Virus record (IMG/VR): IMGVR_UViG_3300023210_000048
Span: 1 to 50,098 of that record
DNA from: a virus
DNA length: 50,098 nt
Direction: 5' to 3' (one strand)
Of this stretch, positions 1 through 50,098 are shown piece by piece (the first letter of the stretch is position 1; every line of letters begins with the position of its first letter). The notes below the pieces were generated by a model. That model ran no database searches. It was not told where the DNA came from and saw only the letters and a program-made list of their open reading frames with translations. The position numbers and the translations under genes were made by a program.

Positions 1-85
1 CGGCGTTGGTATCAGACCGCCCAACCACCAATGAGGGCCAAAGCCTTGATTGTGTTTTATGTTTCGGGGAGACCATATGCCGTAC

Positions 86-913
86 TTAACCATTACGACG
101 ACGGGACCATGCTTCGCGCATCTTGGCCTTCGTGGCCTCTGATCGCTTTTTACCTTTCGTTGCCGCAGATATCTTGGCTTTGGTTTCATCCGACATGGAT
201 GGCCGTGGATTTGCTACCAGATATGCGGATACCCCATCCTTGATTTTCTGCTTTGTAGCATCAGATCGTTTCAAACCAGTTTGAGCTTTTGCTCTACGCT
301 TAACTATTTCGGGATTTTGCTTCTTACCTTTTTTAGCAACACTAATTTTTGCCTTCTGTTCCTCGCTCATCGGCTTGCCCTTGTTGTGCGCTGGCTTTCC
401 TTTATTTGCAGCAGATATTTTATCACGGGTTGATTGTGACACTTCTACTCCATACCTTCCGTTTAATTTTCCACTAGTATTTGGTAAATTCCCAGATGAC
501 CATGGACGTGTTTTGCCCGTGTTGGCTTCGCTGATCTTTTTCTTGTGATCTTCTGATTTTGGTTTACCTTTATGGAACTCTGATATCTTCTTGAAGTTTT
601 CTTCCGATGGTACAATACCACCTGCAACATTACCGTTCAACCAAACATCCTGTGTTATATCAGCTTCTGTTAAATAATTCTTTTCGTACTCGATTGCTTC
701 TTCGGGAGTATCAAATACCTTATCGATAGATATTTCAAAGGCATCTTTTCCATATTCTTCGATAAGTTGATGAACTTTATCAGAAGAAGTGAAATAGTCA
801 ACCCACAAATCCTGATCAGGAGTCATATGGGTTCTGTTTTTGCTGTACCTTGCGCCATAATAAAGTTGGCCTGTTGGGGTACATTTGATTAAATATGTGT
901 ACGATTTATACAT
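86..913 (-). CDS. GIY-YIG homing endonuclease with NUMOD3 repeats
   Basis: A 275-residue free-standing homing endonuclease. The N-terminus has a GIY-YIG-type core: YTYLIK at residues 5-10 and YYGARY at 18-23. After about residue 105 the protein becomes a lysine-rich series of NUMOD3-type DNA-binding repeats of the form KISEA..GK or SEETKAKISAA.KGKK, at least five copies. GIY-YIG enzymes nick or cut DNA and spread their own gene by homing. The gene lies just downstream of the major capsid gene on the same strand, beyond that gene's terminator and behind its own late-type promoter box (981-995). An AAAGGA ribosome-binding site precedes the ATG. T4 carries the GIY-YIG gene segD in the equivalent place between genes 23 and 24. 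The catalytic family is clear; the target site is unknown. Confidence 0.88.
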   Translation of the reverse strand: MYKSYTYLIKCTPTGQLYYGARYSKNRTHMTPDQDLWVDYFTSSDKVHQLIEEYGKDAFEISIDKVFDTPEEAIEYEKNYLTEADITQDVWLNGNVAGGIVPSEENFKKISEFHKGKPKSEDHKKKISEANTGKTRPWSSGNLPNTSGKLNGRYGVEVSQSTRDKISAANKGKPAHNKGKPMSEEQKAKISVAKKGKKQNPEIVKRRAKAQTGLKRSDATKQKIKDGVSAYLVANPRPSMSDETKAKISAATKGKKRSEATKAKMREAWSRRRNG

Positions 914-980
914 GTTGTGCTAGTCCTTTCATATAGTAGCATAAAGTAGGTGGGTGCGTCAACACCGTGACCTACACTTT

Positions 981-995
981 TATTTATCATTTATA
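981..995 (-). promoter_or_regulatory. Late-type promoter of the capsid-adjacent endonuclease
   Basis: Reading leftward, two overlapping T4-late-like boxes occur, TATAAATG (995-988) and GATAAATA (988-981), about 70 bases before the endonuclease start. The assignment rests only on similarity to TATAAATA and on the presence of a gp55-type sigma in the window. Confidence 0.55.
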
Positions 996-1035
996 TCGCA
1001 GTTTCTAACTTAACTTATTGTCATTTGGACAAAAA

Positions 1036-1059
1036 GAAGGGTGGGAAAACCCACCCTTC
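1036..1059 (-). terminator. Intrinsic terminator after the major capsid gene
   Basis: A perfect 10-bp stem (GAAGGGTGGG / CCCACCCTTC) with a 4-base loop is followed, reading leftward, by TTTTTG. It lies about 50 bases past the capsid stop codon and before the endonuclease promoter, so it separates the capsid transcript from the endonuclease gene. Confidence 0.88.
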
Positions 1060-1107
1060 GATTCGTTTGCTATTACCTGAAGTAACAGCCGTAGTTAAGA
1101 ATCATTC

Positions 1108-2292
1108 TTATGTGAATGACAAATTACTCACGGCAATTTCCCCGAGATAGTCACCGGCGTTTCCAAGACTCGAGGCCGTATTCGTCAATTCGACGTAGCC
1201 GTAACGAGTCATAAAGCTTACAACTGGCTCGAATGTAGCCGGATCAAGAACAACACCGGAAGACATCAGAGGGATGTATGGGCAATAGAATGCTGCAGCA
1301 TCTGCTTCAGAAGTACCTTTGAAACCAACTAGGATTGCTTGGGTATCTGGAGCGTATGAGTCTACATACACTTTCATTGCGCTGTTCAAAGTACCAACAA
1401 ACTTAGTGTTTGTAGGAGCTTCGAAAGTTCCTTCTGTTGTACGAGCGAATGCAGAAGTAGTAGCAGACTGTAGAACAGTTAGAACAGCAGTTGAGATAAC
1501 TGCCCAGTTAGCGGCACCACGACGTGTACGCTGTGCGATAGCATTACCAACGCGGTTCATAAGAATCGCAAGTACTGCATGCTCGTCACCAACGTATGTA
1601 GGTGTACCAGACAGAGAAGCTTGGTTAAAAGTTTCTTCTGTTGCTGCAAGAGAGCGAAGTGAACCAAGGATTTCTTGGTCGATTTCAGTTGTGATCTCTT
1701 GAGCTAGAGCAGCCATGATTTCTGCTTCAACATCGATGCCATGCATTGCATTAGCGTCCTGTGCTGATTCAAAAGTCCAACGTGCAGATAGCTTACGAGA
1801 TTTAGCTTCAACAGGTTGCTTCATGATCTGTACTGACATACGACGACCAGCTTGACCTTCAAGAGTAGCAGTTGCATCGGCACGACCAGTGGTCAAGCTA
1901 CCGGAGTATGCGGTTGCGATCTTGAAAGGTGAAAGTGCTTCGTCACCAGCAGTAACGTCTGTATCGAATGGAGATGCAGCAGTAGAAGTTGCGTTATCAG
2001 CATAGCGTAGACGTAGAGTGTGGATTTGGGACACAGGCCCTTGCATTGGTTGAACACCAATGATTTCGTTAGCAATAACCGTTGGCATTACACGACGGAT
2101 AACAGGTAGGATAACACGGTTAAGTGTAGCTACGTTACCAGCAGTTGTTGATCCAGCAGTTGCTGCTTCTTTAAGATACGTCTTGGTATTTTCCAAGCAA
2201 ATATCCATTGCGCTTCGGCGATTACCTTCAAGACCTTCAAGAAGGGTTCCTTTGGTTTCGTCCCAGCGTGATTCTAATAGTGATTCTGACAT
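1108..2292 (-). CDS. 23: Major capsid protein (gp23 family)
   Basis: A 394-residue T4-type major capsid protein that forms the hexamers of the head shell. The block around residues 60-95 (VILPVIRRVMP, IANEIIGVQPM, GPVSQIHTLRLRY) matches the most conserved part of gp23. It is shorter than T4 gp23 (521 residues). The sequence YLKE followed by AATAG, with the break after E42, fits the (L/I)xE consensus for cleavage by the gp21 protease and lies at the position equivalent to the T4 cleavage site (FLTE|A). Mature capsid protein would then start at A43. The gene follows gene 22 with 19 bases between them, has an AGGAG site, and ends before a strong terminator. Product identity is near certain; the cleavage site is inferred by alignment. 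Confidence 0.97.
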   Translation of the reverse strand: MSESLLESRWDETKGTLLEGLEGNRRSAMDICLENTKTYLKEAATAGSTTAGNVATLNRVILPVIRRVMPTVIANEIIGVQPMQGPVSQIHTLRLRYADNATSTAASPFDTDVTAGDEALSPFKIATAYSGSLTTGRADATATLEGQAGRRMSVQIMKQPVEAKSRKLSARWTFESAQDANAMHGIDVEAEIMAALAQEITTEIDQEILGSLRSLAATEETFNQASLSGTPTYVGDEHAVLAILMNRVGNAIAQRTRRGAANWAVISTAVLTVLQSATTSAFARTTEGTFEAPTNTKFVGTLNSAMKVYVDSYAPDTQAILVGFKGTSEADAAAFYCPYIPLMSSGVVLDPATFEPVVSFMTRYGYVELTNTASSLGNAGDYLGEIAVSNLSFT

Positions 2293-2311
2293 TTTTGTCT
2301 CCTATATACTA

Positions 2312-2320
2312 CTATTTAAT
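2312..2320 (-). promoter_or_regulatory. Possible late promoter of gene 23
   Basis: Reading leftward, ATTAAATAG overlaps the stop codon of gene 22 and lies about 20 bases before the capsid ATG. It matches the late box TATAAATA less well than other sites in the window. Capsid genes normally have their own late promoter, which is the main reason to list it. Confidence 0.4.
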
Positions 2321-3448
2321 ACCTGCCAACTTCTTCATAGCATCCATTTCCACGACGTTATCGGTCGAAGGTTTGGTTGCGATGCTTTCAGTCACAGTTT
2401 TTTTATTACCTGACACTGCTTTACGAACAGATTTACGAGGTGTCTGTTTTTCTTTAGTTTCCTTAAGAATCTTAGACTTCTCTTCATCGGTTTTAAGCAC
2501 TGATGGCAGATATTTTTCAAACGAGGACTCTAGACGGTCTGTTTGAACATTTTCCAAAAGGTCTTGCATAATGCTCCCCTTTTGCTTACCCAAAGGTTTG
2601 AGTAAATTAGCCAACGTTTTTTCACGTAGGACAGTTTCGTTGATTACATCGATTTTACGATTTTTGGTTTCGATCAGCTTTGCGGCTTTCTTCGCTACTG
2701 TTTGTGCTTCCACAATAGTTGCATGTTGGGTTGCAAGTTTGCTTTGAAGTTTTCTGATTTCAGCGTTCTCGTTAAGATGAGTTACGGAGAATTCACTTGC
2801 GAATGCTTCATAAAGACGACGCCCGAAATTGTTCTCGCGAGCAATTTTGATGTCTTCTTTTAGTTGACCGAGTTCGGTTCCCAGACTTTTGGATACTGAT
2901 TCTTGAACGAGCTTGGCGCTGCGTTGAACGAAGTTCTTTTGCAGTGCTGCTAGAGTTTTCTTACCTTCAGCGACCATACGTACTTGACGTTCGACTAGAG
3001 ATTTTTTCTCTTGTCCGAACTCAGATACTTCCTTTGTCAGAGCTTCGACTACAAATTCTTCAAGACGTAGTTGATTTTTCTGATTAGTTTTACGGTCATT
3101 ACGGAATTCTTTTACTTCTTCCGATAGTGTTTGAGTAAGGAATTGTTCGAATACTTTAGCTGTATTGCGCATCTTTTTATTAAAGGATACACGATCTTCA
3201 GCGATAGCTTTCTTTTCAGCAACGATCTCAGAGACCTCTGCTTCTAAACTTTCAGTTACCATTCTGTCAAGAGCTTCTACCATTACGTCTTTATCGTGTT
3301 CGTAACGATTTGCGAATTCCTCACGGATTTCTGTACGGACTTCTTCTCTCATCTCAGTAAGTTTGGTTTCCCAAGCTTCGCTGATTGCCTGACGAGTGTC
3401 CTCATTGATCAAATCGCTATCAAGTAGTGGTTTAATTGCGTCTAGCAT
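2312..3448 (-). CDS. 22: Prohead core scaffold protein (gp22 family)
   Basis: A 378-residue, highly charged, mostly helical coiled-coil protein between the protease and capsid genes, the gene 22 position of T4. Scaffold proteins fill the prohead during shell assembly and are then degraded by gp21. Long runs of K/E-rich heptads fill the middle, for example around VSEIVAEKKAIAEDRVSF. T4 gp22 is 269 residues, so this one is larger. The ATG at 3448 is chosen over an in-frame TTG six codons upstream because AAGGAG sits nine bases before the ATG and would otherwise be part of the coding sequence. Identification rests on gene order and coiled-coil composition more than on motifs. Confidence 0.8.
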   Translation of the reverse strand: MLDAIKPLLDSDLINEDTRQAISEAWETKLTEMREEVRTEIREEFANRYEHDKDVMVEALDRMVTESLEAEVSEIVAEKKAIAEDRVSFNKKMRNTAKVFEQFLTQTLSEEVKEFRNDRKTNQKNQLRLEEFVVEALTKEVSEFGQEKKSLVERQVRMVAEGKKTLAALQKNFVQRSAKLVQESVSKSLGTELGQLKEDIKIARENNFGRRLYEAFASEFSVTHLNENAEIRKLQSKLATQHATIVEAQTVAKKAAKLIETKNRKIDVINETVLREKTLANLLKPLGKQKGSIMQDLLENVQTDRLESSFEKYLPSVLKTDEEKSKILKETKEKQTPRKSVRKAVSGNKKTVTESIATKPSTDNVVEMDAMKKLAGIK

Positions 3449-3575
3449 TTTTAGTTTCTCCTTCAAATACTATTACTCTTGTTGACAAAGAGTTAAGGCC
3501 CTCTGCCTTCTTCATTGACGAAGCCGTTTGTGCTTTGAGATCGTCAAAAAGAAATTTACCTACTAATCCGTTCAT
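3432..3575 (-). CDS. Small hypothetical protein between genes 21 and 22
   Basis: A 47-codon ORF (begins MNGLVGKFLFDDL) whose ATG overlaps the gene 21 stop as ATGA and whose end overlaps the first codons of gene 22. The fit between the two neighbours suggests translational coupling, and the DNA would otherwise be a 120-base gap in a tightly packed head operon. T4 has no gene here. I do not recognise the product. It could instead be a spacer that merely lacks stop codons. Confidence 0.45.
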   Translation of the reverse strand: MNGLVGKFLFDDLKAQTASSMKKAEGLNSLSTRVIVFEGETKNARRN

Positions 3576-4198
3576 AGTTTTAAATCCTGAATTAGTTTAA
3601 GTACTTCGCTCTTGAGGTACTTTTGGACTTTCTTGTCATTCCCTGCTTCTCTAGCAAGTTCAAATAGTTGATGTCCGTTGTTCATGTTCATCATGCCTTC
3701 ATAGATGGCAGTTGGATAAGCATTTGGAGCACTTGGTTGTGCTACCACATCGACAGTGACGATTTCGAAGTCACTAACTGTGCCGTCATGATCATTGACA
3801 TTGCCTGATCCACGACTACTGACACCTAGTTTCACGCCGCTTTCCAGCATTGTTTTGACTAGATTGCCCATTGGAGTTGGCAGGATTTTCATCTTACCGA
3901 ATCCGTTTGGACCCTCCATCCACATTTGTTCGATCATATGGGATACACGGTCTAAATTAATTTTGAGGTCATCTGGGTGGTCTACTTCGCCTAGTACACT
4001 ATTCCCGTCTTTGATTTGCTCCATCACAGTTTTCACTGCGGTTGAGATTTCTGATACGGGATAGACTCGTTGATTGGCGTTTTCAACACCACCTTGGATG
4101 CATATACCTTTCATGTAAAGATTCTTACCATCGTCAGACGCTTCAGTTATCATCTGCGCCTGATCGAAGGTAAGATTCTCTTTTAAGTATAGTGCCAT
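3572..4198 (-). CDS. 21: Prohead maturation protease (gp21 family)
   Basis: A 208-residue serine protease that cleaves scaffold, core and capsid precursors inside the prohead. Visible motifs are GEVDHPDD with H74 and GVSSRGSG with S127/S128, followed by VTVDVVAQPSAPNA around residues 147-160. These match the His/Ser catalytic arrangement and the conserved C-terminal part of the gp21 family. It lies between the acidic core protein gene and gene 22, as in T4. The T4 protease is activated by self-cleavage; the same is expected here but no site is assigned. Confidence 0.94.
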   Translation of the reverse strand: MALYLKENLTFDQAQMITEASDDGKNLYMKGICIQGGVENANQRVYPVSEISTAVKTVMEQIKDGNSVLGEVDHPDDLKINLDRVSHMIEQMWMEGPNGFGKMKILPTPMGNLVKTMLESGVKLGVSSRGSGNVNDHDGTVSDFEIVTVDVVAQPSAPNAYPTAIYEGMMNMNNGHQLFELAREAGNDKKVQKYLKSEVLKLIQDLKL

Positions 4199-4211
4199 TC
4201 CGGATTTTTCC

Positions 4212-5198
4212 TTATTTGGCCTGATGATCTACTAGACTTTTCTCGTGATCAGTCACGTTCTTAGTCTTAGGACCATTCTCTTGTTTGCTAGCTTTGCCAC
4301 CCGGAACATTTCGATTGCCAGCGTCGTCTACTTTAGGTGCTTTAGCTTTCATGCCTTTTTCGTCATGCTGGGGCATCTCGATTTTTCCCGGCTGATTCTT
4401 TGCAATCATGCTTTTAGTGTTGCCACCTGATTCTTCTGAGTTGCTTGGAGTAGCAACCTTTTCTACGTACTCACGTACCATTTCTTCGTCGGCGTCTTCG
4501 TCAACTTCGTCTTTAGACTCATCAACTTCTTCGTCTTCGTCAACTACTTCAGCGTCTTCGTCCACTTCTTCAGCTTCGAATTGAACGCTATCTTGTAGCT
4601 CTTCATCGTCATCACCGAAAGACATTTCGTCGCCACCTTCAGGATCGTCCATGTCGCCTAGGCCATCTTCGTCGCCCATGCCCATGTCGTCCATGCCGTC
4701 CATGTCGTCCATGCCGTCCATGCCGTCCATGCCGTCCATGCCCATGTCACCTTCTTCGCCGCCGAGCATTTGCTCGAAATCAGAACGTAGTGCGTCAATA
4801 GCATCTTCTAGATCAACAATTTGACCTTCTAGTTCTTCTGGTGCTGCTTCCATGTCGCCATCGAAATCCATGTCACCATCAGGTGCGCCAGCGTCAAAAT
4901 CCATGTCGCTTACATCACCTTTAAAGTCGTCGCCCATGTCGCCACCGACAGCTTCTTCGTCGTCAGTGTCGCCAAATGCCATGCCGTCTTCTTCGTCATC
5001 GCCATCAGCTTCTAGCCGTGTGTCCATGCCTTCGTCTTCTTGTCCGAACGTGTTGTTCATTTCGACAAAATCTTCTTCATCAATCATTGACTCGTAGATA
5101 TCGCGAGACTTCTCGATAACAACTTCGTGGAAAAGCTCACGTGCTTTGTCCTCTTGGTCACTAACGATGTACTCGATTAGTTTTTCAAATTTGTTCAT
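4212..5198 (-). CDS. 67: Acidic prohead core protein (gp67-like)
   Basis: A 328-residue, strongly acidic protein upstream of the protease gene, the position of T4 gene 67. Its first 45 residues (MNKFEKLIEYIVSDQEDKAR, then LFHEVVIEKSRDIY) resemble the short helical N-terminus of T4 gp67, which is followed in T4 by an Asp/Glu tail. Here the tail is much longer, with a GMD repeat block around residues 150-175, an E/D/V-rich stretch and a more basic C-terminus. T4 gp67 is 80 residues and is degraded by gp21 during maturation. The leader carries a TTAAATAG box and an AAGGAG site. The role is inferred from position, N-terminal similarity and composition. Confidence 0.75.
   Translation of the reverse strand: MNKFEKLIEYIVSDQEDKARELFHEVVIEKSRDIYESMIDEEDFVEMNNTFGQEDEGMDTRLEADGDDEEDGMAFGDTDDEEAVGGDMGDDFKGDVSDMDFDAGAPDGDMDFDGDMEAAPEELEGQIVDLEDAIDALRSDFEQMLGGEEGDMGMDGMDGMDGMDDMDGMDDMGMGDEDGLGDMDDPEGGDEMSFGDDDEELQDSVQFEAEEVDEDAEVVDEDEEVDESKDEVDEDADEEMVREYVEKVATPSNSEESGGNTKSMIAKNQPGKIEMPQHDEKGMKAKAPKVDDAGNRNVPGGKASKQENGPKTKNVTDHEKSLVDHQAK
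4682..4744 (-). repeat. 9-bp tandem repeat in the gp67-like gene
   Basis: Seven near-identical 9-bp units (ccatgYcgt on the plus strand) encode a GMD/DMD tripeptide run in the acidic core protein. Units differ only at one or two positions, so the array is likely unstable in length. Confidence 0.9.
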
Positions 5199-5230
5199 TA
5201 AAATGCTCCTTAATAGCTCTATACTTGATA

Positions 5231-5239
5231 CTATTTAAG
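5231..5239 (-). promoter_or_regulatory. Possible late promoter of the gp67-like gene
   Basis: Reading leftward, CTTAAATAG followed by TATC lies about 35 bases before the start codon in a 194-base gap. It is a moderate match to the late box. Confidence 0.45.
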
Positions 5240-5360
5240 GATAAACAAGAAAAAGATCCCTAAACGGGCATTTTTTCGCAGAAATGGGTGAGATTCTGAG
5301 GATTATGCTTTGATTTCCTCAAATCTAATTGATATGTCTTCTTGTACTGTATTTAGAAGA

Positions 5361-5385
5361 ACAGCGCATTCATAAAATGCGCTGT
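5361..5385 (-). terminator. Intrinsic terminator after the 83-aa gene
   Basis: A perfect 10-bp stem (ACAGCGCATT / AATGCGCTGT) with a 5-base loop lies eight bases past the stop of the 83-residue protein gene. Reading leftward it is followed by TCTTCTAAAT, a modest T-rich tail. The rest of the gap (5199-5360) holds only the promoter box at 5231. Confidence 0.7.
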
Positions 5386-5392
5386 TTATTTC

Positions 5393-5644
5393 TTAGAATG
5401 CTGGCTCTTCTTCTCCAGATGAGCCGTATTGGTTCTTCAATGTCTTCAGTTTCTGCTCACGCTCATACTTCCGAGCATCATGCATCAATCGCAACTTATT
5501 GATATGACCTAATGATAAACGTGTTTTACGTACATCACTCATCTTAAGAGGCGTTTGATCAGACTCTTCATAACGCATATCCCCCTCTGGGTTATCTACG
5601 TTAGCGTCGGGGTTACGGTTATCAAACAATTCTAGTAAAAACAT
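5393..5644 (-). CDS. Hypothetical 83-aa protein between portal and gp67-like genes
   Basis: A small hydrophilic protein starting MFLLELFDNRNPDAN, with a basic helical second half (LSLGHINKLRLMHDARKYER) and an acidic end. It has a strong late box (TATAAATAT, 5669-5661) and a TGAAGGAACC ribosome site, and is bounded by a terminator, so it forms its own short transcription unit. T4 has the small core genes 67 and 68 in this interval. The sequence does not clearly match either, so no function is assigned. Confidence 0.78.
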   Translation of the reverse strand: MFLLELFDNRNPDANVDNPEGDMRYEESDQTPLKMSDVRKTRLSLGHINKLRLMHDARKYEREQKLKTLKNQYGSSGEEEPAF

Positions 5645-5660
5645 ATCGGTTCCTTCATGA

Positions 5661-5669
5661 ATATTTATA
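5661..5669 (-). promoter_or_regulatory. Late promoter of the 83-aa gene
   Basis: Reading leftward, TATAAATAT followed by TCATG is a full match to the T4 late box. It overlaps the stop codon of the portal gene. Confidence 0.7.
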
Positions 5670-7380
5670 CATCTAGGTCTAAATCGTCGGCCATGTCAGA
5701 CACTTCCGCATCTTCTTCATCCGTCAATTCAGGATCATCAAACTCATCACCACTCATATCGAGGTTGTCAAGATCGCCGGAAATGTCTCCAGTTGTAATG
5801 CCCGCTGCCCGCATTGAGTTATCTTCTGCTGCCAGAATTTCATCAATGCCCTGTTCTTCGGCCCATAGCTTATCATTATCAGCCATTTCTTCCTCAGACA
5901 TACCAAGATATCTCTTTAGAGCGAAACGTTTACTGATGTATGGGATTTCTGACATACTAGCGAACACTGAGATACGTGCTGTGTCAAGTTCTGTTTGACG
6001 ATATGAAGCAAAGTTCTGTGGTTGGTTGAATCGTAGTTCGAACATACTCTCATCGATTGTAATTCCACGCCATCCCATAAACATCTTGAACTCTTCATCA
6101 AGTTTGGAAACAATCAAGTTCTGCAATCTTGTGCAATACTGGTTGAACCGGTATTCTTGGATCAATGCTGTGCCCATACGACCATCATTGTATGTGTTCG
6201 TTGAATCATCTGGTCCAGTTGGTAGATATGAACTCGGAATTCTCAGGGTACGATACATCTTGTTTGTGAAGAATCTCAGATCATCGATCTGATCAAGGTT
6301 TTGTCCACCTTGTAGGGTATCGATACTGGAGCCACGTCCGTCCAATGTTTTAGGGAAGAAGTAGTCTTCATTGATTGACAATGGGTTATATGTTGCGTCC
6401 AATTGTGTTGAACCACCTGATTGTGTCGGGATACGACGCTGGTGGATTTCGTTTTTGATACGTTCCACGAATGCCATAGCCAAGTGAGAAGGCATGGAAC
6501 CAACATCAATGTTGAATACGCGACGTTCTGGTGCACGTTGGATACGATAGATGATAATAGCATCTTCTAGAAGTTCTTTTTGTTTGTACACTTTGAACAC
6601 TTGTTCAAGTATACTGTTACCGAATGGCCATGTGATGTCCATACCTTCGGTCAGACTTAGGTGAACAATGTGCTCTGCTTCGATTGCGGCATCGTTCTGT
6701 CCTTTTTGGAAGCGCCCGCCGCCCGCATTTGTGCCGGTTGGCATTTGATATCCACCACCACCTTGAACGCCACCACCGGCATTAGGACTTAATGTGTATT
6801 CGTCGCTGTATGCTGGGGTTGTTGCACTGAGGTTTTCGAAGTTAGGATCGATATCACGGATGATATAGAATTCTTGCTTCTTGCCTTCGCCTTCATTAAC
6901 GATGACTTTGGTGACTTTTGTCATGTCAACCCAGTTCAATTTATAGTTCTCTGGATCACGGATAAAGAGTTGGTCGCCATATTGTAGAACATTACGGAAC
7001 AGTTTGAAGATACGTTTGTCAAATTCATTCAGGTGCCACCAGTTACGGAGGTGTTCTTTGATGATTGTGATTTCTGTATCAGTGGGGGCTTCTTTGAAGT
7101 ACAGGTCGAATGCGGTACCGTTCTCGATATTCAATTGGGTACTGAATTCGGACATGATGTCCAATGCGGAGTTGATTTCACCGTCCATGTTCATTTGTTC
7201 GTATTGTTGATATCTCTCGATACGGTTCGGGTGACCCCGATAGATTTCCGGCAGTGGGCTTTGGAAGTTTTTATGCTTGTAATCCGGTGGTGTTCTATCG
7301 TTTCTACCACTGATCGCGCCATAAACACCATCAATTTCATTGCTCGTAGGTGCTGTCTTCCAGTACTTTTTCCATGACAC
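5665..7380 (-). CDS. 20: Portal vertex protein (gp20 family)
   Basis: A 571-residue portal protein, the dodecameric ring at the head vertex through which DNA is packaged and to which the tail attaches. Family-typical segments are visible: DGEINSALDIMSEFSTQL near residue 70, FRNVLQYGDQLFIRD near 125, IYRIQRAPERRVFNIDVG near 280-300, and EDYFFPKT with GRGSSIDTLQGGQNLDQIDD near 340-370. The acidic C-terminus is rich in D/E. T4 gp20 is 524 residues. The start is GTG at 7380, preceded by AGGAG with a 9-base gap. The gene directly follows a GIY-YIG remnant whose own first codons also read MSWK, like the portal start. Confidence 0.95.
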   Translation of the reverse strand: MSWKKYWKTAPTSNEIDGVYGAISGRNDRTPPDYKHKNFQSPLPEIYRGHPNRIERYQQYEQMNMDGEINSALDIMSEFSTQLNIENGTAFDLYFKEAPTDTEITIIKEHLRNWWHLNEFDKRIFKLFRNVLQYGDQLFIRDPENYKLNWVDMTKVTKVIVNEGEGKKQEFYIIRDIDPNFENLSATTPAYSDEYTLSPNAGGGVQGGGGYQMPTGTNAGGGRFQKGQNDAAIEAEHIVHLSLTEGMDITWPFGNSILEQVFKVYKQKELLEDAIIIYRIQRAPERRVFNIDVGSMPSHLAMAFVERIKNEIHQRRIPTQSGGSTQLDATYNPLSINEDYFFPKTLDGRGSSIDTLQGGQNLDQIDDLRFFTNKMYRTLRIPSSYLPTGPDDSTNTYNDGRMGTALIQEYRFNQYCTRLQNLIVSKLDEEFKMFMGWRGITIDESMFELRFNQPQNFASYRQTELDTARISVFASMSEIPYISKRFALKRYLGMSEEEMADNDKLWAEEQGIDEILAAEDNSMRAAGITTGDISGDLDNLDMSGDEFDDPELTDEEDAEVSDMADDLDLDV

Positions 7381-7382
7381 GA

Positions 7383-7481
7383 TTATACTCTCCTGCCTTG
7401 GCCCATGCCGACATAATACGGCTCACCACTCTCTGTGAAATAGGTATACACATAGTAACCTTTAAGATTTTTCCAACTCAT
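7383..7481 (-). pseudogene. GIY-YIG homing endonuclease remnant
   Basis: A 32-codon ORF (MSWKNLKGYYVYTYFTESGE, then PYYVGMGQGRRV) that corresponds to the first GIY-YIG strand pair (YYVYTY ... PYYVGMGQGRR) and then stops. A working GIY-YIG domain needs about 90 residues with later Arg and Glu catalytic residues, so this is a truncated relic unless it serves as a leader peptide. It lies between the tape measure and portal genes, with an AAGGAA site and a TGTAAATAC box upstream. Its AGG AGA codons supply the portal ribosome site. Confidence 0.7.
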
Positions 7482-7503
7482 TTGTTTCGTTCCTTAATGT
7501 GTT

Positions 7504-7513
7504 GTATTTACAC
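7504..7513 (-). promoter_or_regulatory. Late-type promoter ahead of the remnant and portal gene
   Basis: Reading leftward, GTGTAAATAC lies just after the tape measure stop codon and about 23 bases before the remnant ATG. It resembles the box at 13433-13425 (TATAAATAC within GTGTATAAATACAAC). Confidence 0.5.
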
Positions 7514-10111
7514 TTAAACGAAGGTTCTTTTATCTTTCATGACCCTAGTTTGTTGCTTCGCACTGGTTGCCATACTGCCTATACCATCTACGAGGGCGGA
7601 TGTGGCTGCAAGTTGCTTGCGCATCAGTTCTTTGATTTCATTCAATGTTGCCACGGAATCATTGCTGCCAGTTTTGCCGGATTTAGTAGTCTCAAGTAAT
7701 GCCTCTTTGATGCCGGTCAATAATGATTCAGTATCCATTTGAACAGGAATTGATTTGCCATCAGGCAATGGTACAACAGCTTCCATACCGTGAAGGTTTG
7801 TTAATCTCCCAGTAGATGGGGCATTGCTGATTCCACCGAATCTGAACTGTGGTGCTTGATTTTTTAACTGATCTTCTAATTCTTTAATTTTTTGCTCTGT
7901 TCTCGTTTTTTGATCGCGGTACATTCTCGGATTACTATTGAATATTTTAAGCTTTCCTTGCTCTGCCGCTAACTGTTTGCGCATATCTGAAGTCTTCTTA
8001 CGGTTATTTTCGTTAGCGACGATATCTTGTGCATTTTGTATAGACATACCGGACTTCGTTTTATCCGAAATTTCTTTGATCGCTAATAAATGATCTTTCG
8101 TACTAGGTATGCCTTTGATTGCTGATCCTAGATCATCAAACGCACGTTCGAACCAATTCATCTTTTTGTATTCGGACTGCAAGTCTTTCAGCGTAGTAAT
8201 CAATTCATCTTTAGTCACGGTTTTTGATGTGGTTGCCTTTTCAGCAGCCGATTGGGTACCAGACGCCACCCCTGATCTGAAGATATTGTTGATCGTAGCT
8301 TCTAAACTGGAGAACATACCTCTGAAGAATTTCATAGTAGCATCGGTCACGTCAGTAACCACGTCACCCATTGCCTTCTTTGGGTTATCCAAGAATGATT
8401 GGACAGACACTACCATTTTCTTTAGGTTCTCGACAAAACCAGTTACACCAGCCGTTGTTAGCTCCACCATGGCCAAGGCGGCGGTGGCGGCAAACCCTGC
8501 AATTTCTGCAGCTTTAGGTAATAGATGTTCCACGGTTGCTCGTTGAACTTTCAACGCAGCTTCTAGCATCTTGTCCTTGGCCGTGTTAAGTTCTCTAGTG
8601 GCTGTATCATCCGTTGCTGCGGCCTTTCTAGCAGTAGACATTATTTCATCAACTGATTTAGACAGACGCTTTGTCATAGTAATTACTTCATCACGCATAG
8701 GTGTGTACATAGTGGTGGCTAATTGTATAAAATCATTATCGGAAGCTGCACCTAACTTTGCCCATTGTCGCTGGGCTTTTACGCCTGACTCAATACCAGC
8801 ATAGTTGGCACGGACCAGACTTTCCAGTGATTTTTGGTAGTTTGCACCAGACTGGTTGCCTGAATTAGCTAGTGCCGCTGCCTTCTCAATGGCCTTTTCC
8901 AATGCAGGATTCATCATAGCGATCTTACCTATTTGGGTACTCATGATTCTTCCGTTTGTGAAATAATCATCTACAACTTTCTGCCACTCGGAACCATATG
9001 CTCTGAACTTAGTGGACATGGACTTGTAATTCTCGACCGAATTCATCTTACCTTGTTCTTGCAATTCATCCAATCTAGCTTGAACCGCGCCTTGTCTAGC
9101 TGCGTCACGATTCTTGGCTTTCATCGTTTTGATATCTTCGCCGGTAAGATTGCTCATTGTTTTCAAGTTCAGAATGTATTGCATTGAGTCATCGGCCAAC
9201 GCTGCAGCAGTTTTCCTATTGATAGTATCCTCTAGTGCTCTACCTTCGAGATAGTCAGCAGTATATTCTGCAGCTTCCGCCATACCTATACCTAGATTAC
9301 GAAGCGGCACCCCAAATTTAGAAACCATGATACCATTCACCATGCTAAGTTTTTTCACACCGTCAGTTAGTGTTCCGCCAAATATCACCAAACTTTCACT
9401 AGTGTTCCGAATGATTGTAGCAAAGTCACTCAGGGTCACTCTATTTTGGGTCATATCATTGAACATCTCGGTCATGCCACCAGAGAAGGCAGCGCCTGTG
9501 TGGGATACGTTATCGAATGCATTTGCTAATGATTCAAGTTGCCCTAATGCAAACCCCATTACGGCACTACCCAGTGTTGCCATAACACCAACTAATTTAC
9601 CCATCCCACCAACAATTTGTGAAACAACAGGGATACCATCAGCCAAGCTTGAGATGAAATCTCCAATCCTCGTGGCCATATCAGTGAATAGATCGATCAA
9701 TGGCGTTAATGATGTTAGATCATCGGTCAAATCCATCACGGATGACACTAATCCCCTACCAAAATCTGCTACTGCAGCACCTGCATTCACGACAGTGCTC
9801 TTGAACTTACCCATTGAATTAGAGGTTTGATCAACAGCATCGAACATATCTGCTAGTGTTTGCTCACCACCGTCAACCGTATTCATCATGTCTTCAACAC
9901 TACCTGAAAGTCTATTGATCTGTGTGGTGGCGGCTTGTGTGGCTTGAGTTTCTCTCGCTCTCGCACTGCCGGGAGCAGGTCGTCCAGTAGTACCACCAAG
10001 AGCTTTAGTGATACGTTCCAATGTTTCTTCAGATGCAGCATTCTTCATCACCACCTCGACCTTACCGGTGCCGGGAATATCGACCATTGCTGTTACAGGT
10101 TTGGTAGCCAT
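7514..10111 (-). CDS. 29: Tail tape measure protein
   Basis: An 865-residue protein that likely sets tail length and is ejected ahead of the DNA. It has two hydrophobic stretches (about residues 150-215, including IPVVSQIVGGMGKLVGVMAT and LGSAVMGFALG, and about 540-575), long helical segments rich in K/E/A, and a C-terminal segment FGGI...LTNLHGMEAVVPLPDG, which is typical of phage tape measure C-termini. It faces the gene 26-like tail chaperone gene across a shared promoter region. T4 gp29 is 590 residues, and sequence similarity to T4 itself is not evident, so the gene number is by function. The start is the ATG at 10111 with TGAGG upstream. Confidence 0.8.
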   Translation of the reverse strand: MATKPVTAMVDIPGTGKVEVVMKNAASEETLERITKALGGTTGRPAPGSARARETQATQAATTQINRLSGSVEDMMNTVDGGEQTLADMFDAVDQTSNSMGKFKSTVVNAGAAVADFGRGLVSSVMDLTDDLTSLTPLIDLFTDMATRIGDFISSLADGIPVVSQIVGGMGKLVGVMATLGSAVMGFALGQLESLANAFDNVSHTGAAFSGGMTEMFNDMTQNRVTLSDFATIIRNTSESLVIFGGTLTDGVKKLSMVNGIMVSKFGVPLRNLGIGMAEAAEYTADYLEGRALEDTINRKTAAALADDSMQYILNLKTMSNLTGEDIKTMKAKNRDAARQGAVQARLDELQEQGKMNSVENYKSMSTKFRAYGSEWQKVVDDYFTNGRIMSTQIGKIAMMNPALEKAIEKAAALANSGNQSGANYQKSLESLVRANYAGIESGVKAQRQWAKLGAASDNDFIQLATTMYTPMRDEVITMTKRLSKSVDEIMSTARKAAATDDTATRELNTAKDKMLEAALKVQRATVEHLLPKAAEIAGFAATAALAMVELTTAGVTGFVENLKKMVVSVQSFLDNPKKAMGDVVTDVTDATMKFFRGMFSSLEATINNIFRSGVASGTQSAAEKATTSKTVTKDELITTLKDLQSEYKKMNWFERAFDDLGSAIKGIPSTKDHLLAIKEISDKTKSGMSIQNAQDIVANENNRKKTSDMRKQLAAEQGKLKIFNSNPRMYRDQKTRTEQKIKELEDQLKNQAPQFRFGGISNAPSTGRLTNLHGMEAVVPLPDGKSIPVQMDTESLLTGIKEALLETTKSGKTGSNDSVATLNEIKELMRKQLAATSALVDGIGSMATSAKQQTRVMKDKRTFV

Positions 10112-10137
10112 GTTTTAGAATCCTCAAAATATGCGTA

Positions 10138-10164
10138 TATAAATACTGTATACGAGTATTTATC
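10138..10164. promoter_or_regulatory. Facing late promoter pair forming an inverted repeat
   Basis: TATAAATACT on the plus strand (10138-10147) and GATAAATACT on the minus strand (10164-10155) form 9-bp inverted arms around a 7-base centre. The plus box drives the gene 26-like gene and the minus box drives the tape measure gene. Using the usual T4 late spacing, both start sites would fall near 10150. Confidence 0.7.
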
Positions 10165-10178
10165 AAGGAGAAAACACA

Positions 10179-11159
10179 GTGTCGGACACTTTACCCAAAT
10201 CAACCAAGGATATGTCGCCAGAAGAAATGGCCACATTCATGGCACATATTAATGGACCCCAAGCCGAGCCACAGGTAGCAGTACAACCACAGAACCCACT
10301 ACAAGCATATTTCCGTCATCCAGAGTTGTATATGACACTACCGAGTGGTGGTAGATGGTATCGTCCGGGTGCATTGGACATGCCAGAGAATGGTGAGATT
10401 GAAGTATTTCCAATGACAGCAAAGGATGAAATCCTACTGAAGACGCCAGATACACTACTAAACGGTAAGGCAACCATGAATGTTATCAAGAGTTGTATCC
10501 CTAGCATCAAACAACCAGAGCATATCCCAGCAGTTGATATTGATACTGTATTGATATCCATCCGGATCGCCAGCTATGGTGAAGAAATGGATGTTGATTC
10601 GGAATGTCACCACTGTGGATACAGTAACACCCATGGAATAGACCTACGCAATATGATCGATGGTATCAGATGTCCTGATTATACCCAGCCATTAATAATG
10701 GAAGATGGATTGCAGGTGTTCTTTAAGCCGACCTCATATGGTGAGTCCAATTTAGCTAACATGGAGAAGTTCGAAGAAGAACGATTAATCGCAGCCATCA
10801 CATCATCAGAAACCACTGAAGAAGATAAGATGATACAATTCAATAGATCATTCGAGATATTGACCGATCTAACATTGCGACTTACATTAGACTCTATCAG
10901 TCACATGACCACTCCCGATGGTGCTGAAGTAGTTGACAGGGGATTCATTCAATCATTCTTGGAGAACTGTGGAAGTACTGGCTTCGCGTTAATCAAGGAT
11001 CGTATCAAGGAATACAAGGACATCATTGAGATGAAACCACTAATGATGGTTTGTGGTAATCCTGAACTGGATGAAACAGCAGAGGAAGAAAACACGCTTG
11101 TATGTAATAAACAGTACGAGACACCATTGGTGTTTGATCAGTCCCATTTTTTCGGTTAA
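10179..11159 (+). CDS. 26: Baseplate hub / tail assembly protein (gp26-like)
   Basis: A 326-residue protein of the T4 gp26 (T4 baseplate) type. After a disordered 50-residue N-terminus come LPSGGRWYRPG (54-64), EVFPMTAKDEILLKTPDTLL (75-94), and a metal-binding-type CHHC cluster (C143, C146, with C165 downstream). In this family the zero-frame product acts in hub and tail tube assembly. Its place opposite the tape measure gene parallels the tail assembly chaperones (G and GT type) of other phages. The start is GTG with AAGGAG eight bases upstream. The 3' end carries the heptamer T TTT TTC five codons or fewer before the stop, and the -1 frame stays open for 76 codons. Confidence 0.8.
   Translation: MSDTLPKSTKDMSPEEMATFMAHINGPQAEPQVAVQPQNPLQAYFRHPELYMTLPSGGRWYRPGALDMPENGEIEVFPMTAKDEILLKTPDTLLNGKATMNVIKSCIPSIKQPEHIPAVDIDTVLISIRIASYGEEMDVDSECHHCGYSNTHGIDLRNMIDGIRCPDYTQPLIMEDGLQVFFKPTSYGESNLANMEKFEEERLIAAITSSETTEEDKMIQFNRSFEILTDLTLRLTLDSISHMTTPDGAEVVDRGFIQSFLENCGSTGFALIKDRIKEYKDIIEMKPLMMVCGNPELDETAEEENTLVCNKQYETPLVFDQSHFFG
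11147..11153 (+). promoter_or_regulatory. Probable -1 ribosomal frameshift site
   Basis: The heptamer T TTT TTC is in phase with the gene 26-like frame (X XXY YYZ) and lies two codons before its TAA. The -1 frame has a TGA at 11135-11137, so an extended protein can form only by shifting between 11138 and 11159. Confidence 0.75.
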
Positions 11160-11383
11160 GGCTTTTACATCTAACTAATCCACAGATCGAAGAGTACCTT
11201 GGACTCCTAGATAACGAGATAAAGGCCATAAAGAAGGGATTGCTCAAACATTGCTGGTTCATGCGAGGTGCAATCTCATATACAGAAGCCATGATGATGA
11301 GTTCAATCGAACGTAGGATCATTAGCGAGATCACAGAAGAAAATATGGAGGTAACTAAGGAATCAGGTTTGCCGTACTTCTAA
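11153..11383 (+). CDS. -1 frame extension of the gp26-like protein (gp51/GT-like)
   Basis: A 76-codon open frame that has no ATG, GTG or TTG before its conserved-looking part (NPQIEEYLGLLDNEIKAIKK). Shifting at 11147-11153 would give a 401-residue fusion: 325 gp26-like residues plus a tail beginning RLRLLHLTNPQ. The tail contains WFMRGAISYTEAMMMSSIER and ends ENMEVTKESGLPYF. This resembles, from memory, the C-terminal segments of hub assembly (gp51-type) and tail chaperone extension proteins of T4-like phages. It ends in a convergent stop overlap with the next leftward gene. The fusion is an inference from the reading frames. Confidence 0.7.
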   Translation, partial: RLRLLHLTNPQIEEYLGLLDNEIKAIKKGLLKHCWFMRGAISYTEAMMMSSIERRIISEITEENMEVTKESGLPYF

Positions 11384-11592
11384 GTATGGGATACAGAGGA
11401 CAGTTCCGTTGCTTTTCTGGCAAAATCCCTCGCAGATAGTACTATTACATCCGTAACAGTATTGGGAGTACCACCTAGCTCCTTTATATGGAGCTTATCA
11501 GTTATATCAGGAAAATGGAAGCCCAGTTGCTCTACCTTACGCACAAATTCTAGGAACGCCCCATCTATTTCTACTTCATCTCTTTTGTTCAT
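11380..11592 (-). CDS. Hypothetical 70-aa protein
   Basis: A small protein (begins MNKRDEVEIDGAFLEFVRKV) with mixed charged and hydrophobic residues and no recognisable motif. It has an AAGGAA site seven bases before the ATG and a TTAAATAT box upstream. Its TAG overlaps the TAA of the -1 extension of the gp26-like gene on the other strand. It lies directly downstream of the structured RNA in the same direction, so it may share that transcript. Confidence 0.55.
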   Translation of the reverse strand: MNKRDEVEIDGAFLEFVRKVEQLGFHFPDITDKLHIKELGGTPNTVTDVIVLSARDFARKATELSSVSHT

Positions 11593-11614
11593 TATTTTTC
11601 CTTACCTCGAAGAT

Positions 11615-11623
11615 ATATTTAAG
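11615..11623 (-). promoter_or_regulatory. Weak late-type box before the 70-aa gene
   Basis: Reading leftward, CTTAAATAT lies about 23 bases before the start codon. A second similar box (CTTAAATATCC) occurs near 11750. Both differ from the T4 late box at the first positions. Confidence 0.35.
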
Positions 11624-11760
11624 CGATTCCATCAGTAGTTATAGTAAATTATATCTCTATCTCGTTTAGGCATAGCTCTCCATTAAGAAGGAATAGCTTT
11701 TCACCATTCTTTACGTCTTACTCTATAATTCACTCTATTTGAAGGGGATATTTAAGGGGC

Positions 11761-12381
11761 CAGTAAGGGAATATCGCCTCTCCTGACTGTCGAGGAATAA
11801 TAATATTGAAAGATACTCTCTTATATAACTGTTCGTGTAGACCTAGACATACTTCTCCCGTTCTCAGGGAGAAGGTTATGCCAGTTTCACGTTTTCGTGT
11901 GAGCCATGAACATTATAATTAAAGGCGATTCCGAGCATAACTCGGGCGAAGGCGGTTGTCCGTTAACCTTCTACTTCCAGCTTCCTACAACGGGACTGCA
12001 TCATGCCGTAATTACCCAACACGAGTGTTAGCCGGTGGTTGTATCTTTTTCATCAGAGCCACCATCCTTTGTATATTCCCTAAAATTTGCTCGCCAAGCA
12101 TGATCCATAGATACACGGATTTATTCGCCGGTTTTACCCGACATGCGTTCCGTATGACGCCACTTCTATAATATGAGCGGATCGTATATGGGCTTCCCTA
12201 AAGTTTGTAGATTTGCCGCGTACATCGAAAACAGGGTTTTTACATGTGTGGTTCACTCACCTAATACCCGATGTACTAATATTTGCCTGTGCTCCTAAGA
12301 GCTTTTCCCTGAACTTGGTCTCTTTGCCTGTGCTCCTAAGAGCTTTTCCCTGAACTTGGTCTCTTTGCCTGTTTCTCAGTA
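11761..12381 (-). ncRNA. Large structured noncoding RNA (GOLLD/ROOL-like candidate)
   Basis: The 842-base stretch from 11593 to 12434 has no credible gene on either strand. Read leftward from a sigma70-like promoter it folds into many local helices. Examples are GUACAUCG/CGAUGUAC (8 bp, 12273-12222), GCAUG/CAUGC enclosing GUCGG/CCGGC, GGUGG/CCACC, CUAACA/UGUUGG with a CUCG loop, CCGUU/AACGG, CCGAG/CUCGG, CACG/CGUG with an AAAA loop, and a perfect 8-bp CUUCUCCC/GGGAGAAG stem. The final clear hairpin ends near 11761. Length of 600-800 nt, phage origin, a separate promoter and ornate folding suggest the giant GOLLD or ROOL classes. The family name is from memory, and the 3' end is approximate. 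Confidence 0.75.
12282..12372 (-). repeat. Exact 41-bp tandem duplication in the 5' part of the RNA
   Basis: Two identical 41-bp units (12282-12322 and 12323-12363) are followed by nine bases of a third. Each unit, read leftward, contains GCUC UUAG GAGC, a 4-bp hairpin with a 4-base loop, preceded by AAGUUCAGGGAAAA. No base differs between the units, so the duplication is recent or actively maintained. Confidence 0.97.
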
Positions 12382-12388
12382 ATGATTA

Positions 12389-12418
12389 AGTATAGCGAAT
12401 CTTTAGGGGTTGAGTCAA
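12389..12418 (-). promoter_or_regulatory. Sigma70-like promoter of the structured RNA
   Basis: Reading leftward, TTGACT (12418-12413), 18 bases, TATACT (12394-12389). The predicted start is near 12381. It begins 17 bases past the stop codon of the upstream GIY-YIG gene. The 18-base spacing equals that of the gene 47 promoter at 18677-18648. Confidence 0.72.
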
Positions 12419-12434
12419 GAAAAAGATTCACTTT

Positions 12435-13397
12435 TCATCCTCTTTCCCATTTGAACCCTTTAGACGATATCTGCCTACCATGTATTACTGCACTGGCATC
12501 GGCCCCCAATTTTCTCTTTGCCTCGGCATTGGAAGCAAAGTACTGTATAAAATTACCATCCATATCTAACTGCTTAATGCGGTGTTTGGAAGTTGGGGCG
12601 AATGTTCTACCGAAGCGAAACCCCCACCCCGAATAATCATCAAAATCGCACGGAAACACATGAACCGATATATCCCCGTTGGTCATCCAACGTTTGGTAC
12701 TGGCGGCTTTATCGCTGGCCACCCGAGCGTTGGTGACGGTCAAAGGTAACCGCCCCTTTGACCACCCATCCATGATATATTGGTCAAGTTCATCTGGGAG
12801 TATGAATTTAGATTCTATCCCGTTATTAATGTGAATTCTCTTTACTCCACTATTCACACCGACAACTAATCCATTAATTACATCTGGATGTGACATCTTA
12901 AGTTTCACTATATTTCCATACGAATCTTTGTACATGGATTTACCAACACATGCATTTTTCATTTTTAATTTAGTGGCTTCACTGATTGGAGTCGTTGTGT
13001 ATTTCTTACCACCTATACTTTCGTTGTAATATGTCCTATCTCCTTGATCAGTGACACTATGAATAACATCATGCTCCCATTGAAGTTCTACCTCGGCTGA
13101 ATTAACTTGGCCTCTGGTGCGGTGATATGATACTATTTCTCGTTTGAAATTATCAATGCCCTCGTTCTTAATTGCCTCATGGAGAAATAATGAACTTCCC
13201 CAATAGGTTTTCCAATCCGATTCCGACCGCACTCTTCGTTTTTTACCTTTGACTTTTTGTAAACTCCAGAAGTACTTTCGCCCAATATATCGCTTGTTTG
13301 ATGTTAAATTGGTGATAATATACACAAAACCCTCATATTTTCTAAGTTCATCTTCGGGAGGAGAATTCACCCATGCATCGCCATCTTTGTACTTCAT
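12435..13397 (-). CDS. GIY-YIG homing endonuclease with C-terminal NUMOD1
   Basis: A 320-residue endonuclease. The GIY-YIG core is GFVYII (23-28) and RYIGRKYFW (36-44), followed by SDWKTYWGSS, FKREIVSYH and AEVELQWEHDV, which supply the expected Arg/His/Glu positions. A middle segment (KRIHINNGIESKFI...LDQYIMDGWSKG) is of a type common in phage endonucleases. The C-terminus (IKQLDMDGNFIQYF.SNAEAKRKLG...GFKWERG) is a NUMOD1-type DNA-binding module. The ATG at 13397 is chosen because AGGAA precedes it and a late box (13433-13425) lies between it and a possible upstream ATG at 13499. The gene sits immediately upstream of the structured RNA promoter. Confidence 0.9.
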   Translation of the reverse strand: MKYKDGDAWVNSPPEDELRKYEGFVYIITNLTSNKRYIGRKYFWSLQKVKGKKRRVRSESDWKTYWGSSLFLHEAIKNEGIDNFKREIVSYHRTRGQVNSAEVELQWEHDVIHSVTDQGDRTYYNESIGGKKYTTTPISEATKLKMKNACVGKSMYKDSYGNIVKLKMSHPDVINGLVVGVNSGVKRIHINNGIESKFILPDELDQYIMDGWSKGRLPLTVTNARVASDKAASTKRWMTNGDISVHVFPCDFDDYSGWGFRFGRTFAPTSKHRIKQLDMDGNFIQYFASNAEAKRKLGADASAVIHGRQISSKGFKWERG

Positions 13398-13424
13398 TAT
13401 GTGTTCCTGTGGTATGGTCGTGTT

Positions 13425-13433
13425 GTATTTATA
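13425..13433 (-). promoter_or_regulatory. Late promoter of the GIY-YIG gene, inside a small hairpin
   Basis: Reading leftward, TATAAATAC is a full late-box match. It lies between 5-bp inverted arms CGTGT and ACACG (13437-13419). Confidence 0.68.
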
Positions 13434-13487
13434 CACGATCACAACAAAGGAATAGTATTGAAAAATTTGATAATGGGTAAATAGAGT

Positions 13488-14747
13488 ATGAAGATTCAAG
13501 AACTCATAGAGCCAATCGAAGAAGCATCATTCGGATATTCGAACAGCAAAGCGAAAGATGCCGTGGCATTCTATGGCAAAGCCCGCCAATCGATCCCCGG
13601 TGTTGTGGTATTCAATGATCGCGCCGGAAGTCACAGCATGCATGAGGCAACTATGTATACTGTTGCCGTCATCAAACCCAAATTAGCTCACAAGAAATAC
13701 ACAAAATATCGTCAATTACTACAGGGCGGCGACCTAAGTTATATGGACGCGAAAGAGTACGACAAGCTTGAAACATATCTGGACAACATACTTGTTATGT
13801 CCACCAAAAAAATAGGTGATCCATTCTGGTTGAATGATTACCCAGACGTTGCTAAAATTCATATGTTCACTGATCGTGCGAAGTTCTTCAAATTCATGAC
13901 AACTGATCTCGGAATGCCATTAGCTTCCTTTACTAAATTCTTCGGAGAAGAACCAGAGGATCACACTGAGTTTGAACAGTTCCGTAACATCCGTGTGTTT
14001 TTCCCTGACAACATTCAAAAGAACAACAAGAAGAAAATGCTGGGAATGTTAGCTGATTTCGACACGATGCTGAGTGCACATGGACTGAATTATCTGTTCG
14101 ATGCCACCGACATCATGTTTACCCGACTATCCGGAAAAGTTGTTGGCAAGTATATGCCATCCACGAAGGACATCCGGATTAAACCACTGGTGAAATCGTC
14201 TCACACTATCGTACATACAATCATTCATGAATACGGTCACAAGATGTGGTATGAGTTCATGCCAGACAACATCAAACGAGAAATCATTGGACAGTTCTCA
14301 GAGGTCCGTAAAGCAGGGCACTCGTACGCCAGTACATCTGATCTAGAATCTCGTAAGGACGAGCTTTTTAGTGAATTGAAAGTTGGCATGCAAGTTGATT
14401 ACAAAGGACGTAAGAGAGGCTATAAACAGGCATCGCCCTTCCTCGTTCATACCATTGAACCATCAGGTAAAGTCAAATTATCATCACATCAAGACCCAAA
14501 CCAGCCATACCTCAGTGGACCTGTCGGGTTTTTGTTGAACAGTCAATGGTCTATTCCAGATGTGAATACAGATTACCAAAAGTCCAACGATCATGTTGTG
14601 AAATCAGAATGGTTCCCTAGTCACTACAGCCAGACAGATGCCGAAGAATGGTTCTCTGAGTTGTTCGGGTATTATATTCTTGATATGTTGCAGGGTGAAC
14701 CTGCGGAATGGATGGCGAAGATATTACGTCACGGTAAACCACAGTAA
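13488..14747 (+). CDS. Putative zinc metallopeptidase (HEYGH motif)
   Basis: A 419-residue protein with a zincin signature, TIIHEYGHKMWYEF, with HExxH at residues 247-251 (H247, E248, H251). A downstream acidic segment DAEEWFSELFGYYIL (about 383-398) could supply the third zinc ligand. The N-terminus MKIQELIEPIEEA is of a type common in phage virion or injected proteins. It stands alone on the plus strand between two leftward genes and is followed by its own terminator. Possible roles are cleavage of a host or virion protein; the substrate cannot be told from sequence. The motif is clear, and the enzymatic activity is inferred. Confidence 0.75.
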   Translation: MKIQELIEPIEEASFGYSNSKAKDAVAFYGKARQSIPGVVVFNDRAGSHSMHEATMYTVAVIKPKLAHKKYTKYRQLLQGGDLSYMDAKEYDKLETYLDNILVMSTKKIGDPFWLNDYPDVAKIHMFTDRAKFFKFMTTDLGMPLASFTKFFGEEPEDHTEFEQFRNIRVFFPDNIQKNNKKKMLGMLADFDTMLSAHGLNYLFDATDIMFTRLSGKVVGKYMPSTKDIRIKPLVKSSHTIVHTIIHEYGHKMWYEFMPDNIKREIIGQFSEVRKAGHSYASTSDLESRKDELFSELKVGMQVDYKGRKRGYKQASPFLVHTIEPSGKVKLSSHQDPNQPYLSGPVGFLLNSQWSIPDVNTDYQKSNDHVVKSEWFPSHYSQTDAEEWFSELFGYYILDMLQGEPAEWMAKILRHGKPQ

Positions 14748-14773
14748 AAAAGACCCCAATGAAGGGGCCTTTT
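14748..14773. terminator. Bidirectional intrinsic terminator
   Basis: AAAAG-A-CCCC pairs with GGGG-C-CTTTT around a 6-base loop, with one A/C mismatch. The A and T runs let it work in both directions, for the metallopeptidase gene on the plus strand and the Hc1-like gene on the minus strand. Confidence 0.82.
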
Positions 14774-14775
14774 GA

Positions 14776-14952
14776 TTACATACCGTTTTTACGATCTTGG
14801 ATTTCCGCTCGACGCGATTTGCCAAGCTTCTGAAGGTCTCCTAGATTCTTCCTCGCACGTGCCGCCGACGCTTTAACGCCTTTGGTTTCGAACTTCTCAC
14901 TCTCTGCGATGTATGATTCGTACGCAGCTACGATTTGCTCATGTAATGTCAT
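14776..14952 (-). CDS. Small basic histone H1-like (Hc1-type) protein
   Basis: A 58-residue protein: an N-terminal helix (MTLHEQIVAAYESYIAESEK) then KFETKGVKASAARARKNLGD and LQKLGKSRRAEIQ. The KG.KA...R.R..L..L.K..R.E pattern matches the N-terminal region of the chlamydial Hc1-type histone-like family and small phage or bacterial proteins annotated with it. It could bind DNA or condense it, but the family assignment is by pattern only. AGGAGCACAAA precedes the ATG, nearly the same leader as the next upstream gene. It is the last gene of the gene 47-46 operon. Confidence 0.72.
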   Translation of the reverse strand: MTLHEQIVAAYESYIAESEKFETKGVKASAARARKNLGDLQKLGKSRRAEIQDRKNGM

Positions 14953-14979
14953 TTTGTGCTCCTATGATGCTTATACTGA

Positions 14980-15540
14980 CTATTTAGGTGGATGATCATC
15001 GGCCCAAAATAAATGACCCATCATTGTTTCGTTCAACATGTTACGTTTCAAGAAAGACTCTGGTCGGACCCACGGGTAATCTCCAAAATATCCATTGAAT
15101 TTGTCTAACTTTGTATCATCCGGCCACGCATCCGAGAATGATACAGTTATTTTATGTATTGTTGTTTCCTGATGGCGTAACATGACATGAATAAGACTAT
15201 CTTCATGTTCCACGCCGTATACAAATGATCCCCTCGAAATGAAGCCGTTTGCGAATGGCATAGTATCATAAAAATATCCTTCACCGGTCTCATCCGGGAT
15301 GGTTAGCTTGAACCTGTCGGTGTGGTGATACTCGCCCATATTCTCCAAGAACGTAAGATAACGATCTCGTGTTTCTACATGATATTGCTCATCGCCATAT
15401 TTCGCATCCATCATATTGAAAACATGAAAACCATAACCAAATGTACCAGTACAAGATAGCACAAAAGGCGATGATTGAAATAGTTGTTTCACCGATTGTT
15501 CGTCGTACTTTGTTGATATTTTTTCTATTGTGTTTGTCAT
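14980..15540 (-). CDS. Hypothetical 186-aa protein downstream of gene 46
   Basis: The protein begins MTNTIEKISTKYDEQSVKQL and has no motif I recognise. It is rich in aromatic residues and histidine (for example FGYGFHVFNM, HHTDRF, YFGDYPWVRP) and predicted to be soluble. The ATG at 15540 is chosen over an upstream ATG that falls inside the end of gene 46, because AAGGAG lies seven bases before it. It sits 10 bases after gene 46 in the operon with genes 47 and 46, so a role in DNA metabolism is possible but unsupported. Confidence 0.75.
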   Translation of the reverse strand: MTNTIEKISTKYDEQSVKQLFQSSPFVLSCTGTFGYGFHVFNMMDAKYGDEQYHVETRDRYLTFLENMGEYHHTDRFKLTIPDETGEGYFYDTMPFANGFISRGSFVYGVEHEDSLIHVMLRHQETTIHKITVSFSDAWPDDTKLDKFNGYFGDYPWVRPESFLKRNMLNETMMGHLFWADDHPPK

Positions 15541-15550
15541 TTTGTGCTCC

Positions 15551-17623
15551 TTATAGCATGACCTCGACCTCATCACCATAGGTCGTAAATTCGGATTCTT
15601 TGGTGACCATCAACACGTTATTAACGTTTGACATCAACTCTTCTTTGTGTGATATCAACCACACACTCTTACCACGTTCTCTTGCGAACGTCTTCAGAAC
15701 TTCAAGGGTATATTGTACCCCTTGTCCATCCATCCCTGTATCCAGCAATTCATCAACGAACACTAAAGAAATTGGCTCATACAAATTCTCGTACACATCT
15801 CGGAATGCCCAACTGAGACTCATAACCAACCGGTTACGCTCACCACGCGATAGATTGCCGAAATCCTTCTCCCGACCAAGCTTGGTGATCTCCACACTCA
15901 AATCATTCTTGAACACCACCTGATGTGGTAGTCCAGTTTTCTCTAAGTATGAATCTAATCGTGTGTTCAAGAACGCAAGGTTCTGTTCCACAATCTGTTT
16001 ACGAATGAAACTATCCTTGTTCACCAGAAGCTTCAATAAGAACTCCTGATGATCTTTCAACGCTGTCATCTCATCGAGCTTATCGAAGCTGACTTCTTCC
16101 AATGCGGCTTCTGTCATCTCATTGATCTGTTCAGTGTAAGGATCGGGTTCGTCGCTTAATTTAATAAGTTGCTTCTCGCAGTGCGTAACTGAGACGCGAT
16201 GTTCTGTCGCCTCAGATTCTTTCGAGTAAATCGTGGTTGGGGGAACGTCTCCAAAAACTCTGTGTACAAACTCAGGGAGAGTATGCTCAACAATACTGCC
16301 TCGGACGATGATAGATTCATCGGGCCTGTCATTCTCCAATTTGGCGTCGAACTCGTCCACGATGGGTTCCCCGACCGTGGGTAGTTCATACTCTTTCCGC
16401 TTCCTCGCACAGTCTTCTTCCAGCGACACGCGGGTGTCAGCATATTCCTTGATTTTTTCGTCATCATGTACCTCTTGACCACACTCAGGACATTTGTTTT
16501 CCAATGCGGTGGTGTGTTTCTCCATTGCGGATTGGAGTTCTCGCTCAAGATGATCTAATTCTTTTTTGAGAGCAGCATGCTCTCGTTGTGATTCTTTGTA
16601 TTCACGTTGCTTATCATTCTCCGCACGTTCATGCTCTTCGCGCTTGCGCTCATGTTCAGCAACTGCCTCATTGTAATCTCGTTGTTGTTCTTGAACGGCA
16701 GCATCGAAGGTGCGTTGTTCTTCTCTGACTTCTTCATCGTATGCACGTGTGATCTCTTTCACAACGTCCTGATGCTCACGATATCTATCATCCTCGGCCA
16801 ACTCATGTTGTAGTGCCTTGGCTTTATGATCAGCCAATGCCACATGTGCCTTCAGTTCAGCTTCGATGTCAATCTCATTGAGTTCTTCGAGAAGCGTTGC
16901 TACCTCATCAATGTCCTTGTTGTGTTGTGTAGTCCATACTGATTGCCTACGTTTAAGGCCATCGATTTGTTCTTTGATCTTCTCGTTAGCTTCGCGCAAA
17001 GCATTCACTCGATGCTCTTCGGCTTGGATATCGCCCTTGGTTTCTTTCACCAATGCTTTCAGTTCCTCGGCCTTATCACTTAACATAGTGATACCAAGAA
17101 GCTGTTCAATGATCTCTCGTTGATCTGCCGCCTTCATCTTCAGGAAAGGTTCGTTCTCAGAACTCAGCACAATGATGTGCTTAAACATATCATATGACAC
17201 ACCAATGACGTTGTTGATCATCTGTTGGGTTTCTCTCGAATCCCCTTGCGATTCGTCTTCGGAAATTTCGTTCTCGTCAGCGGTGAACTTCAGAACATTC
17301 GGCTTACGGCCACGTTCAATATGATAAGACACTCCATTGACTTCGAAGTCAACCGTCACCAACATATTCTTTTTGTTGATGTCATTGATCATCATATCAA
17401 CCTTCTTGATTGGTGTCAATGGTTGACCATACAACGCATAGCACAGTGCATTAACGATAGTGGTCTTGCCTGTACCGTTACGTGCGCTGGCATCATCACC
17501 GCCTTGATCAAGGTTTTCGCCTAGGACTAAGGTCAAATCGTTGTTCGAGAACACTATGGCTTGGGTTTGTGAACCCACTGACATAAAGTTCTTGACGGTC
17601 ATGTGGTTAATGGTTGTTGTCAT
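15551..17623 (-). CDS. 46: Recombination endonuclease subunit gp46 (Rad50/SbcC-like)
   Basis: A 690-residue ATPase subunit of the phage Mre11-Rad50-type complex, which resects DNA ends for recombination-dependent replication and helps degrade host DNA. Walker A is ARNGTGKTT with K53, on an unusually long preceding loop (LDQGGDDAS). A long coiled coil spans about residues 185-370 and resumes after the zinc hook CPEC (C378, C381). The C-terminal ATPase half has the signature LSRGERNR near residue 600 and a Walker B VFVDELLD near 625. Its ATG overlaps the gene 47 stop as ATGA, which couples the two subunits. Confidence 0.95.
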   Translation of the reverse strand: MTTTINHMTVKNFMSVGSQTQAIVFSNNDLTLVLGENLDQGGDDASARNGTGKTTIVNALCYALYGQPLTPIKKVDMMINDINKKNMLVTVDFEVNGVSYHIERGRKPNVLKFTADENEISEDESQGDSRETQQMINNVIGVSYDMFKHIIVLSSENEPFLKMKAADQREIIEQLLGITMLSDKAEELKALVKETKGDIQAEEHRVNALREANEKIKEQIDGLKRRQSVWTTQHNKDIDEVATLLEELNEIDIEAELKAHVALADHKAKALQHELAEDDRYREHQDVVKEITRAYDEEVREEQRTFDAAVQEQQRDYNEAVAEHERKREEHERAENDKQREYKESQREHAALKKELDHLERELQSAMEKHTTALENKCPECGQEVHDDEKIKEYADTRVSLEEDCARKRKEYELPTVGEPIVDEFDAKLENDRPDESIIVRGSIVEHTLPEFVHRVFGDVPPTTIYSKESEATEHRVSVTHCEKQLIKLSDEPDPYTEQINEMTEAALEEVSFDKLDEMTALKDHQEFLLKLLVNKDSFIRKQIVEQNLAFLNTRLDSYLEKTGLPHQVVFKNDLSVEITKLGREKDFGNLSRGERNRLVMSLSWAFRDVYENLYEPISLVFVDELLDTGMDGQGVQYTLEVLKTFARERGKSVWLISHKEELMSNVNNVLMVTKESEFTTYGDEVEVML

Positions 17624-18642
17624 GATTGCCCTAATTTCAGATAGATGCTCAACAGTTGGTCTTTATCGTACTGTTCGCTATCTATGTTTGTTAACTGTTT
17701 CACTACGATCTCATCAACTGTTTCGAAACTGATGTCACCCTCGAACTCATGTTCGGTGATATCTTCCTTGGATGGGATGAACACCAGTTCACGGAGATCG
17801 TACTGATTGATCATCTCTTCCTTCAGGAAGATTGACTCTTCGTATGTCATTTCGATATCGATGGTACACCGTGCATATGTATTCGGTGAGAGATATTTGT
17901 CTGGGTCTTCTTCAAGGTCAGACATTTTAAATACGCGATACTTGGGAGCGTCGGGCCATGACTTGTGAGTAATGTCACCTCCAAACTCTAAAATTGTTAT
18001 GCCCCGTTCGTCATCCCAAGCATCACCGTAATTGTGTGGGAACGCATTCCCGATGTATGTAATGTTCTGCTGTGTCTGTCGTTTATGAAAGTGTCCTGAG
18101 AACACGTGTTGAACGTTAGCCAAATCTTCCTGCTGGAGTTCTCCGGTGTCTGGCATACGGACAGCCGCATTCATCAAGAAGTATGGCAACTCGAAGTGTC
18201 CAAAGATGTAAGTCGATGTGATCTTCTTGAGTTCTTTATGATCCTCGCCGACCAACCATGGAGTGAAGGTAACATTGCCCTCGGTATAGAAGTCGTTCAT
18301 GATCTCTACGTTTTCGTACTGGGATGCCCACTTCAATGAATGGATATCACGTCGATCTTTGTAATAGATGTCATGGTTGCCGGGAATAAAGAACACCCGC
18401 TTGAATGCTTTGGATAGTTTACCCAATGCTTCGATGCTGTAATTCAACGTAGCGATATTGATATTCGATCTAGTGTTGTGCCAATCTCCCGTGAAGATAC
18501 AGGTATCACACCCCTGTGTTTCTGCTTCGGAGATCGCCCAATCAATGAAATCGGAACAGTCTTTATTATGTGTGTGACTGTTCCCTTTGTATCCAAAGTG
18601 GAGATCAGTGAACACCATCGCTTTGTCGAATAAGTTATCCAT
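17620..18642 (-). CDS. 47: Recombination endonuclease subunit gp47 (Mre11/SbcD-like)
   Basis: A 340-residue metallophosphoesterase nuclease, partner of gp46. All phosphoesterase motifs are present in order: TDLHFG (D13, H15), TGDWHN, PGNHDIYY, FGHFE and SGHFHKR. The dimer binds two metal ions (usually manganese) and cuts DNA 3'-5' and at hairpins. T4 has the same gene order, 47 then 46. A sigma70-like promoter (18677-18648) lies directly upstream, within the 3' end of gene 55, and no late box is seen, so expression is probably early or middle. Confidence 0.95.
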   Translation of the reverse strand: MDNLFDKAMVFTDLHFGYKGNSHTHNKDCSDFIDWAISEAETQGCDTCIFTGDWHNTRSNINIATLNYSIEALGKLSKAFKRVFFIPGNHDIYYKDRRDIHSLKWASQYENVEIMNDFYTEGNVTFTPWLVGEDHKELKKITSTYIFGHFELPYFLMNAAVRMPDTGELQQEDLANVQHVFSGHFHKRQTQQNITYIGNAFPHNYGDAWDDERGITILEFGGDITHKSWPDAPKYRVFKMSDLEEDPDKYLSPNTYARCTIDIEMTYEESIFLKEEMINQYDLRELVFIPSKEDITEHEFEGDISFETVDEIVVKQLTNIDSEQYDKDQLLSIYLKLGQS

Positions 18643-18647
18643 TATGT

Positions 18648-18677
18648 ATTATATGTGATCTGGTCGTCTTACGTCAA
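18648..18677 (-). promoter_or_regulatory. Sigma70-like promoter of the gene 47-46 operon
   Basis: Reading leftward, TTGACG (18677-18672), an 18-base spacer, and a perfect TATAAT (18653-18648), ending five bases before the gene 47 ATG. The start site would lie at or inside the ATG, so either the message is nearly leaderless or most translation comes from transcripts starting further upstream. Confidence 0.6.
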
Positions 18678-19643
18678 CTTTTTCTTTCGCTTGCTTGGTT
18701 TCACAGCATCATCGGCGTCTTGAAACGAATCAACAACCTTCTTTGCTTTGGCCTTGGGCTTCGGTTTAGGCTTCATCGCAGGTTTCCTTGCGCCCGGTCC
18801 ATACTTCAGGACCAGACCGGGTGATGGTGGTTCTACCATACTCTCATCGAACATATCGTTCTTGAACTGTCGGGTATAACTCGGGGTCAAGTCGTTCATC
18901 TCCAGTATATCATCTCGGATGGACTGGCCTTTAGACTCTAGGTTGAATACTCGGGTGAATGAGTTACTCATCGCTGCAGTATAATATGCGAATGGGTTCT
19001 GACTTTTGTGCTCATCGAACTGTAGCCCGATCTGTACCAGTTGCAGTAGTGCTTGGGATTTCATCTCATCGTTGTATGTATATCCACGCCAGTTACCACG
19101 GGTTCCGTATCGTTCGCATAATTTCATGAACATATGGGATAGGGTGTCCGTGGTGTTGCCATGATCTTTAGAAAAGTGCCCATTTTCCATGCCACCTACC
19201 CAATGTGACTTACCGATACATACCAGATTGTCATCCTCATCGTATTTGAAGTGTTGAAATGGTGTGTAGTTCAGCTTTGTATGGTGATCGGCCACGGTTT
19301 TCGGGTTCTTTTTACGACCGGGTTCCAGTGGTATGTGATCGAATGTCAGCACACGGAAGATAACCTCATGTTTCTTGATCTTCTTCCAGTTAGGTTGTAC
19401 TTCTTCTAGTTTAATCCTCTTACGGTATGCTTCGTAGTGTTGTTCTTGAATTCCCTTGCCGATCCGTTCTGTTTGGTTACGTTTAGCGAGGGCAGTGCTC
19501 CGGAGGTTGATTTTATCCATGCCTTCTAAGATGATATCGTAGTTATGAGAGTCTTCTTCTAGGTAAGAACAGTAAGAGTTCTTGCTTTTCGCGATTTCTA
19601 GTAGTAAATCTCGGTTGTTAAGGTACTTTCTTCGTGCGGCCAT
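18669..19643 (-). CDS. 55: Late transcription sigma factor (gp55-like), enlarged
   Basis: A protein of 324 residues related to the T4 late sigma gp55, which directs host RNA polymerase to TATAAATA promoters. Matching parts are YLNNRDLLLEIAKSK near the start, and the block NWRGYTYNDEMKSQALLQLV, then FDEHKSQNPFAYYTAAMSNSF, corresponding to gp55 segments GYTQSWKQEMIADG and [21 protein letters not shown]. Between them is an insert of roughly 100 residues. The C-terminus is a Pro-Lys-Ala tail (PKPKPKAKAKK) ending in KRKKKLT; T4 gp55 instead ends in a hydrophobic/acidic sliding-clamp motif. T4 gp55 has 185 residues. The ATG at 19643 is chosen over an adjacent TTG. Confidence 0.85.
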   Translation of the reverse strand: MAARRKYLNNRDLLLEIAKSKNSYCSYLEEDSHNYDIILEGMDKINLRSTALAKRNQTERIGKGIQEQHYEAYRKRIKLEEVQPNWKKIKKHEVIFRVLTFDHIPLEPGRKKNPKTVADHHTKLNYTPFQHFKYDEDDNLVCIGKSHWVGGMENGHFSKDHGNTTDTLSHMFMKLCERYGTRGNWRGYTYNDEMKSQALLQLVQIGLQFDEHKSQNPFAYYTAAMSNSFTRVFNLESKGQSIRDDILEMNDLTPSYTRQFKNDMFDESMVEPPSPGLVLKYGPGARKPAMKPKPKPKAKAKKVVDSFQDADDAVKPSKRKKKLT

Positions 19644-19680
19644 CAATAATCCTTCAAAATACAGTCATAAACGATTGTAC

Positions 19681-19690
19681 TGTATTTATA
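19681..19690 (-). promoter_or_regulatory. Late promoter of gene 55
   Basis: Reading leftward, TATAAATACA is a full late-box match 38 bases before the gene 55 ATG. If used, gp55 would stimulate its own gene late in infection. Confidence 0.65.
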
Positions 19691-19706
19691 ATATACGTAT
19701 ATTATA
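19687..19706. repeat. 20-bp perfect palindrome in a divergent promoter region
   Basis: TATAATATACGTATATTATA reads the same on both strands and contains a TATAAT on each. The core ATATACGTATAT recurs at 25109-25120, and ATATGCGTATAT occurs at 10129-10140 and 47128-47139, always in intergenic promoter regions. Confidence 0.85.
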
Positions 19707-19710
19707 GCAT

Positions 19711-19720
19711 GAATAAATAC
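19711..19720 (+). promoter_or_regulatory. Late promoter of the rightward baseplate block
   Basis: GAATAAATAC lies about 33 bases before the first baseplate gene start, with GAGGAAG as ribosome site. It differs from the late box at the first base. Confidence 0.55.
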
Positions 19721-19752
19721 AAGTACACAACTTTTTATTGAGGAAGTAATAA

Positions 19753-20691
19753 ATGAGTCTACCAACTGGACCACAAGAAGTAAGTCTGCTGCAGGATGTG
19801 GCCACCAAACCGGCAGAATTATTCTCTGCTGACGAAATTAATGTATTCGACGGTGCCGCCAGTGCGTTCAATCAAGGTAGAGATGCGATGACGGCTGGTC
19901 TTGATGCCGTGGCAAAATCCGGTGTTACTCCTGCAAGTCTGGTCGATTCGGTTTCGGCATTGGGTGTCAATTTAGAGCGTGACCTTCGCCTCATCGGCCA
20001 AAAACTAAATATTGGCGCAATCTTCAAAACACCTACAATGGGCATCAATATACCAAACGCCCCTACTGCAGTGACGCCTTCTGCTCCGGGCGATGAGTGG
20101 CGCGTACGATTGACGACTAAATCCAGTGTGATACAAGGCAACGGTCATCCGAGTGACCTTATGCACCTACTGAGAGATCGGGGTGGGTTCATATTCCCGT
20201 TCACGCCTACCGTAACATTCACGTCTGCGGCAAACTACGATCAGCTAACACCAACACATTCGAACTTCCAGTTCAATTCGTATCAAAGTTCACAAGCATC
20301 AGAGATCACAGTGACTGGTGATTTCACCGCGCAGGATGAAGAGCAAGGCAAGTATTTTCTTGCAGTGTTGCATTTCTGCCGTACGGTTACCAAGATGTTT
20401 TATGGTCAAGATCCGAATGCTGGTACCCCGCCTCCTATTTTGCATCTCGCAGGTTATGGCGATGGCCTGTTGCCAAGCATTCCATGTGTGATGTCGAACT
20501 TCATGGTACAACTAGACCCCAATGTGGATTACTTTCCTGTGAATGTCAATGGTAGTGTAACGTGGGTTCCTACCGAAGTGAACTCATTCAGTGTCACGTT
20601 ATTGCCTACATATTCACGTACAAACATTTCTCAGAACTTCAGCTTACAAGAGTTCGCCAAGGGCAACCTTGTGAATAAAGGATTTATCTAA
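19753..20691 (+). CDS. Baseplate tail tube cap/initiator (gp48/gp54-like)
   Basis: A 312-residue virion protein at the head of the rightward baseplate operon. The C-terminal two thirds (from about residue 113, WRVRLTTKSSVI) contain FIFPFTPTVTFTSAANYDQL and SQASEITVTGDFTAQDEEQG, then KYFLAVLHFCRTVTKMFYGQ, a pattern found in tail-tube-fold baseplate proteins of T4-like phages. The N-terminal third is Ala-rich and probably helical. In T4, gp54 (320 aa) and gp48 (364 aa) link the hub to the first tube ring. Its stop overlaps the next ATG by one base. Which of the two it replaces cannot be decided. Confidence 0.62.
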   Translation: MSLPTGPQEVSLLQDVATKPAELFSADEINVFDGAASAFNQGRDAMTAGLDAVAKSGVTPASLVDSVSALGVNLERDLRLIGQKLNIGAIFKTPTMGINIPNAPTAVTPSAPGDEWRVRLTTKSSVIQGNGHPSDLMHLLRDRGGFIFPFTPTVTFTSAANYDQLTPTHSNFQFNSYQSSQASEITVTGDFTAQDEEQGKYFLAVLHFCRTVTKMFYGQDPNAGTPPPILHLAGYGDGLLPSIPCVMSNFMVQLDPNVDYFPVNVNGSVTWVPTEVNSFSVTLLPTYSRTNISQNFSLQEFAKGNLVNKGFI

Positions 20692-20987
20692 TGGCCGAAT
20701 ACGCTTCGAATTCTTCTTATGCATCCACCGGCCAGTTCGGTGAATTCTTGGATGTGTGGACACCCCAAGATTTCCCAGCACAAGCTGACGATTCGCAATA
20801 CACCATTCAGAGCGTATACGAATACCGACCTGATTTGTTAGCTGGTGATTTATATGGAGATGCTGGATTGTGGTGGGTATTTGCTATTCGTAATCCCGAC
20901 GCATTGAAAGACCCGTTGTGGGATTTCAGTACAGGCACCACTATATTTTTACCTAAAAAGCCAACACTCGATCTGTATCTAGGATAG
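20691..20987 (+). CDS. 53: Small LysM-type baseplate wedge protein (gp53-like)
   Basis: A 98-residue protein. The C-terminal half (YEYRPDLLAGDLYGDAGLWW, VFAIRNPDALKDPLWDF, then GTTIFLPK) looks like a LysM-type fold, with an aromatic-rich core and a closing I-x-LP strand. T4 gp53 (196 aa) ends in a LysM domain, and small gp53 homologues occur near gene 5 in environmental T4-like phages. It sits between the tube cap and the large hub protein, with starts and stops nearly touching. The role is inferred from fold pattern and neighbours. Confidence 0.62.
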   Translation: MAEYASNSSYASTGQFGEFLDVWTPQDFPAQADDSQYTIQSVYEYRPDLLAGDLYGDAGLWWVFAIRNPDALKDPLWDFSTGTTIFLPKKPTLDLYLG

Positions 20988-20990
20988 TAC

Positions 20991-23447
20991 ATGGCATTAT
21001 CTGAAGCACAAGGTCAACTGTTAAGAGCAAATCAAAGTTTCGGCGCAGCATTATTCCAAGCTAATGCAGCCGGTACGCCGCTTTCATTGCACCAACAGTA
21101 CACGACAAAGCTTGACATCACGCTTGACCAGCTACTTGATAAGATTCAAGTCACTGGCTCATCCCTAGATGGTGGCGAGTTTATCATAAAGCCTCAACTT
21201 TCACAGGCCAATAGGTTAACCCCATTACAGAAGAAGCATCTCGCCGACCCGAAGATGGCGATAGATCAAACCAAAATCGTATCACCAGATCAGTTCGAGG
21301 ATTTTGATACGGACTCGGACCTTCACGGCCCTACCGTAACCCAACCTAAGATAGTCAATGATAAGCTGACTGAGACCTTTGTGGCCTTGCCACCAGCACA
21401 GTCCGGTGCCTTCCACAGCGAAGTAGAGTCGGGCGGCGGTAGTGCGAAACCATCTGCGAAACAATCTAAAACCAAAACCCCGCCCCGACCCAACAAATTA
21501 CATGCGTATGCGAACTACACTTATCGAATCGAATGGCATATCCTGACGATTGACGATTACAACAATATCATTGAAAACAATGTGTATGACTCTCAGGGCA
21601 ACAACTCAATTCTAATGGCTACTGGCGGCATCAACAATGCTGATCGTAATCAAAAGTTCCCGTATGATTTTTATATGGACAATTTTGAAATAGAAACTCT
21701 TGTCGGTTTGAACAAGCACATAAAGGCATCAAACGCGACAAGCATATCATTTACGGTAACCGAACCATATGGCGTAACATTAATTGAACGATTGATATTA
21801 GCAGCGGCACAGGCGGGGATCAAGGCCAGCGTGGTTCAACAGCCATATCTATTGAAGATATATTTTCAGGGATACAATGATGACGGTGACTATAAAAAGA
21901 TCACCGAAATTCCCGACAAGATGATCCCGTTCAAAATCACAGCACTGGAACTTAATATTACTGCAGCCGGTGCCACGTACGAAATCGGTGGTGTTCCGTA
22001 TCATGACGCTGCATTAGAAGACATTGATGCATATGTGCCATATGAAATGGAGATCGAATCAGATAACATCAAGAAAATGCTAGGTGATGGTGGCAAAGTG
22101 ATCACGGTTATTAAATCCAAATCACCTAAACGGACAGTAGAACTTACAGAGGACTTAGGCGGAATTAGAAGTGGAACTCATACGGTCGAGGGTGCCAAGG
22201 AAGAGGTAGAGCAACGCACCAATGGTTTGGTGGAAATCGTTAACAAATATCAACGAGAACTAGTGGAGAAGGGGAAGCAAGAACACGCGGACATAATCGC
22301 ATTCAAGTGGGATGAGATATTTACCGACGACAAAGTTAAAATGATCCCATGGAAAGAGTACCAAGCACTGGCATCAAAGGAAATGTTTAAAAACATCCAA
22401 GAAGCAAGTCTCAGTAATGTGTCAAATACCTTCTCGCCAACCAAATTAAATTCATCTAAGTATCTCATCCCCAAAGACAAGCCATTTTTGACGATTGTGG
22501 ATAATTTGATGAAAACAACGGAATATGCTAGACAGCAATTGAAAGAGTTTGAAAATATCCAGAAAGACCAAAAGGTGAAAAATCCTAATGTACTGAAATG
22601 GTGGAAGATTATCCCTATTGTGAAACTTGGTAAGTGGGATCAGCGTCGTAACAAATATCAACGAACAATTACGTACACGATTACCCCATATGAAATTCGT
22701 GGATTGAATAGTACAGAAGTTCCATTGTCTGACATCACCCCAACCAAAGCATACAATTATCTATACACTGGTGACAATCAAGACATCCTTGAGTTCAACA
22801 TCAACATAAACGCAATGTATCAACAATCAAAGGCGGTTACCATTGTGAATGTGGATGGTGAATTGTTGGTCGAAAACCAACTTCTCGAAAAGAAAACACC
22901 AAAATCAGCTACTACAACTGCCTTTTCTAATCCCCCGACTACCATCTCATTGATGAAGGCAACCGATATTTCGAACGCGGATAAAACCCGTGATGCTATC
23001 GAAACCATTGCCACGCAGTTGTATAACCAATCATCACAGGCCGATTTCATTACAGCTAATTTCCAGATTATCGGCGATCCCGATTTCATCAAACAGGATC
23101 AGTTGTTTTATGGTCCGAACAAATTACCCAAGGGCAAGCTCCCCGGTGAATCTATCCCATTCGACACAGGGGATCAATTCGCGGATATCAACATACTTAC
23201 TCCTGCCGGTATTGACCCATTGACGGACGAAATGAAAGTGTCCGGAAAAAATACAAGAAGTATCTTTGGTGGGGTATATAAGATCATGGGCGTTGTTAAT
23301 CAATTCATGAGTGGTAACTTTACACAACAGATAGAAACTGTTCGCGTGAACAATCAAGAGGGTGACGCCACTCCTACAGAAGCGACTAACCTTTCGGTTA
23401 AAACAAAGGAAATTATTGACTCTGGGCTGGGGGATTATCCAACATGA
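20991..23447 (+). CDS. Large baseplate hub-type structural protein
   Basis: An 818-residue protein directly upstream of the spike gene, in the position of a gp27-type hub. The first 150 residues are low-complexity and proline/lysine-rich (KPSAKQSKTKTPPRPNK). A folded region follows (YTYRIEWHILTIDDYNNIIE, FYMDNFEIETLVG, SISFTVTEPYGVTLIERLIL, YLLKIYFQGY, FKITALELNITAAGATYEI), then a helical segment (about 385-520) and a second mixed region. No enzymatic motif is visible. The stop overlaps the spike start as ATGA. It may combine hub functions that T4 spreads over several proteins; T4 gp27 is 391 residues. Confidence 0.55.
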   Translation: MALSEAQGQLLRANQSFGAALFQANAAGTPLSLHQQYTTKLDITLDQLLDKIQVTGSSLDGGEFIIKPQLSQANRLTPLQKKHLADPKMAIDQTKIVSPDQFEDFDTDSDLHGPTVTQPKIVNDKLTETFVALPPAQSGAFHSEVESGGGSAKPSAKQSKTKTPPRPNKLHAYANYTYRIEWHILTIDDYNNIIENNVYDSQGNNSILMATGGINNADRNQKFPYDFYMDNFEIETLVGLNKHIKASNATSISFTVTEPYGVTLIERLILAAAQAGIKASVVQQPYLLKIYFQGYNDDGDYKKITEIPDKMIPFKITALELNITAAGATYEIGGVPYHDAALEDIDAYVPYEMEIESDNIKKMLGDGGKVITVIKSKSPKRTVELTEDLGGIRSGTHTVEGAKEEVEQRTNGLVEIVNKYQRELVEKGKQEHADIIAFKWDEIFTDDKVKMIPWKEYQALASKEMFKNIQEASLSNVSNTFSPTKLNSSKYLIPKDKPFLTIVDNLMKTTEYARQQLKEFENIQKDQKVKNPNVLKWWKIIPIVKLGKWDQRRNKYQRTITYTITPYEIRGLNSTEVPLSDITPTKAYNYLYTGDNQDILEFNININAMYQQSKAVTIVNVDGELLVENQLLEKKTPKSATTTAFSNPPTTISLMKATDISNADKTRDAIETIATQLYNQSSQADFITANFQIIGDPDFIKQDQLFYGPNKLPKGKLPGESIPFDTGDQFADINILTPAGIDPLTDEMKVSGKNTRSIFGGVYKIMGVVNQFMSGNFTQQIETVRVNNQEGDATPTEATNLSVKTKEIIDSGLGDYPT

Positions 23448-24763
23448 ACGGATCAAGTAACATCCACATTGGTATTATTAAGAACAACATCGACCCACAG
23501 CGTCTCGGTAGAGTACAAGTGTATATTGCCGGTCAAGGCGGTCTTGATCCAGACTCACCTACGAACTGGAAAACAGTATCGTACTGCCCTGTGTATTATG
23601 GCAGAACCCCTGGTGATGCCGGTTCAACCGCAGTTGATGACTACACCAACAAACAAAGCTATGGTATGTGGTTCGTAACACCTGACATTGGTGTAAAAGT
23701 TCTATGTATTCTAGAAGATGACAAGTTTGGTTTCTGGTTCGCATGTGTGCCTGATGTTCATAACCTCCACATGATCCCAGCTATTGGCGGCTCACCTGAT
23801 AATACCCCAGCAACATCTGGATTAGCAGCGAAGGCCGTGGGCCTCGGCAAAACCGATGGTGGCAACGGACTGCCCGTGATCGAATGGAATGACAAGATAT
23901 CGGCCAATCGTCGCAATGTTTCGTGGATGGGGATCAAAAAACCAGTCCATGAAAAGCAAGCAGAGATTCTACTGGAACAAGGACTAGAGAAAGACCCCAA
24001 ACGTGGTGTTATATCCAGTTCAATCCAACGTGAGACTCCTTCGGCAGTGTTTGGTATCAGTACCCCCGGACGAACAGACCCCGACGAGAAGACCAGAGCA
24101 AAGACAATACCAGCCAAGCCAATCAAAAGCCGTGAAGGCGGTCACACTTTCGTGATGGACGATGGCGACGTGAACAACAAGAACCAAATGTTCCGGCTAC
24201 GATCCGCATCGGGTCATCAACTTATGATGAACGATACTGAAGAGATCGTGTACATCGGCAATGCCAAGGGCACAGTATGGCTACAGTTCCACAATAATGG
24301 TGAGCTTGAGTTGTACAGTGAAGGGGATATGAGCATCCGAACCAAAGGAAACTTCGAACTTCACGCGGACCAAGACATGAATGTCAATGTTGGTGGTGTA
24401 TTCAAATTGAATGCGGACAACGGGATTGAATTAGAAACAGCAATGCATATGAATACGTATGTCAATGATGATATAAAAGTAACAACAAAAGGTTCACATC
24501 ATCTAAATGTGCTAGGAGAAACAAACACTTACAGTGTGGGTGACATCAATAATACCAGCACGGGCGACATAAGAAACCAAGCAGCCAACATACACACAAA
24601 CAGTGGCGCTGGCACACAGGCATCAGAAGTATTTAACATGACGAAGGTTGATTTGGCTGATACCAGCAAGATCAGTGATGTATGGACATCCGAGCCAGCA
24701 AAGATACTGCAAACTATCGTATCAAAGGCCCCAACTCACGAGCCATTTGCCGATCACTCTTAA
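23444..24763 (+). CDS. 5: Baseplate central spike (gp5-like, no lysozyme domain)
   Basis: A 439-residue spike. The N-terminus is an OB-fold domain (HIGIIKNNIDPQRLGRVQVY, then DIGVKVLCILEDDKFGFWFA). A linker rich in charged residues follows. From about residue 228 (GGHTFVMDDGD, FRLRSASGHQLMMNDTEEIV) it becomes a repetitive beta-helix with GDMSIRTKGNFELHADQDMN, then VNVGGVFKLNADNGIELET, the membrane-piercing needle. T4 gp5 (575 aa) has a lysozyme domain between these parts. Here there is no lysozyme motif, so peptidoglycan digestion must come from elsewhere, or the OB and needle suffice. Confidence 0.85.
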   Translation: MNGSSNIHIGIIKNNIDPQRLGRVQVYIAGQGGLDPDSPTNWKTVSYCPVYYGRTPGDAGSTAVDDYTNKQSYGMWFVTPDIGVKVLCILEDDKFGFWFACVPDVHNLHMIPAIGGSPDNTPATSGLAAKAVGLGKTDGGNGLPVIEWNDKISANRRNVSWMGIKKPVHEKQAEILLEQGLEKDPKRGVISSSIQRETPSAVFGISTPGRTDPDEKTRAKTIPAKPIKSREGGHTFVMDDGDVNNKNQMFRLRSASGHQLMMNDTEEIVYIGNAKGTVWLQFHNNGELELYSEGDMSIRTKGNFELHADQDMNVNVGGVFKLNADNGIELETAMHMNTYVNDDIKVTTKGSHHLNVLGETNTYSVGDINNTSTGDIRNQAANIHTNSGAGTQASEVFNMTKVDLADTSKISDVWTSEPAKILQTIVSKAPTHEPFADHS

Positions 24764-25077
24764 AATTTAGAGATCAGGGACAGATATGTCACGTTTGATT
24801 GGTCTTTTACGTACAGGTTGATACAATATCGATCTTTTGAATCCTTTTGGACCCAGCCAGCACCCCAATCGAAGTCAGAATCTCTGAAATCCTCAATAGT
24901 CGTCGGCCATTTGTAGTTGTATCCCAAGCGAGATTCCAGCAATGCTCTGATTGCAGGTTCCGTGTTCTGATTCAGGTCAGTCGCGGCCCACCCGAGAAGA
25001 TGTACCTTCCAATCGAGTTTAACCACAACCCGCCACACACCATGGCGCTTACCTGTTTTGAGTATTTTCATGATCAT
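24760..25077 (-). CDS. Hypothetical 105-aa protein opposite the baseplate operon
   Basis: A small basic and aromatic-rich protein (begins MIMKILKTGKRHGVWRVVVK; GYNYKWPTTIEDF; DWGAGWVQKDSKDRYC). No family is recognised. It is the only leftward gene within the rightward baseplate block and converges on the spike gene, the two stops overlapping. No good ribosome site is seen; ATG at 25077 or 25071 are both possible. A TTGACA at 25103-25098 with TATGTT 16 bases further on would put a start site almost at the ATG, so a leaderless early message is possible. Confidence 0.55.
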   Translation of the reverse strand: MIMKILKTGKRHGVWRVVVKLDWKVHLLGWAATDLNQNTEPAIRALLESRLGYNYKWPTTIEDFRDSDFDWGAGWVQKDSKDRYCINLYVKDQSNVTYLSLISKF

Positions 25078-25106
25078 AACATATCATACTCATATATTTT
25101 GTCAAG

Positions 25107-25122
25107 TAATATACGTATATTA
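25107..25122. repeat. 16-bp palindrome before gene 25
   Basis: TAATATACGTATATTA is a perfect palindrome sharing 16 bases with the longer one at 19687-19706. It lies between the leftward hypothetical gene and gene 25. Confidence 0.85.
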
Positions 25123-25129
25123 TTACGGG

Positions 25130-25139
25130 ACTAAATACA
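25130..25139 (+). promoter_or_regulatory. Late-type box before gene 25
   Basis: ACTAAATACA ends two bases before the gene 25 ATG, closer than a working leader would allow. It may drive only downstream genes or may be fortuitous. Confidence 0.35.
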
Positions 25140-25141
25140 GT

Positions 25142-25510
25142 ATGGCAATATTCAATGGATTTAGCAGTCGTATCCGTAAGAACAAATTTGGTCTTTCCGA
25201 CTTCGACTTAGTGAAACAAGACCTGACAAATCATTTCAACATCCGCAGAGGTGAAATGTTGATGCATCCCAACTTCGGAGTCGGTGTATGGAACTTGTTG
25301 TTTGAACCATTTACATCAGAAATCAAAGAAGCAGTTATGGATGATATCAGACAAGTTATTGATAACGATCCAAGGGTATCATTGACTCAAATGGTTGTTC
25401 AAGAATATGAACACGGAATTCAAGTAGCAGTTGATATATTTTATGTAAATCTGGACTCATCAGACACACTATCGTTGCAATTCGACAGAACAGAAGGACT
25501 GTTGACATAA
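25142..25510 (+). CDS. 25: Baseplate wedge protein gp25
   Basis: A 122-residue wedge protein of the gp25/lysozyme-like family, part of the sheath-initiation ring that joins the wedge to the first sheath disc. Typical segments are DLVKQDLTNHFNIRRGEMLM, then HPNFGVGVWNLLFEPF (EPF with the preceding G.G...LLF is the family hallmark) and DPRVSL. T4 gp25 has 132 residues. The ATG at 25142 (MAIFNGF) is chosen, since an upstream in-frame ATG would extend through the palindrome and promoter region. The ribosome site is weak (GGGAC). It precedes gene 6, its wedge partner. Confidence 0.9.
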   Translation: MAIFNGFSSRIRKNKFGLSDFDLVKQDLTNHFNIRRGEMLMHPNFGVGVWNLLFEPFTSEIKEAVMDDIRQVIDNDPRVSLTQMVVQEYEHGIQVAVDIFYVNLDSSDTLSLQFDRTEGLLT

Positions 25511-25530
25511 TATCCATACATTATACGGAT

Positions 25531-25540
25531 AATAAATACA
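25531..25540 (+). promoter_or_regulatory. Late-type promoter of gene 6
   Basis: AATAAATACA lies 22 bases before the gene 6 ATG, with AAGG in between. Just upstream, TATCC (25511-25515) and GGATA (25528-25532) form a short inverted repeat. Confidence 0.55.
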
Positions 25541-25561
25541 TTAAACTAAGGTTCTATCGAT

Positions 25562-28500
25562 ATGGCAAGCAGCACGACTAGTACAAGACAATCACAATTA
25601 TTTGGAGTACAAGATTGGAAGAAAATCTATACTTCATTCAGAGAAGCTGACTTCCAGAGTTACGACTATCAAACTCTGAGGAAGTCAATGATTGACTACC
25701 TGCGTAACTACTATCCAGAAGATTTCAACGATTACATCCAATCTTCCGAATACATCGCCCTGATCGACCTGATCGCATTCTTGGGCCACAGCATCGCCTT
25801 CCGTGCTGACCTGAATACCCGTGAAAACTTCTTGGATACCGCCGAGCGTAGAGACAGTGTGCTCCGTTTGGCTAAATTGGTTAGCTACAACCCTAAACGT
25901 AACATCGCCAGCACCGGCCTATTGAAGATCGATAGCATTTCAACCACAGAGTCAGTGACCGATCCATCTGGTAACCTGTTGACCAATGTTCCAATTTTCT
26001 GGAATGATTCTAGTAATACCAACTGGTTTGAACAGTTCATCACTATTTTGAATTCATCCATGGCCAGTTCCCAAAAATATGGCAAACCAGCTAACTCACA
26101 ACTAGTGAATGATATCCAGACGGATGAATACAATTTTCAGCTACCGACCGGTACTAACCCAAGATTGCCCATTTCAACTACGGTTGATGGCGCATCCACC
26201 TCATTCGAAATTGTTAGCGGAACAACAGTTGACAAAGAATTCATTTATGAAGATGAGCCACAACCGGCATCATCATTCAATGTGTTGTATCGCAATGATA
26301 AGCTAGGAAACACCTCAAACAATACTGGCTTCTTCTTCTATTTTAAACAGGGAACCATCGAAGAGTTGGATTTCACCATCGAAGAAGCAATTCCTAACCG
26401 TATCGTAAATTTTGATGTCACTGGCATCAACAACGATGATGTGTGGCTGTACTCTCTGGACTCCAATGGTGATCCAGATGACTTGTGGACACGTGTACCT
26501 GCCGTGACAAACAGCAACGTTATCTATAACACGACCTCCGATGTGACCCGTACCTTGTACTCTGTCAACAGTCGCGAAGACGACAAGATTGATTTGGTAT
26601 TCAGTGATGGTGTGTTCGGTGAAATTCCTGTCGGAAACTATCGTTTGTATGCAAGAAAATCTATTGGCATTGCACAACGTATCACCCCTGATGAAATGGA
26701 ATCACTTCCTATCAACATCAGTTATGTTAGTCGCTCCGGACGTTTAGAAACCATTAGCTTCAATGCGTCGTTGAAGTCTACTGTATCCAATTCACGCGGT
26801 GCAGAAACTCTTGACGAGATCAGATTGAATGCTCCACAGGAAGCATACACACAGCATCGCATGGTGACCGGCGAAGATTACAACATCCTACCCTTCACCA
26901 CGTTCAGTACCATTACCAAAGTGAAAGCGGTTAACCGTACATCATCTGGTATCAGTCGTTTCTTGGATGTGAAAGACCCAACAGGGAAGTATTCATCTAC
27001 CAATATTTTCGCCGATGACGGATTGGTGTACAAAGAAAAATCTGACTTGACATTTACGTTTGAATGGATCACCGCGAGTGATATCACGAATGTCATCCGT
27101 AATCAAATTGAGCCAATTCTACGCGGCACCGAGCTTAACAACTTCTACCTTCAGGAGTTTTCACGATATTCTTTGACTGAATCAACAGCGGTATCGTTGA
27201 CATGGAATCAACAGACATTCACGACCAGTCAATCCACGGGTTACTTCACTAATTCCACAGGGGATGTTTCCGCTATTGGCGCAACGGTTACAAACAACAG
27301 GCAATATCTATTAGAGAATTCGTTAGTGAAATTTGAGCCACCATCTGGCTACCACTTCATGGAAGACGGATCATTGATGGCCGGTACTACGATCCATACC
27401 GGTTTCAAGTCCGAACTATGGGCAGCGATTGTTAGTGTAGATTCTGACGGAACCACATTAGCCGGAACAGGTGTTCTGGCAGACAACACTGGTGCAACCA
27501 CCATATCGACTATTGTTCCTACTGGTGCGATCCCAACAGAGATCATTGTTCCGTGGGTAAATGATTTTCCTATTGCGTTGGAAACATCGATCATTACTAA
27601 CGTATCATTGAACAAAGACTTTGGTCTAAGGTTCGACACTGATACACAGACATGGATAGAGATCACTGCCGCCAATTTGAATACAGGTGCTGAATTTTCA
27701 CAGGGATATGAAGGCGACACTTCTGAAACAAGTTTGGATGCGAGTTGGTTGATCATGTTCCGTACCGATGGTTCCACATATACAGTGTCCTACCGAGACC
27801 TTTCTTATTTTTACGAATCGGCGTTGGAAACACGGTTTCACTTTGAACCAGACCTGAAAATTTATGATCCAAAAACGGGTAAAACGATTAAGGATAGCAT
27901 TAAGATATTGAAAATTAATACTGCACCAGATAGCACCGATAGTTTGGGCGTTGACAAGACGCTTGAGATTTATGATGCAGTGGTCGAAGCAGACGGCTAT
28001 TCAGATGACACTAAAGTGAAAATCAAATCAATCGATTCGGATGATGATGGCATTGCAGACAATCCAGATTTCTTTGCTGAACTGGTCGCGCCAATGGTCA
28101 GTCCTACCACCAAGTTAATATTCTGGAAAAAATACATTGATGGCAATAACTTCGAGAGATGGGCAGTTCAGGACTCGGGCACGGTAAACTCTACGTATGC
28201 CACACTCGCAATTCTTGAGTTGAACAAATCCTCATACAACGATGGCCAAGTGTTTTACGCAACCACAGATGAGAAGTTCTATGTGTTGTCAGTTGTTGGC
28301 AGCACCAGAACATTGACTGAATCGCTGGAGTACAAACAACGCACTGGGCGTCAAGACTTCATGTTCCAATACAAGCACAACAGTCCGAACTCTCGTAGAA
28401 TTGATCCATCCCCTGCGAATATCATTGATCTATATATCTTGACGGCTGGGTACAATACCTCGTACCGAAACTATATTCAGGATACGACTAACACAGTCAC

Positions 28501-29032
28501 CGAGCCAGAAGTTCCGACAACAACAGAACTATCAAATGATTACAACTCCTTGGAAGATTTCAAATCTATCTCTGATACTATTGTTTACAATTCGGCATCA
28601 TTTAAGCCATTGTTCGGAACAAAATCAGACACACAATTACAGGCATCGTTCAAAGTGGTAAAAAACACGAAAGAAAATATCACAGATAACGAAGTTAAAA
28701 CGCGACTGATCGCAGCGATCAATGAATACTTTGCTGTAGATAATTGGGATTTTGGTGACACATTCTATGCTTCAGAATTGATCACGTATTTGCATAACGA
28801 ACTTACGCCATATGTAAGCTCTGTTGTACTGGTGCCAACAGCACCTGACCAAGTGTTTGGATCATTGTATCAGATCACCGCACAACCGAATGAAGTATTT
28901 GTTAGTGCAGCAACGGTGGATGATGTAGAGATCATCGACTCATTGACTGAGGCTAAACTGCGAGCAAATGGTGAAATTGTCACCTCAGTAGGAACACAAG
29001 ATGTTATCACATCTGGTGCATTAGGGGCTTAA
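25562..29032 (+). CDS. 6: Baseplate wedge protein gp6
   Basis: An 1156-residue wedge protein. The N-terminus is diagnostic: TSFREADFQSYDYQTLRKSM, then YYPEDFNDYIQSSEYIALID, LIAFLGHSIAFRADLNTREN and FLDTAERRDSVLRLAKLVSY match the conserved gp6 core helices. The middle has the gpJ-type baseplate segment around ETLDEIRLNAPQEAYTQHRM (about 420-440). T4 gp6 is 660 residues; the extra length is mostly beta-rich insertions between about 540 and 960. gp6 dimers form the inner ring of the dome-shaped baseplate and change partners during contraction. Confidence 0.93.
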   Translation: MASSTTSTRQSQLFGVQDWKKIYTSFREADFQSYDYQTLRKSMIDYLRNYYPEDFNDYIQSSEYIALIDLIAFLGHSIAFRADLNTRENFLDTAERRDSVLRLAKLVSYNPKRNIASTGLLKIDSISTTESVTDPSGNLLTNVPIFWNDSSNTNWFEQFITILNSSMASSQKYGKPANSQLVNDIQTDEYNFQLPTGTNPRLPISTTVDGASTSFEIVSGTTVDKEFIYEDEPQPASSFNVLYRNDKLGNTSNNTGFFFYFKQGTIEELDFTIEEAIPNRIVNFDVTGINNDDVWLYSLDSNGDPDDLWTRVPAVTNSNVIYNTTSDVTRTLYSVNSREDDKIDLVFSDGVFGEIPVGNYRLYARKSIGIAQRITPDEMESLPINISYVSRSGRLETISFNASLKSTVSNSRGAETLDEIRLNAPQEAYTQHRMVTGEDYNILPFTTFSTITKVKAVNRTSSGISRFLDVKDPTGKYSSTNIFADDGLVYKEKSDLTFTFEWITASDITNVIRNQIEPILRGTELNNFYLQEFSRYSLTESTAVSLTWNQQTFTTSQSTGYFTNSTGDVSAIGATVTNNRQYLLENSLVKFEPPSGYHFMEDGSLMAGTTIHTGFKSELWAAIVSVDSDGTTLAGTGVLADNTGATTISTIVPTGAIPTEIIVPWVNDFPIALETSIITNVSLNKDFGLRFDTDTQTWIEITAANLNTGAEFSQGYEGDTSETSLDASWLIMFRTDGSTYTVSYRDLSYFYESALETRFHFEPDLKIYDPKTGKTIKDSIKILKINTAPDSTDSLGVDKTLEIYDAVVEADGYSDDTKVKIKSIDSDDDGIADNPDFFAELVAPMVSPTTKLIFWKKYIDGNNFERWAVQDSGTVNSTYATLAILELNKSSYNDGQVFYATTDEKFYVLSVVGSTRTLTESLEYKQRTGRQDFMFQYKHNSPNSRRIDPSPANIIDLYILTAGYNTSYRNYIQDTTNTVTEPEVPTTTELSNDYNSLEDFKSISDTIVYNSASFKPLFGTKSDTQLQASFKVVKNTKENITDNEVKTRLIAAINEYFAVDNWDFGDTFYASELITYLHNELTPYVSSVVLVPTAPDQVFGSLYQITAQPNEVFVSAATVDDVEIIDSLTEAKLRANGEIVTSVGTQDVITSGALGA

Positions 29033-29034
29033 TC

Positions 29035-32000
29035 GTGGCACGTAGAACAGTCAATTTTTTACCTAACTTTTACCGAACTGACGCAAACGAAAAATTCCTG
29101 AACGCAACTCTGGATCAACTAGTTAGCGAACCAAACCTGAAAAAGGTTGGTGGATACATCGGTCGTCGGGACGCTAGTACGTTTAAAGCAGGAGATAGTT
29201 ATATCTCCGAGCCATCAGCGGCACGTACGAATTATCAGTTAGAACCGTCTGTGATCTCGAAGAACAGTACCACAGGTAAGATAGAACATATTGGTATATA
29301 CACTGATATGATCAATCGTATCAAATATCATGGTGGCAACACAACCAACCACGACATTTTGTTCAACAACGAATACTATGGCTTTGGTGAAATCATCGAT
29401 ACAAATAAGTTAGTGAACTTTAGCCAATACTATTGGCTGGCTGATGGACCGGACGTAGTTGATATCTTTACAGGTTCGATAGACCTCACCAAAGACTTCA
29501 ACATAACACGCAACGCAACTGATCAGAATTATACAATACTCGGCGAAACTGGTATAAATCCTGAATTGATTCTGGCACGTGGCGGAACATATACCTTCAG
29601 GGTAGCTCAAGATAGCAATAACTTTTGGATTCAAACAGAACAGGGCATTGATGGACAACTAGATACTTCACCGAATATCAGCACTCGTGAAGTGTTTGGT
29701 GTGACAAACAACGGCGACGATGTGGGCGAAGTAACCTTCACTGTGCCTGAAAATGATGCCCAAGATGATTTCGTGCTGATGACAAAGGTAGATGATGTTA
29801 ATTTAGCAACAACTATTCCATTCAAGGATTTGGCCAACCAAACATATGATAACCTTATCACTAACTACGGCGGCATTGACGGCCTTCAGAACATTGATGG
29901 TAAAACTATGGTGTTTGTTGGTGATTTTGTTGAGTCAGATTGGCAAGCAGAAGGCATCTTTGATTTAGACCCATTTGATCAAATCGATTTCGACCAAACG
30001 CAAAACATTCCAGTGGCACAACGCACCGCGATATTCCGTATCACGTTGGTGAGTAATGGCGACACAGAAGTGGTTCGTATAACATACGAAACTGACATTC
30101 CACAAGAACAAAAGGTAACGGTCACCGAAGGTGATGTGTACTCCAATCGTGAAATATGGCATGACAACTTCAATAAGCTTGACCTTGTTCCTATTATCAC
30201 TGCGAACCTTAATGTACTGTATTACCACGATGAAAACAATGCATTACTGACAGGTGTTATTCGTCTAGTAAACATCGCCGAACCATTGATAATCGATATT
30301 GAGAATGATATTTTGGGTAAGCCATTCTACACTGCGCCAAATGGGGTTGTGTTCACTAATGGTCTTAAGGTTAAATTTGACTCATTCGTGATCTCATCGA
30401 CCTACGTGAACAATGAATATTACGTGGAAGGAGTGGGTGACAGTATCCGCTTAGTCGATGTGAGCACACTGACCATCTACTCGGCAGAACCAGCGGATAA
30501 AAACTATTTCACTATCAATCGTTCAAGTCCAGACGGCAACCAATGGTCTCGTGAGAACCGATGGTTCCATGAACAGGTGATTCAAGATACTGCCACATAC
30601 AATAAAACCACCTTCACTGTGGACCAATCTGAAAGAGCTACACGTCCTATTGTGGAATACAAACCTGATATCAAATTATTCAATTATGGTTATACACAAA
30701 GAGGTGTGGTTGATTTAATCGATACAATTGAGGTCGATGCGCTTTCAAATTTCAACGGATCATTCGGTGGGTATATCGATGGTGTAGTGGTTACTGATGG
30801 AATGTCCGTGATCTTCTCTGCGGACACAGACGCAACAGTGGTTAATAAAATTTACCGCATCGACTTTGTTGACCCACAAAAAGACAGTGCATTAGAAGTT
30901 CAAATGGTTGAGATCGGTACTGTCGTTGATGGTGATGTGGTAGTGGTATCAAATGGTCTTTCCTCTATTGGGAAATCGTACTGGTTTGATGGCACTGATT
31001 GGTCATGGGGCCAGCCAAAAACTACTGCAAACCAAGAACCATTGTTTGATGTATTCGACCAAGATGGAAACAGCTTCGGAGAAATCTCCGTGTATCCGTT
31101 GAGTAGTTTCGTTGGATCAAAATTAGTTAGCTATGATCGCGGCACCGGAAACAACGACGAGGTTCTCGGCATTCCGATAGCACACAGAAACATCAATAAC
31201 GTTGGTGATATTTTGTTCGAAAATTATTTCGAAACAGATACCTTCGTGTATCTGAGCAATGACACCAGCACCACTCGGGTAATTAACGATGGATTTATTA
31301 AAAAATTCAGTAGCCCAACAGCGTACACTCGACTGAATATGTGGTCTAAGGTTAAAGAAGAAACTGCCCAATTCCAATCGTTTTCATACATATCTGATGG
31401 CGGCTTCGATTACGGAATTGATCAGGAACCCAAAGCTCACTCACTGAACAACATTAAGGTTTGGGTGGATAATGTATATCAGACCAATGACAAATACACC
31501 ATTGAAAATGTAAGCGACACGTGGATTGTTCGTTTCGTAACTGCACCAATATCATTGGCCAAGGTGGACATCAAGGTGTATGCCGCCCTACCAATTGCAT
31601 CGTCATATTATAACATACCGGATAACCTAAATCTAAACGCATTGAATGACACCCTTAGTGAGTTCACCTTGGGCCAGCTTCGAAATCACGTAACAAAAAT
31701 CGCAACAAATGTTCCTGATTTTTCTGGTACCCAACCTGGTAACAACAATCTGCGCGACCGTCTGTATCAAACATCGGGCGGCACCATCTTGCAGCACAGT
31801 GCGCCATTGACCTTGCCACTAACCCTGTTGACTGACCCAATAAACGATATGATTGAGTCTCTACGATACAATCAATTGACGTACGAAAATTTCAAACACA
31901 TGCTGATTGATAAAATGTTCAGTATGGATATTGTTGGGTTATCGTTCTCGGATGCAATCGATGCAATTCTAGAAGAGATTGATGAAATCAAAGATGCGTC

Positions 32001-35000
32001 ATTCCCTTTCAACTACACTGACATGATAGCCCACGGCAACGATGTCACCTTAAACACATGGACTGTTGTTAACCCGAATGATAAAGAATATGAATACGGC
32101 ACCATTCTAGACATGACGGTCGCCTCGAATCGTGGTGTACTTGTATACCTAAACGGTGTTCAATTGTTCCACGAACGTGATTACACTTTCTTGACGACAA
32201 GATCGGCAATTAAGGTAGATACCTCAGTGACCTTGGCATATGGTGACACGATTGTTGTTAAAGAATACGACAACACAGATGGAAGTTTTGTGCCAGCGAC
32301 CCCTACCAAGTTAGGAATGTGGCCTAAGTTTGAGCCAGAAAAGTTCACCGACGATACATACGTCACACCTATTGACGTGATCAGAGGACACGACGGAAGC
32401 ATAACTATTGCATTCGGCGATTTCCGTGATGACTTGTTATTAGAATATGAGACCCGCGTATACAACAACATCAAGACTACGTTTGATACCTCGCGTATTG
32501 ATTTCACTGATATTGTTCCGGGCAAATTCCGCAACACCGAGTTCACGTTGGCCGATGTGAATAACATCCTCGGACCTAATTTCCTGCAATGGACAGGCGC
32601 ACACCATTTGAACTTCACAACACAAACTGGCTTCAACTCTTCAGATAGGTTCACGCTGAATTATAGTGAGTTTGGTGATCGCATTGATGGAGAGCTTCTG
32701 ATAGGAAACTGGAGAGGTATCTATCGATATTTCTATGACACCGAACGCCCACACACCCATCCATGGGAGATGCTGGGACTGACTATCAAGCCAACTTGGT
32801 GGAACACTAGATACGGTCCAGCACCATACACCTCTGGTAACTTGGTTCTATGGAATGATTTGAGAGATGGTAAACTATATACCGATGGCACCGGATCAAC
32901 ATACTCAGTGTTGGCCAATTACACACGTGCAGATTTGCTAACAGTCATTCCTGTTGATACCGTAGGAACATTACTATCGCCATTGGAGTCTATTGTCAAG
33001 AACTTTAATTCCACCTTCGTACAACAACCTTATGAATTTGGCGATGTCGGACCAACTGAGAGCGCATGGCGCAGATCAAGCATGTATCCATTTGCTATGC
33101 AGATGGTGTATGCGCTTACGCAGCCAGCAAAATTCTTCGGTCTGAATATCGATATAGATGAATACTCTTACGATACTGCGTATGGACAATGGGTAACCTC
33201 CGAGGGTAAACGTTTTGTGCTGTCCGACATCACAGTATCGGGCGAAACCATTAATGGAGTGATACAACGAAACCATTCATATTTGACATGGATCGCTGAT
33301 TACATAACCAACTTAGGATATGATCGCGGAACACAGCTAGGTGATAGATTACGAGATATGACACTTCAGTTATCATACAAGATGGCTGGCTTCAGTGATA
33401 AGAAATATCTAAAAGTGTTAGCCGAGCACAACGCCCCCGACACCTCTAACACAGCCCTGTTCGTGCCTGACGAAGATTATAATGTATCGCTATTCAAAAC
33501 AAAATACATCGATAAAATAACATTGAGTGCGATCATTGTCGAAAAGCAAACCAATGGATGGTCGATCTCTGGATATGATACCAAGAATCCATTTTTCACT
33601 ATCATTCCTAGTATCGAAAACAGCAACAATTATGTCACGGAAGTGGGTAGCCAGCGCGGTATCATATATCGTGATTATGCGCAATCCACGGCCACTGTAC
33701 AATACGGTCATGAATTCAAATATCCACAAGATGTGTTTGACTTCTTGATTAGTTACGGTAGATATTTGGAAAGTTTTGGTTTCATCTTTGACGGATCAAT
33801 TGGTGATGCTAGAAGTTCGGTTGCCAAGGACTGGGTATTGGCTGGGAAAGAGTTCTTATTCTGGTCCCAACAGGAATGGGCAGCAGGGTCGGTGATTGCA
33901 TTATCTCCGTATGGCTCTGAAGTAAAACTGTCTCGTCTTGACAAAACCATTGTAGATGAAATTCATAACAACAGCTTTTCTTCCCGCGTATTGGATGTGA
34001 ACTTCAACACCTTAAGAAACGAGGACTATCTTGTCAAGCGTATCGATAATGTGTTTGAATTAAAGATTTTGAACGATGCCCCTATTGGGCTATTGGACAT
34101 CAGTACTGCACAGTTTGAACATGTTCTTGTTTTCAACAACATCACTGTATTCAATGATGTATTGTTTGAACCAGCATCTGGTAACAGACAAGATCGTCTG
34201 AAACTTATCGGGTACAAAACGTCTTGGAACGGTAATCTATCCGCGCCAGGATTTATATACAATGAAGACAACATTTTAGAATGGGCAAAGCTGACTGATT
34301 ACAAGAAGGGTGATCTAGTAGAATACAAAAGCAAGTTCTATTATTCCAAGGCAGACGTAATTGGCTCTATTGATTTCAACTTCGCGGAATGGCAAAACGT
34401 TCCCGCCAACGAAATAAAAACTGGATTGTTGCGTAACCTATCTAGTTCAGCAGCAGAGTTTGCAGGGTTTTATGATACCGATATAGTCAATCTTGAAAAC
34501 ACAACGGACATCTTCGGCAAAGGCTTGGTCGGGTATCGCAACCGTGATTATTTACGTGATCTTGGCTTGGCTGATGTATCGCAAGTAAAATTCTATCAAG
34601 GTTTCATCAAAGAAAAAGGTACCAAAAATGCGTTGAACAAATTGTTCCGTGCTAAGTTGGAACAGTTCAGTGGTGAGATTGATATCTTTGAAGAGTTCGC
34701 GTTAAAATCGGGATCATATGGCGCGATTGATATTCGTCAAGAAATCGAAATTGAATTGCCTGAAACAACCTTGACTGCGAATCCAAACTTGGTGGAATTT
34801 CTAAATGAGGGTGATCCATATCCAACTGGACGACAGGGATATCGAAAATCTGACATATGGTTATTGCCAGATACTTATACCAAAAATGTATTCCCCAATC
34901 GTGCTGCAAAAAATGCATCAGGCACGGTGGACCAGTTCTACAAGAACAGTTTACAGTACGCTGGTTTCCCTCGTCTTGATGACGTTGACGCAACCGTGTT

Positions 35001-38000
35001 TGATCTGTCAACCATTGCTACCGATCTAAATGCATCTATTGATAGCATCGGCGCAGGTTATATCATTTGGGTAGCGAACGATTATCGATCTGTGTGGAAT
35101 CTGTTTCGAGTATCTGAGACCGAAATCACTCTCGGAACTATAACCGATAATGGCGACGGCACAAGTACCATTACGACCAATGAACAACACACGATTGGTG
35201 AATATGATACGGTGTTGATTAAAAACTTCTTGGGCACAGTAGATGGATTTCATAGAGTAACAGCAACCTCCAACCCAAAGACATTCATTGTCGATGTCGA
35301 TTCATCTGCCTTCACCACAACAACTGGTGACGGTTATATCTTGAAACTTGAATCAGTTAGATTCCTGAATACATCAGAGTTCGCCGCCTTCACCCCATTG
35401 TTGGGTTGGAAACAGACCGAGACCGTATGGTTAGAGACAAACGCAGACGGCAAATGGGAAACCTTGCAGAAAACTGAAGTGTGGTCATCTAGTGATAACA
35501 TCGATCCAACAACACCCCTTGTGAATTCCGAATTTGGTCACATAGTAGAGTCATCGGTTGACAACTCCTTCGTTTATGTAGGCTCGCCAGCAGATACCAC
35601 ATCTGATTATGTATCAGGGGAAGTACATGCGTATATTCGAGATATAGAGAATGGTGGTTATGCCACGTTGTTTAATATCAATGCCAAAGTACTCAGTGCC
35701 GCCGAATATGGCACAGGACTGAGCGTTGCGGGAGACCGTGTGTTCATGGGTGCTCCTGGAACACTAACCGAGCGTGGCATCGTTGTTCTCGCCGAACGTT
35801 CCGAGGTTCAGTACCCTATTCATCAGGTATTAGTTGCTTTCGATCAAAGCACAAGTGATCGCTTTGGTGAAACCATTAAAGTAAGTACAGATGAGAGATG
35901 GTTATACGTGGGTGCTCCGACCGCCAACAAAGTTTACGTGTACCAGCTTGACGACTCACTTTACACCACAAGTGAATCCTTCACAGGTGACGGCAGTACC
36001 GCCACATTCACATTGAGCACAGTTCCAGTAAGCGATGAAGACGTAACTTTGACCGGCACCACTTCGAGTTTCACTACAGACGGCGCAGTAATCACATTGG
36101 CCACGCCACCCGCTGGGGCATTCAGTGTTCAACAAACTAATGTAGTTGGGGTGTCGCAAACATTCACAGGTGACGGCAGCACCGCCACATTCACGTTGAC
36201 TGGCGTTAATGTATCACCGAAAAGCATTTACCATTTATTGATAACAGATACGGCCACAAATAAAAGTTTACCGTTCATTGACTACACACTGAGCGGCAAC
36301 GTTATCACATTCACCACTGCACCCGCAGTCGGAACATTTACGGTAGCTCAAAATGACGCATACGTGTATATAACTACATTGGATGGCGCACCAGAGGCAA
36401 CCGTGAATTCTAATTTTGGTTACAGCATAGATTGTACCAGTGATGGAGCATCCATCTACGTCGGATCGCATCTTCATGATGAAGGCGCAACCACTGACGC
36501 CGGTTCAGTATGGGTTTACTCAAGAAGCATTGAGGCATTTTCTACAATGTCTAACCAGTTGGATTTCGAATTAAATCGCGTCCCTGCCGGAAACATTCGC
36601 GTAATGGTCGATGGGGTTGCGCAGACCGAAGGCACGGAATATAACCTCGTTGTCGGACTGGACGGCAGCACCTTGACTCGTGTTCGCTTTGAATCAGACC
36701 AACGCCCGAATGAAGCATCTAATGTGTCTATCGAAACCAATGCTTTCCTTCTAAATCAACGTATAGAATCGCCAGTAGCCAAAGTTGGTGGCCATTTTGG
36801 TTGGGATTTATCCTCTTGTACAACGGATTGCTCTGTGTATATCGGCGCACCTAATGCCGATACGGGGGAAATTATCGACACTGGTAAAGTATATCGATAT
36901 GGTAACCAATCTAGATTATATGGAACAATCACAGGTACCACTACCGCACCGACAGTGACTATCGGGCATTCGTTGAGAATTAACAATTTTGAAGTTGTGT
37001 TCACTGGAACCACATTGACCAATGTAATAACAGATATCACCAATAAAGATATCGTTGGCATCACCGCATCTAATGTTGGCGATCAATTGGTGATCACTGC
37101 AGACTCCACCATTAACGGAAATCTATTGCGCATTGATGTTGGGCTGGGTACTGGTATGTCTGATCTGGGTCTTATAAACTATGTATTATTACAGACCATA
37201 TCGCAACCAGCAAATAAAAACAAGTCACGTACTCGCTTCGGCCATAGTCTTGACGTAGGTTCTGATGTCTTGGTAATCTCCAGTAAAAATTCAGCAGCCC
37301 ACAAAATAACAACATTCGATAGCGATGGCACCTATTTCGATTCTAAATCCACCGTGCTCATTGATGCAGAATCCAATTCAGGTGCTGTGTATGTGTACGA
37401 ATTAAAAGAAACGGCCAATGCGTCGATCACAAACGCTGGCTCATTCGTGTTCTCTGAAGAATTAGAGTCCTCCGTGGTTACGGACGATGATCTGTTCGGG
37501 TTTGATGTTCACATGAATGATGGGTATATCTATATTGGTTCCCGTGACGACGATACCGATTCAATAACCAACAGTGGGCGAGTAGTAACGTTCCGTAATT
37601 GGAGCGGGAACAAAGGGTGGGCAATCCTTAGATCAGAGCCAGACCTAGTAGATGTGAAGTTGATCAACAACACATATATGTATAACAAAAGCACCAGACA
37701 GAAGATTGTCGATCTTGATTTCATCGATCCATTCAAAGATAAGCATCTCGGATCGGCAGAGGAAGATATTACCTTCAAGACAGTGTACGATCCCGCACGA
37801 TATAACAATGGAACGAATGCAAATGTACGAATTAGCACCACGTTACATTGGAGTGATGTGCAAGTAGGACGTATTTGGTGGGACTTGAGTACTGTTAGAT
37901 ATGTATGGTATGAGCAAGGCGATTTGACCTACAAGTTGAACAACTGGGGCCAAGTATTCCCCGGCTCAAGCATTGATATGTACGAATGGACAGAATCCAA

Positions 38001-41000
38001 ATATTTACCTAGTGAGTACGTCGCCAACAGCGGCGACGGCATCCCAATGCATGCAGACGACTCGGCATATGTAACAATGGTAACCGTGGATTCAGTGTCG
38101 GGCGAAGACCGAACCATATACTATTATTGGGTAAAGGATCGTTTGGAAATTCCAAACGTAGGATTCAGAAATCTGGCAGCATCCGAGATTGCAAAGCGCA
38201 TTGAGAATCCGAAGGGCCAAGGCATCGAATACCTATCGTTCATCGAAGATAATGCCATCGGCATGCATAACATCACATCGCATCTAAGTGAAAACGATAT
38301 TATTCTTCATGTGGATTATGATCTGGAAGAAACCGACGCAGAAATTCATAGTGAGTTTGAATTGATTCGCGACGGTGATCCATTGAGTAGTGTTGGTACC
38401 AAATTTTACAACAAATTACAAGACAGCTTGTCTGGTATTAATGTATCCGGTGACCGCGTTCCGAATGATTCGCTTTCTATATCCCAGCGATATGGCATCA
38501 AGGTTCGCCCTATTCAATCCATGTTCGTAAACCGATTACAGGCCATGAAATTGTTTGTCGAATACGTAAACTCTGTGTGCTTAGTGCATCCTATAGTCGA
38601 GAACCGTCCGTTAGAAATATTGTCAACCGAAGAAACTGAACCAACGATAGCATCGTCGGGTCACGACGAGGTTGTCGCGGATTTAGAAACATTAGATTTC
38701 ATCTCCACGACCGAAAACCCAATTGGATATCAAGTATTAGTACAATCAGATTCTGGTTTAGATAACTTATGGGCTATCTATGAATTATCCGCAAGTAGAA
38801 CGTGGGTATTGGATCGCGTACAATCATTCGACACAACACATTATTGGGAAAAGGTTGATTGGTATGCCACTGGTTATTCTACGGATACGGAACCAAAAAC
38901 CACTGTCGCTGTACTCCGTGATATTGATACATTGACCACATTATCGTCGGGCGACGTTGTGAAGATCACAGACAACGGAAACAATCAATGGCAATTAGTG
39001 TCTTACAATGGCCCAAGTGATTATACCACTGTTGGTATCGAAAATGCCACTATCCAAATTCTCAGTTCGGCGTATTCCTATGATGGCATTGGGTGGGATT
39101 CGGTTAGCTTTGACTCACGCCGCTTCGATGTTGATCCACGCATTGAAACACGATATATCTTCCAATCAGTGTCTGATGAATTATTCACCGATGACTTGAG
39201 AATACACTGGAACAAATCCATCATGTTGTTGATGAACTATATCCTGAGTGAACAGAAGAATTTGGATTGGTTATTCAAAACAAGTTTCATCACCGTGAAA
39301 CAAAACGTATCCGAATTGAACCAACCATCGGGTTACACAATCGGCAACCAAGACCTTGTGAAAGACTACATTGATGAAGTGAAGCCGTATAAAACAAAGA
39401 TACGCGAGTATGTTAGTGCATATAATAAAACTGATCCTTGGTCTGGTAATGTAACTGATTTCGATTTGCCTAGTTATTATGACTCGGCATTAGGACGTTT
39501 CCGTTCACCTAGTGGAGAGGAAACCAAAGACAGAGACTTGCATGATCAAGCACAGAATTTGGAATGGAGAGACAACCACACATACTATGTAGATAGTATT
39601 GTAATAACTGACGGCGGATCAGGGTACTTGACAGCACCCGTCGTATCGGTTGGTGTTGCTGAAGAACTAGCAGCAAACATTCATACACGATCAATGCGTT
39701 CGGTATCTAATGCAGAAATGACATACGATGCAACGTACGTATACATTAAGAGTACTGGGTTGCCAGAACATGCGTACGGGCCTTTCCCTAACGATAATGA
39801 TCCAAACGCAGTTGTTGCGCAAGATTATGTTTTCAAATTCAGAAAGACTCCAGTGGGCGGCGGCTTCAAAGTAGCCACTCCATTGGGATCAATTGGTGTG
39901 GCAGTAAACGGTGTACCATTCTTCAACGCAAGTACTGGCCGCATTGTGGTTATTGGCGATGACTCATATACTGAGAACGCAGTAAACGCATCAACACATG
40001 TTGGCATTGACGATGGCTCTGGCCACCCTCAAGAAGATGGCGCATATCATTATCACAGCGATCCTTCGTTGTTGTACAATAAAATATCAACACAGCATTC
40101 GCCGATTGTTGGTTGGTCATTCGATGGATACCCAATCTATGGTCCGTACGGATATAAAAATTCAGACGGTTCAGGCGGCATTGTTAGAAACACTACGAGT
40201 TACCGTCTACGATCAGGCACACGAGACGACGGCGATTCATTCGATGGCAAATACATCGAAGATTATGAATTCGTATCAGGTCTAGGAACACTGGACCTAT
40301 ACAATGGTCGTACTGTGTTCACACCGGAATACCCAAGCGGAACATACGCATACTTTATCACAGTCGATGCAGATTTGGAACCAGAATACCCATACATTCT
40401 TGGACCACAATACAATGGATCAGCAATAACAAACAACGGCAACGAACTACTACCAGATGCAACCATCATTGGTCGCACCGATGTAGTCGCCGTGGCTACG
40501 ATTAGTGCCGGTGCAGTATCGACCATCACTGTGACCACAAAGGGTACAGGATTCTTGAGCGCACCAGTCATCACGATTACAGGTGGCTCTGGAACAGGTG
40601 CAACCGCTATTGCAATTATCGACAACGATGAGATTCGTAAGATCAAACCAACGATTAAGTTTGACCGCGTATCATACACATCCGACATCGTGGACTGGGC
40701 GGCAGCGACCTTATATACCGCAGGGGATATCATCTCGTATCAGCAAGAGGCATATCTGATTGACACCACCTTCACTTCGGGAACAACATTCGACTCAACG
40801 AACATGAGTGTGTACTCTGATGAGAACTTCACCGCCGCAAATGATCGAGTAATGGCGTACTACAAGGAAACATCAGGTCTTCTTGGACGCGATCTAGGTC
40901 AGTTGTTTGACGGCATCAACTATCCCGGTACCATTTATGATGGACTAAGCTTCAGTGAGAACGAAGGATTTGATGCAACCGATTTTGACTCTTTCCCATA

Positions 41001-42912
41001 CGATCCTGTCGAAATAGGTGATGTTGGGCAAATGCAGTTAAGTTCTGTTTATCTGGATACTATTTTGGAAAGCCAATTCTCATTAGATGGATCAACGATC
41101 ACTGTGCTTGGAACCAATCCAGAAGACATCATTGTTGATGGTGATGAATTCGTAAGTTCATACACCTCGCATGCACCACAGGAATTGGTACCTGGGCGTA
41201 TCTTTGATACACTGGATATTCAGGTATATCAAGTGGCGGGTGCAGAGCAGGGCGGTAAGAACACCAGCATGAATATGTATTACAGCATCAACATTAGTGA
41301 TAGCTCAACTATGGCATTCTCGTACAATGACCCGAGCGATTCTCTTACGGTTTATGATGAAGTATTCGTGTTCACAAAAGAAAATGGTCGTCTGATCGAA
41401 ACCACTGATTACACACTGAACCGTGCGACTAAAGTATTGACATTGGTAACTGGATTATCGATAACAGACACACTGTATATGTATGCACATGACACTACTG
41501 GTCTGGACCTAATGCATGAAGGAATTTATACAGGAGATGGCTCAACCGCCGTGTTCCATATTCCATTGCCAATCGCATACGCACAGCAAGCATTGATTTT
41601 GGTTGACGGCGTTCGTCAGACATCGTTCACTCTGGCAGCAGACACCACCAATAGTCAAGTAACATTGGGGTCAGTCCCTGCCGCCAACGCACGTATTCAC
41701 ATCCACGTGTTCAACAACAGTGGTGATCGCGCATTCACGTACCCGACTACCCAAGTAGACGCATCGCCAGCATACTCCACCACATTGACAGAGGCAGTTC
41801 AATATGATGGACCGCTGGAAGCAAACATCATGGTAGAATTGAATGATACCAGATTACGTCCGGGAACGAATGCATACTACACCAGCGATGGGTCCACTGC
41901 AAACTATAGCTTCTCCACATCCGCTGGCGACAACCTCGCAACCCTGATTGATGCCGACATTAAAGTCTATGTCGATGGTGCTATTCAAACACTTACAACA
42001 CATTACACAGTTACACCTTTTGATGGTTCAACTGTTCGGTCTGTGACGTTTGTGACTGTACCAACAGCAGGCGCGTTGATCACATTGACCAACAATACCA
42101 GCACTGAATACACACTGAGTGATTCGACCACATTGGTGATTGATGGTGGAGTGAGCTTGGTGGGCCAATCATTGGCCGTTACCTCCTTTGGTAACCACGA
42201 TCCATTGAAACTACGTACCACAGTAACTATTGGTGATCCTTATGCAGATAGCTCGTTCGATCTTCCTGCGAATAGAACCCATTCAAAGGTTGAATATGTA
42301 TACATAACACTGGATGGCGCAAGGTTATATCCTGGTACTGACTTCATGTTGGTTGACGCACCGAACGCATCTAAAGTGAACCTTGACGCTGCGTATACTC
42401 TAACATCAGCTTCCGAAGTTGTTATCACCACGTTCTCAGAAGATGTGAAATCATCAGCACTTGGTTTCCGTATATTCAAGGATGTACTGGATACCATTTC
42501 GTATTACCGCATCTCTGATTCGGACGAAACCACTCTGAGGGCCGACCTCAACGCCTCAGATACCACGATCTATGTAGAAGATTCTTCTACGTTGCCAACA
42601 CCGGATATTCCGAACAACGTGCCGGGGATTGTCATGATCGAGGGTGAGCGTATTTTGTACTGGGCCAAGGATGACGGCACTGACACGCTAACCAACATTC
42701 TTCGTGGCACCGCCGGAACCAGAATCAAAGATACTCATGCCACTGGTACTTACGTAACGGACATGAGCACAAGACAAGTAATAATCGATGCACATGACTT
42801 CGTTTGGTACAATCTGGGCACAAGTTCGCCAACAGACGGCACTGGGCTAGCAAATGCAACATCAACACAAGCACAGTTTATTAAAGACAGAACAGTTAGG
42901 ATACCGGGATAA
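29035..42912 (+). CDS. Giant baseplate-position protein (4625 aa; FG-GAP, YHYH, fibre modules)
   Basis: This protein occupies 28 percent of the window in the position of wedge gene 7 (T4 gp7 is 1032 aa). It starts at GTG three bases after gene 6. The N-terminus MARRTVNFLPNFYRTDANEK is wedge-like. About residues 2160-2870 form a beta-propeller-like series of FG-GAP-type blades (FGHIVESSVDNSFVYVGSPA, FGETIKVSTDERWLYVGAPT, FGYSIDCTSDGASIYVGSHL and further copies). Fibre-type modules with (F/Y)T.DGSTA recur near 2315, 2377, 4164 and 4282. A YHYH-type segment (AYHYHSDPSLL, then VGWSFDGYPIYGPYG) lies near 3670. Likely roles are the wedge core plus host-surface binding; this is inferred from position and modules. 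Confidence 0.8.
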   Translation: MARRTVNFLPNFYRTDANEKFLNATLDQLVSEPNLKKVGGYIGRRDASTFKAGDSYISEPSAARTNYQLEPSVISKNSTTGKIEHIGIYTDMINRIKYHGGNTTNHDILFNNEYYGFGEIIDTNKLVNFSQYYWLADGPDVVDIFTGSIDLTKDFNITRNATDQNYTILGETGINPELILARGGTYTFRVAQDSNNFWIQTEQGIDGQLDTSPNISTREVFGVTNNGDDVGEVTFTVPENDAQDDFVLMTKVDDVNLATTIPFKDLANQTYDNLITNYGGIDGLQNIDGKTMVFVGDFVESDWQAEGIFDLDPFDQIDFDQTQNIPVAQRTAIFRITLVSNGDTEVVRITYETDIPQEQKVTVTEGDVYSNREIWHDNFNKLDLVPIITANLNVLYYHDENNALLTGVIRLVNIAEPLIIDIENDILGKPFYTAPNGVVFTNGLKVKFDSFVISSTYVNNEYYVEGVGDSIRLVDVSTLTIYSAEPADKNYFTINRSSPDGNQWSRENRWFHEQVIQDTATYNKTTFTVDQSERATRPIVEYKPDIKLFNYGYTQRGVVDLIDTIEVDALSNFNGSFGGYIDGVVVTDGMSVIFSADTDATVVNKIYRIDFVDPQKDSALEVQMVEIGTVVDGDVVVVSNGLSSIGKSYWFDGTDWSWGQPKTTANQEPLFDVFDQDGNSFGEISVYPLSSFVGSKLVSYDRGTGNNDEVLGIPIAHRNINNVGDILFENYFETDTFVYLSNDTSTTRVINDGFIKKFSSPTAYTRLNMWSKVKEETAQFQSFSYISDGGFDYGIDQEPKAHSLNNIKVWVDNVYQTNDKYTIENVSDTWIVRFVTAPISLAKVDIKVYAALPIASSYYNIPDNLNLNALNDTLSEFTLGQLRNHVTKIATNVPDFSGTQPGNNNLRDRLYQTSGGTILQHSAPLTLPLTLLTDPINDMIESLRYNQLTYENFKHMLIDKMFSMDIVGLSFSDAIDAILEEIDEIKDASFPFNYTDMIAHGNDVTLNTWTVVNPNDKEYEYGTILDMTVASNRGVLVYLNGVQLFHERDYTFLTTRSAIKVDTSVTLAYGDTIVVKEYDNTDGSFVPATPTKLGMWPKFEPEKFTDDTYVTPIDVIRGHDGSITIAFGDFRDDLLLEYETRVYNNIKTTFDTSRIDFTDIVPGKFRNTEFTLADVNNILGPNFLQWTGAHHLNFTTQTGFNSSDRFTLNYSEFGDRIDGELLIGNWRGIYRYFYDTERPHTHPWEMLGLTIKPTWWNTRYGPAPYTSGNLVLWNDLRDGKLYTDGTGSTYSVLANYTRADLLTVIPVDTVGTLLSPLESIVKNFNSTFVQQPYEFGDVGPTESAWRRSSMYPFAMQMVYALTQPAKFFGLNIDIDEYSYDTAYGQWVTSEGKRFVLSDITVSGETINGVIQRNHSYLTWIADYITNLGYDRGTQLGDRLRDMTLQLSYKMAGFSDKKYLKVLAEHNAPDTSNTALFVPDEDYNVSLFKTKYIDKITLSAIIVEKQTNGWSISGYDTKNPFFTIIPSIENSNNYVTEVGSQRGIIYRDYAQSTATVQYGHEFKYPQDVFDFLISYGRYLESFGFIFDGSIGDARSSVAKDWVLAGKEFLFWSQQEWAAGSVIALSPYGSEVKLSRLDKTIVDEIHNNSFSSRVLDVNFNTLRNEDYLVKRIDNVFELKILNDAPIGLLDISTAQFEHVLVFNNITVFNDVLFEPASGNRQDRLKLIGYKTSWNGNLSAPGFIYNEDNILEWAKLTDYKKGDLVEYKSKFYYSKADVIGSIDFNFAEWQNVPANEIKTGLLRNLSSSAAEFAGFYDTDIVNLENTTDIFGKGLVGYRNRDYLRDLGLADVSQVKFYQGFIKEKGTKNALNKLFRAKLEQFSGEIDIFEEFALKSGSYGAIDIRQEIEIELPETTLTANPNLVEFLNEGDPYPTGRQGYRKSDIWLLPDTYTKNVFPNRAAKNASGTVDQFYKNSLQYAGFPRLDDVDATVFDLSTIATDLNASIDSIGAGYIIWVANDYRSVWNLFRVSETEITLGTITDNGDGTSTITTNEQHTIGEYDTVLIKNFLGTVDGFHRVTATSNPKTFIVDVDSSAFTTTTGDGYILKLESVRFLNTSEFAAFTPLLGWKQTETVWLETNADGKWETLQKTEVWSSSDNIDPTTPLVNSEFGHIVESSVDNSFVYVGSPADTTSDYVSGEVHAYIRDIENGGYATLFNINAKVLSAAEYGTGLSVAGDRVFMGAPGTLTERGIVVLAERSEVQYPIHQVLVAFDQSTSDRFGETIKVSTDERWLYVGAPTANKVYVYQLDDSLYTTSESFTGDGSTATFTLSTVPVSDEDVTLTGTTSSFTTDGAVITLATPPAGAFSVQQTNVVGVSQTFTGDGSTATFTLTGVNVSPKSIYHLLITDTATNKSLPFIDYTLSGNVITFTTAPAVGTFTVAQNDAYVYITTLDGAPEATVNSNFGYSIDCTSDGASIYVGSHLHDEGATTDAGSVWVYSRSIEAFSTMSNQLDFELNRVPAGNIRVMVDGVAQTEGTEYNLVVGLDGSTLTRVRFESDQRPNEASNVSIETNAFLLNQRIESPVAKVGGHFGWDLSSCTTDCSVYIGAPNADTGEIIDTGKVYRYGNQSRLYGTITGTTTAPTVTIGHSLRINNFEVVFTGTTLTNVITDITNKDIVGITASNVGDQLVITADSTINGNLLRIDVGLGTGMSDLGLINYVLLQTISQPANKNKSRTRFGHSLDVGSDVLVISSKNSAAHKITTFDSDGTYFDSKSTVLIDAESNSGAVYVYELKETANASITNAGSFVFSEELESSVVTDDDLFGFDVHMNDGYIYIGSRDDDTDSITNSGRVVTFRNWSGNKGWAILRSEPDLVDVKLINNTYMYNKSTRQKIVDLDFIDPFKDKHLGSAEEDITFKTVYDPARYNNGTNANVRISTTLHWSDVQVGRIWWDLSTVRYVWYEQGDLTYKLNNWGQVFPGSSIDMYEWTESKYLPSEYVANSGDGIPMHADDSAYVTMVTVDSVSGEDRTIYYYWVKDRLEIPNVGFRNLAASEIAKRIENPKGQGIEYLSFIEDNAIGMHNITSHLSENDIILHVDYDLEETDAEIHSEFELIRDGDPLSSVGTKFYNKLQDSLSGINVSGDRVPNDSLSISQRYGIKVRPIQSMFVNRLQAMKLFVEYVNSVCLVHPIVENRPLEILSTEETEPTIASSGHDEVVADLETLDFISTTENPIGYQVLVQSDSGLDNLWAIYELSASRTWVLDRVQSFDTTHYWEKVDWYATGYSTDTEPKTTVAVLRDIDTLTTLSSGDVVKITDNGNNQWQLVSYNGPSDYTTVGIENATIQILSSAYSYDGIGWDSVSFDSRRFDVDPRIETRYIFQSVSDELFTDDLRIHWNKSIMLLMNYILSEQKNLDWLFKTSFITVKQNVSELNQPSGYTIGNQDLVKDYIDEVKPYKTKIREYVSAYNKTDPWSGNVTDFDLPSYYDSALGRFRSPSGEETKDRDLHDQAQNLEWRDNHTYYVDSIVITDGGSGYLTAPVVSVGVAEELAANIHTRSMRSVSNAEMTYDATYVYIKSTGLPEHAYGPFPNDNDPNAVVAQDYVFKFRKTPVGGGFKVATPLGSIGVAVNGVPFFNASTGRIVVIGDDSYTENAVNASTHVGIDDGSGHPQEDGAYHYHSDPSLLYNKISTQHSPIVGWSFDGYPIYGPYGYKNSDGSGGIVRNTTSYRLRSGTRDDGDSFDGKYIEDYEFVSGLGTLDLYNGRTVFTPEYPSGTYAYFITVDADLEPEYPYILGPQYNGSAITNNGNELLPDATIIGRTDVVAVATISAGAVSTITVTTKGTGFLSAPVITITGGSGTGATAIAIIDNDEIRKIKPTIKFDRVSYTSDIVDWAAATLYTAGDIISYQQEAYLIDTTFTSGTTFDSTNMSVYSDENFTAANDRVMAYYKETSGLLGRDLGQLFDGINYPGTIYDGLSFSENEGFDATDFDSFPYDPVEIGDVGQMQLSSVYLDTILESQFSLDGSTITVLGTNPEDIIVDGDEFVSSYTSHAPQELVPGRIFDTLDIQVYQVAGAEQGGKNTSMNMYYSINISDSSTMAFSYNDPSDSLTVYDEVFVFTKENGRLIETTDYTLNRATKVLTLVTGLSITDTLYMYAHDTTGLDLMHEGIYTGDGSTAVFHIPLPIAYAQQALILVDGVRQTSFTLAADTTNSQVTLGSVPAANARIHIHVFNNSGDRAFTYPTTQVDASPAYSTTLTEAVQYDGPLEANIMVELNDTRLRPGTNAYYTSDGSTANYSFSTSAGDNLATLIDADIKVYVDGAIQTLTTHYTVTPFDGSTVRSVTFVTVPTAGALITLTNNTSTEYTLSDSTTLVIDGGVSLVGQSLAVTSFGNHDPLKLRTTVTIGDPYADSSFDLPANRTHSKVEYVYITLDGARLYPGTDFMLVDAPNASKVNLDAAYTLTSASEVVITTFSEDVKSSALGFRIFKDVLDTISYYRISDSDETTLRADLNASDTTIYVEDSSTLPTPDIPNNVPGIVMIEGERILYWAKDDGTDTLTNILRGTAGTRIKDTHATGTYVTDMSTRQVIIDAHDFVWYNLGTSSPTDGTGLANATSTQAQFIKDRTVRIPG

Positions 42913-42916
42913 ATAT
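42908..42916 (+). promoter_or_regulatory. Late promoter at the end of the giant gene
   Basis: GATAAATAT overlaps the giant gene's stop and the ATG of the following 48-codon ORF. Transcripts from it would start after that ATG, so it more likely serves the endonuclease gene at 43061. Confidence 0.55.
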
Positions 42917-43061
42917 GAATATGGAACATAGTAAATTAGATAAAGTTCAGCAAGAAATCATCGAAACAAAGCCAGATGATACAGGTTCATTGAGTGTTGA
43001 GGGTCATATCAAGATTTTCAACCCAGAAACTGGAGAGATTTTAGTGGAGAAACGAGCATAA
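42915..43061 (+). CDS. 48-codon 5' fragment of a structural gene
   Basis: The ORF encodes MNMEHSKLDKVQQEIIETKP followed by DDTGSLSVEGHIKIFNPETG and EILVEKRA. The part VEGHIKIFNPETGEILVEKR corresponds to the N-terminus of the complete structural protein downstream (IQGHVKIFNPDTDEVFFDGF). It stops where that protein continues with NSIHYENFSEAL. Its stop codon overlaps the endonuclease start as TAATG. It is therefore a truncated paralogue or hitch-hiked 5' end, possibly kept as a leader cistron that delivers ribosomes to the endonuclease gene. Confidence 0.65.
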   Translation: MNMEHSKLDKVQQEIIETKPDDTGSLSVEGHIKIFNPETGEILVEKRA

Positions 43062-43810
43062 TGCCTTGTATATACCTGACGATTAATCACCACAACAAAG
43101 ACAACGGCATAGAGCCATATCTTTACTCTGGTTCTGATCAAAACGATAATCCTGCCTATCTGGGTAGCAGCAAAAGACTTCAAGAAGATATAGCCCATTA
43201 TGGTCCCGATAAGTTCGAGAAAACTATATTACATGAGTTCGGGGCAATAACTAATAAAGAGTTACGCGAGTTTGAAAGCAACATTCAACGAGAAGAAGGC
43301 CATAAAGCTGACTCAAGATACTATAATTTAACAGATATACCATTGCCGGGCGGTGGCAAGAAAGGCATGAAACATTCAGAGAGATTTCCTCGCAGCGACA
43401 AATGGAAAGAAAGTCGCAAAGGATGGAATCCATCAGCAGAAACACGAGAAATATGGTCTGCTCAACGAATTGGTCGATCTGTCAAAGAATCCACCAAGGA
43501 AATATGGAAGCATCAGCGTTCTGGGAAGAATAACCCGTATTATGGTAAAACCGGCAAGGATCACCCAATAACGGGTTTCAAACATTCAGATGAAGAAAGA
43601 CAGCAGCGAGCTATTAGAACTAAACAACAAATGGCATCAAACGCCGCAAAAGAAAATATAGCAAAACATACATCTAAAACATTTATTGTTACAACACCTA
43701 CAGGAGAACAGGTGACAGTGACTAATTTGAGCAGGTGGTGCCTAACAAATAACGTATTAACATCTAGAGTACGCAATGAGAGGAAAGGTTGGAAATGTCA
43801 ACAAATATAG
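43061..43810 (+). CDS. GIY-YIG-type homing endonuclease
   Basis: A 249-residue endonuclease. The N-terminus has the variant GIY-YIG arrangement IYLTIN (4-9), YLYSGSDQNDNPAYLGSSKR (20-39), then YGPDKFEKTILHEF and LREFESNIQRE, which give the expected Gly, Arg/Lys and Glu spacing. The middle has NUMOD3-like stretches (GWNPSAETREIWSAQR, HQRSGKNNPYYGKTGKDHPI). The end (FIVTTPTGEQVTVTNLSRWC...KGWKCQQI) is a DNA-binding module common in phage endonucleases. The last codons overlap the start of the next structural gene, and the enzyme's 3' end supplies that gene's AGGAAAGG site. Confidence 0.85.
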   Translation: MPCIYLTINHHNKDNGIEPYLYSGSDQNDNPAYLGSSKRLQEDIAHYGPDKFEKTILHEFGAITNKELREFESNIQREEGHKADSRYYNLTDIPLPGGGKKGMKHSERFPRSDKWKESRKGWNPSAETREIWSAQRIGRSVKESTKEIWKHQRSGKNNPYYGKTGKDHPITGFKHSDEERQQRAIRTKQQMASNAAKENIAKHTSKTFIVTTPTGEQVTVTNLSRWCLTNNVLTSRVRNERKGWKCQQI

Positions 43811-44406
43811 AAAATTCTAATAATACAATACAAGGCCACGTGAAAATCTTTAATCCAGACACGGACGAGGTATTTTTCGATGGTTTCAATTCGATTCACT
43901 ACGAGAATTTCTCAGAAGCATTGGCCTTAAGTATCGGCAATAAAACGACAGGGTTCATCCATGAACTCGCATTAGGTAATGGCGGCACATCCGTCGATCC
44001 TACTGGAGTGATCACGTACCTTCCGGCCAACAATACTGGCCAGAATGCTTCCCTGTATAACCAAACCTACTACAAAGTGGTCGATGACACCAGTTCTTTG
44101 AACACGGACACCACTCGTAACAAGATCGAAATCAATCACACCTCTGGAAACATTTACACTGACGTATTTGTCACTAGTTTGCTGGATTTCGGTGAACCTG
44201 CTGGGCAAACAGCATTTGATAACTCAGCAAATCTGGATTCAGATTTTGTATTCGATGAATTGGGTCTTAAAAGCTGGGTAGGAACAGTAAACACTGGTAA
44301 GTTGTTAACCCACGTTGTATTCCATCCAATTCAGAAAAGTTTGAACAGATTAGTTCAAATTGATTACACGGTGAGATGTCAAACTATTTCTGTGACAATC
44401 ATATAA
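43795..44406 (+). CDS. Baseplate/tail structural protein (203 aa)
   Basis: A 203-residue protein with the segments GHVKIFNPDTDEVFFDGFNS, IHYENFSEALALSIGNKTTG and FIHELALGNGGTSVDPTGVI followed by TYLPAN. I associate this sequence with virion proteins next to the wedge genes of environmental T4-like phages. It takes the place of T4 gene 8, but similarity to T4 gp8 is not apparent. The ATG at 43795 is preferred over TTG at 43789 because AGGAAAGG precedes it. It is flanked by endonuclease genes on both sides. A truncated copy of its N-terminus lies 0.8 kb upstream. Exact location in the tail is unknown. Confidence 0.72.
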   Translation: MSTNIENSNNTIQGHVKIFNPDTDEVFFDGFNSIHYENFSEALALSIGNKTTGFIHELALGNGGTSVDPTGVITYLPANNTGQNASLYNQTYYKVVDDTSSLNTDTTRNKIEINHTSGNIYTDVFVTSLLDFGEPAGQTAFDNSANLDSDFVFDELGLKSWVGTVNTGKLLTHVVFHPIQKSLNRLVQIDYTVRCQTISVTII

Positions 44407-44443
44407 ATAGAATGATAGGTCGCGAACTGAAATTCCACCTATT
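44402..44443 (+). promoter_or_regulatory. Late promoter and leader hairpin of the HNH gene
   Basis: TATAAATAG (44402-44410) is a full late-box match overlapping the previous stop. It is followed by ATAGGT (44416-44421) and ACCTAT (44438-44443), a 6-bp inverted repeat in the leader. GGAGGG just before the HNH start codon lies in the loop of a 4-bp CTGG/CCAG hairpin. Both could limit endonuclease translation. Confidence 0.55.
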
Positions 44444-44467
44444 CTAACGTCTGGAGGGACGCCAGCA

Positions 44468-45178
44468 ATGATATTTATCATTAACAAATATACGCAATGG
44501 TACTGTAACATAATCGAGGCAGCGAAAGCAAGACCTGCATTGCCACGAAACACTACAAATCGCCATCACATACTACCTAAAGCGCCTTCGATGTGGCCTG
44601 AATATGCAAACTTTCATAAGCATCCATGGAATGGAGTGTATCTAACACATCGCGAGCACTTCATCTGTCATTGGTTACTTACTAAAATGACAACAGGAAA
44701 AGCGAAATGCTCTATGTTGTTCGCATTACACGCTATGACTAATAAAAGCAATTCAGCAAAATATGTGCCCTGTTCACGAATATTCGCATTAGTGAGAGAA
44801 CAAACTAAAACGGTTACACATACGTCAGAATCAATAGCAAAAATGTCCGAATCAATGAAAGGAAAAGGGCTGGGTGTCAAGTCATGGAACAGTGGTATGC
44901 AAGCTCCAGATTGGCACAAGGAAGCTTGTAAAAAAGGCAGAGAGAGGTGGCGCAAAGAACACCCAGAACAATTTGAAGCATCATGGAGAAAAGCTCGCGA
45001 ATCGGTAGATGAAGCTGCTCGTCTTAAAGCCATATCAAAACCCGTCATCATAGACGGAATCGAGTATCCTTCTGCTAGAGAAGCATACAGACAACTAAAT
45101 AACATCAAATACATCACGTTGATAAAGCGTATCGAGAGTATAAATTTCCCAAATTATAATTGGGTATCAAAGGCATAA
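44468..45178 (+). CDS. HNH homing endonuclease
   Basis: A 236-residue HNH enzyme. The nuclease motif is NRHHILPKAPSMWPE (H33, H34), then WNGVYLTHREHFICHWLL with N55 and H61/H64/H68, a typical phage H-N-H arrangement. A basic NUMOD3-like stretch follows (ESIAKMSESMKGKGLG, GRERWRKEHPEQFEASWRKA). The C-terminus (PVIIDGIEYPSAREAYRQLN, then YITLIKRIESINFPNYNWV) is a DNA-binding module. It lies between the 203-aa structural gene and the first fibre gene and has a late promoter. It differs in nuclease family from the other endonucleases in the window. Confidence 0.88.
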   Translation: MIFIINKYTQWYCNIIEAAKARPALPRNTTNRHHILPKAPSMWPEYANFHKHPWNGVYLTHREHFICHWLLTKMTTGKAKCSMLFALHAMTNKSNSAKYVPCSRIFALVREQTKTVTHTSESIAKMSESMKGKGLGVKSWNSGMQAPDWHKEACKKGRERWRKEHPEQFEASWRKARESVDEAARLKAISKPVIIDGIEYPSAREAYRQLNNIKYITLIKRIESINFPNYNWVSKA

Positions 45179-45182
45179 ATAC
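45174..45182 (+). promoter_or_regulatory. Late promoter of the tail fibre gene
   Basis: CATAAATAC overlaps the stop of the HNH gene and lies 26 bases before the fibre ATG, with TTGGAG between. Confidence 0.62.
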
Positions 45183-45208
45183 AGATATAGATTTGGAGCA
45201 TTCAAGAG

Positions 45209-47122
45209 ATGTCATACACAGTAAATAGAACAGACGGAACCGTAGTAGCCACCATCAGCGATGGCACAATTGATACCGCCAGTACCAGTATTACCCTAAT
45301 CGGTAAAAACTATTCAGGATTTGGTGAAGCACTGAATGAAGATTTGGTCGCATTATTGGAGAATTTCTCCAACACAACATCCCCATCAGCACCCCTAGAA
45401 GGACAAGTTTGGTGGGACAAAACAAACAATAACCTGAACGTTTATGATGGCACCCAATGGAAGAACATCAGTTCATCCACCGCAGCCGCAACAGCCCCTT
45501 CAGGGCCAATTGTAGGCGATTTGTGGTGGGATACTACCAATGCACAATTGAACGTGTTTGATGGGTCCGCATGGGTCATTATCGGACCATCGTTTACTTC
45601 CGCCGCCGGTACTTCTGGTGCAATTGTTGAGACGATCCAAGACACTGGTCTAGCTGACCACGTTGTCGTGAAAAACTATGTAGCGAACACGGTAGTGAGC
45701 ATCGTCTCCAAAGATGCTACATTTACCCCTAATAGTGCGATAGCCGGATTTACAACAATCAAACCTGGACACAATATGGTAGCAGATGCTACGATATCTG
45801 GCGCTCGTTTCCACGGAGATGCAACAAATGCAGAACTATTAGGAAGCCTCGCAGCATCACAGTTCTTAAGAGCAGACCAATCGGACTCAACATCTGGCCA
45901 GCTAAGTATTCTGAATGATTCTGGTTTGATCGTCGGTGCTGACTCAGACATAACATTGGCACTAAGTGGCGCTAATGCAACACTTACAAACACCACATTA
46001 AATGGTGATTTCACCATCGTGACCACAGATAGTGGTGGCGCAGACACAATGATGTCATTCGATGCATCCACCGCAAGAATCGGTGTGAAAAACGCAGCCC
46101 CAACTGATACATTCCACATTGGTGCATCGAGCTTGGCGTCAACACTTGGTGTTCACAACACCACGCAGCACATTAAACTGCGTGGCTCATTCGCTGATCC
46201 ATTGGATTACGGTATCATTGACACCGACAATACTGACCTTAGTGTCAATATCGGTTACTACGATGACTCTGTTACCACCAAAGCGTACCCTTTGCGGGTT
46301 AAGTTTGGTGCAGCAGATGATCTGGTAGTCTTAGACTCTGCGGTCCAACAAGCAATAGTTAAAGGCGGCATCGTTCCAGAAACCACCGCAACATATAGCT
46401 TGGGTACAGCCAGTTTGGTATGGAACGAAATCCGTGGTACCACATTGTTTGGTACATTGTCAACCGCAGCACAGACAAACATTACATCATTGGGTACACT
46501 GTCATCATTGACGGTATCTGGAACATCTACGCTTCAGGGCTTGACAGACATGCAAGGTTCTGTTAATCTAGGGGATGCTACTGCTGATGTTATTAGTTTT
46601 CTTGGTCAAGTAGGAACAGACATCGATCCAGATACTGATAACACATGGTCATTGGGCGCATCTGGCTTAAAATTCCTTGAAGTATGGGCAACCACATTCC
46701 AAGGGGTGGCAACATCAGCACAATACGCTGATATGGCGGAACGTTTCGCAGCAGATCACATTTATGCCCCTGGTACAATAGTTAAATTAGGTGGTGAGGA
46801 AGAAATTACGATGGTTACCGACGCAAGCGATGATGATGTATTTGGTGTTATTTCAACAAACCCAGCTTACATGATGAACTCGGCTGCAGGTAACGACGAA
46901 ACACACCCATACGTAGCATTAGCAGGACGTGTTCCCGTTAATGTAATAGGTTCGATCAAAAAAGGTGATCGTCTTGTGAGTGCAGGTGAAGGTCTAGCAA
47001 AAGCTGGTGTATCTGCAGATGGTGATTTCACTCCATGGAACGTTATTGGCCGCGCATTAGAAGATAAGAACTCAATCGAAGTAGCCCCTGTTATGAGTAT
47101 TGTAAGGGCTAACATCAACTAA
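45209..47122 (+). CDS. Tail fibre protein with C-terminal chaperone-like or tip domain
   Basis: A 637-residue fibre. The N-terminus (ENFSNTTSPSAPLEGQVWWD, then NNNLNVYDGTQWKNIS and a second GDLWWDTTNAQLNVFDGSAW) has two copies of a virion-attachment WWD module. The middle is a repetitive Thr/Ser/Gly-rich shaft. The end (FQGVATSAQYADMAERFAAD, then YAPGTIVKLGG, VFGVISTNPAYMMN and VALAGRVPVNVIGSIKKGDR) is a tip domain seen in many environmental phage fibres. It has its own late promoter and is followed at once by another late box. The receptor is unknown. Confidence 0.8.
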   Translation: MSYTVNRTDGTVVATISDGTIDTASTSITLIGKNYSGFGEALNEDLVALLENFSNTTSPSAPLEGQVWWDKTNNNLNVYDGTQWKNISSSTAAATAPSGPIVGDLWWDTTNAQLNVFDGSAWVIIGPSFTSAAGTSGAIVETIQDTGLADHVVVKNYVANTVVSIVSKDATFTPNSAIAGFTTIKPGHNMVADATISGARFHGDATNAELLGSLAASQFLRADQSDSTSGQLSILNDSGLIVGADSDITLALSGANATLTNTTLNGDFTIVTTDSGGADTMMSFDASTARIGVKNAAPTDTFHIGASSLASTLGVHNTTQHIKLRGSFADPLDYGIIDTDNTDLSVNIGYYDDSVTTKAYPLRVKFGAADDLVVLDSAVQQAIVKGGIVPETTATYSLGTASLVWNEIRGTTLFGTLSTAAQTNITSLGTLSSLTVSGTSTLQGLTDMQGSVNLGDATADVISFLGQVGTDIDPDTDNTWSLGASGLKFLEVWATTFQGVATSAQYADMAERFAADHIYAPGTIVKLGGEEEITMVTDASDDDVFGVISTNPAYMMNSAAGNDETHPYVALAGRVPVNVIGSIKKGDRLVSAGEGLAKAGVSADGDFTPWNVIGRALEDKNSIEVAPVMSIVRANIN

Positions 47123-47130
47123 TATAAATA
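47123..47130 (+). promoter_or_regulatory. Late promoter of the second fibre-type gene
   Basis: TATAAATA is a perfect late box 23 bases before the next ATG. It overlaps the recurring element ATATGCGTATAT (47128-47139), identical to 10129-10140. Confidence 0.7.
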
Positions 47131-47153
47131 TGCGTATATTATAAGGATTATCA

Positions 47154-48089
47154 ATGACGTATTCGACAGGCAATACAATAACTGCAGCGGACTTAAATGG
47201 GTTCGTGACCACCGTGAACTCATACTTGGGAACAGGCACTGGAGACAAAGGATATGGGCAATCTACCGTTGCTTCGGTATCCGGAACAATTCAAGCGTCC
47301 GAAATCAACGCGATTTTGGCAGCGGTTCACAAAGCAGACAAACACCAAGGCGGATCAGCCGTTCTGCCAAATATGGACTCAGTAACCCAATCAACAGGTG
47401 ATCGCGCCGACGCATTTGATGGCGTTGTTCCAGCAGCAGGAACATGGTCAATCGACGGATTAACTGCACTTAATAACCTTTCAGCCGCAGTTACATCAAC
47501 AAATGCCAACTATTTGGACGTAGATGTAGCACAACAGACTACCTCCGGAACCACATTGACCGCAGATCGTGGTACATCGTGGGGTGTTGAAATTGCACAA
47601 GAACTCGATTTTACCTTTGCCGATGAAGATACTGGTAGAGCATTCTTTAATAGTGGTGGTCAAATTATTCTATTATATACCAATCCTATCGGAACTGCTC
47701 ACGATAATGATTGGAATACAGTGCTATCGGCCCGTGTTGGAACAATCACATTTGGCGTAAGTTCAACTAATCGATCTGGCGATGCAGGTACCCCGTCTAC
47801 CACAGTAGGTCACTCTGACCTAACGGGAACATATGCAACCATTTACACCGGCACCACCATTGGCGCATCGCCGTATACCGCAAACTCGGTTCTGGTGGAA
47901 GCTAAGTTCACAACAGGTTCCAATAACGTGGTTCGTATAAAATGTACACTTACTGATGATTACACCGGTTTTGATGATGTCGTTGCCGCTGGCGCAAATA
48001 CAACATGGTCAACTCGTAAGTCATCCCTGTACACAACCACAGCCCCTACCGTATCCGAATTCGAAACATGGTCTTCTGGCGGCAGCTAA
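47154..48089 (+). CDS. Fibre-type virion structural protein
   Basis: A 311-residue protein low in charge and rich in Thr, Ser, Gly and Ala. The N-terminus (YSTGNTITAADLNGFVTTVN, then SYLGTGTGDKGYGQ and VSGTIQASEINAILAAVHKA) is of a type found beside fibre genes in environmental T4-like phages. The C-terminal 150 residues look like a beta-sandwich. It is probably an accessory fibre, tip or capsid-decorating protein. The start ATG has AAGGA eight bases upstream. No enzymatic motif is visible. Confidence 0.68.
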   Translation: MTYSTGNTITAADLNGFVTTVNSYLGTGTGDKGYGQSTVASVSGTIQASEINAILAAVHKADKHQGGSAVLPNMDSVTQSTGDRADAFDGVVPAAGTWSIDGLTALNNLSAAVTSTNANYLDVDVAQQTTSGTTLTADRGTSWGVEIAQELDFTFADEDTGRAFFNSGGQIILLYTNPIGTAHDNDWNTVLSARVGTITFGVSSTNRSGDAGTPSTTVGHSDLTGTYATIYTGTTIGASPYTANSVLVEAKFTTGSNNVVRIKCTLTDDYTGFDDVVAAGANTTWSTRKSSLYTTTAPTVSEFETWSSGGS

Positions 48090-48112
48090 TAAATAAATTG
48101 TAAAACATCGGG

Positions 48113-48146
48113 CACTCCTGTATAATCATTAAATATAGCAGGAGTG
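48113..48146 (+). promoter_or_regulatory. Hairpin sequestering the ribosome site, with a promoter-like loop
   Basis: CACTCCTG (48113-48120) pairs perfectly with CAGGAGTG (48139-48146), which contains the AGGAG site of the gene starting at 48151. The 18-base loop holds TATAAT and ATTAAATA. A transcript entering from upstream would hide the site, while one starting in or after the loop would leave it free. Confidence 0.65.
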
Positions 48147-48150
48147 TAAC

Positions 48151-48504
48151 ATGAAATCCGAATCAAAAACAAAGTTTGACGCATATCGAACACGACAATT
48201 TCACATCAACCAACGTGAGTTACTACAACAACTAACAGTAGAGAAACTTGCGATTGGTAGAGACGGCGGGTTGTTCACTATCACACCGACATTGATGAAC
48301 TTTGTCGATTTGGTATTACGTTCCGGCGTTAATGCATCAGTACTCACCGACAATCACAACATCCCCATTCTAGTAATGGATTTACAAGCATTCATGGATG
48401 ACATGACTGATCAGTATTTTGCTGTGATGACTGACGTGTACAATAAGCATCAACATATACAACAAGACTTGGATGATGTCAAGGAGTTGGTAATAGATGA
48501 CTAA
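48151..48504 (+). CDS. Hypothetical 117-aa protein after the fibre genes
   Basis: A small helical protein (MKSESKTKFDAYRTRQFHIN, then QRELLQQLTVEKLAIGRDGG). I do not recognise a family with certainty. Its order between fibre genes and a glycosyltransferase suggests a virion or assembly role. Its ribosome site lies within a hairpin arm. It overlaps the next gene by eight bases, and its last codons contain the AAGGAG that serves that gene. Confidence 0.72.
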   Translation: MKSESKTKFDAYRTRQFHINQRELLQQLTVEKLAIGRDGGLFTITPTLMNFVDLVLRSGVNASVLTDNHNIPILVMDLQAFMDDMTDQYFAVMTDVYNKHQHIQQDLDDVKELVIDD

Positions 48505-49306
48505 AGGTGTTGTCTTCTACGCAAAGAACAACGGCTTCTTCGATTACATAGCGCAAGCCGAAGTAGCAGCATTACTGGTCAAACATTTCATGGATGTGCC
48601 GGTGGCGTTGATCTGTGATAAATCAGAAACACCCGACACTGATCGCTTCGATGAAATCATAAACATTGACTTCGACGCAGGAAACATCCGCCGATACGAA
48701 GATGGCAAACACCATGACTATTTCAACATCAATCGATTGGATGTGTTCGACATCACGCCATTCGATGAAACCCTCGTATTGGACACCGACTACCTAGTAC
48801 AAAACCGTGCTCTGGATTCTATATGGGGATGCTCTGAGACTATGTTAATGAACAGCAAAGCCAGACAAGCAACGCAATGGCCAGAGGGACTGTTGAACAC
48901 CGTGCTCGGAATCGGGTACCCAAACATGTATTGGTTCACCGCATGCTATTTCAAGAAGCATAATCCGTTTGTAAAAGAATTCTATGAGTTAGCAAAGGAA
49001 GTACAACAGAATTATAAATATTATGCCTCTGTATATGGCGTGGGCAGCAAGCTCGTACGGAATGATTATATCATGACCATCACTGCCCACATCATAGGCG
49101 GTGCCGCACACAACTTCATTAAACCATTGCCAGTACAACAGATCAATAGCTGGGAAGATGAGATCATAGCATTGGACTACGAGAAAATCGTATTGAACAA
49201 TCCGAATGATCCTTGGCCGGTGGTACTACACGGACAGAACCTTCACTTGATACAAAAGCAACAGATCAAACAGTATCAATCGAGGTTTGAAGAGTTATAT
49301 GGGTAA
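48497..49306 (+). CDS. Putative glycosyltransferase (GT-A type)
   Basis: A 269-residue protein with a nucleotide-sugar-type N-terminal half (VVFYAKNNGFFDYIAQAEVA; DVPVALICD) and a DxD motif in TLVLDTDYLV (D96, D98), which in GT-A enzymes holds the metal and sugar nucleotide. The segments MYWFTACYFKKHNPFVKEFY and NDYIMTITAHIIGG follow. It may modify a virion protein, lipopolysaccharide or DNA; the position after fibre genes favours a surface or virion substrate. The start has AAGGAG ten bases upstream. The stop overlaps the start of the first MGK gene. Confidence 0.6.
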   Translation: MTKGVVFYAKNNGFFDYIAQAEVAALLVKHFMDVPVALICDKSETPDTDRFDEIINIDFDAGNIRRYEDGKHHDYFNINRLDVFDITPFDETLVLDTDYLVQNRALDSIWGCSETMLMNSKARQATQWPEGLLNTVLGIGYPNMYWFTACYFKKHNPFVKEFYELAKEVQQNYKYYASVYGVGSKLVRNDYIMTITAHIIGGAAHNFIKPLPVQQINSWEDEIIALDYEKIVLNNPNDPWPVVLHGQNLHLIQKQQIKQYQSRFEELYG

Positions 49307-49514
49307 GCATCAGAAAGATAAATCAAGGCACCGCAGATTTAAAAATAGACCCAACCAATTAGGGTTAACTTATGAAGAGATAATTGAAAACGATAGGATG
49401 TGGGAGCAAGAGCGCAAGGAGCAAGAGCGCAAGGAGCAAATACAATGGGAAAACAACAAAAAGATAAAGCGAGACGAAAACGATACAACAAATCCTGCCA
49501 ACGTAATCCGATAA
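49299..49514 (+). CDS. MGKxxKDK array gene 1
   Basis: A 71-residue basic and acidic protein beginning MGKHQKDKSRHRRFKNR, with a helical EQERKEQERKEQ run in the middle. It is the first of four consecutive genes sharing the N-terminal pattern MGKxxxDKxRxxR. It overlaps the glycosyltransferase stop (TATGGGTAA) by eight bases. Its last 23 codons overlap gene 2 in a different frame. Function unknown. Confidence 0.65.
   Translation: MGKHQKDKSRHRRFKNRPNQLGLTYEEIIENDRMWEQERKEQERKEQIQWENNKKIKRDENDTTNPANVIR
49404..49439 (+). repeat. 15-bp tandem repeat supplying AAGGAG
   Basis: GAGCAAGAGCGCAAG occurs twice exactly, with six more bases of a third copy. It encodes EQERK repeats in array gene 1, and each junction makes AAGGAG. 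The last one is the ribosome site of array gene 2. Confidence 0.92.
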
Positions 49515-49627
49515 TGTCGGGAGATTGGATATCCACCGGCAACCCGCCCACCACCTACAAACTACATTCCACGGCTAACGGGACATACATTATCAAGGAC
49601 AGCAATGGGAAAAGCAAAAAAAGATAA
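49445..49627 (+). CDS. MGKxxKDK array gene 2
   Basis: A 60-residue protein beginning MGKQQKDKARRKRYNKS, then a neutral C-terminus (SGDWISTGNPPTTYKLHSTA). The ATG at 49445 is chosen because AAGGAG lies eight bases before it; an upstream in-frame GTG would only translate the 15-bp repeat. It overlaps gene 1 by 70 bases and gene 3 by 23. Function unknown. Confidence 0.65.
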   Translation: MGKQQKDKARRKRYNKSCQRNPIMSGDWISTGNPPTTYKLHSTANGTYIIKDSNGKSKKR

Positions 49628-49859
49628 GGCAAGACAACGTGGGTTCTACGACGCCTACAAGAGATATTGTGATAACCCACAGGTCTGGACACGTATCAAT
49701 GCACTGAAAACGGAATACGCTGGTGGGAATGCGAAGGACGCCGCATTCTTCTATGCGCCGTATGTTCCCTTACAGATGAAAATGTCACGTGGTTCTAAAC
49801 AACCGCCAAACACATTCAATACTCGGTACGGAAAGGTGACGATCAATGGGGAAACATAG
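49605..49859 (+). CDS. MGKxxKDK array gene 3
   Basis: An 84-residue protein beginning MGKAKKDKARQRGFYDAYKR. The remainder (AFFYAPYVPLQMKMSRGSKQ and so on) is unlike the other array members. AAGGAC precedes the ATG. The last codons (AAT GGG GAA ACA TAG) contain the ATG of gene 4, giving a 14-base overlap. Function unknown. Confidence 0.65.
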   Translation: MGKAKKDKARQRGFYDAYKRYCDNPQVWTRINALKTEYAGGNAKDAAFFYAPYVPLQMKMSRGSKQPPNTFNTRYGKVTINGET

Positions 49860-50094
49860 AATAGATAAACGTCGCCAACAAAGAAATCAAAAATGGAACA
49901 TGACAGAGAAGAAGACAAGAAAGCCCGGTGGATGGAAGAAATACTTCACGAATTACACGTCGAATAAATCATACCTCAATCGCCGCCCACGGGGGTACTC
50001 GTGGGGCAACACCAGAAATCTAACAGCTTCCGTGTGGATTAACACATCAGCGACTGTTGATCGTTCGACTAAACCCAAGAAGATATCAAGATGA
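49846..50094 (+). CDS. MGKxxKDK array gene 4
   Basis: An 82-residue strongly basic protein beginning MGKHRIDKRRQQRNQK, followed by KPGGWKKYFTNYTSNKSYLN. AAGGTG precedes the ATG. Its stop sits in AGATGAAACC at the window edge, so another gene probably starts at 50091 with an ATGA overlap. Function unknown. Confidence 0.62.
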   Translation: MGKHRIDKRRQQRNQKWNMTEKKTRKPGGWKKYFTNYTSNKSYLNRRPRGYSWGNTRNLTASVWINTSATVDRSTKPKKISR

Positions 50095-50098
50095 AACC

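What the first reader, a model, noticed from the sequence alone, without database searches (positions are those of the whole stretch)
11761..12434. Large ornate phage RNA with its own sigma70-like promoter
An 842-base gene-free stretch in an otherwise packed phage genome reads leftward from a TTGACT-18-TATACT promoter into a series of local helices, several with 5-8 perfect pairs and tetraloops. Size, phage setting and folding suggest the GOLLD or ROOL giant RNA classes, known in phages and prophages and reported to form multimeric cages. If so, a T4-like phage would carry one between tail and DNA-repair genes, controlled by host-type sigma instead of the late sigma. The helices are read directly; the class name is a recollection, not a search result.
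Basis: partly seen in the sequence, partly recalled or inferred. Interest (0 to 1): 0.92.

Follow-up and report, generated by a model that had tools for sequence, protein, structure and literature searches.

The report
New widespread structured phage RNA family
The gene-free stretch encodes a large folded RNA shared by many aquatic giant T4-like phages and probably by jumbo phages of Pseudomonas aeruginosa; it is not one of the catalogued giant RNA classes, and it carries a puzzling 7-letter 'address' twice, identical within each RNA but different between phages.

Summary
The 842-base gap (11593-12434, minus strand) carries a conserved structured RNA. The same RNA lies in the same place (between the gp46/47 recombination genes and gp26/gp51) in more than 100 uncultivated T4-like phage contigs. 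Covariation is decisive: 283 double-change cells against 94 +/- 8 in shuffles, 88% paired against at most 54% when slid, including a 6-bp pseudoknot. G-U pairs fix the strand. A model trained without the window finds it at 88.6 bits (E about 1e-21). Rfam has no match for the window: it is not GOLLD, ROOL, HEARO or an intron. In a subset of relatives the 5' domain is Rfam's Polynucleobacter-1 RNA (RF01718), so that motif seems to be one domain of this larger RNA. The sigma70-like promoter is no better than chance. New and unexplained: the 3' domain holds a 7-8-nt unit twice, flanking a hairpin, identical within each RNA but different between phages (about 25 versions; ACACGAA in the window). 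No cis partner was found, so I infer a trans partner. The upstream gene slot holds unrelated DNA nucleases, probably Holliday-junction resolvases. A probable member in P. aeruginosa phages Cassandra/PA5oct makes it testable.

The parts
11593..12434 (-). gene-free interval holding the RNA gene (transcript ends not determined; RNA probably about 12434 to about 11750)
12092..12434 (-). 5' domain, long and divergent in this phage; in relatives L143, L136 and L051 this position is occupied by RF01718 Polynucleobacter-1; no RF01718 match here
12282..12363 (-). perfect 41-nt tandem duplication inside the 5' domain
11902..12091 (-). conserved pseudoknotted core (covariance model match 88.6 bits with a model trained without this sequence)
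12034..12063 (-). signature hairpin GGUGG-CUCUG-AU-GAAAAAG-AUA-CAA-CCACC; near-invariant loop, covarying stem
11987..11991 (-). 5' arm (GUUGU) of the pseudoknot following UCCCG/UUCCG
11955..11959 (-). 3' arm (ACAAC) of the pseudoknot, in the loop of the GAAGG...CCUUC hairpin
11948..11971 (-). hairpin GAAGG-UUAACGGACAACCG-CCUUC (family consensus GGGGG...CCUCC)
11931..11945 (-). hairpin CCGAG-UUAUG-CUCGG (variable but paired helix of the family)
11894..11900 (-). first copy of the lineage-specific 7-nt unit (ACACGAA), after CUC
11852..11874 (-). 3'-domain hairpin CUUCUCCC-UGAGAAC-GGGAGAAG followed by UAUG
11832..11838 (-). second, identical copy of the 7-nt unit (ACACGAA), after UCU
12435..13499 (-). 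SegE-type GIY-YIG nuclease gene (PF19835) directly upstream; occupies the nuclease/resolvase slot
15551..17623 (-). gp46-like recombination subunit (PF13476 AAA_23)
17620..18642 (-). gp47-like nuclease subunit (PF00149 Metallophos)
10179..11159 (+). gp26-like T4 baseplate protein (PF12322), converging on the RNA

Best explanation
What it is (shown): a conserved phage-encoded structured RNA, about 430 nt in typical relatives and up to about 700-800 nt here, encoded on the minus strand at the end of the recombination operon (sigma55-gp47-gp46-nuclease-RNA) and meeting gp51/gp26 head-on. It has a variable 5' domain, a pseudoknotted core with a near-invariant CUCUG/GAAAAAG/CAA hairpin, and a 3' domain in which one 7-8-nt unit stands twice around a GC hairpin, after CUC and after UCU. 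How it works (inferred): the RNA acts in trans as a folded scaffold. The invariant core hairpin docks a common factor or an RNA partner. The two identical, lineage-specific units present the same short sequence twice to one nucleic-acid partner in the infected cell (a host or phage RNA, or exposed DNA) that differs between phage lineages, which is why both copies change together. The adjacent nuclease is most likely the phage's Holliday-junction resolvase, sharing the operon rather than acting as the RNA's enzyme. Sub-claims: conserved structured RNA 0.97; acts as an RNA in trans rather than as a cis element 0.7; units pair with one trans nucleic-acid partner 0.35.
For: Covariation: 33 pairs in 39 sequences, 88.2% paired, 283 double-change cells against 93.6 +/- 8.2 (0/500 shuffles), slid controls at most 53.5% paired. 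Pseudoknot 98.2% paired with up to 6 pair types. Strand: 224 G-U against 23 A-C cells, 88.2% against 72.1% paired on the other strand. Leave-out model R2: window 88.6 bits, bacterial L225/L259/L265/L266 41.6-60.1 bits. Fold z -4.24 for relative L077. Unit repeat: CTC(X7)...TCT(X7) occurs 88 times at the expected place and only 6 times elsewhere in 5.5 Mb of both strands, 5 of those 6 being divergent RNAs of the same locus; about 25 different units. No partner of the unit in cis. RNA persists when the upstream gene is GIY-YIG, PD-(D/E)XK, endonuclease VII-like or something else.
Against: No transcript data were available. The trans partner is unknown, and a 7-mer is too short to search for. A protein with changing specificity, a tertiary contact between the two copies, or a DNA-level role could also keep the copies identical. 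The bacterial copies examined do not show the unit pair (L225, L265, L266; L259 not examined), so the unit may be a phage elaboration. The RNA directly follows a nuclease gene in 104 of 136 contexts, so a role in that gene's mRNA is not excluded.
Confidence: 0.6

Rival explanations
1. A self-assembling 'ornate' RNA (nanocage or oligomer) working like GOLLD, ROOL or OLE, with the paired units as assembly contacts.
For: Phage setting, size, pseudoknots, variable plus conserved domains; the published classes are homo-oligomers of unknown function (PMC12286853).
Against: No Rfam match to those families; no neighbouring tRNAs; the two units are identical and mostly non-palindromic, so they cannot pair with each other, and no complement was found in the RNA.
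Confidence: 0.18
2. A cis-acting 3'UTR element controlling stability, termination or translation of the upstream nuclease mRNA or of the convergent gp51/gp26 transcript.
For: The RNA begins right after the nuclease stop codon in most phages (distance to the core mostly 93-200 nt); no conserved promoter between them; terminal hairpins specific to the RNA end lie at a convergent gene junction.
Against: Over 400 nt with an invariant loop and a pseudoknot is far more than a terminator or UTR element needs; the nuclease is replaced by unrelated genes, inverted, or absent while the RNA stays.
Confidence: 0.14
3. RNA partner (guide or scaffold) of the adjacent nuclease, analogous to IscB/TnpB with omega RNA; the unit would be the guide.
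For: GIY-YIG or PD-(D/E)XK gene directly upstream on the same strand in 104 of 136 contexts; in unbiased loci nearly every strong GIY-YIG hit is followed by the RNA or a divergent version of it; in Alsobacter soli a large serine recombinase ends about 100 nt before the core.
Against: Three or four unrelated nuclease folds share one RNA core; the slot holds annotated Holliday-junction resolvases in isolates (RusA-like in Cassandra; 'Holliday junction resolvase' in Phosso) and an endonuclease VII-like gene in L051, so shared synteny of a recombination operon explains the pairing; some RNAs have no nuclease next to them.
Confidence: 0.1
4. A template for DNA synthesis or a recombination site: identical direct repeats bracket a copied or exchanged segment (telomerase-like, DRT2-like, or a tyrosine-recombinase overlap).
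For: Concerted short direct repeats are what such templates and crossover sites show (general knowledge, not tested).
Against: No reverse transcriptase (PF00078) in 13 viral records up to 347 kb or in four bacterial genomes with the RNA; the bracketed segment is only about 50-67 nt; strand-specific G-U pairing shows RNA-level selection in the core.
Confidence: 0.04

Closest known systems
Polynucleobacter-1 RNA (Rfam RF01718; Weinberg et al. 2010, PMC2864571, listed there for Burkholderiales and fresh water/estuary)
   Same: Its 141-nt model matches the 5' domain of relatives L143 (91.5 bits), L136 (38.7) and, below cut-off, L051 (21.3), directly upstream of the core described here.
   Different: RF01718 covers only that 5' domain; it does not include the core, the pseudoknot or the 3' unit pair; the window's own 5' domain does not match it. 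The one Burkholderiaceae genome hit (L274) has RF01718 without the exact GAAAAAG signature.
GOLLD and ROOL (giant ornate phage/prophage RNAs)
   Same: Large, pseudoknotted, phage-encoded, no known function; for GOLLD, a conserved 3' part with a variable 5' part.
   Different: No model match; not next to tRNAs; the core and the concerted unit pair are not matched by the Rfam models of these families.
IscB/TnpB omega RNAs (HEARO and relatives)
   Same: A structured RNA adjacent to a nuclease ORF.
   Different: Nuclease folds are GIY-YIG, PD-(D/E)XK or endonuclease VII-like; no Rfam match; nuclease not obligatory; transposon ends were not looked for.
Group I intron with GIY-YIG homing endonuclease (T4 td type)
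   Same: GIY-YIG gene next to a structured RNA in a T4-like phage.
   Different: No group I or II model match; the RNA lies between genes, not inside one; its place among the neighbouring genes is conserved across the clade.

Membership tests
GOLLD / ROOL | match to the family covariance model | tested here: not met
   cmscan at gathering and at E<=5/10: no GOLLD or ROOL
GOLLD / ROOL | often encoded near tRNA islands | tested here: not met
   0 tRNA genes in the window; 1 tRNA, over 3 kb away, among 45 related loci
GOLLD / ROOL | homo-oligomeric nanocage | not testable with these tools
   needs cryo-EM or mass photometry
Polynucleobacter-1 (RF01718) | model match in the window | tested here: not met
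   no hit at E<=10 in 12060-12400
Polynucleobacter-1 (RF01718) | model match in related RNAs, adjacent to the core | tested here: met
   L143, L136 above cut-off, L051 below
Group I / group II introns, HEARO | Rfam model match | tested here: not met
New phage RNA family described here | signature hairpin GG-CUCUG-N(1-2)-GAAAAAG-N(0-3)-CAA-CC with covarying stem | tested here: met
   window 12034-12063
New phage RNA family described here | pseudoknot between (U)UCCG-NNNNN and the loop of the GGGGG...CCUCC hairpin | tested here: met
   GUUGU/ACAAC in the window
New phage RNA family described here | CUC-X7 ... hairpin ... UCU-X7 with identical X | tested here: met
   ACACGAA twice
New phage RNA family described here | synteny gp47-gp46-nuclease-RNA-(gp51, gp26) | tested here: met
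RNA-guided nuclease system (omega-RNA like) | obligatory RNA-nuclease pairing with a guide | tested here: inconclusive
   adjacency frequent but nuclease types unrelated and sometimes absent; guide target unknown

The most novel reading that the evidence does not exclude
A new class of phage RNA that carries one exchangeable 7-8-nt address twice on a conserved scaffold: a bivalent guide-like RNA whose target co-evolves with the phage lineage, widespread in T4-like jumbo phages, with a few copies in bacterial chromosomes near recombinases.
Probability: 0.3. Interest if true: 0.93.

Novelty: new variant of a known kind. Interest (0 to 1): 0.82.

Why it matters
Giant ornate phage RNAs are a long-standing puzzle with few classes and no known function. 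This adds a widespread class with a new internal signature (concerted unit pair) that gives a concrete handle on function, shows that an orphan Rfam motif (Polynucleobacter-1) is one domain of a bigger RNA, and points to a probable member in cultivated P. aeruginosa jumbo phages, so the function could be tested directly.

Tried and rejected
GOLLD/ROOL/HEARO/intron identity: rejected by Rfam scans. Sigma70 promoter: not above chance; T4 late promoter TATAAATA not enriched upstream of the RNA. Thermodynamic windows: uninformative. A repeat-derived pattern (GGCAAANNNACNAANTTNAGGGAA) hit only coding DNA, and the AGGCAAAGAGACCAAG pattern gave loci with only short matches. blastn of several members against 50,697 phage records found nothing: family members in isolates are too divergent. 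Most genome contigs motif hits are chance (gap lengths spread over 0-3; low CM scores). Reverse-transcriptase template idea: no RT found. Cis partner of the unit: none. Bacterial spread: 1 of 398, 1 of 299 and 1 of 401 sampled genomes, the first two being the seed genomes and the third a weak 26.8-bit hit, so very rare in chromosomes. Literature: no description of this RNA found in the held library; most subscription papers and bioRxiv preprints are not covered.

Full report
1. The place. The window is a 50,098-base virus record from a T4-like phage: gp20-type portal (PF07230), major head protein, prohead protease, gp26-type baseplate protein and gp46/gp47-type genes at 15551-18642. Its gp26 relatives among isolates are jumbo phages: Atu_ph07, Phosso, Cassandra, PA5oct, Munch. 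Between a 70-aa ORF (ends 11592) and a SegE-type GIY-YIG gene (ends 12435, minus strand) lie 842 bases without a gene.

2. Is the structure real? Folding energy alone would not have shown it: z = -1.70 on the minus strand, -0.10 on the plus strand, and 150-nt windows no better than coding controls. The decisive evidence is comparative. Loci fetched with the portal and gp26 proteins gave blastn matches to the RNA at the corresponding place and orientation. Their alignment showed a motif, GG-CUCUG-GAAAAAG-(AUA)-CAA-CC, with covarying flanking stems. The allowed gap of 0-3 bases was only 0 or 3 in viral hits, while in bacterial genomes it was spread over all values, as chance would give.

3. Covariation. 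In an alignment of 39 cores, an unsupervised search for covarying column runs returned the same helices and, as the top signal, a pseudoknot between (U)UCCG-NNNNN and the loop of the GGGGG...CCUCC hairpin. With the structure named, 88.2% of cells pair, 27 of 33 pairs have changes on both sides, and there are 283 double-change cells against 93.6 +/- 8.2 in shuffles (0/500); slid structures pair at 40-54%. G-U cells outnumber A-C cells 224 to 23, so the folded molecule is the minus-strand RNA. A covariance model trained without the window and without the bacterial copies finds the window at 11902-12091 with 88.6 bits, E about 1e-21. The 5' and 3' domains have covarying helices too. Relative L077 folds with z = -4.24.

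4. Known family? No match in Rfam 15 for the window at gathering thresholds and nothing relevant at relaxed thresholds for the window or L077. Among 15 further loci, L143 and L136 match RF01718 Polynucleobacter-1 directly 5' of the core, and L051 does so below cut-off. RF01718 is listed in PMC2864571 for Burkholderiales and fresh water/estuary. So RF01718 is the 5' domain of a subset of this RNA; the window's 5' domain is of another, longer type with a 41-nt tandem duplication.

5. The concerted unit pair. In the 3' domain a unit X of 7-8 nt follows CUC, then comes a GC-rich hairpin, then the same X after UCU. X is identical within an RNA but differs between RNAs: AGATAAT, ACATGAT, GGATGAA, GAATAAT, ATAGCAG, GTCGGAA, ACGAAAT, and ACACGAA in the window. 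The pattern CTC(X7)...TCT(X7) occurs 88 times at the expected distance from the core and 6 times elsewhere in 5.5 Mb (both strands). Five of those six lie in divergent RNAs at the same locus (L026, L032, L035, L038, L040) and one looks like chance. Loci L032 and L035 have lost the signature loop, and L038 is not found by the core model at all, yet all keep the unit pair, so this may be the most durable part of the molecule. I looked for a complementary partner in cis with exact 7-mers, 5-mers along the alignment and covariation, and found none. Identity maintained through change means both copies answer to one partner. I infer a nucleic acid acting in trans; this step is not shown.

6. The neighbour gene. 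Directly upstream, same strand, lies a GIY-YIG gene in 90 and a PD-(D/E)XK gene in 14 of 136 contexts; the rest are contig edges, inverted nuclease genes or other genes. L051 has an endonuclease VII-like gene there (PF02945, E 3e-4, below the curated cut-off). In isolates the slot is annotated as RusA-like resolvase (Cassandra) or Holliday junction resolvase (Phosso). Unrelated junction-type nucleases in one slot of a recombination operon (sigma55-gp47-gp46-X) argue that X is the phage's resolvase and that its closeness to the RNA is synteny. This is an inference. It lowers, but does not exclude, an RNA-guided nuclease.

7. Isolates and bacteria. In the 288-kb genome of Pseudomonas phage Cassandra the signature CUCUG-GUA-GAAAAAG-AU-CAA occurs exactly once, at this locus and on this strand. 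R1 and R2 give it 11.6 and 9.9 bits, weak by themselves but placed by synteny. Eleven P. aeruginosa phage records including PA5oct share the region at 99.5% or more. The Cassandra region folds with z = -2.9 and the corresponding Phosso gap with z = -3.5. Four bacterial genomes carry single copies (Endobacterium, Marinicaulis, a Pseudomonas, Alsobacter), three of them near serine recombinases and one near an Abi_C gene. Sampling 398, 299 and 401 genomes of related groups found only two of the seeds plus one weak hit.

8. Verdict. The finding stands and is enlarged: a new, widespread class of large structured phage RNA, neither GOLLD nor ROOL, with an unexplained concerted unit pair. Function is unknown; a trans-acting scaffold with a doubled address sequence is my best reading, and each inferred step is marked as such.

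Noticed in passing
window 11173-11383 (+): A gp51-like reading frame (LTNPQIEEYLGLLDNEIKAIKK...MEVTKESGLPYF) follows gp26 but shows no ATG, GTG or TTG start; unusual start, recoding from gp26, or a sequence error.
   Followed up: no
window 29035-42912 (+): A single open frame of 4625 aa, by far the largest in the window.
   Followed up: no
window 86-913 (-): A second homing-endonuclease-like gene (phrog_314) next to the major head protein; Cassandra also has one annotated at the corresponding place.
   Followed up: no
L143:1132-1276, L136:2580-2729: Rfam RF01718 Polynucleobacter-1 is the 5' domain of a subset of this RNA, so the Rfam family is probably truncated.
   Followed up: partly
L274:1306-1443 (a Burkholderiaceae genome): RF01718 at 92.3 bits in a bacterial contig without the exact GAAAAAG signature downstream; the 3' continuation is different or very divergent.
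   Followed up: partly
L038:5950-6480: A GIY-YIG gene followed by a structured-looking RNA that the core model misses but that keeps the CUC/UCU unit pair (GCATGAAG) and the terminal hairpins.
   Followed up: partly
L277:11240-12230 (Sinorhizobium phage Phosso): A roughly 1-kb gene-free, strongly folding gap (z -3.5) at the syntenic position beside a Holliday junction resolvase; probably a very divergent relative.
   Followed up: partly
L225, L265, L266, L259: Single bacterial copies of the RNA core, three of them near serine recombinases (a 612-aa large serine recombinase ends about 100 nt before the core in Alsobacter soli), one near an Abi_C gene.
   Followed up: partly
L207, L211: A 40-50-nt insertion in the variable helix after the CCUCC arm (CTTAATGTTAAGTCAAAGTAACATTAAC...), absent in close relatives.
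   Followed up: no
L038:15844-15914: Rfam freshwater-2 motif (RF02980) in a related phage contig.
   Followed up: no
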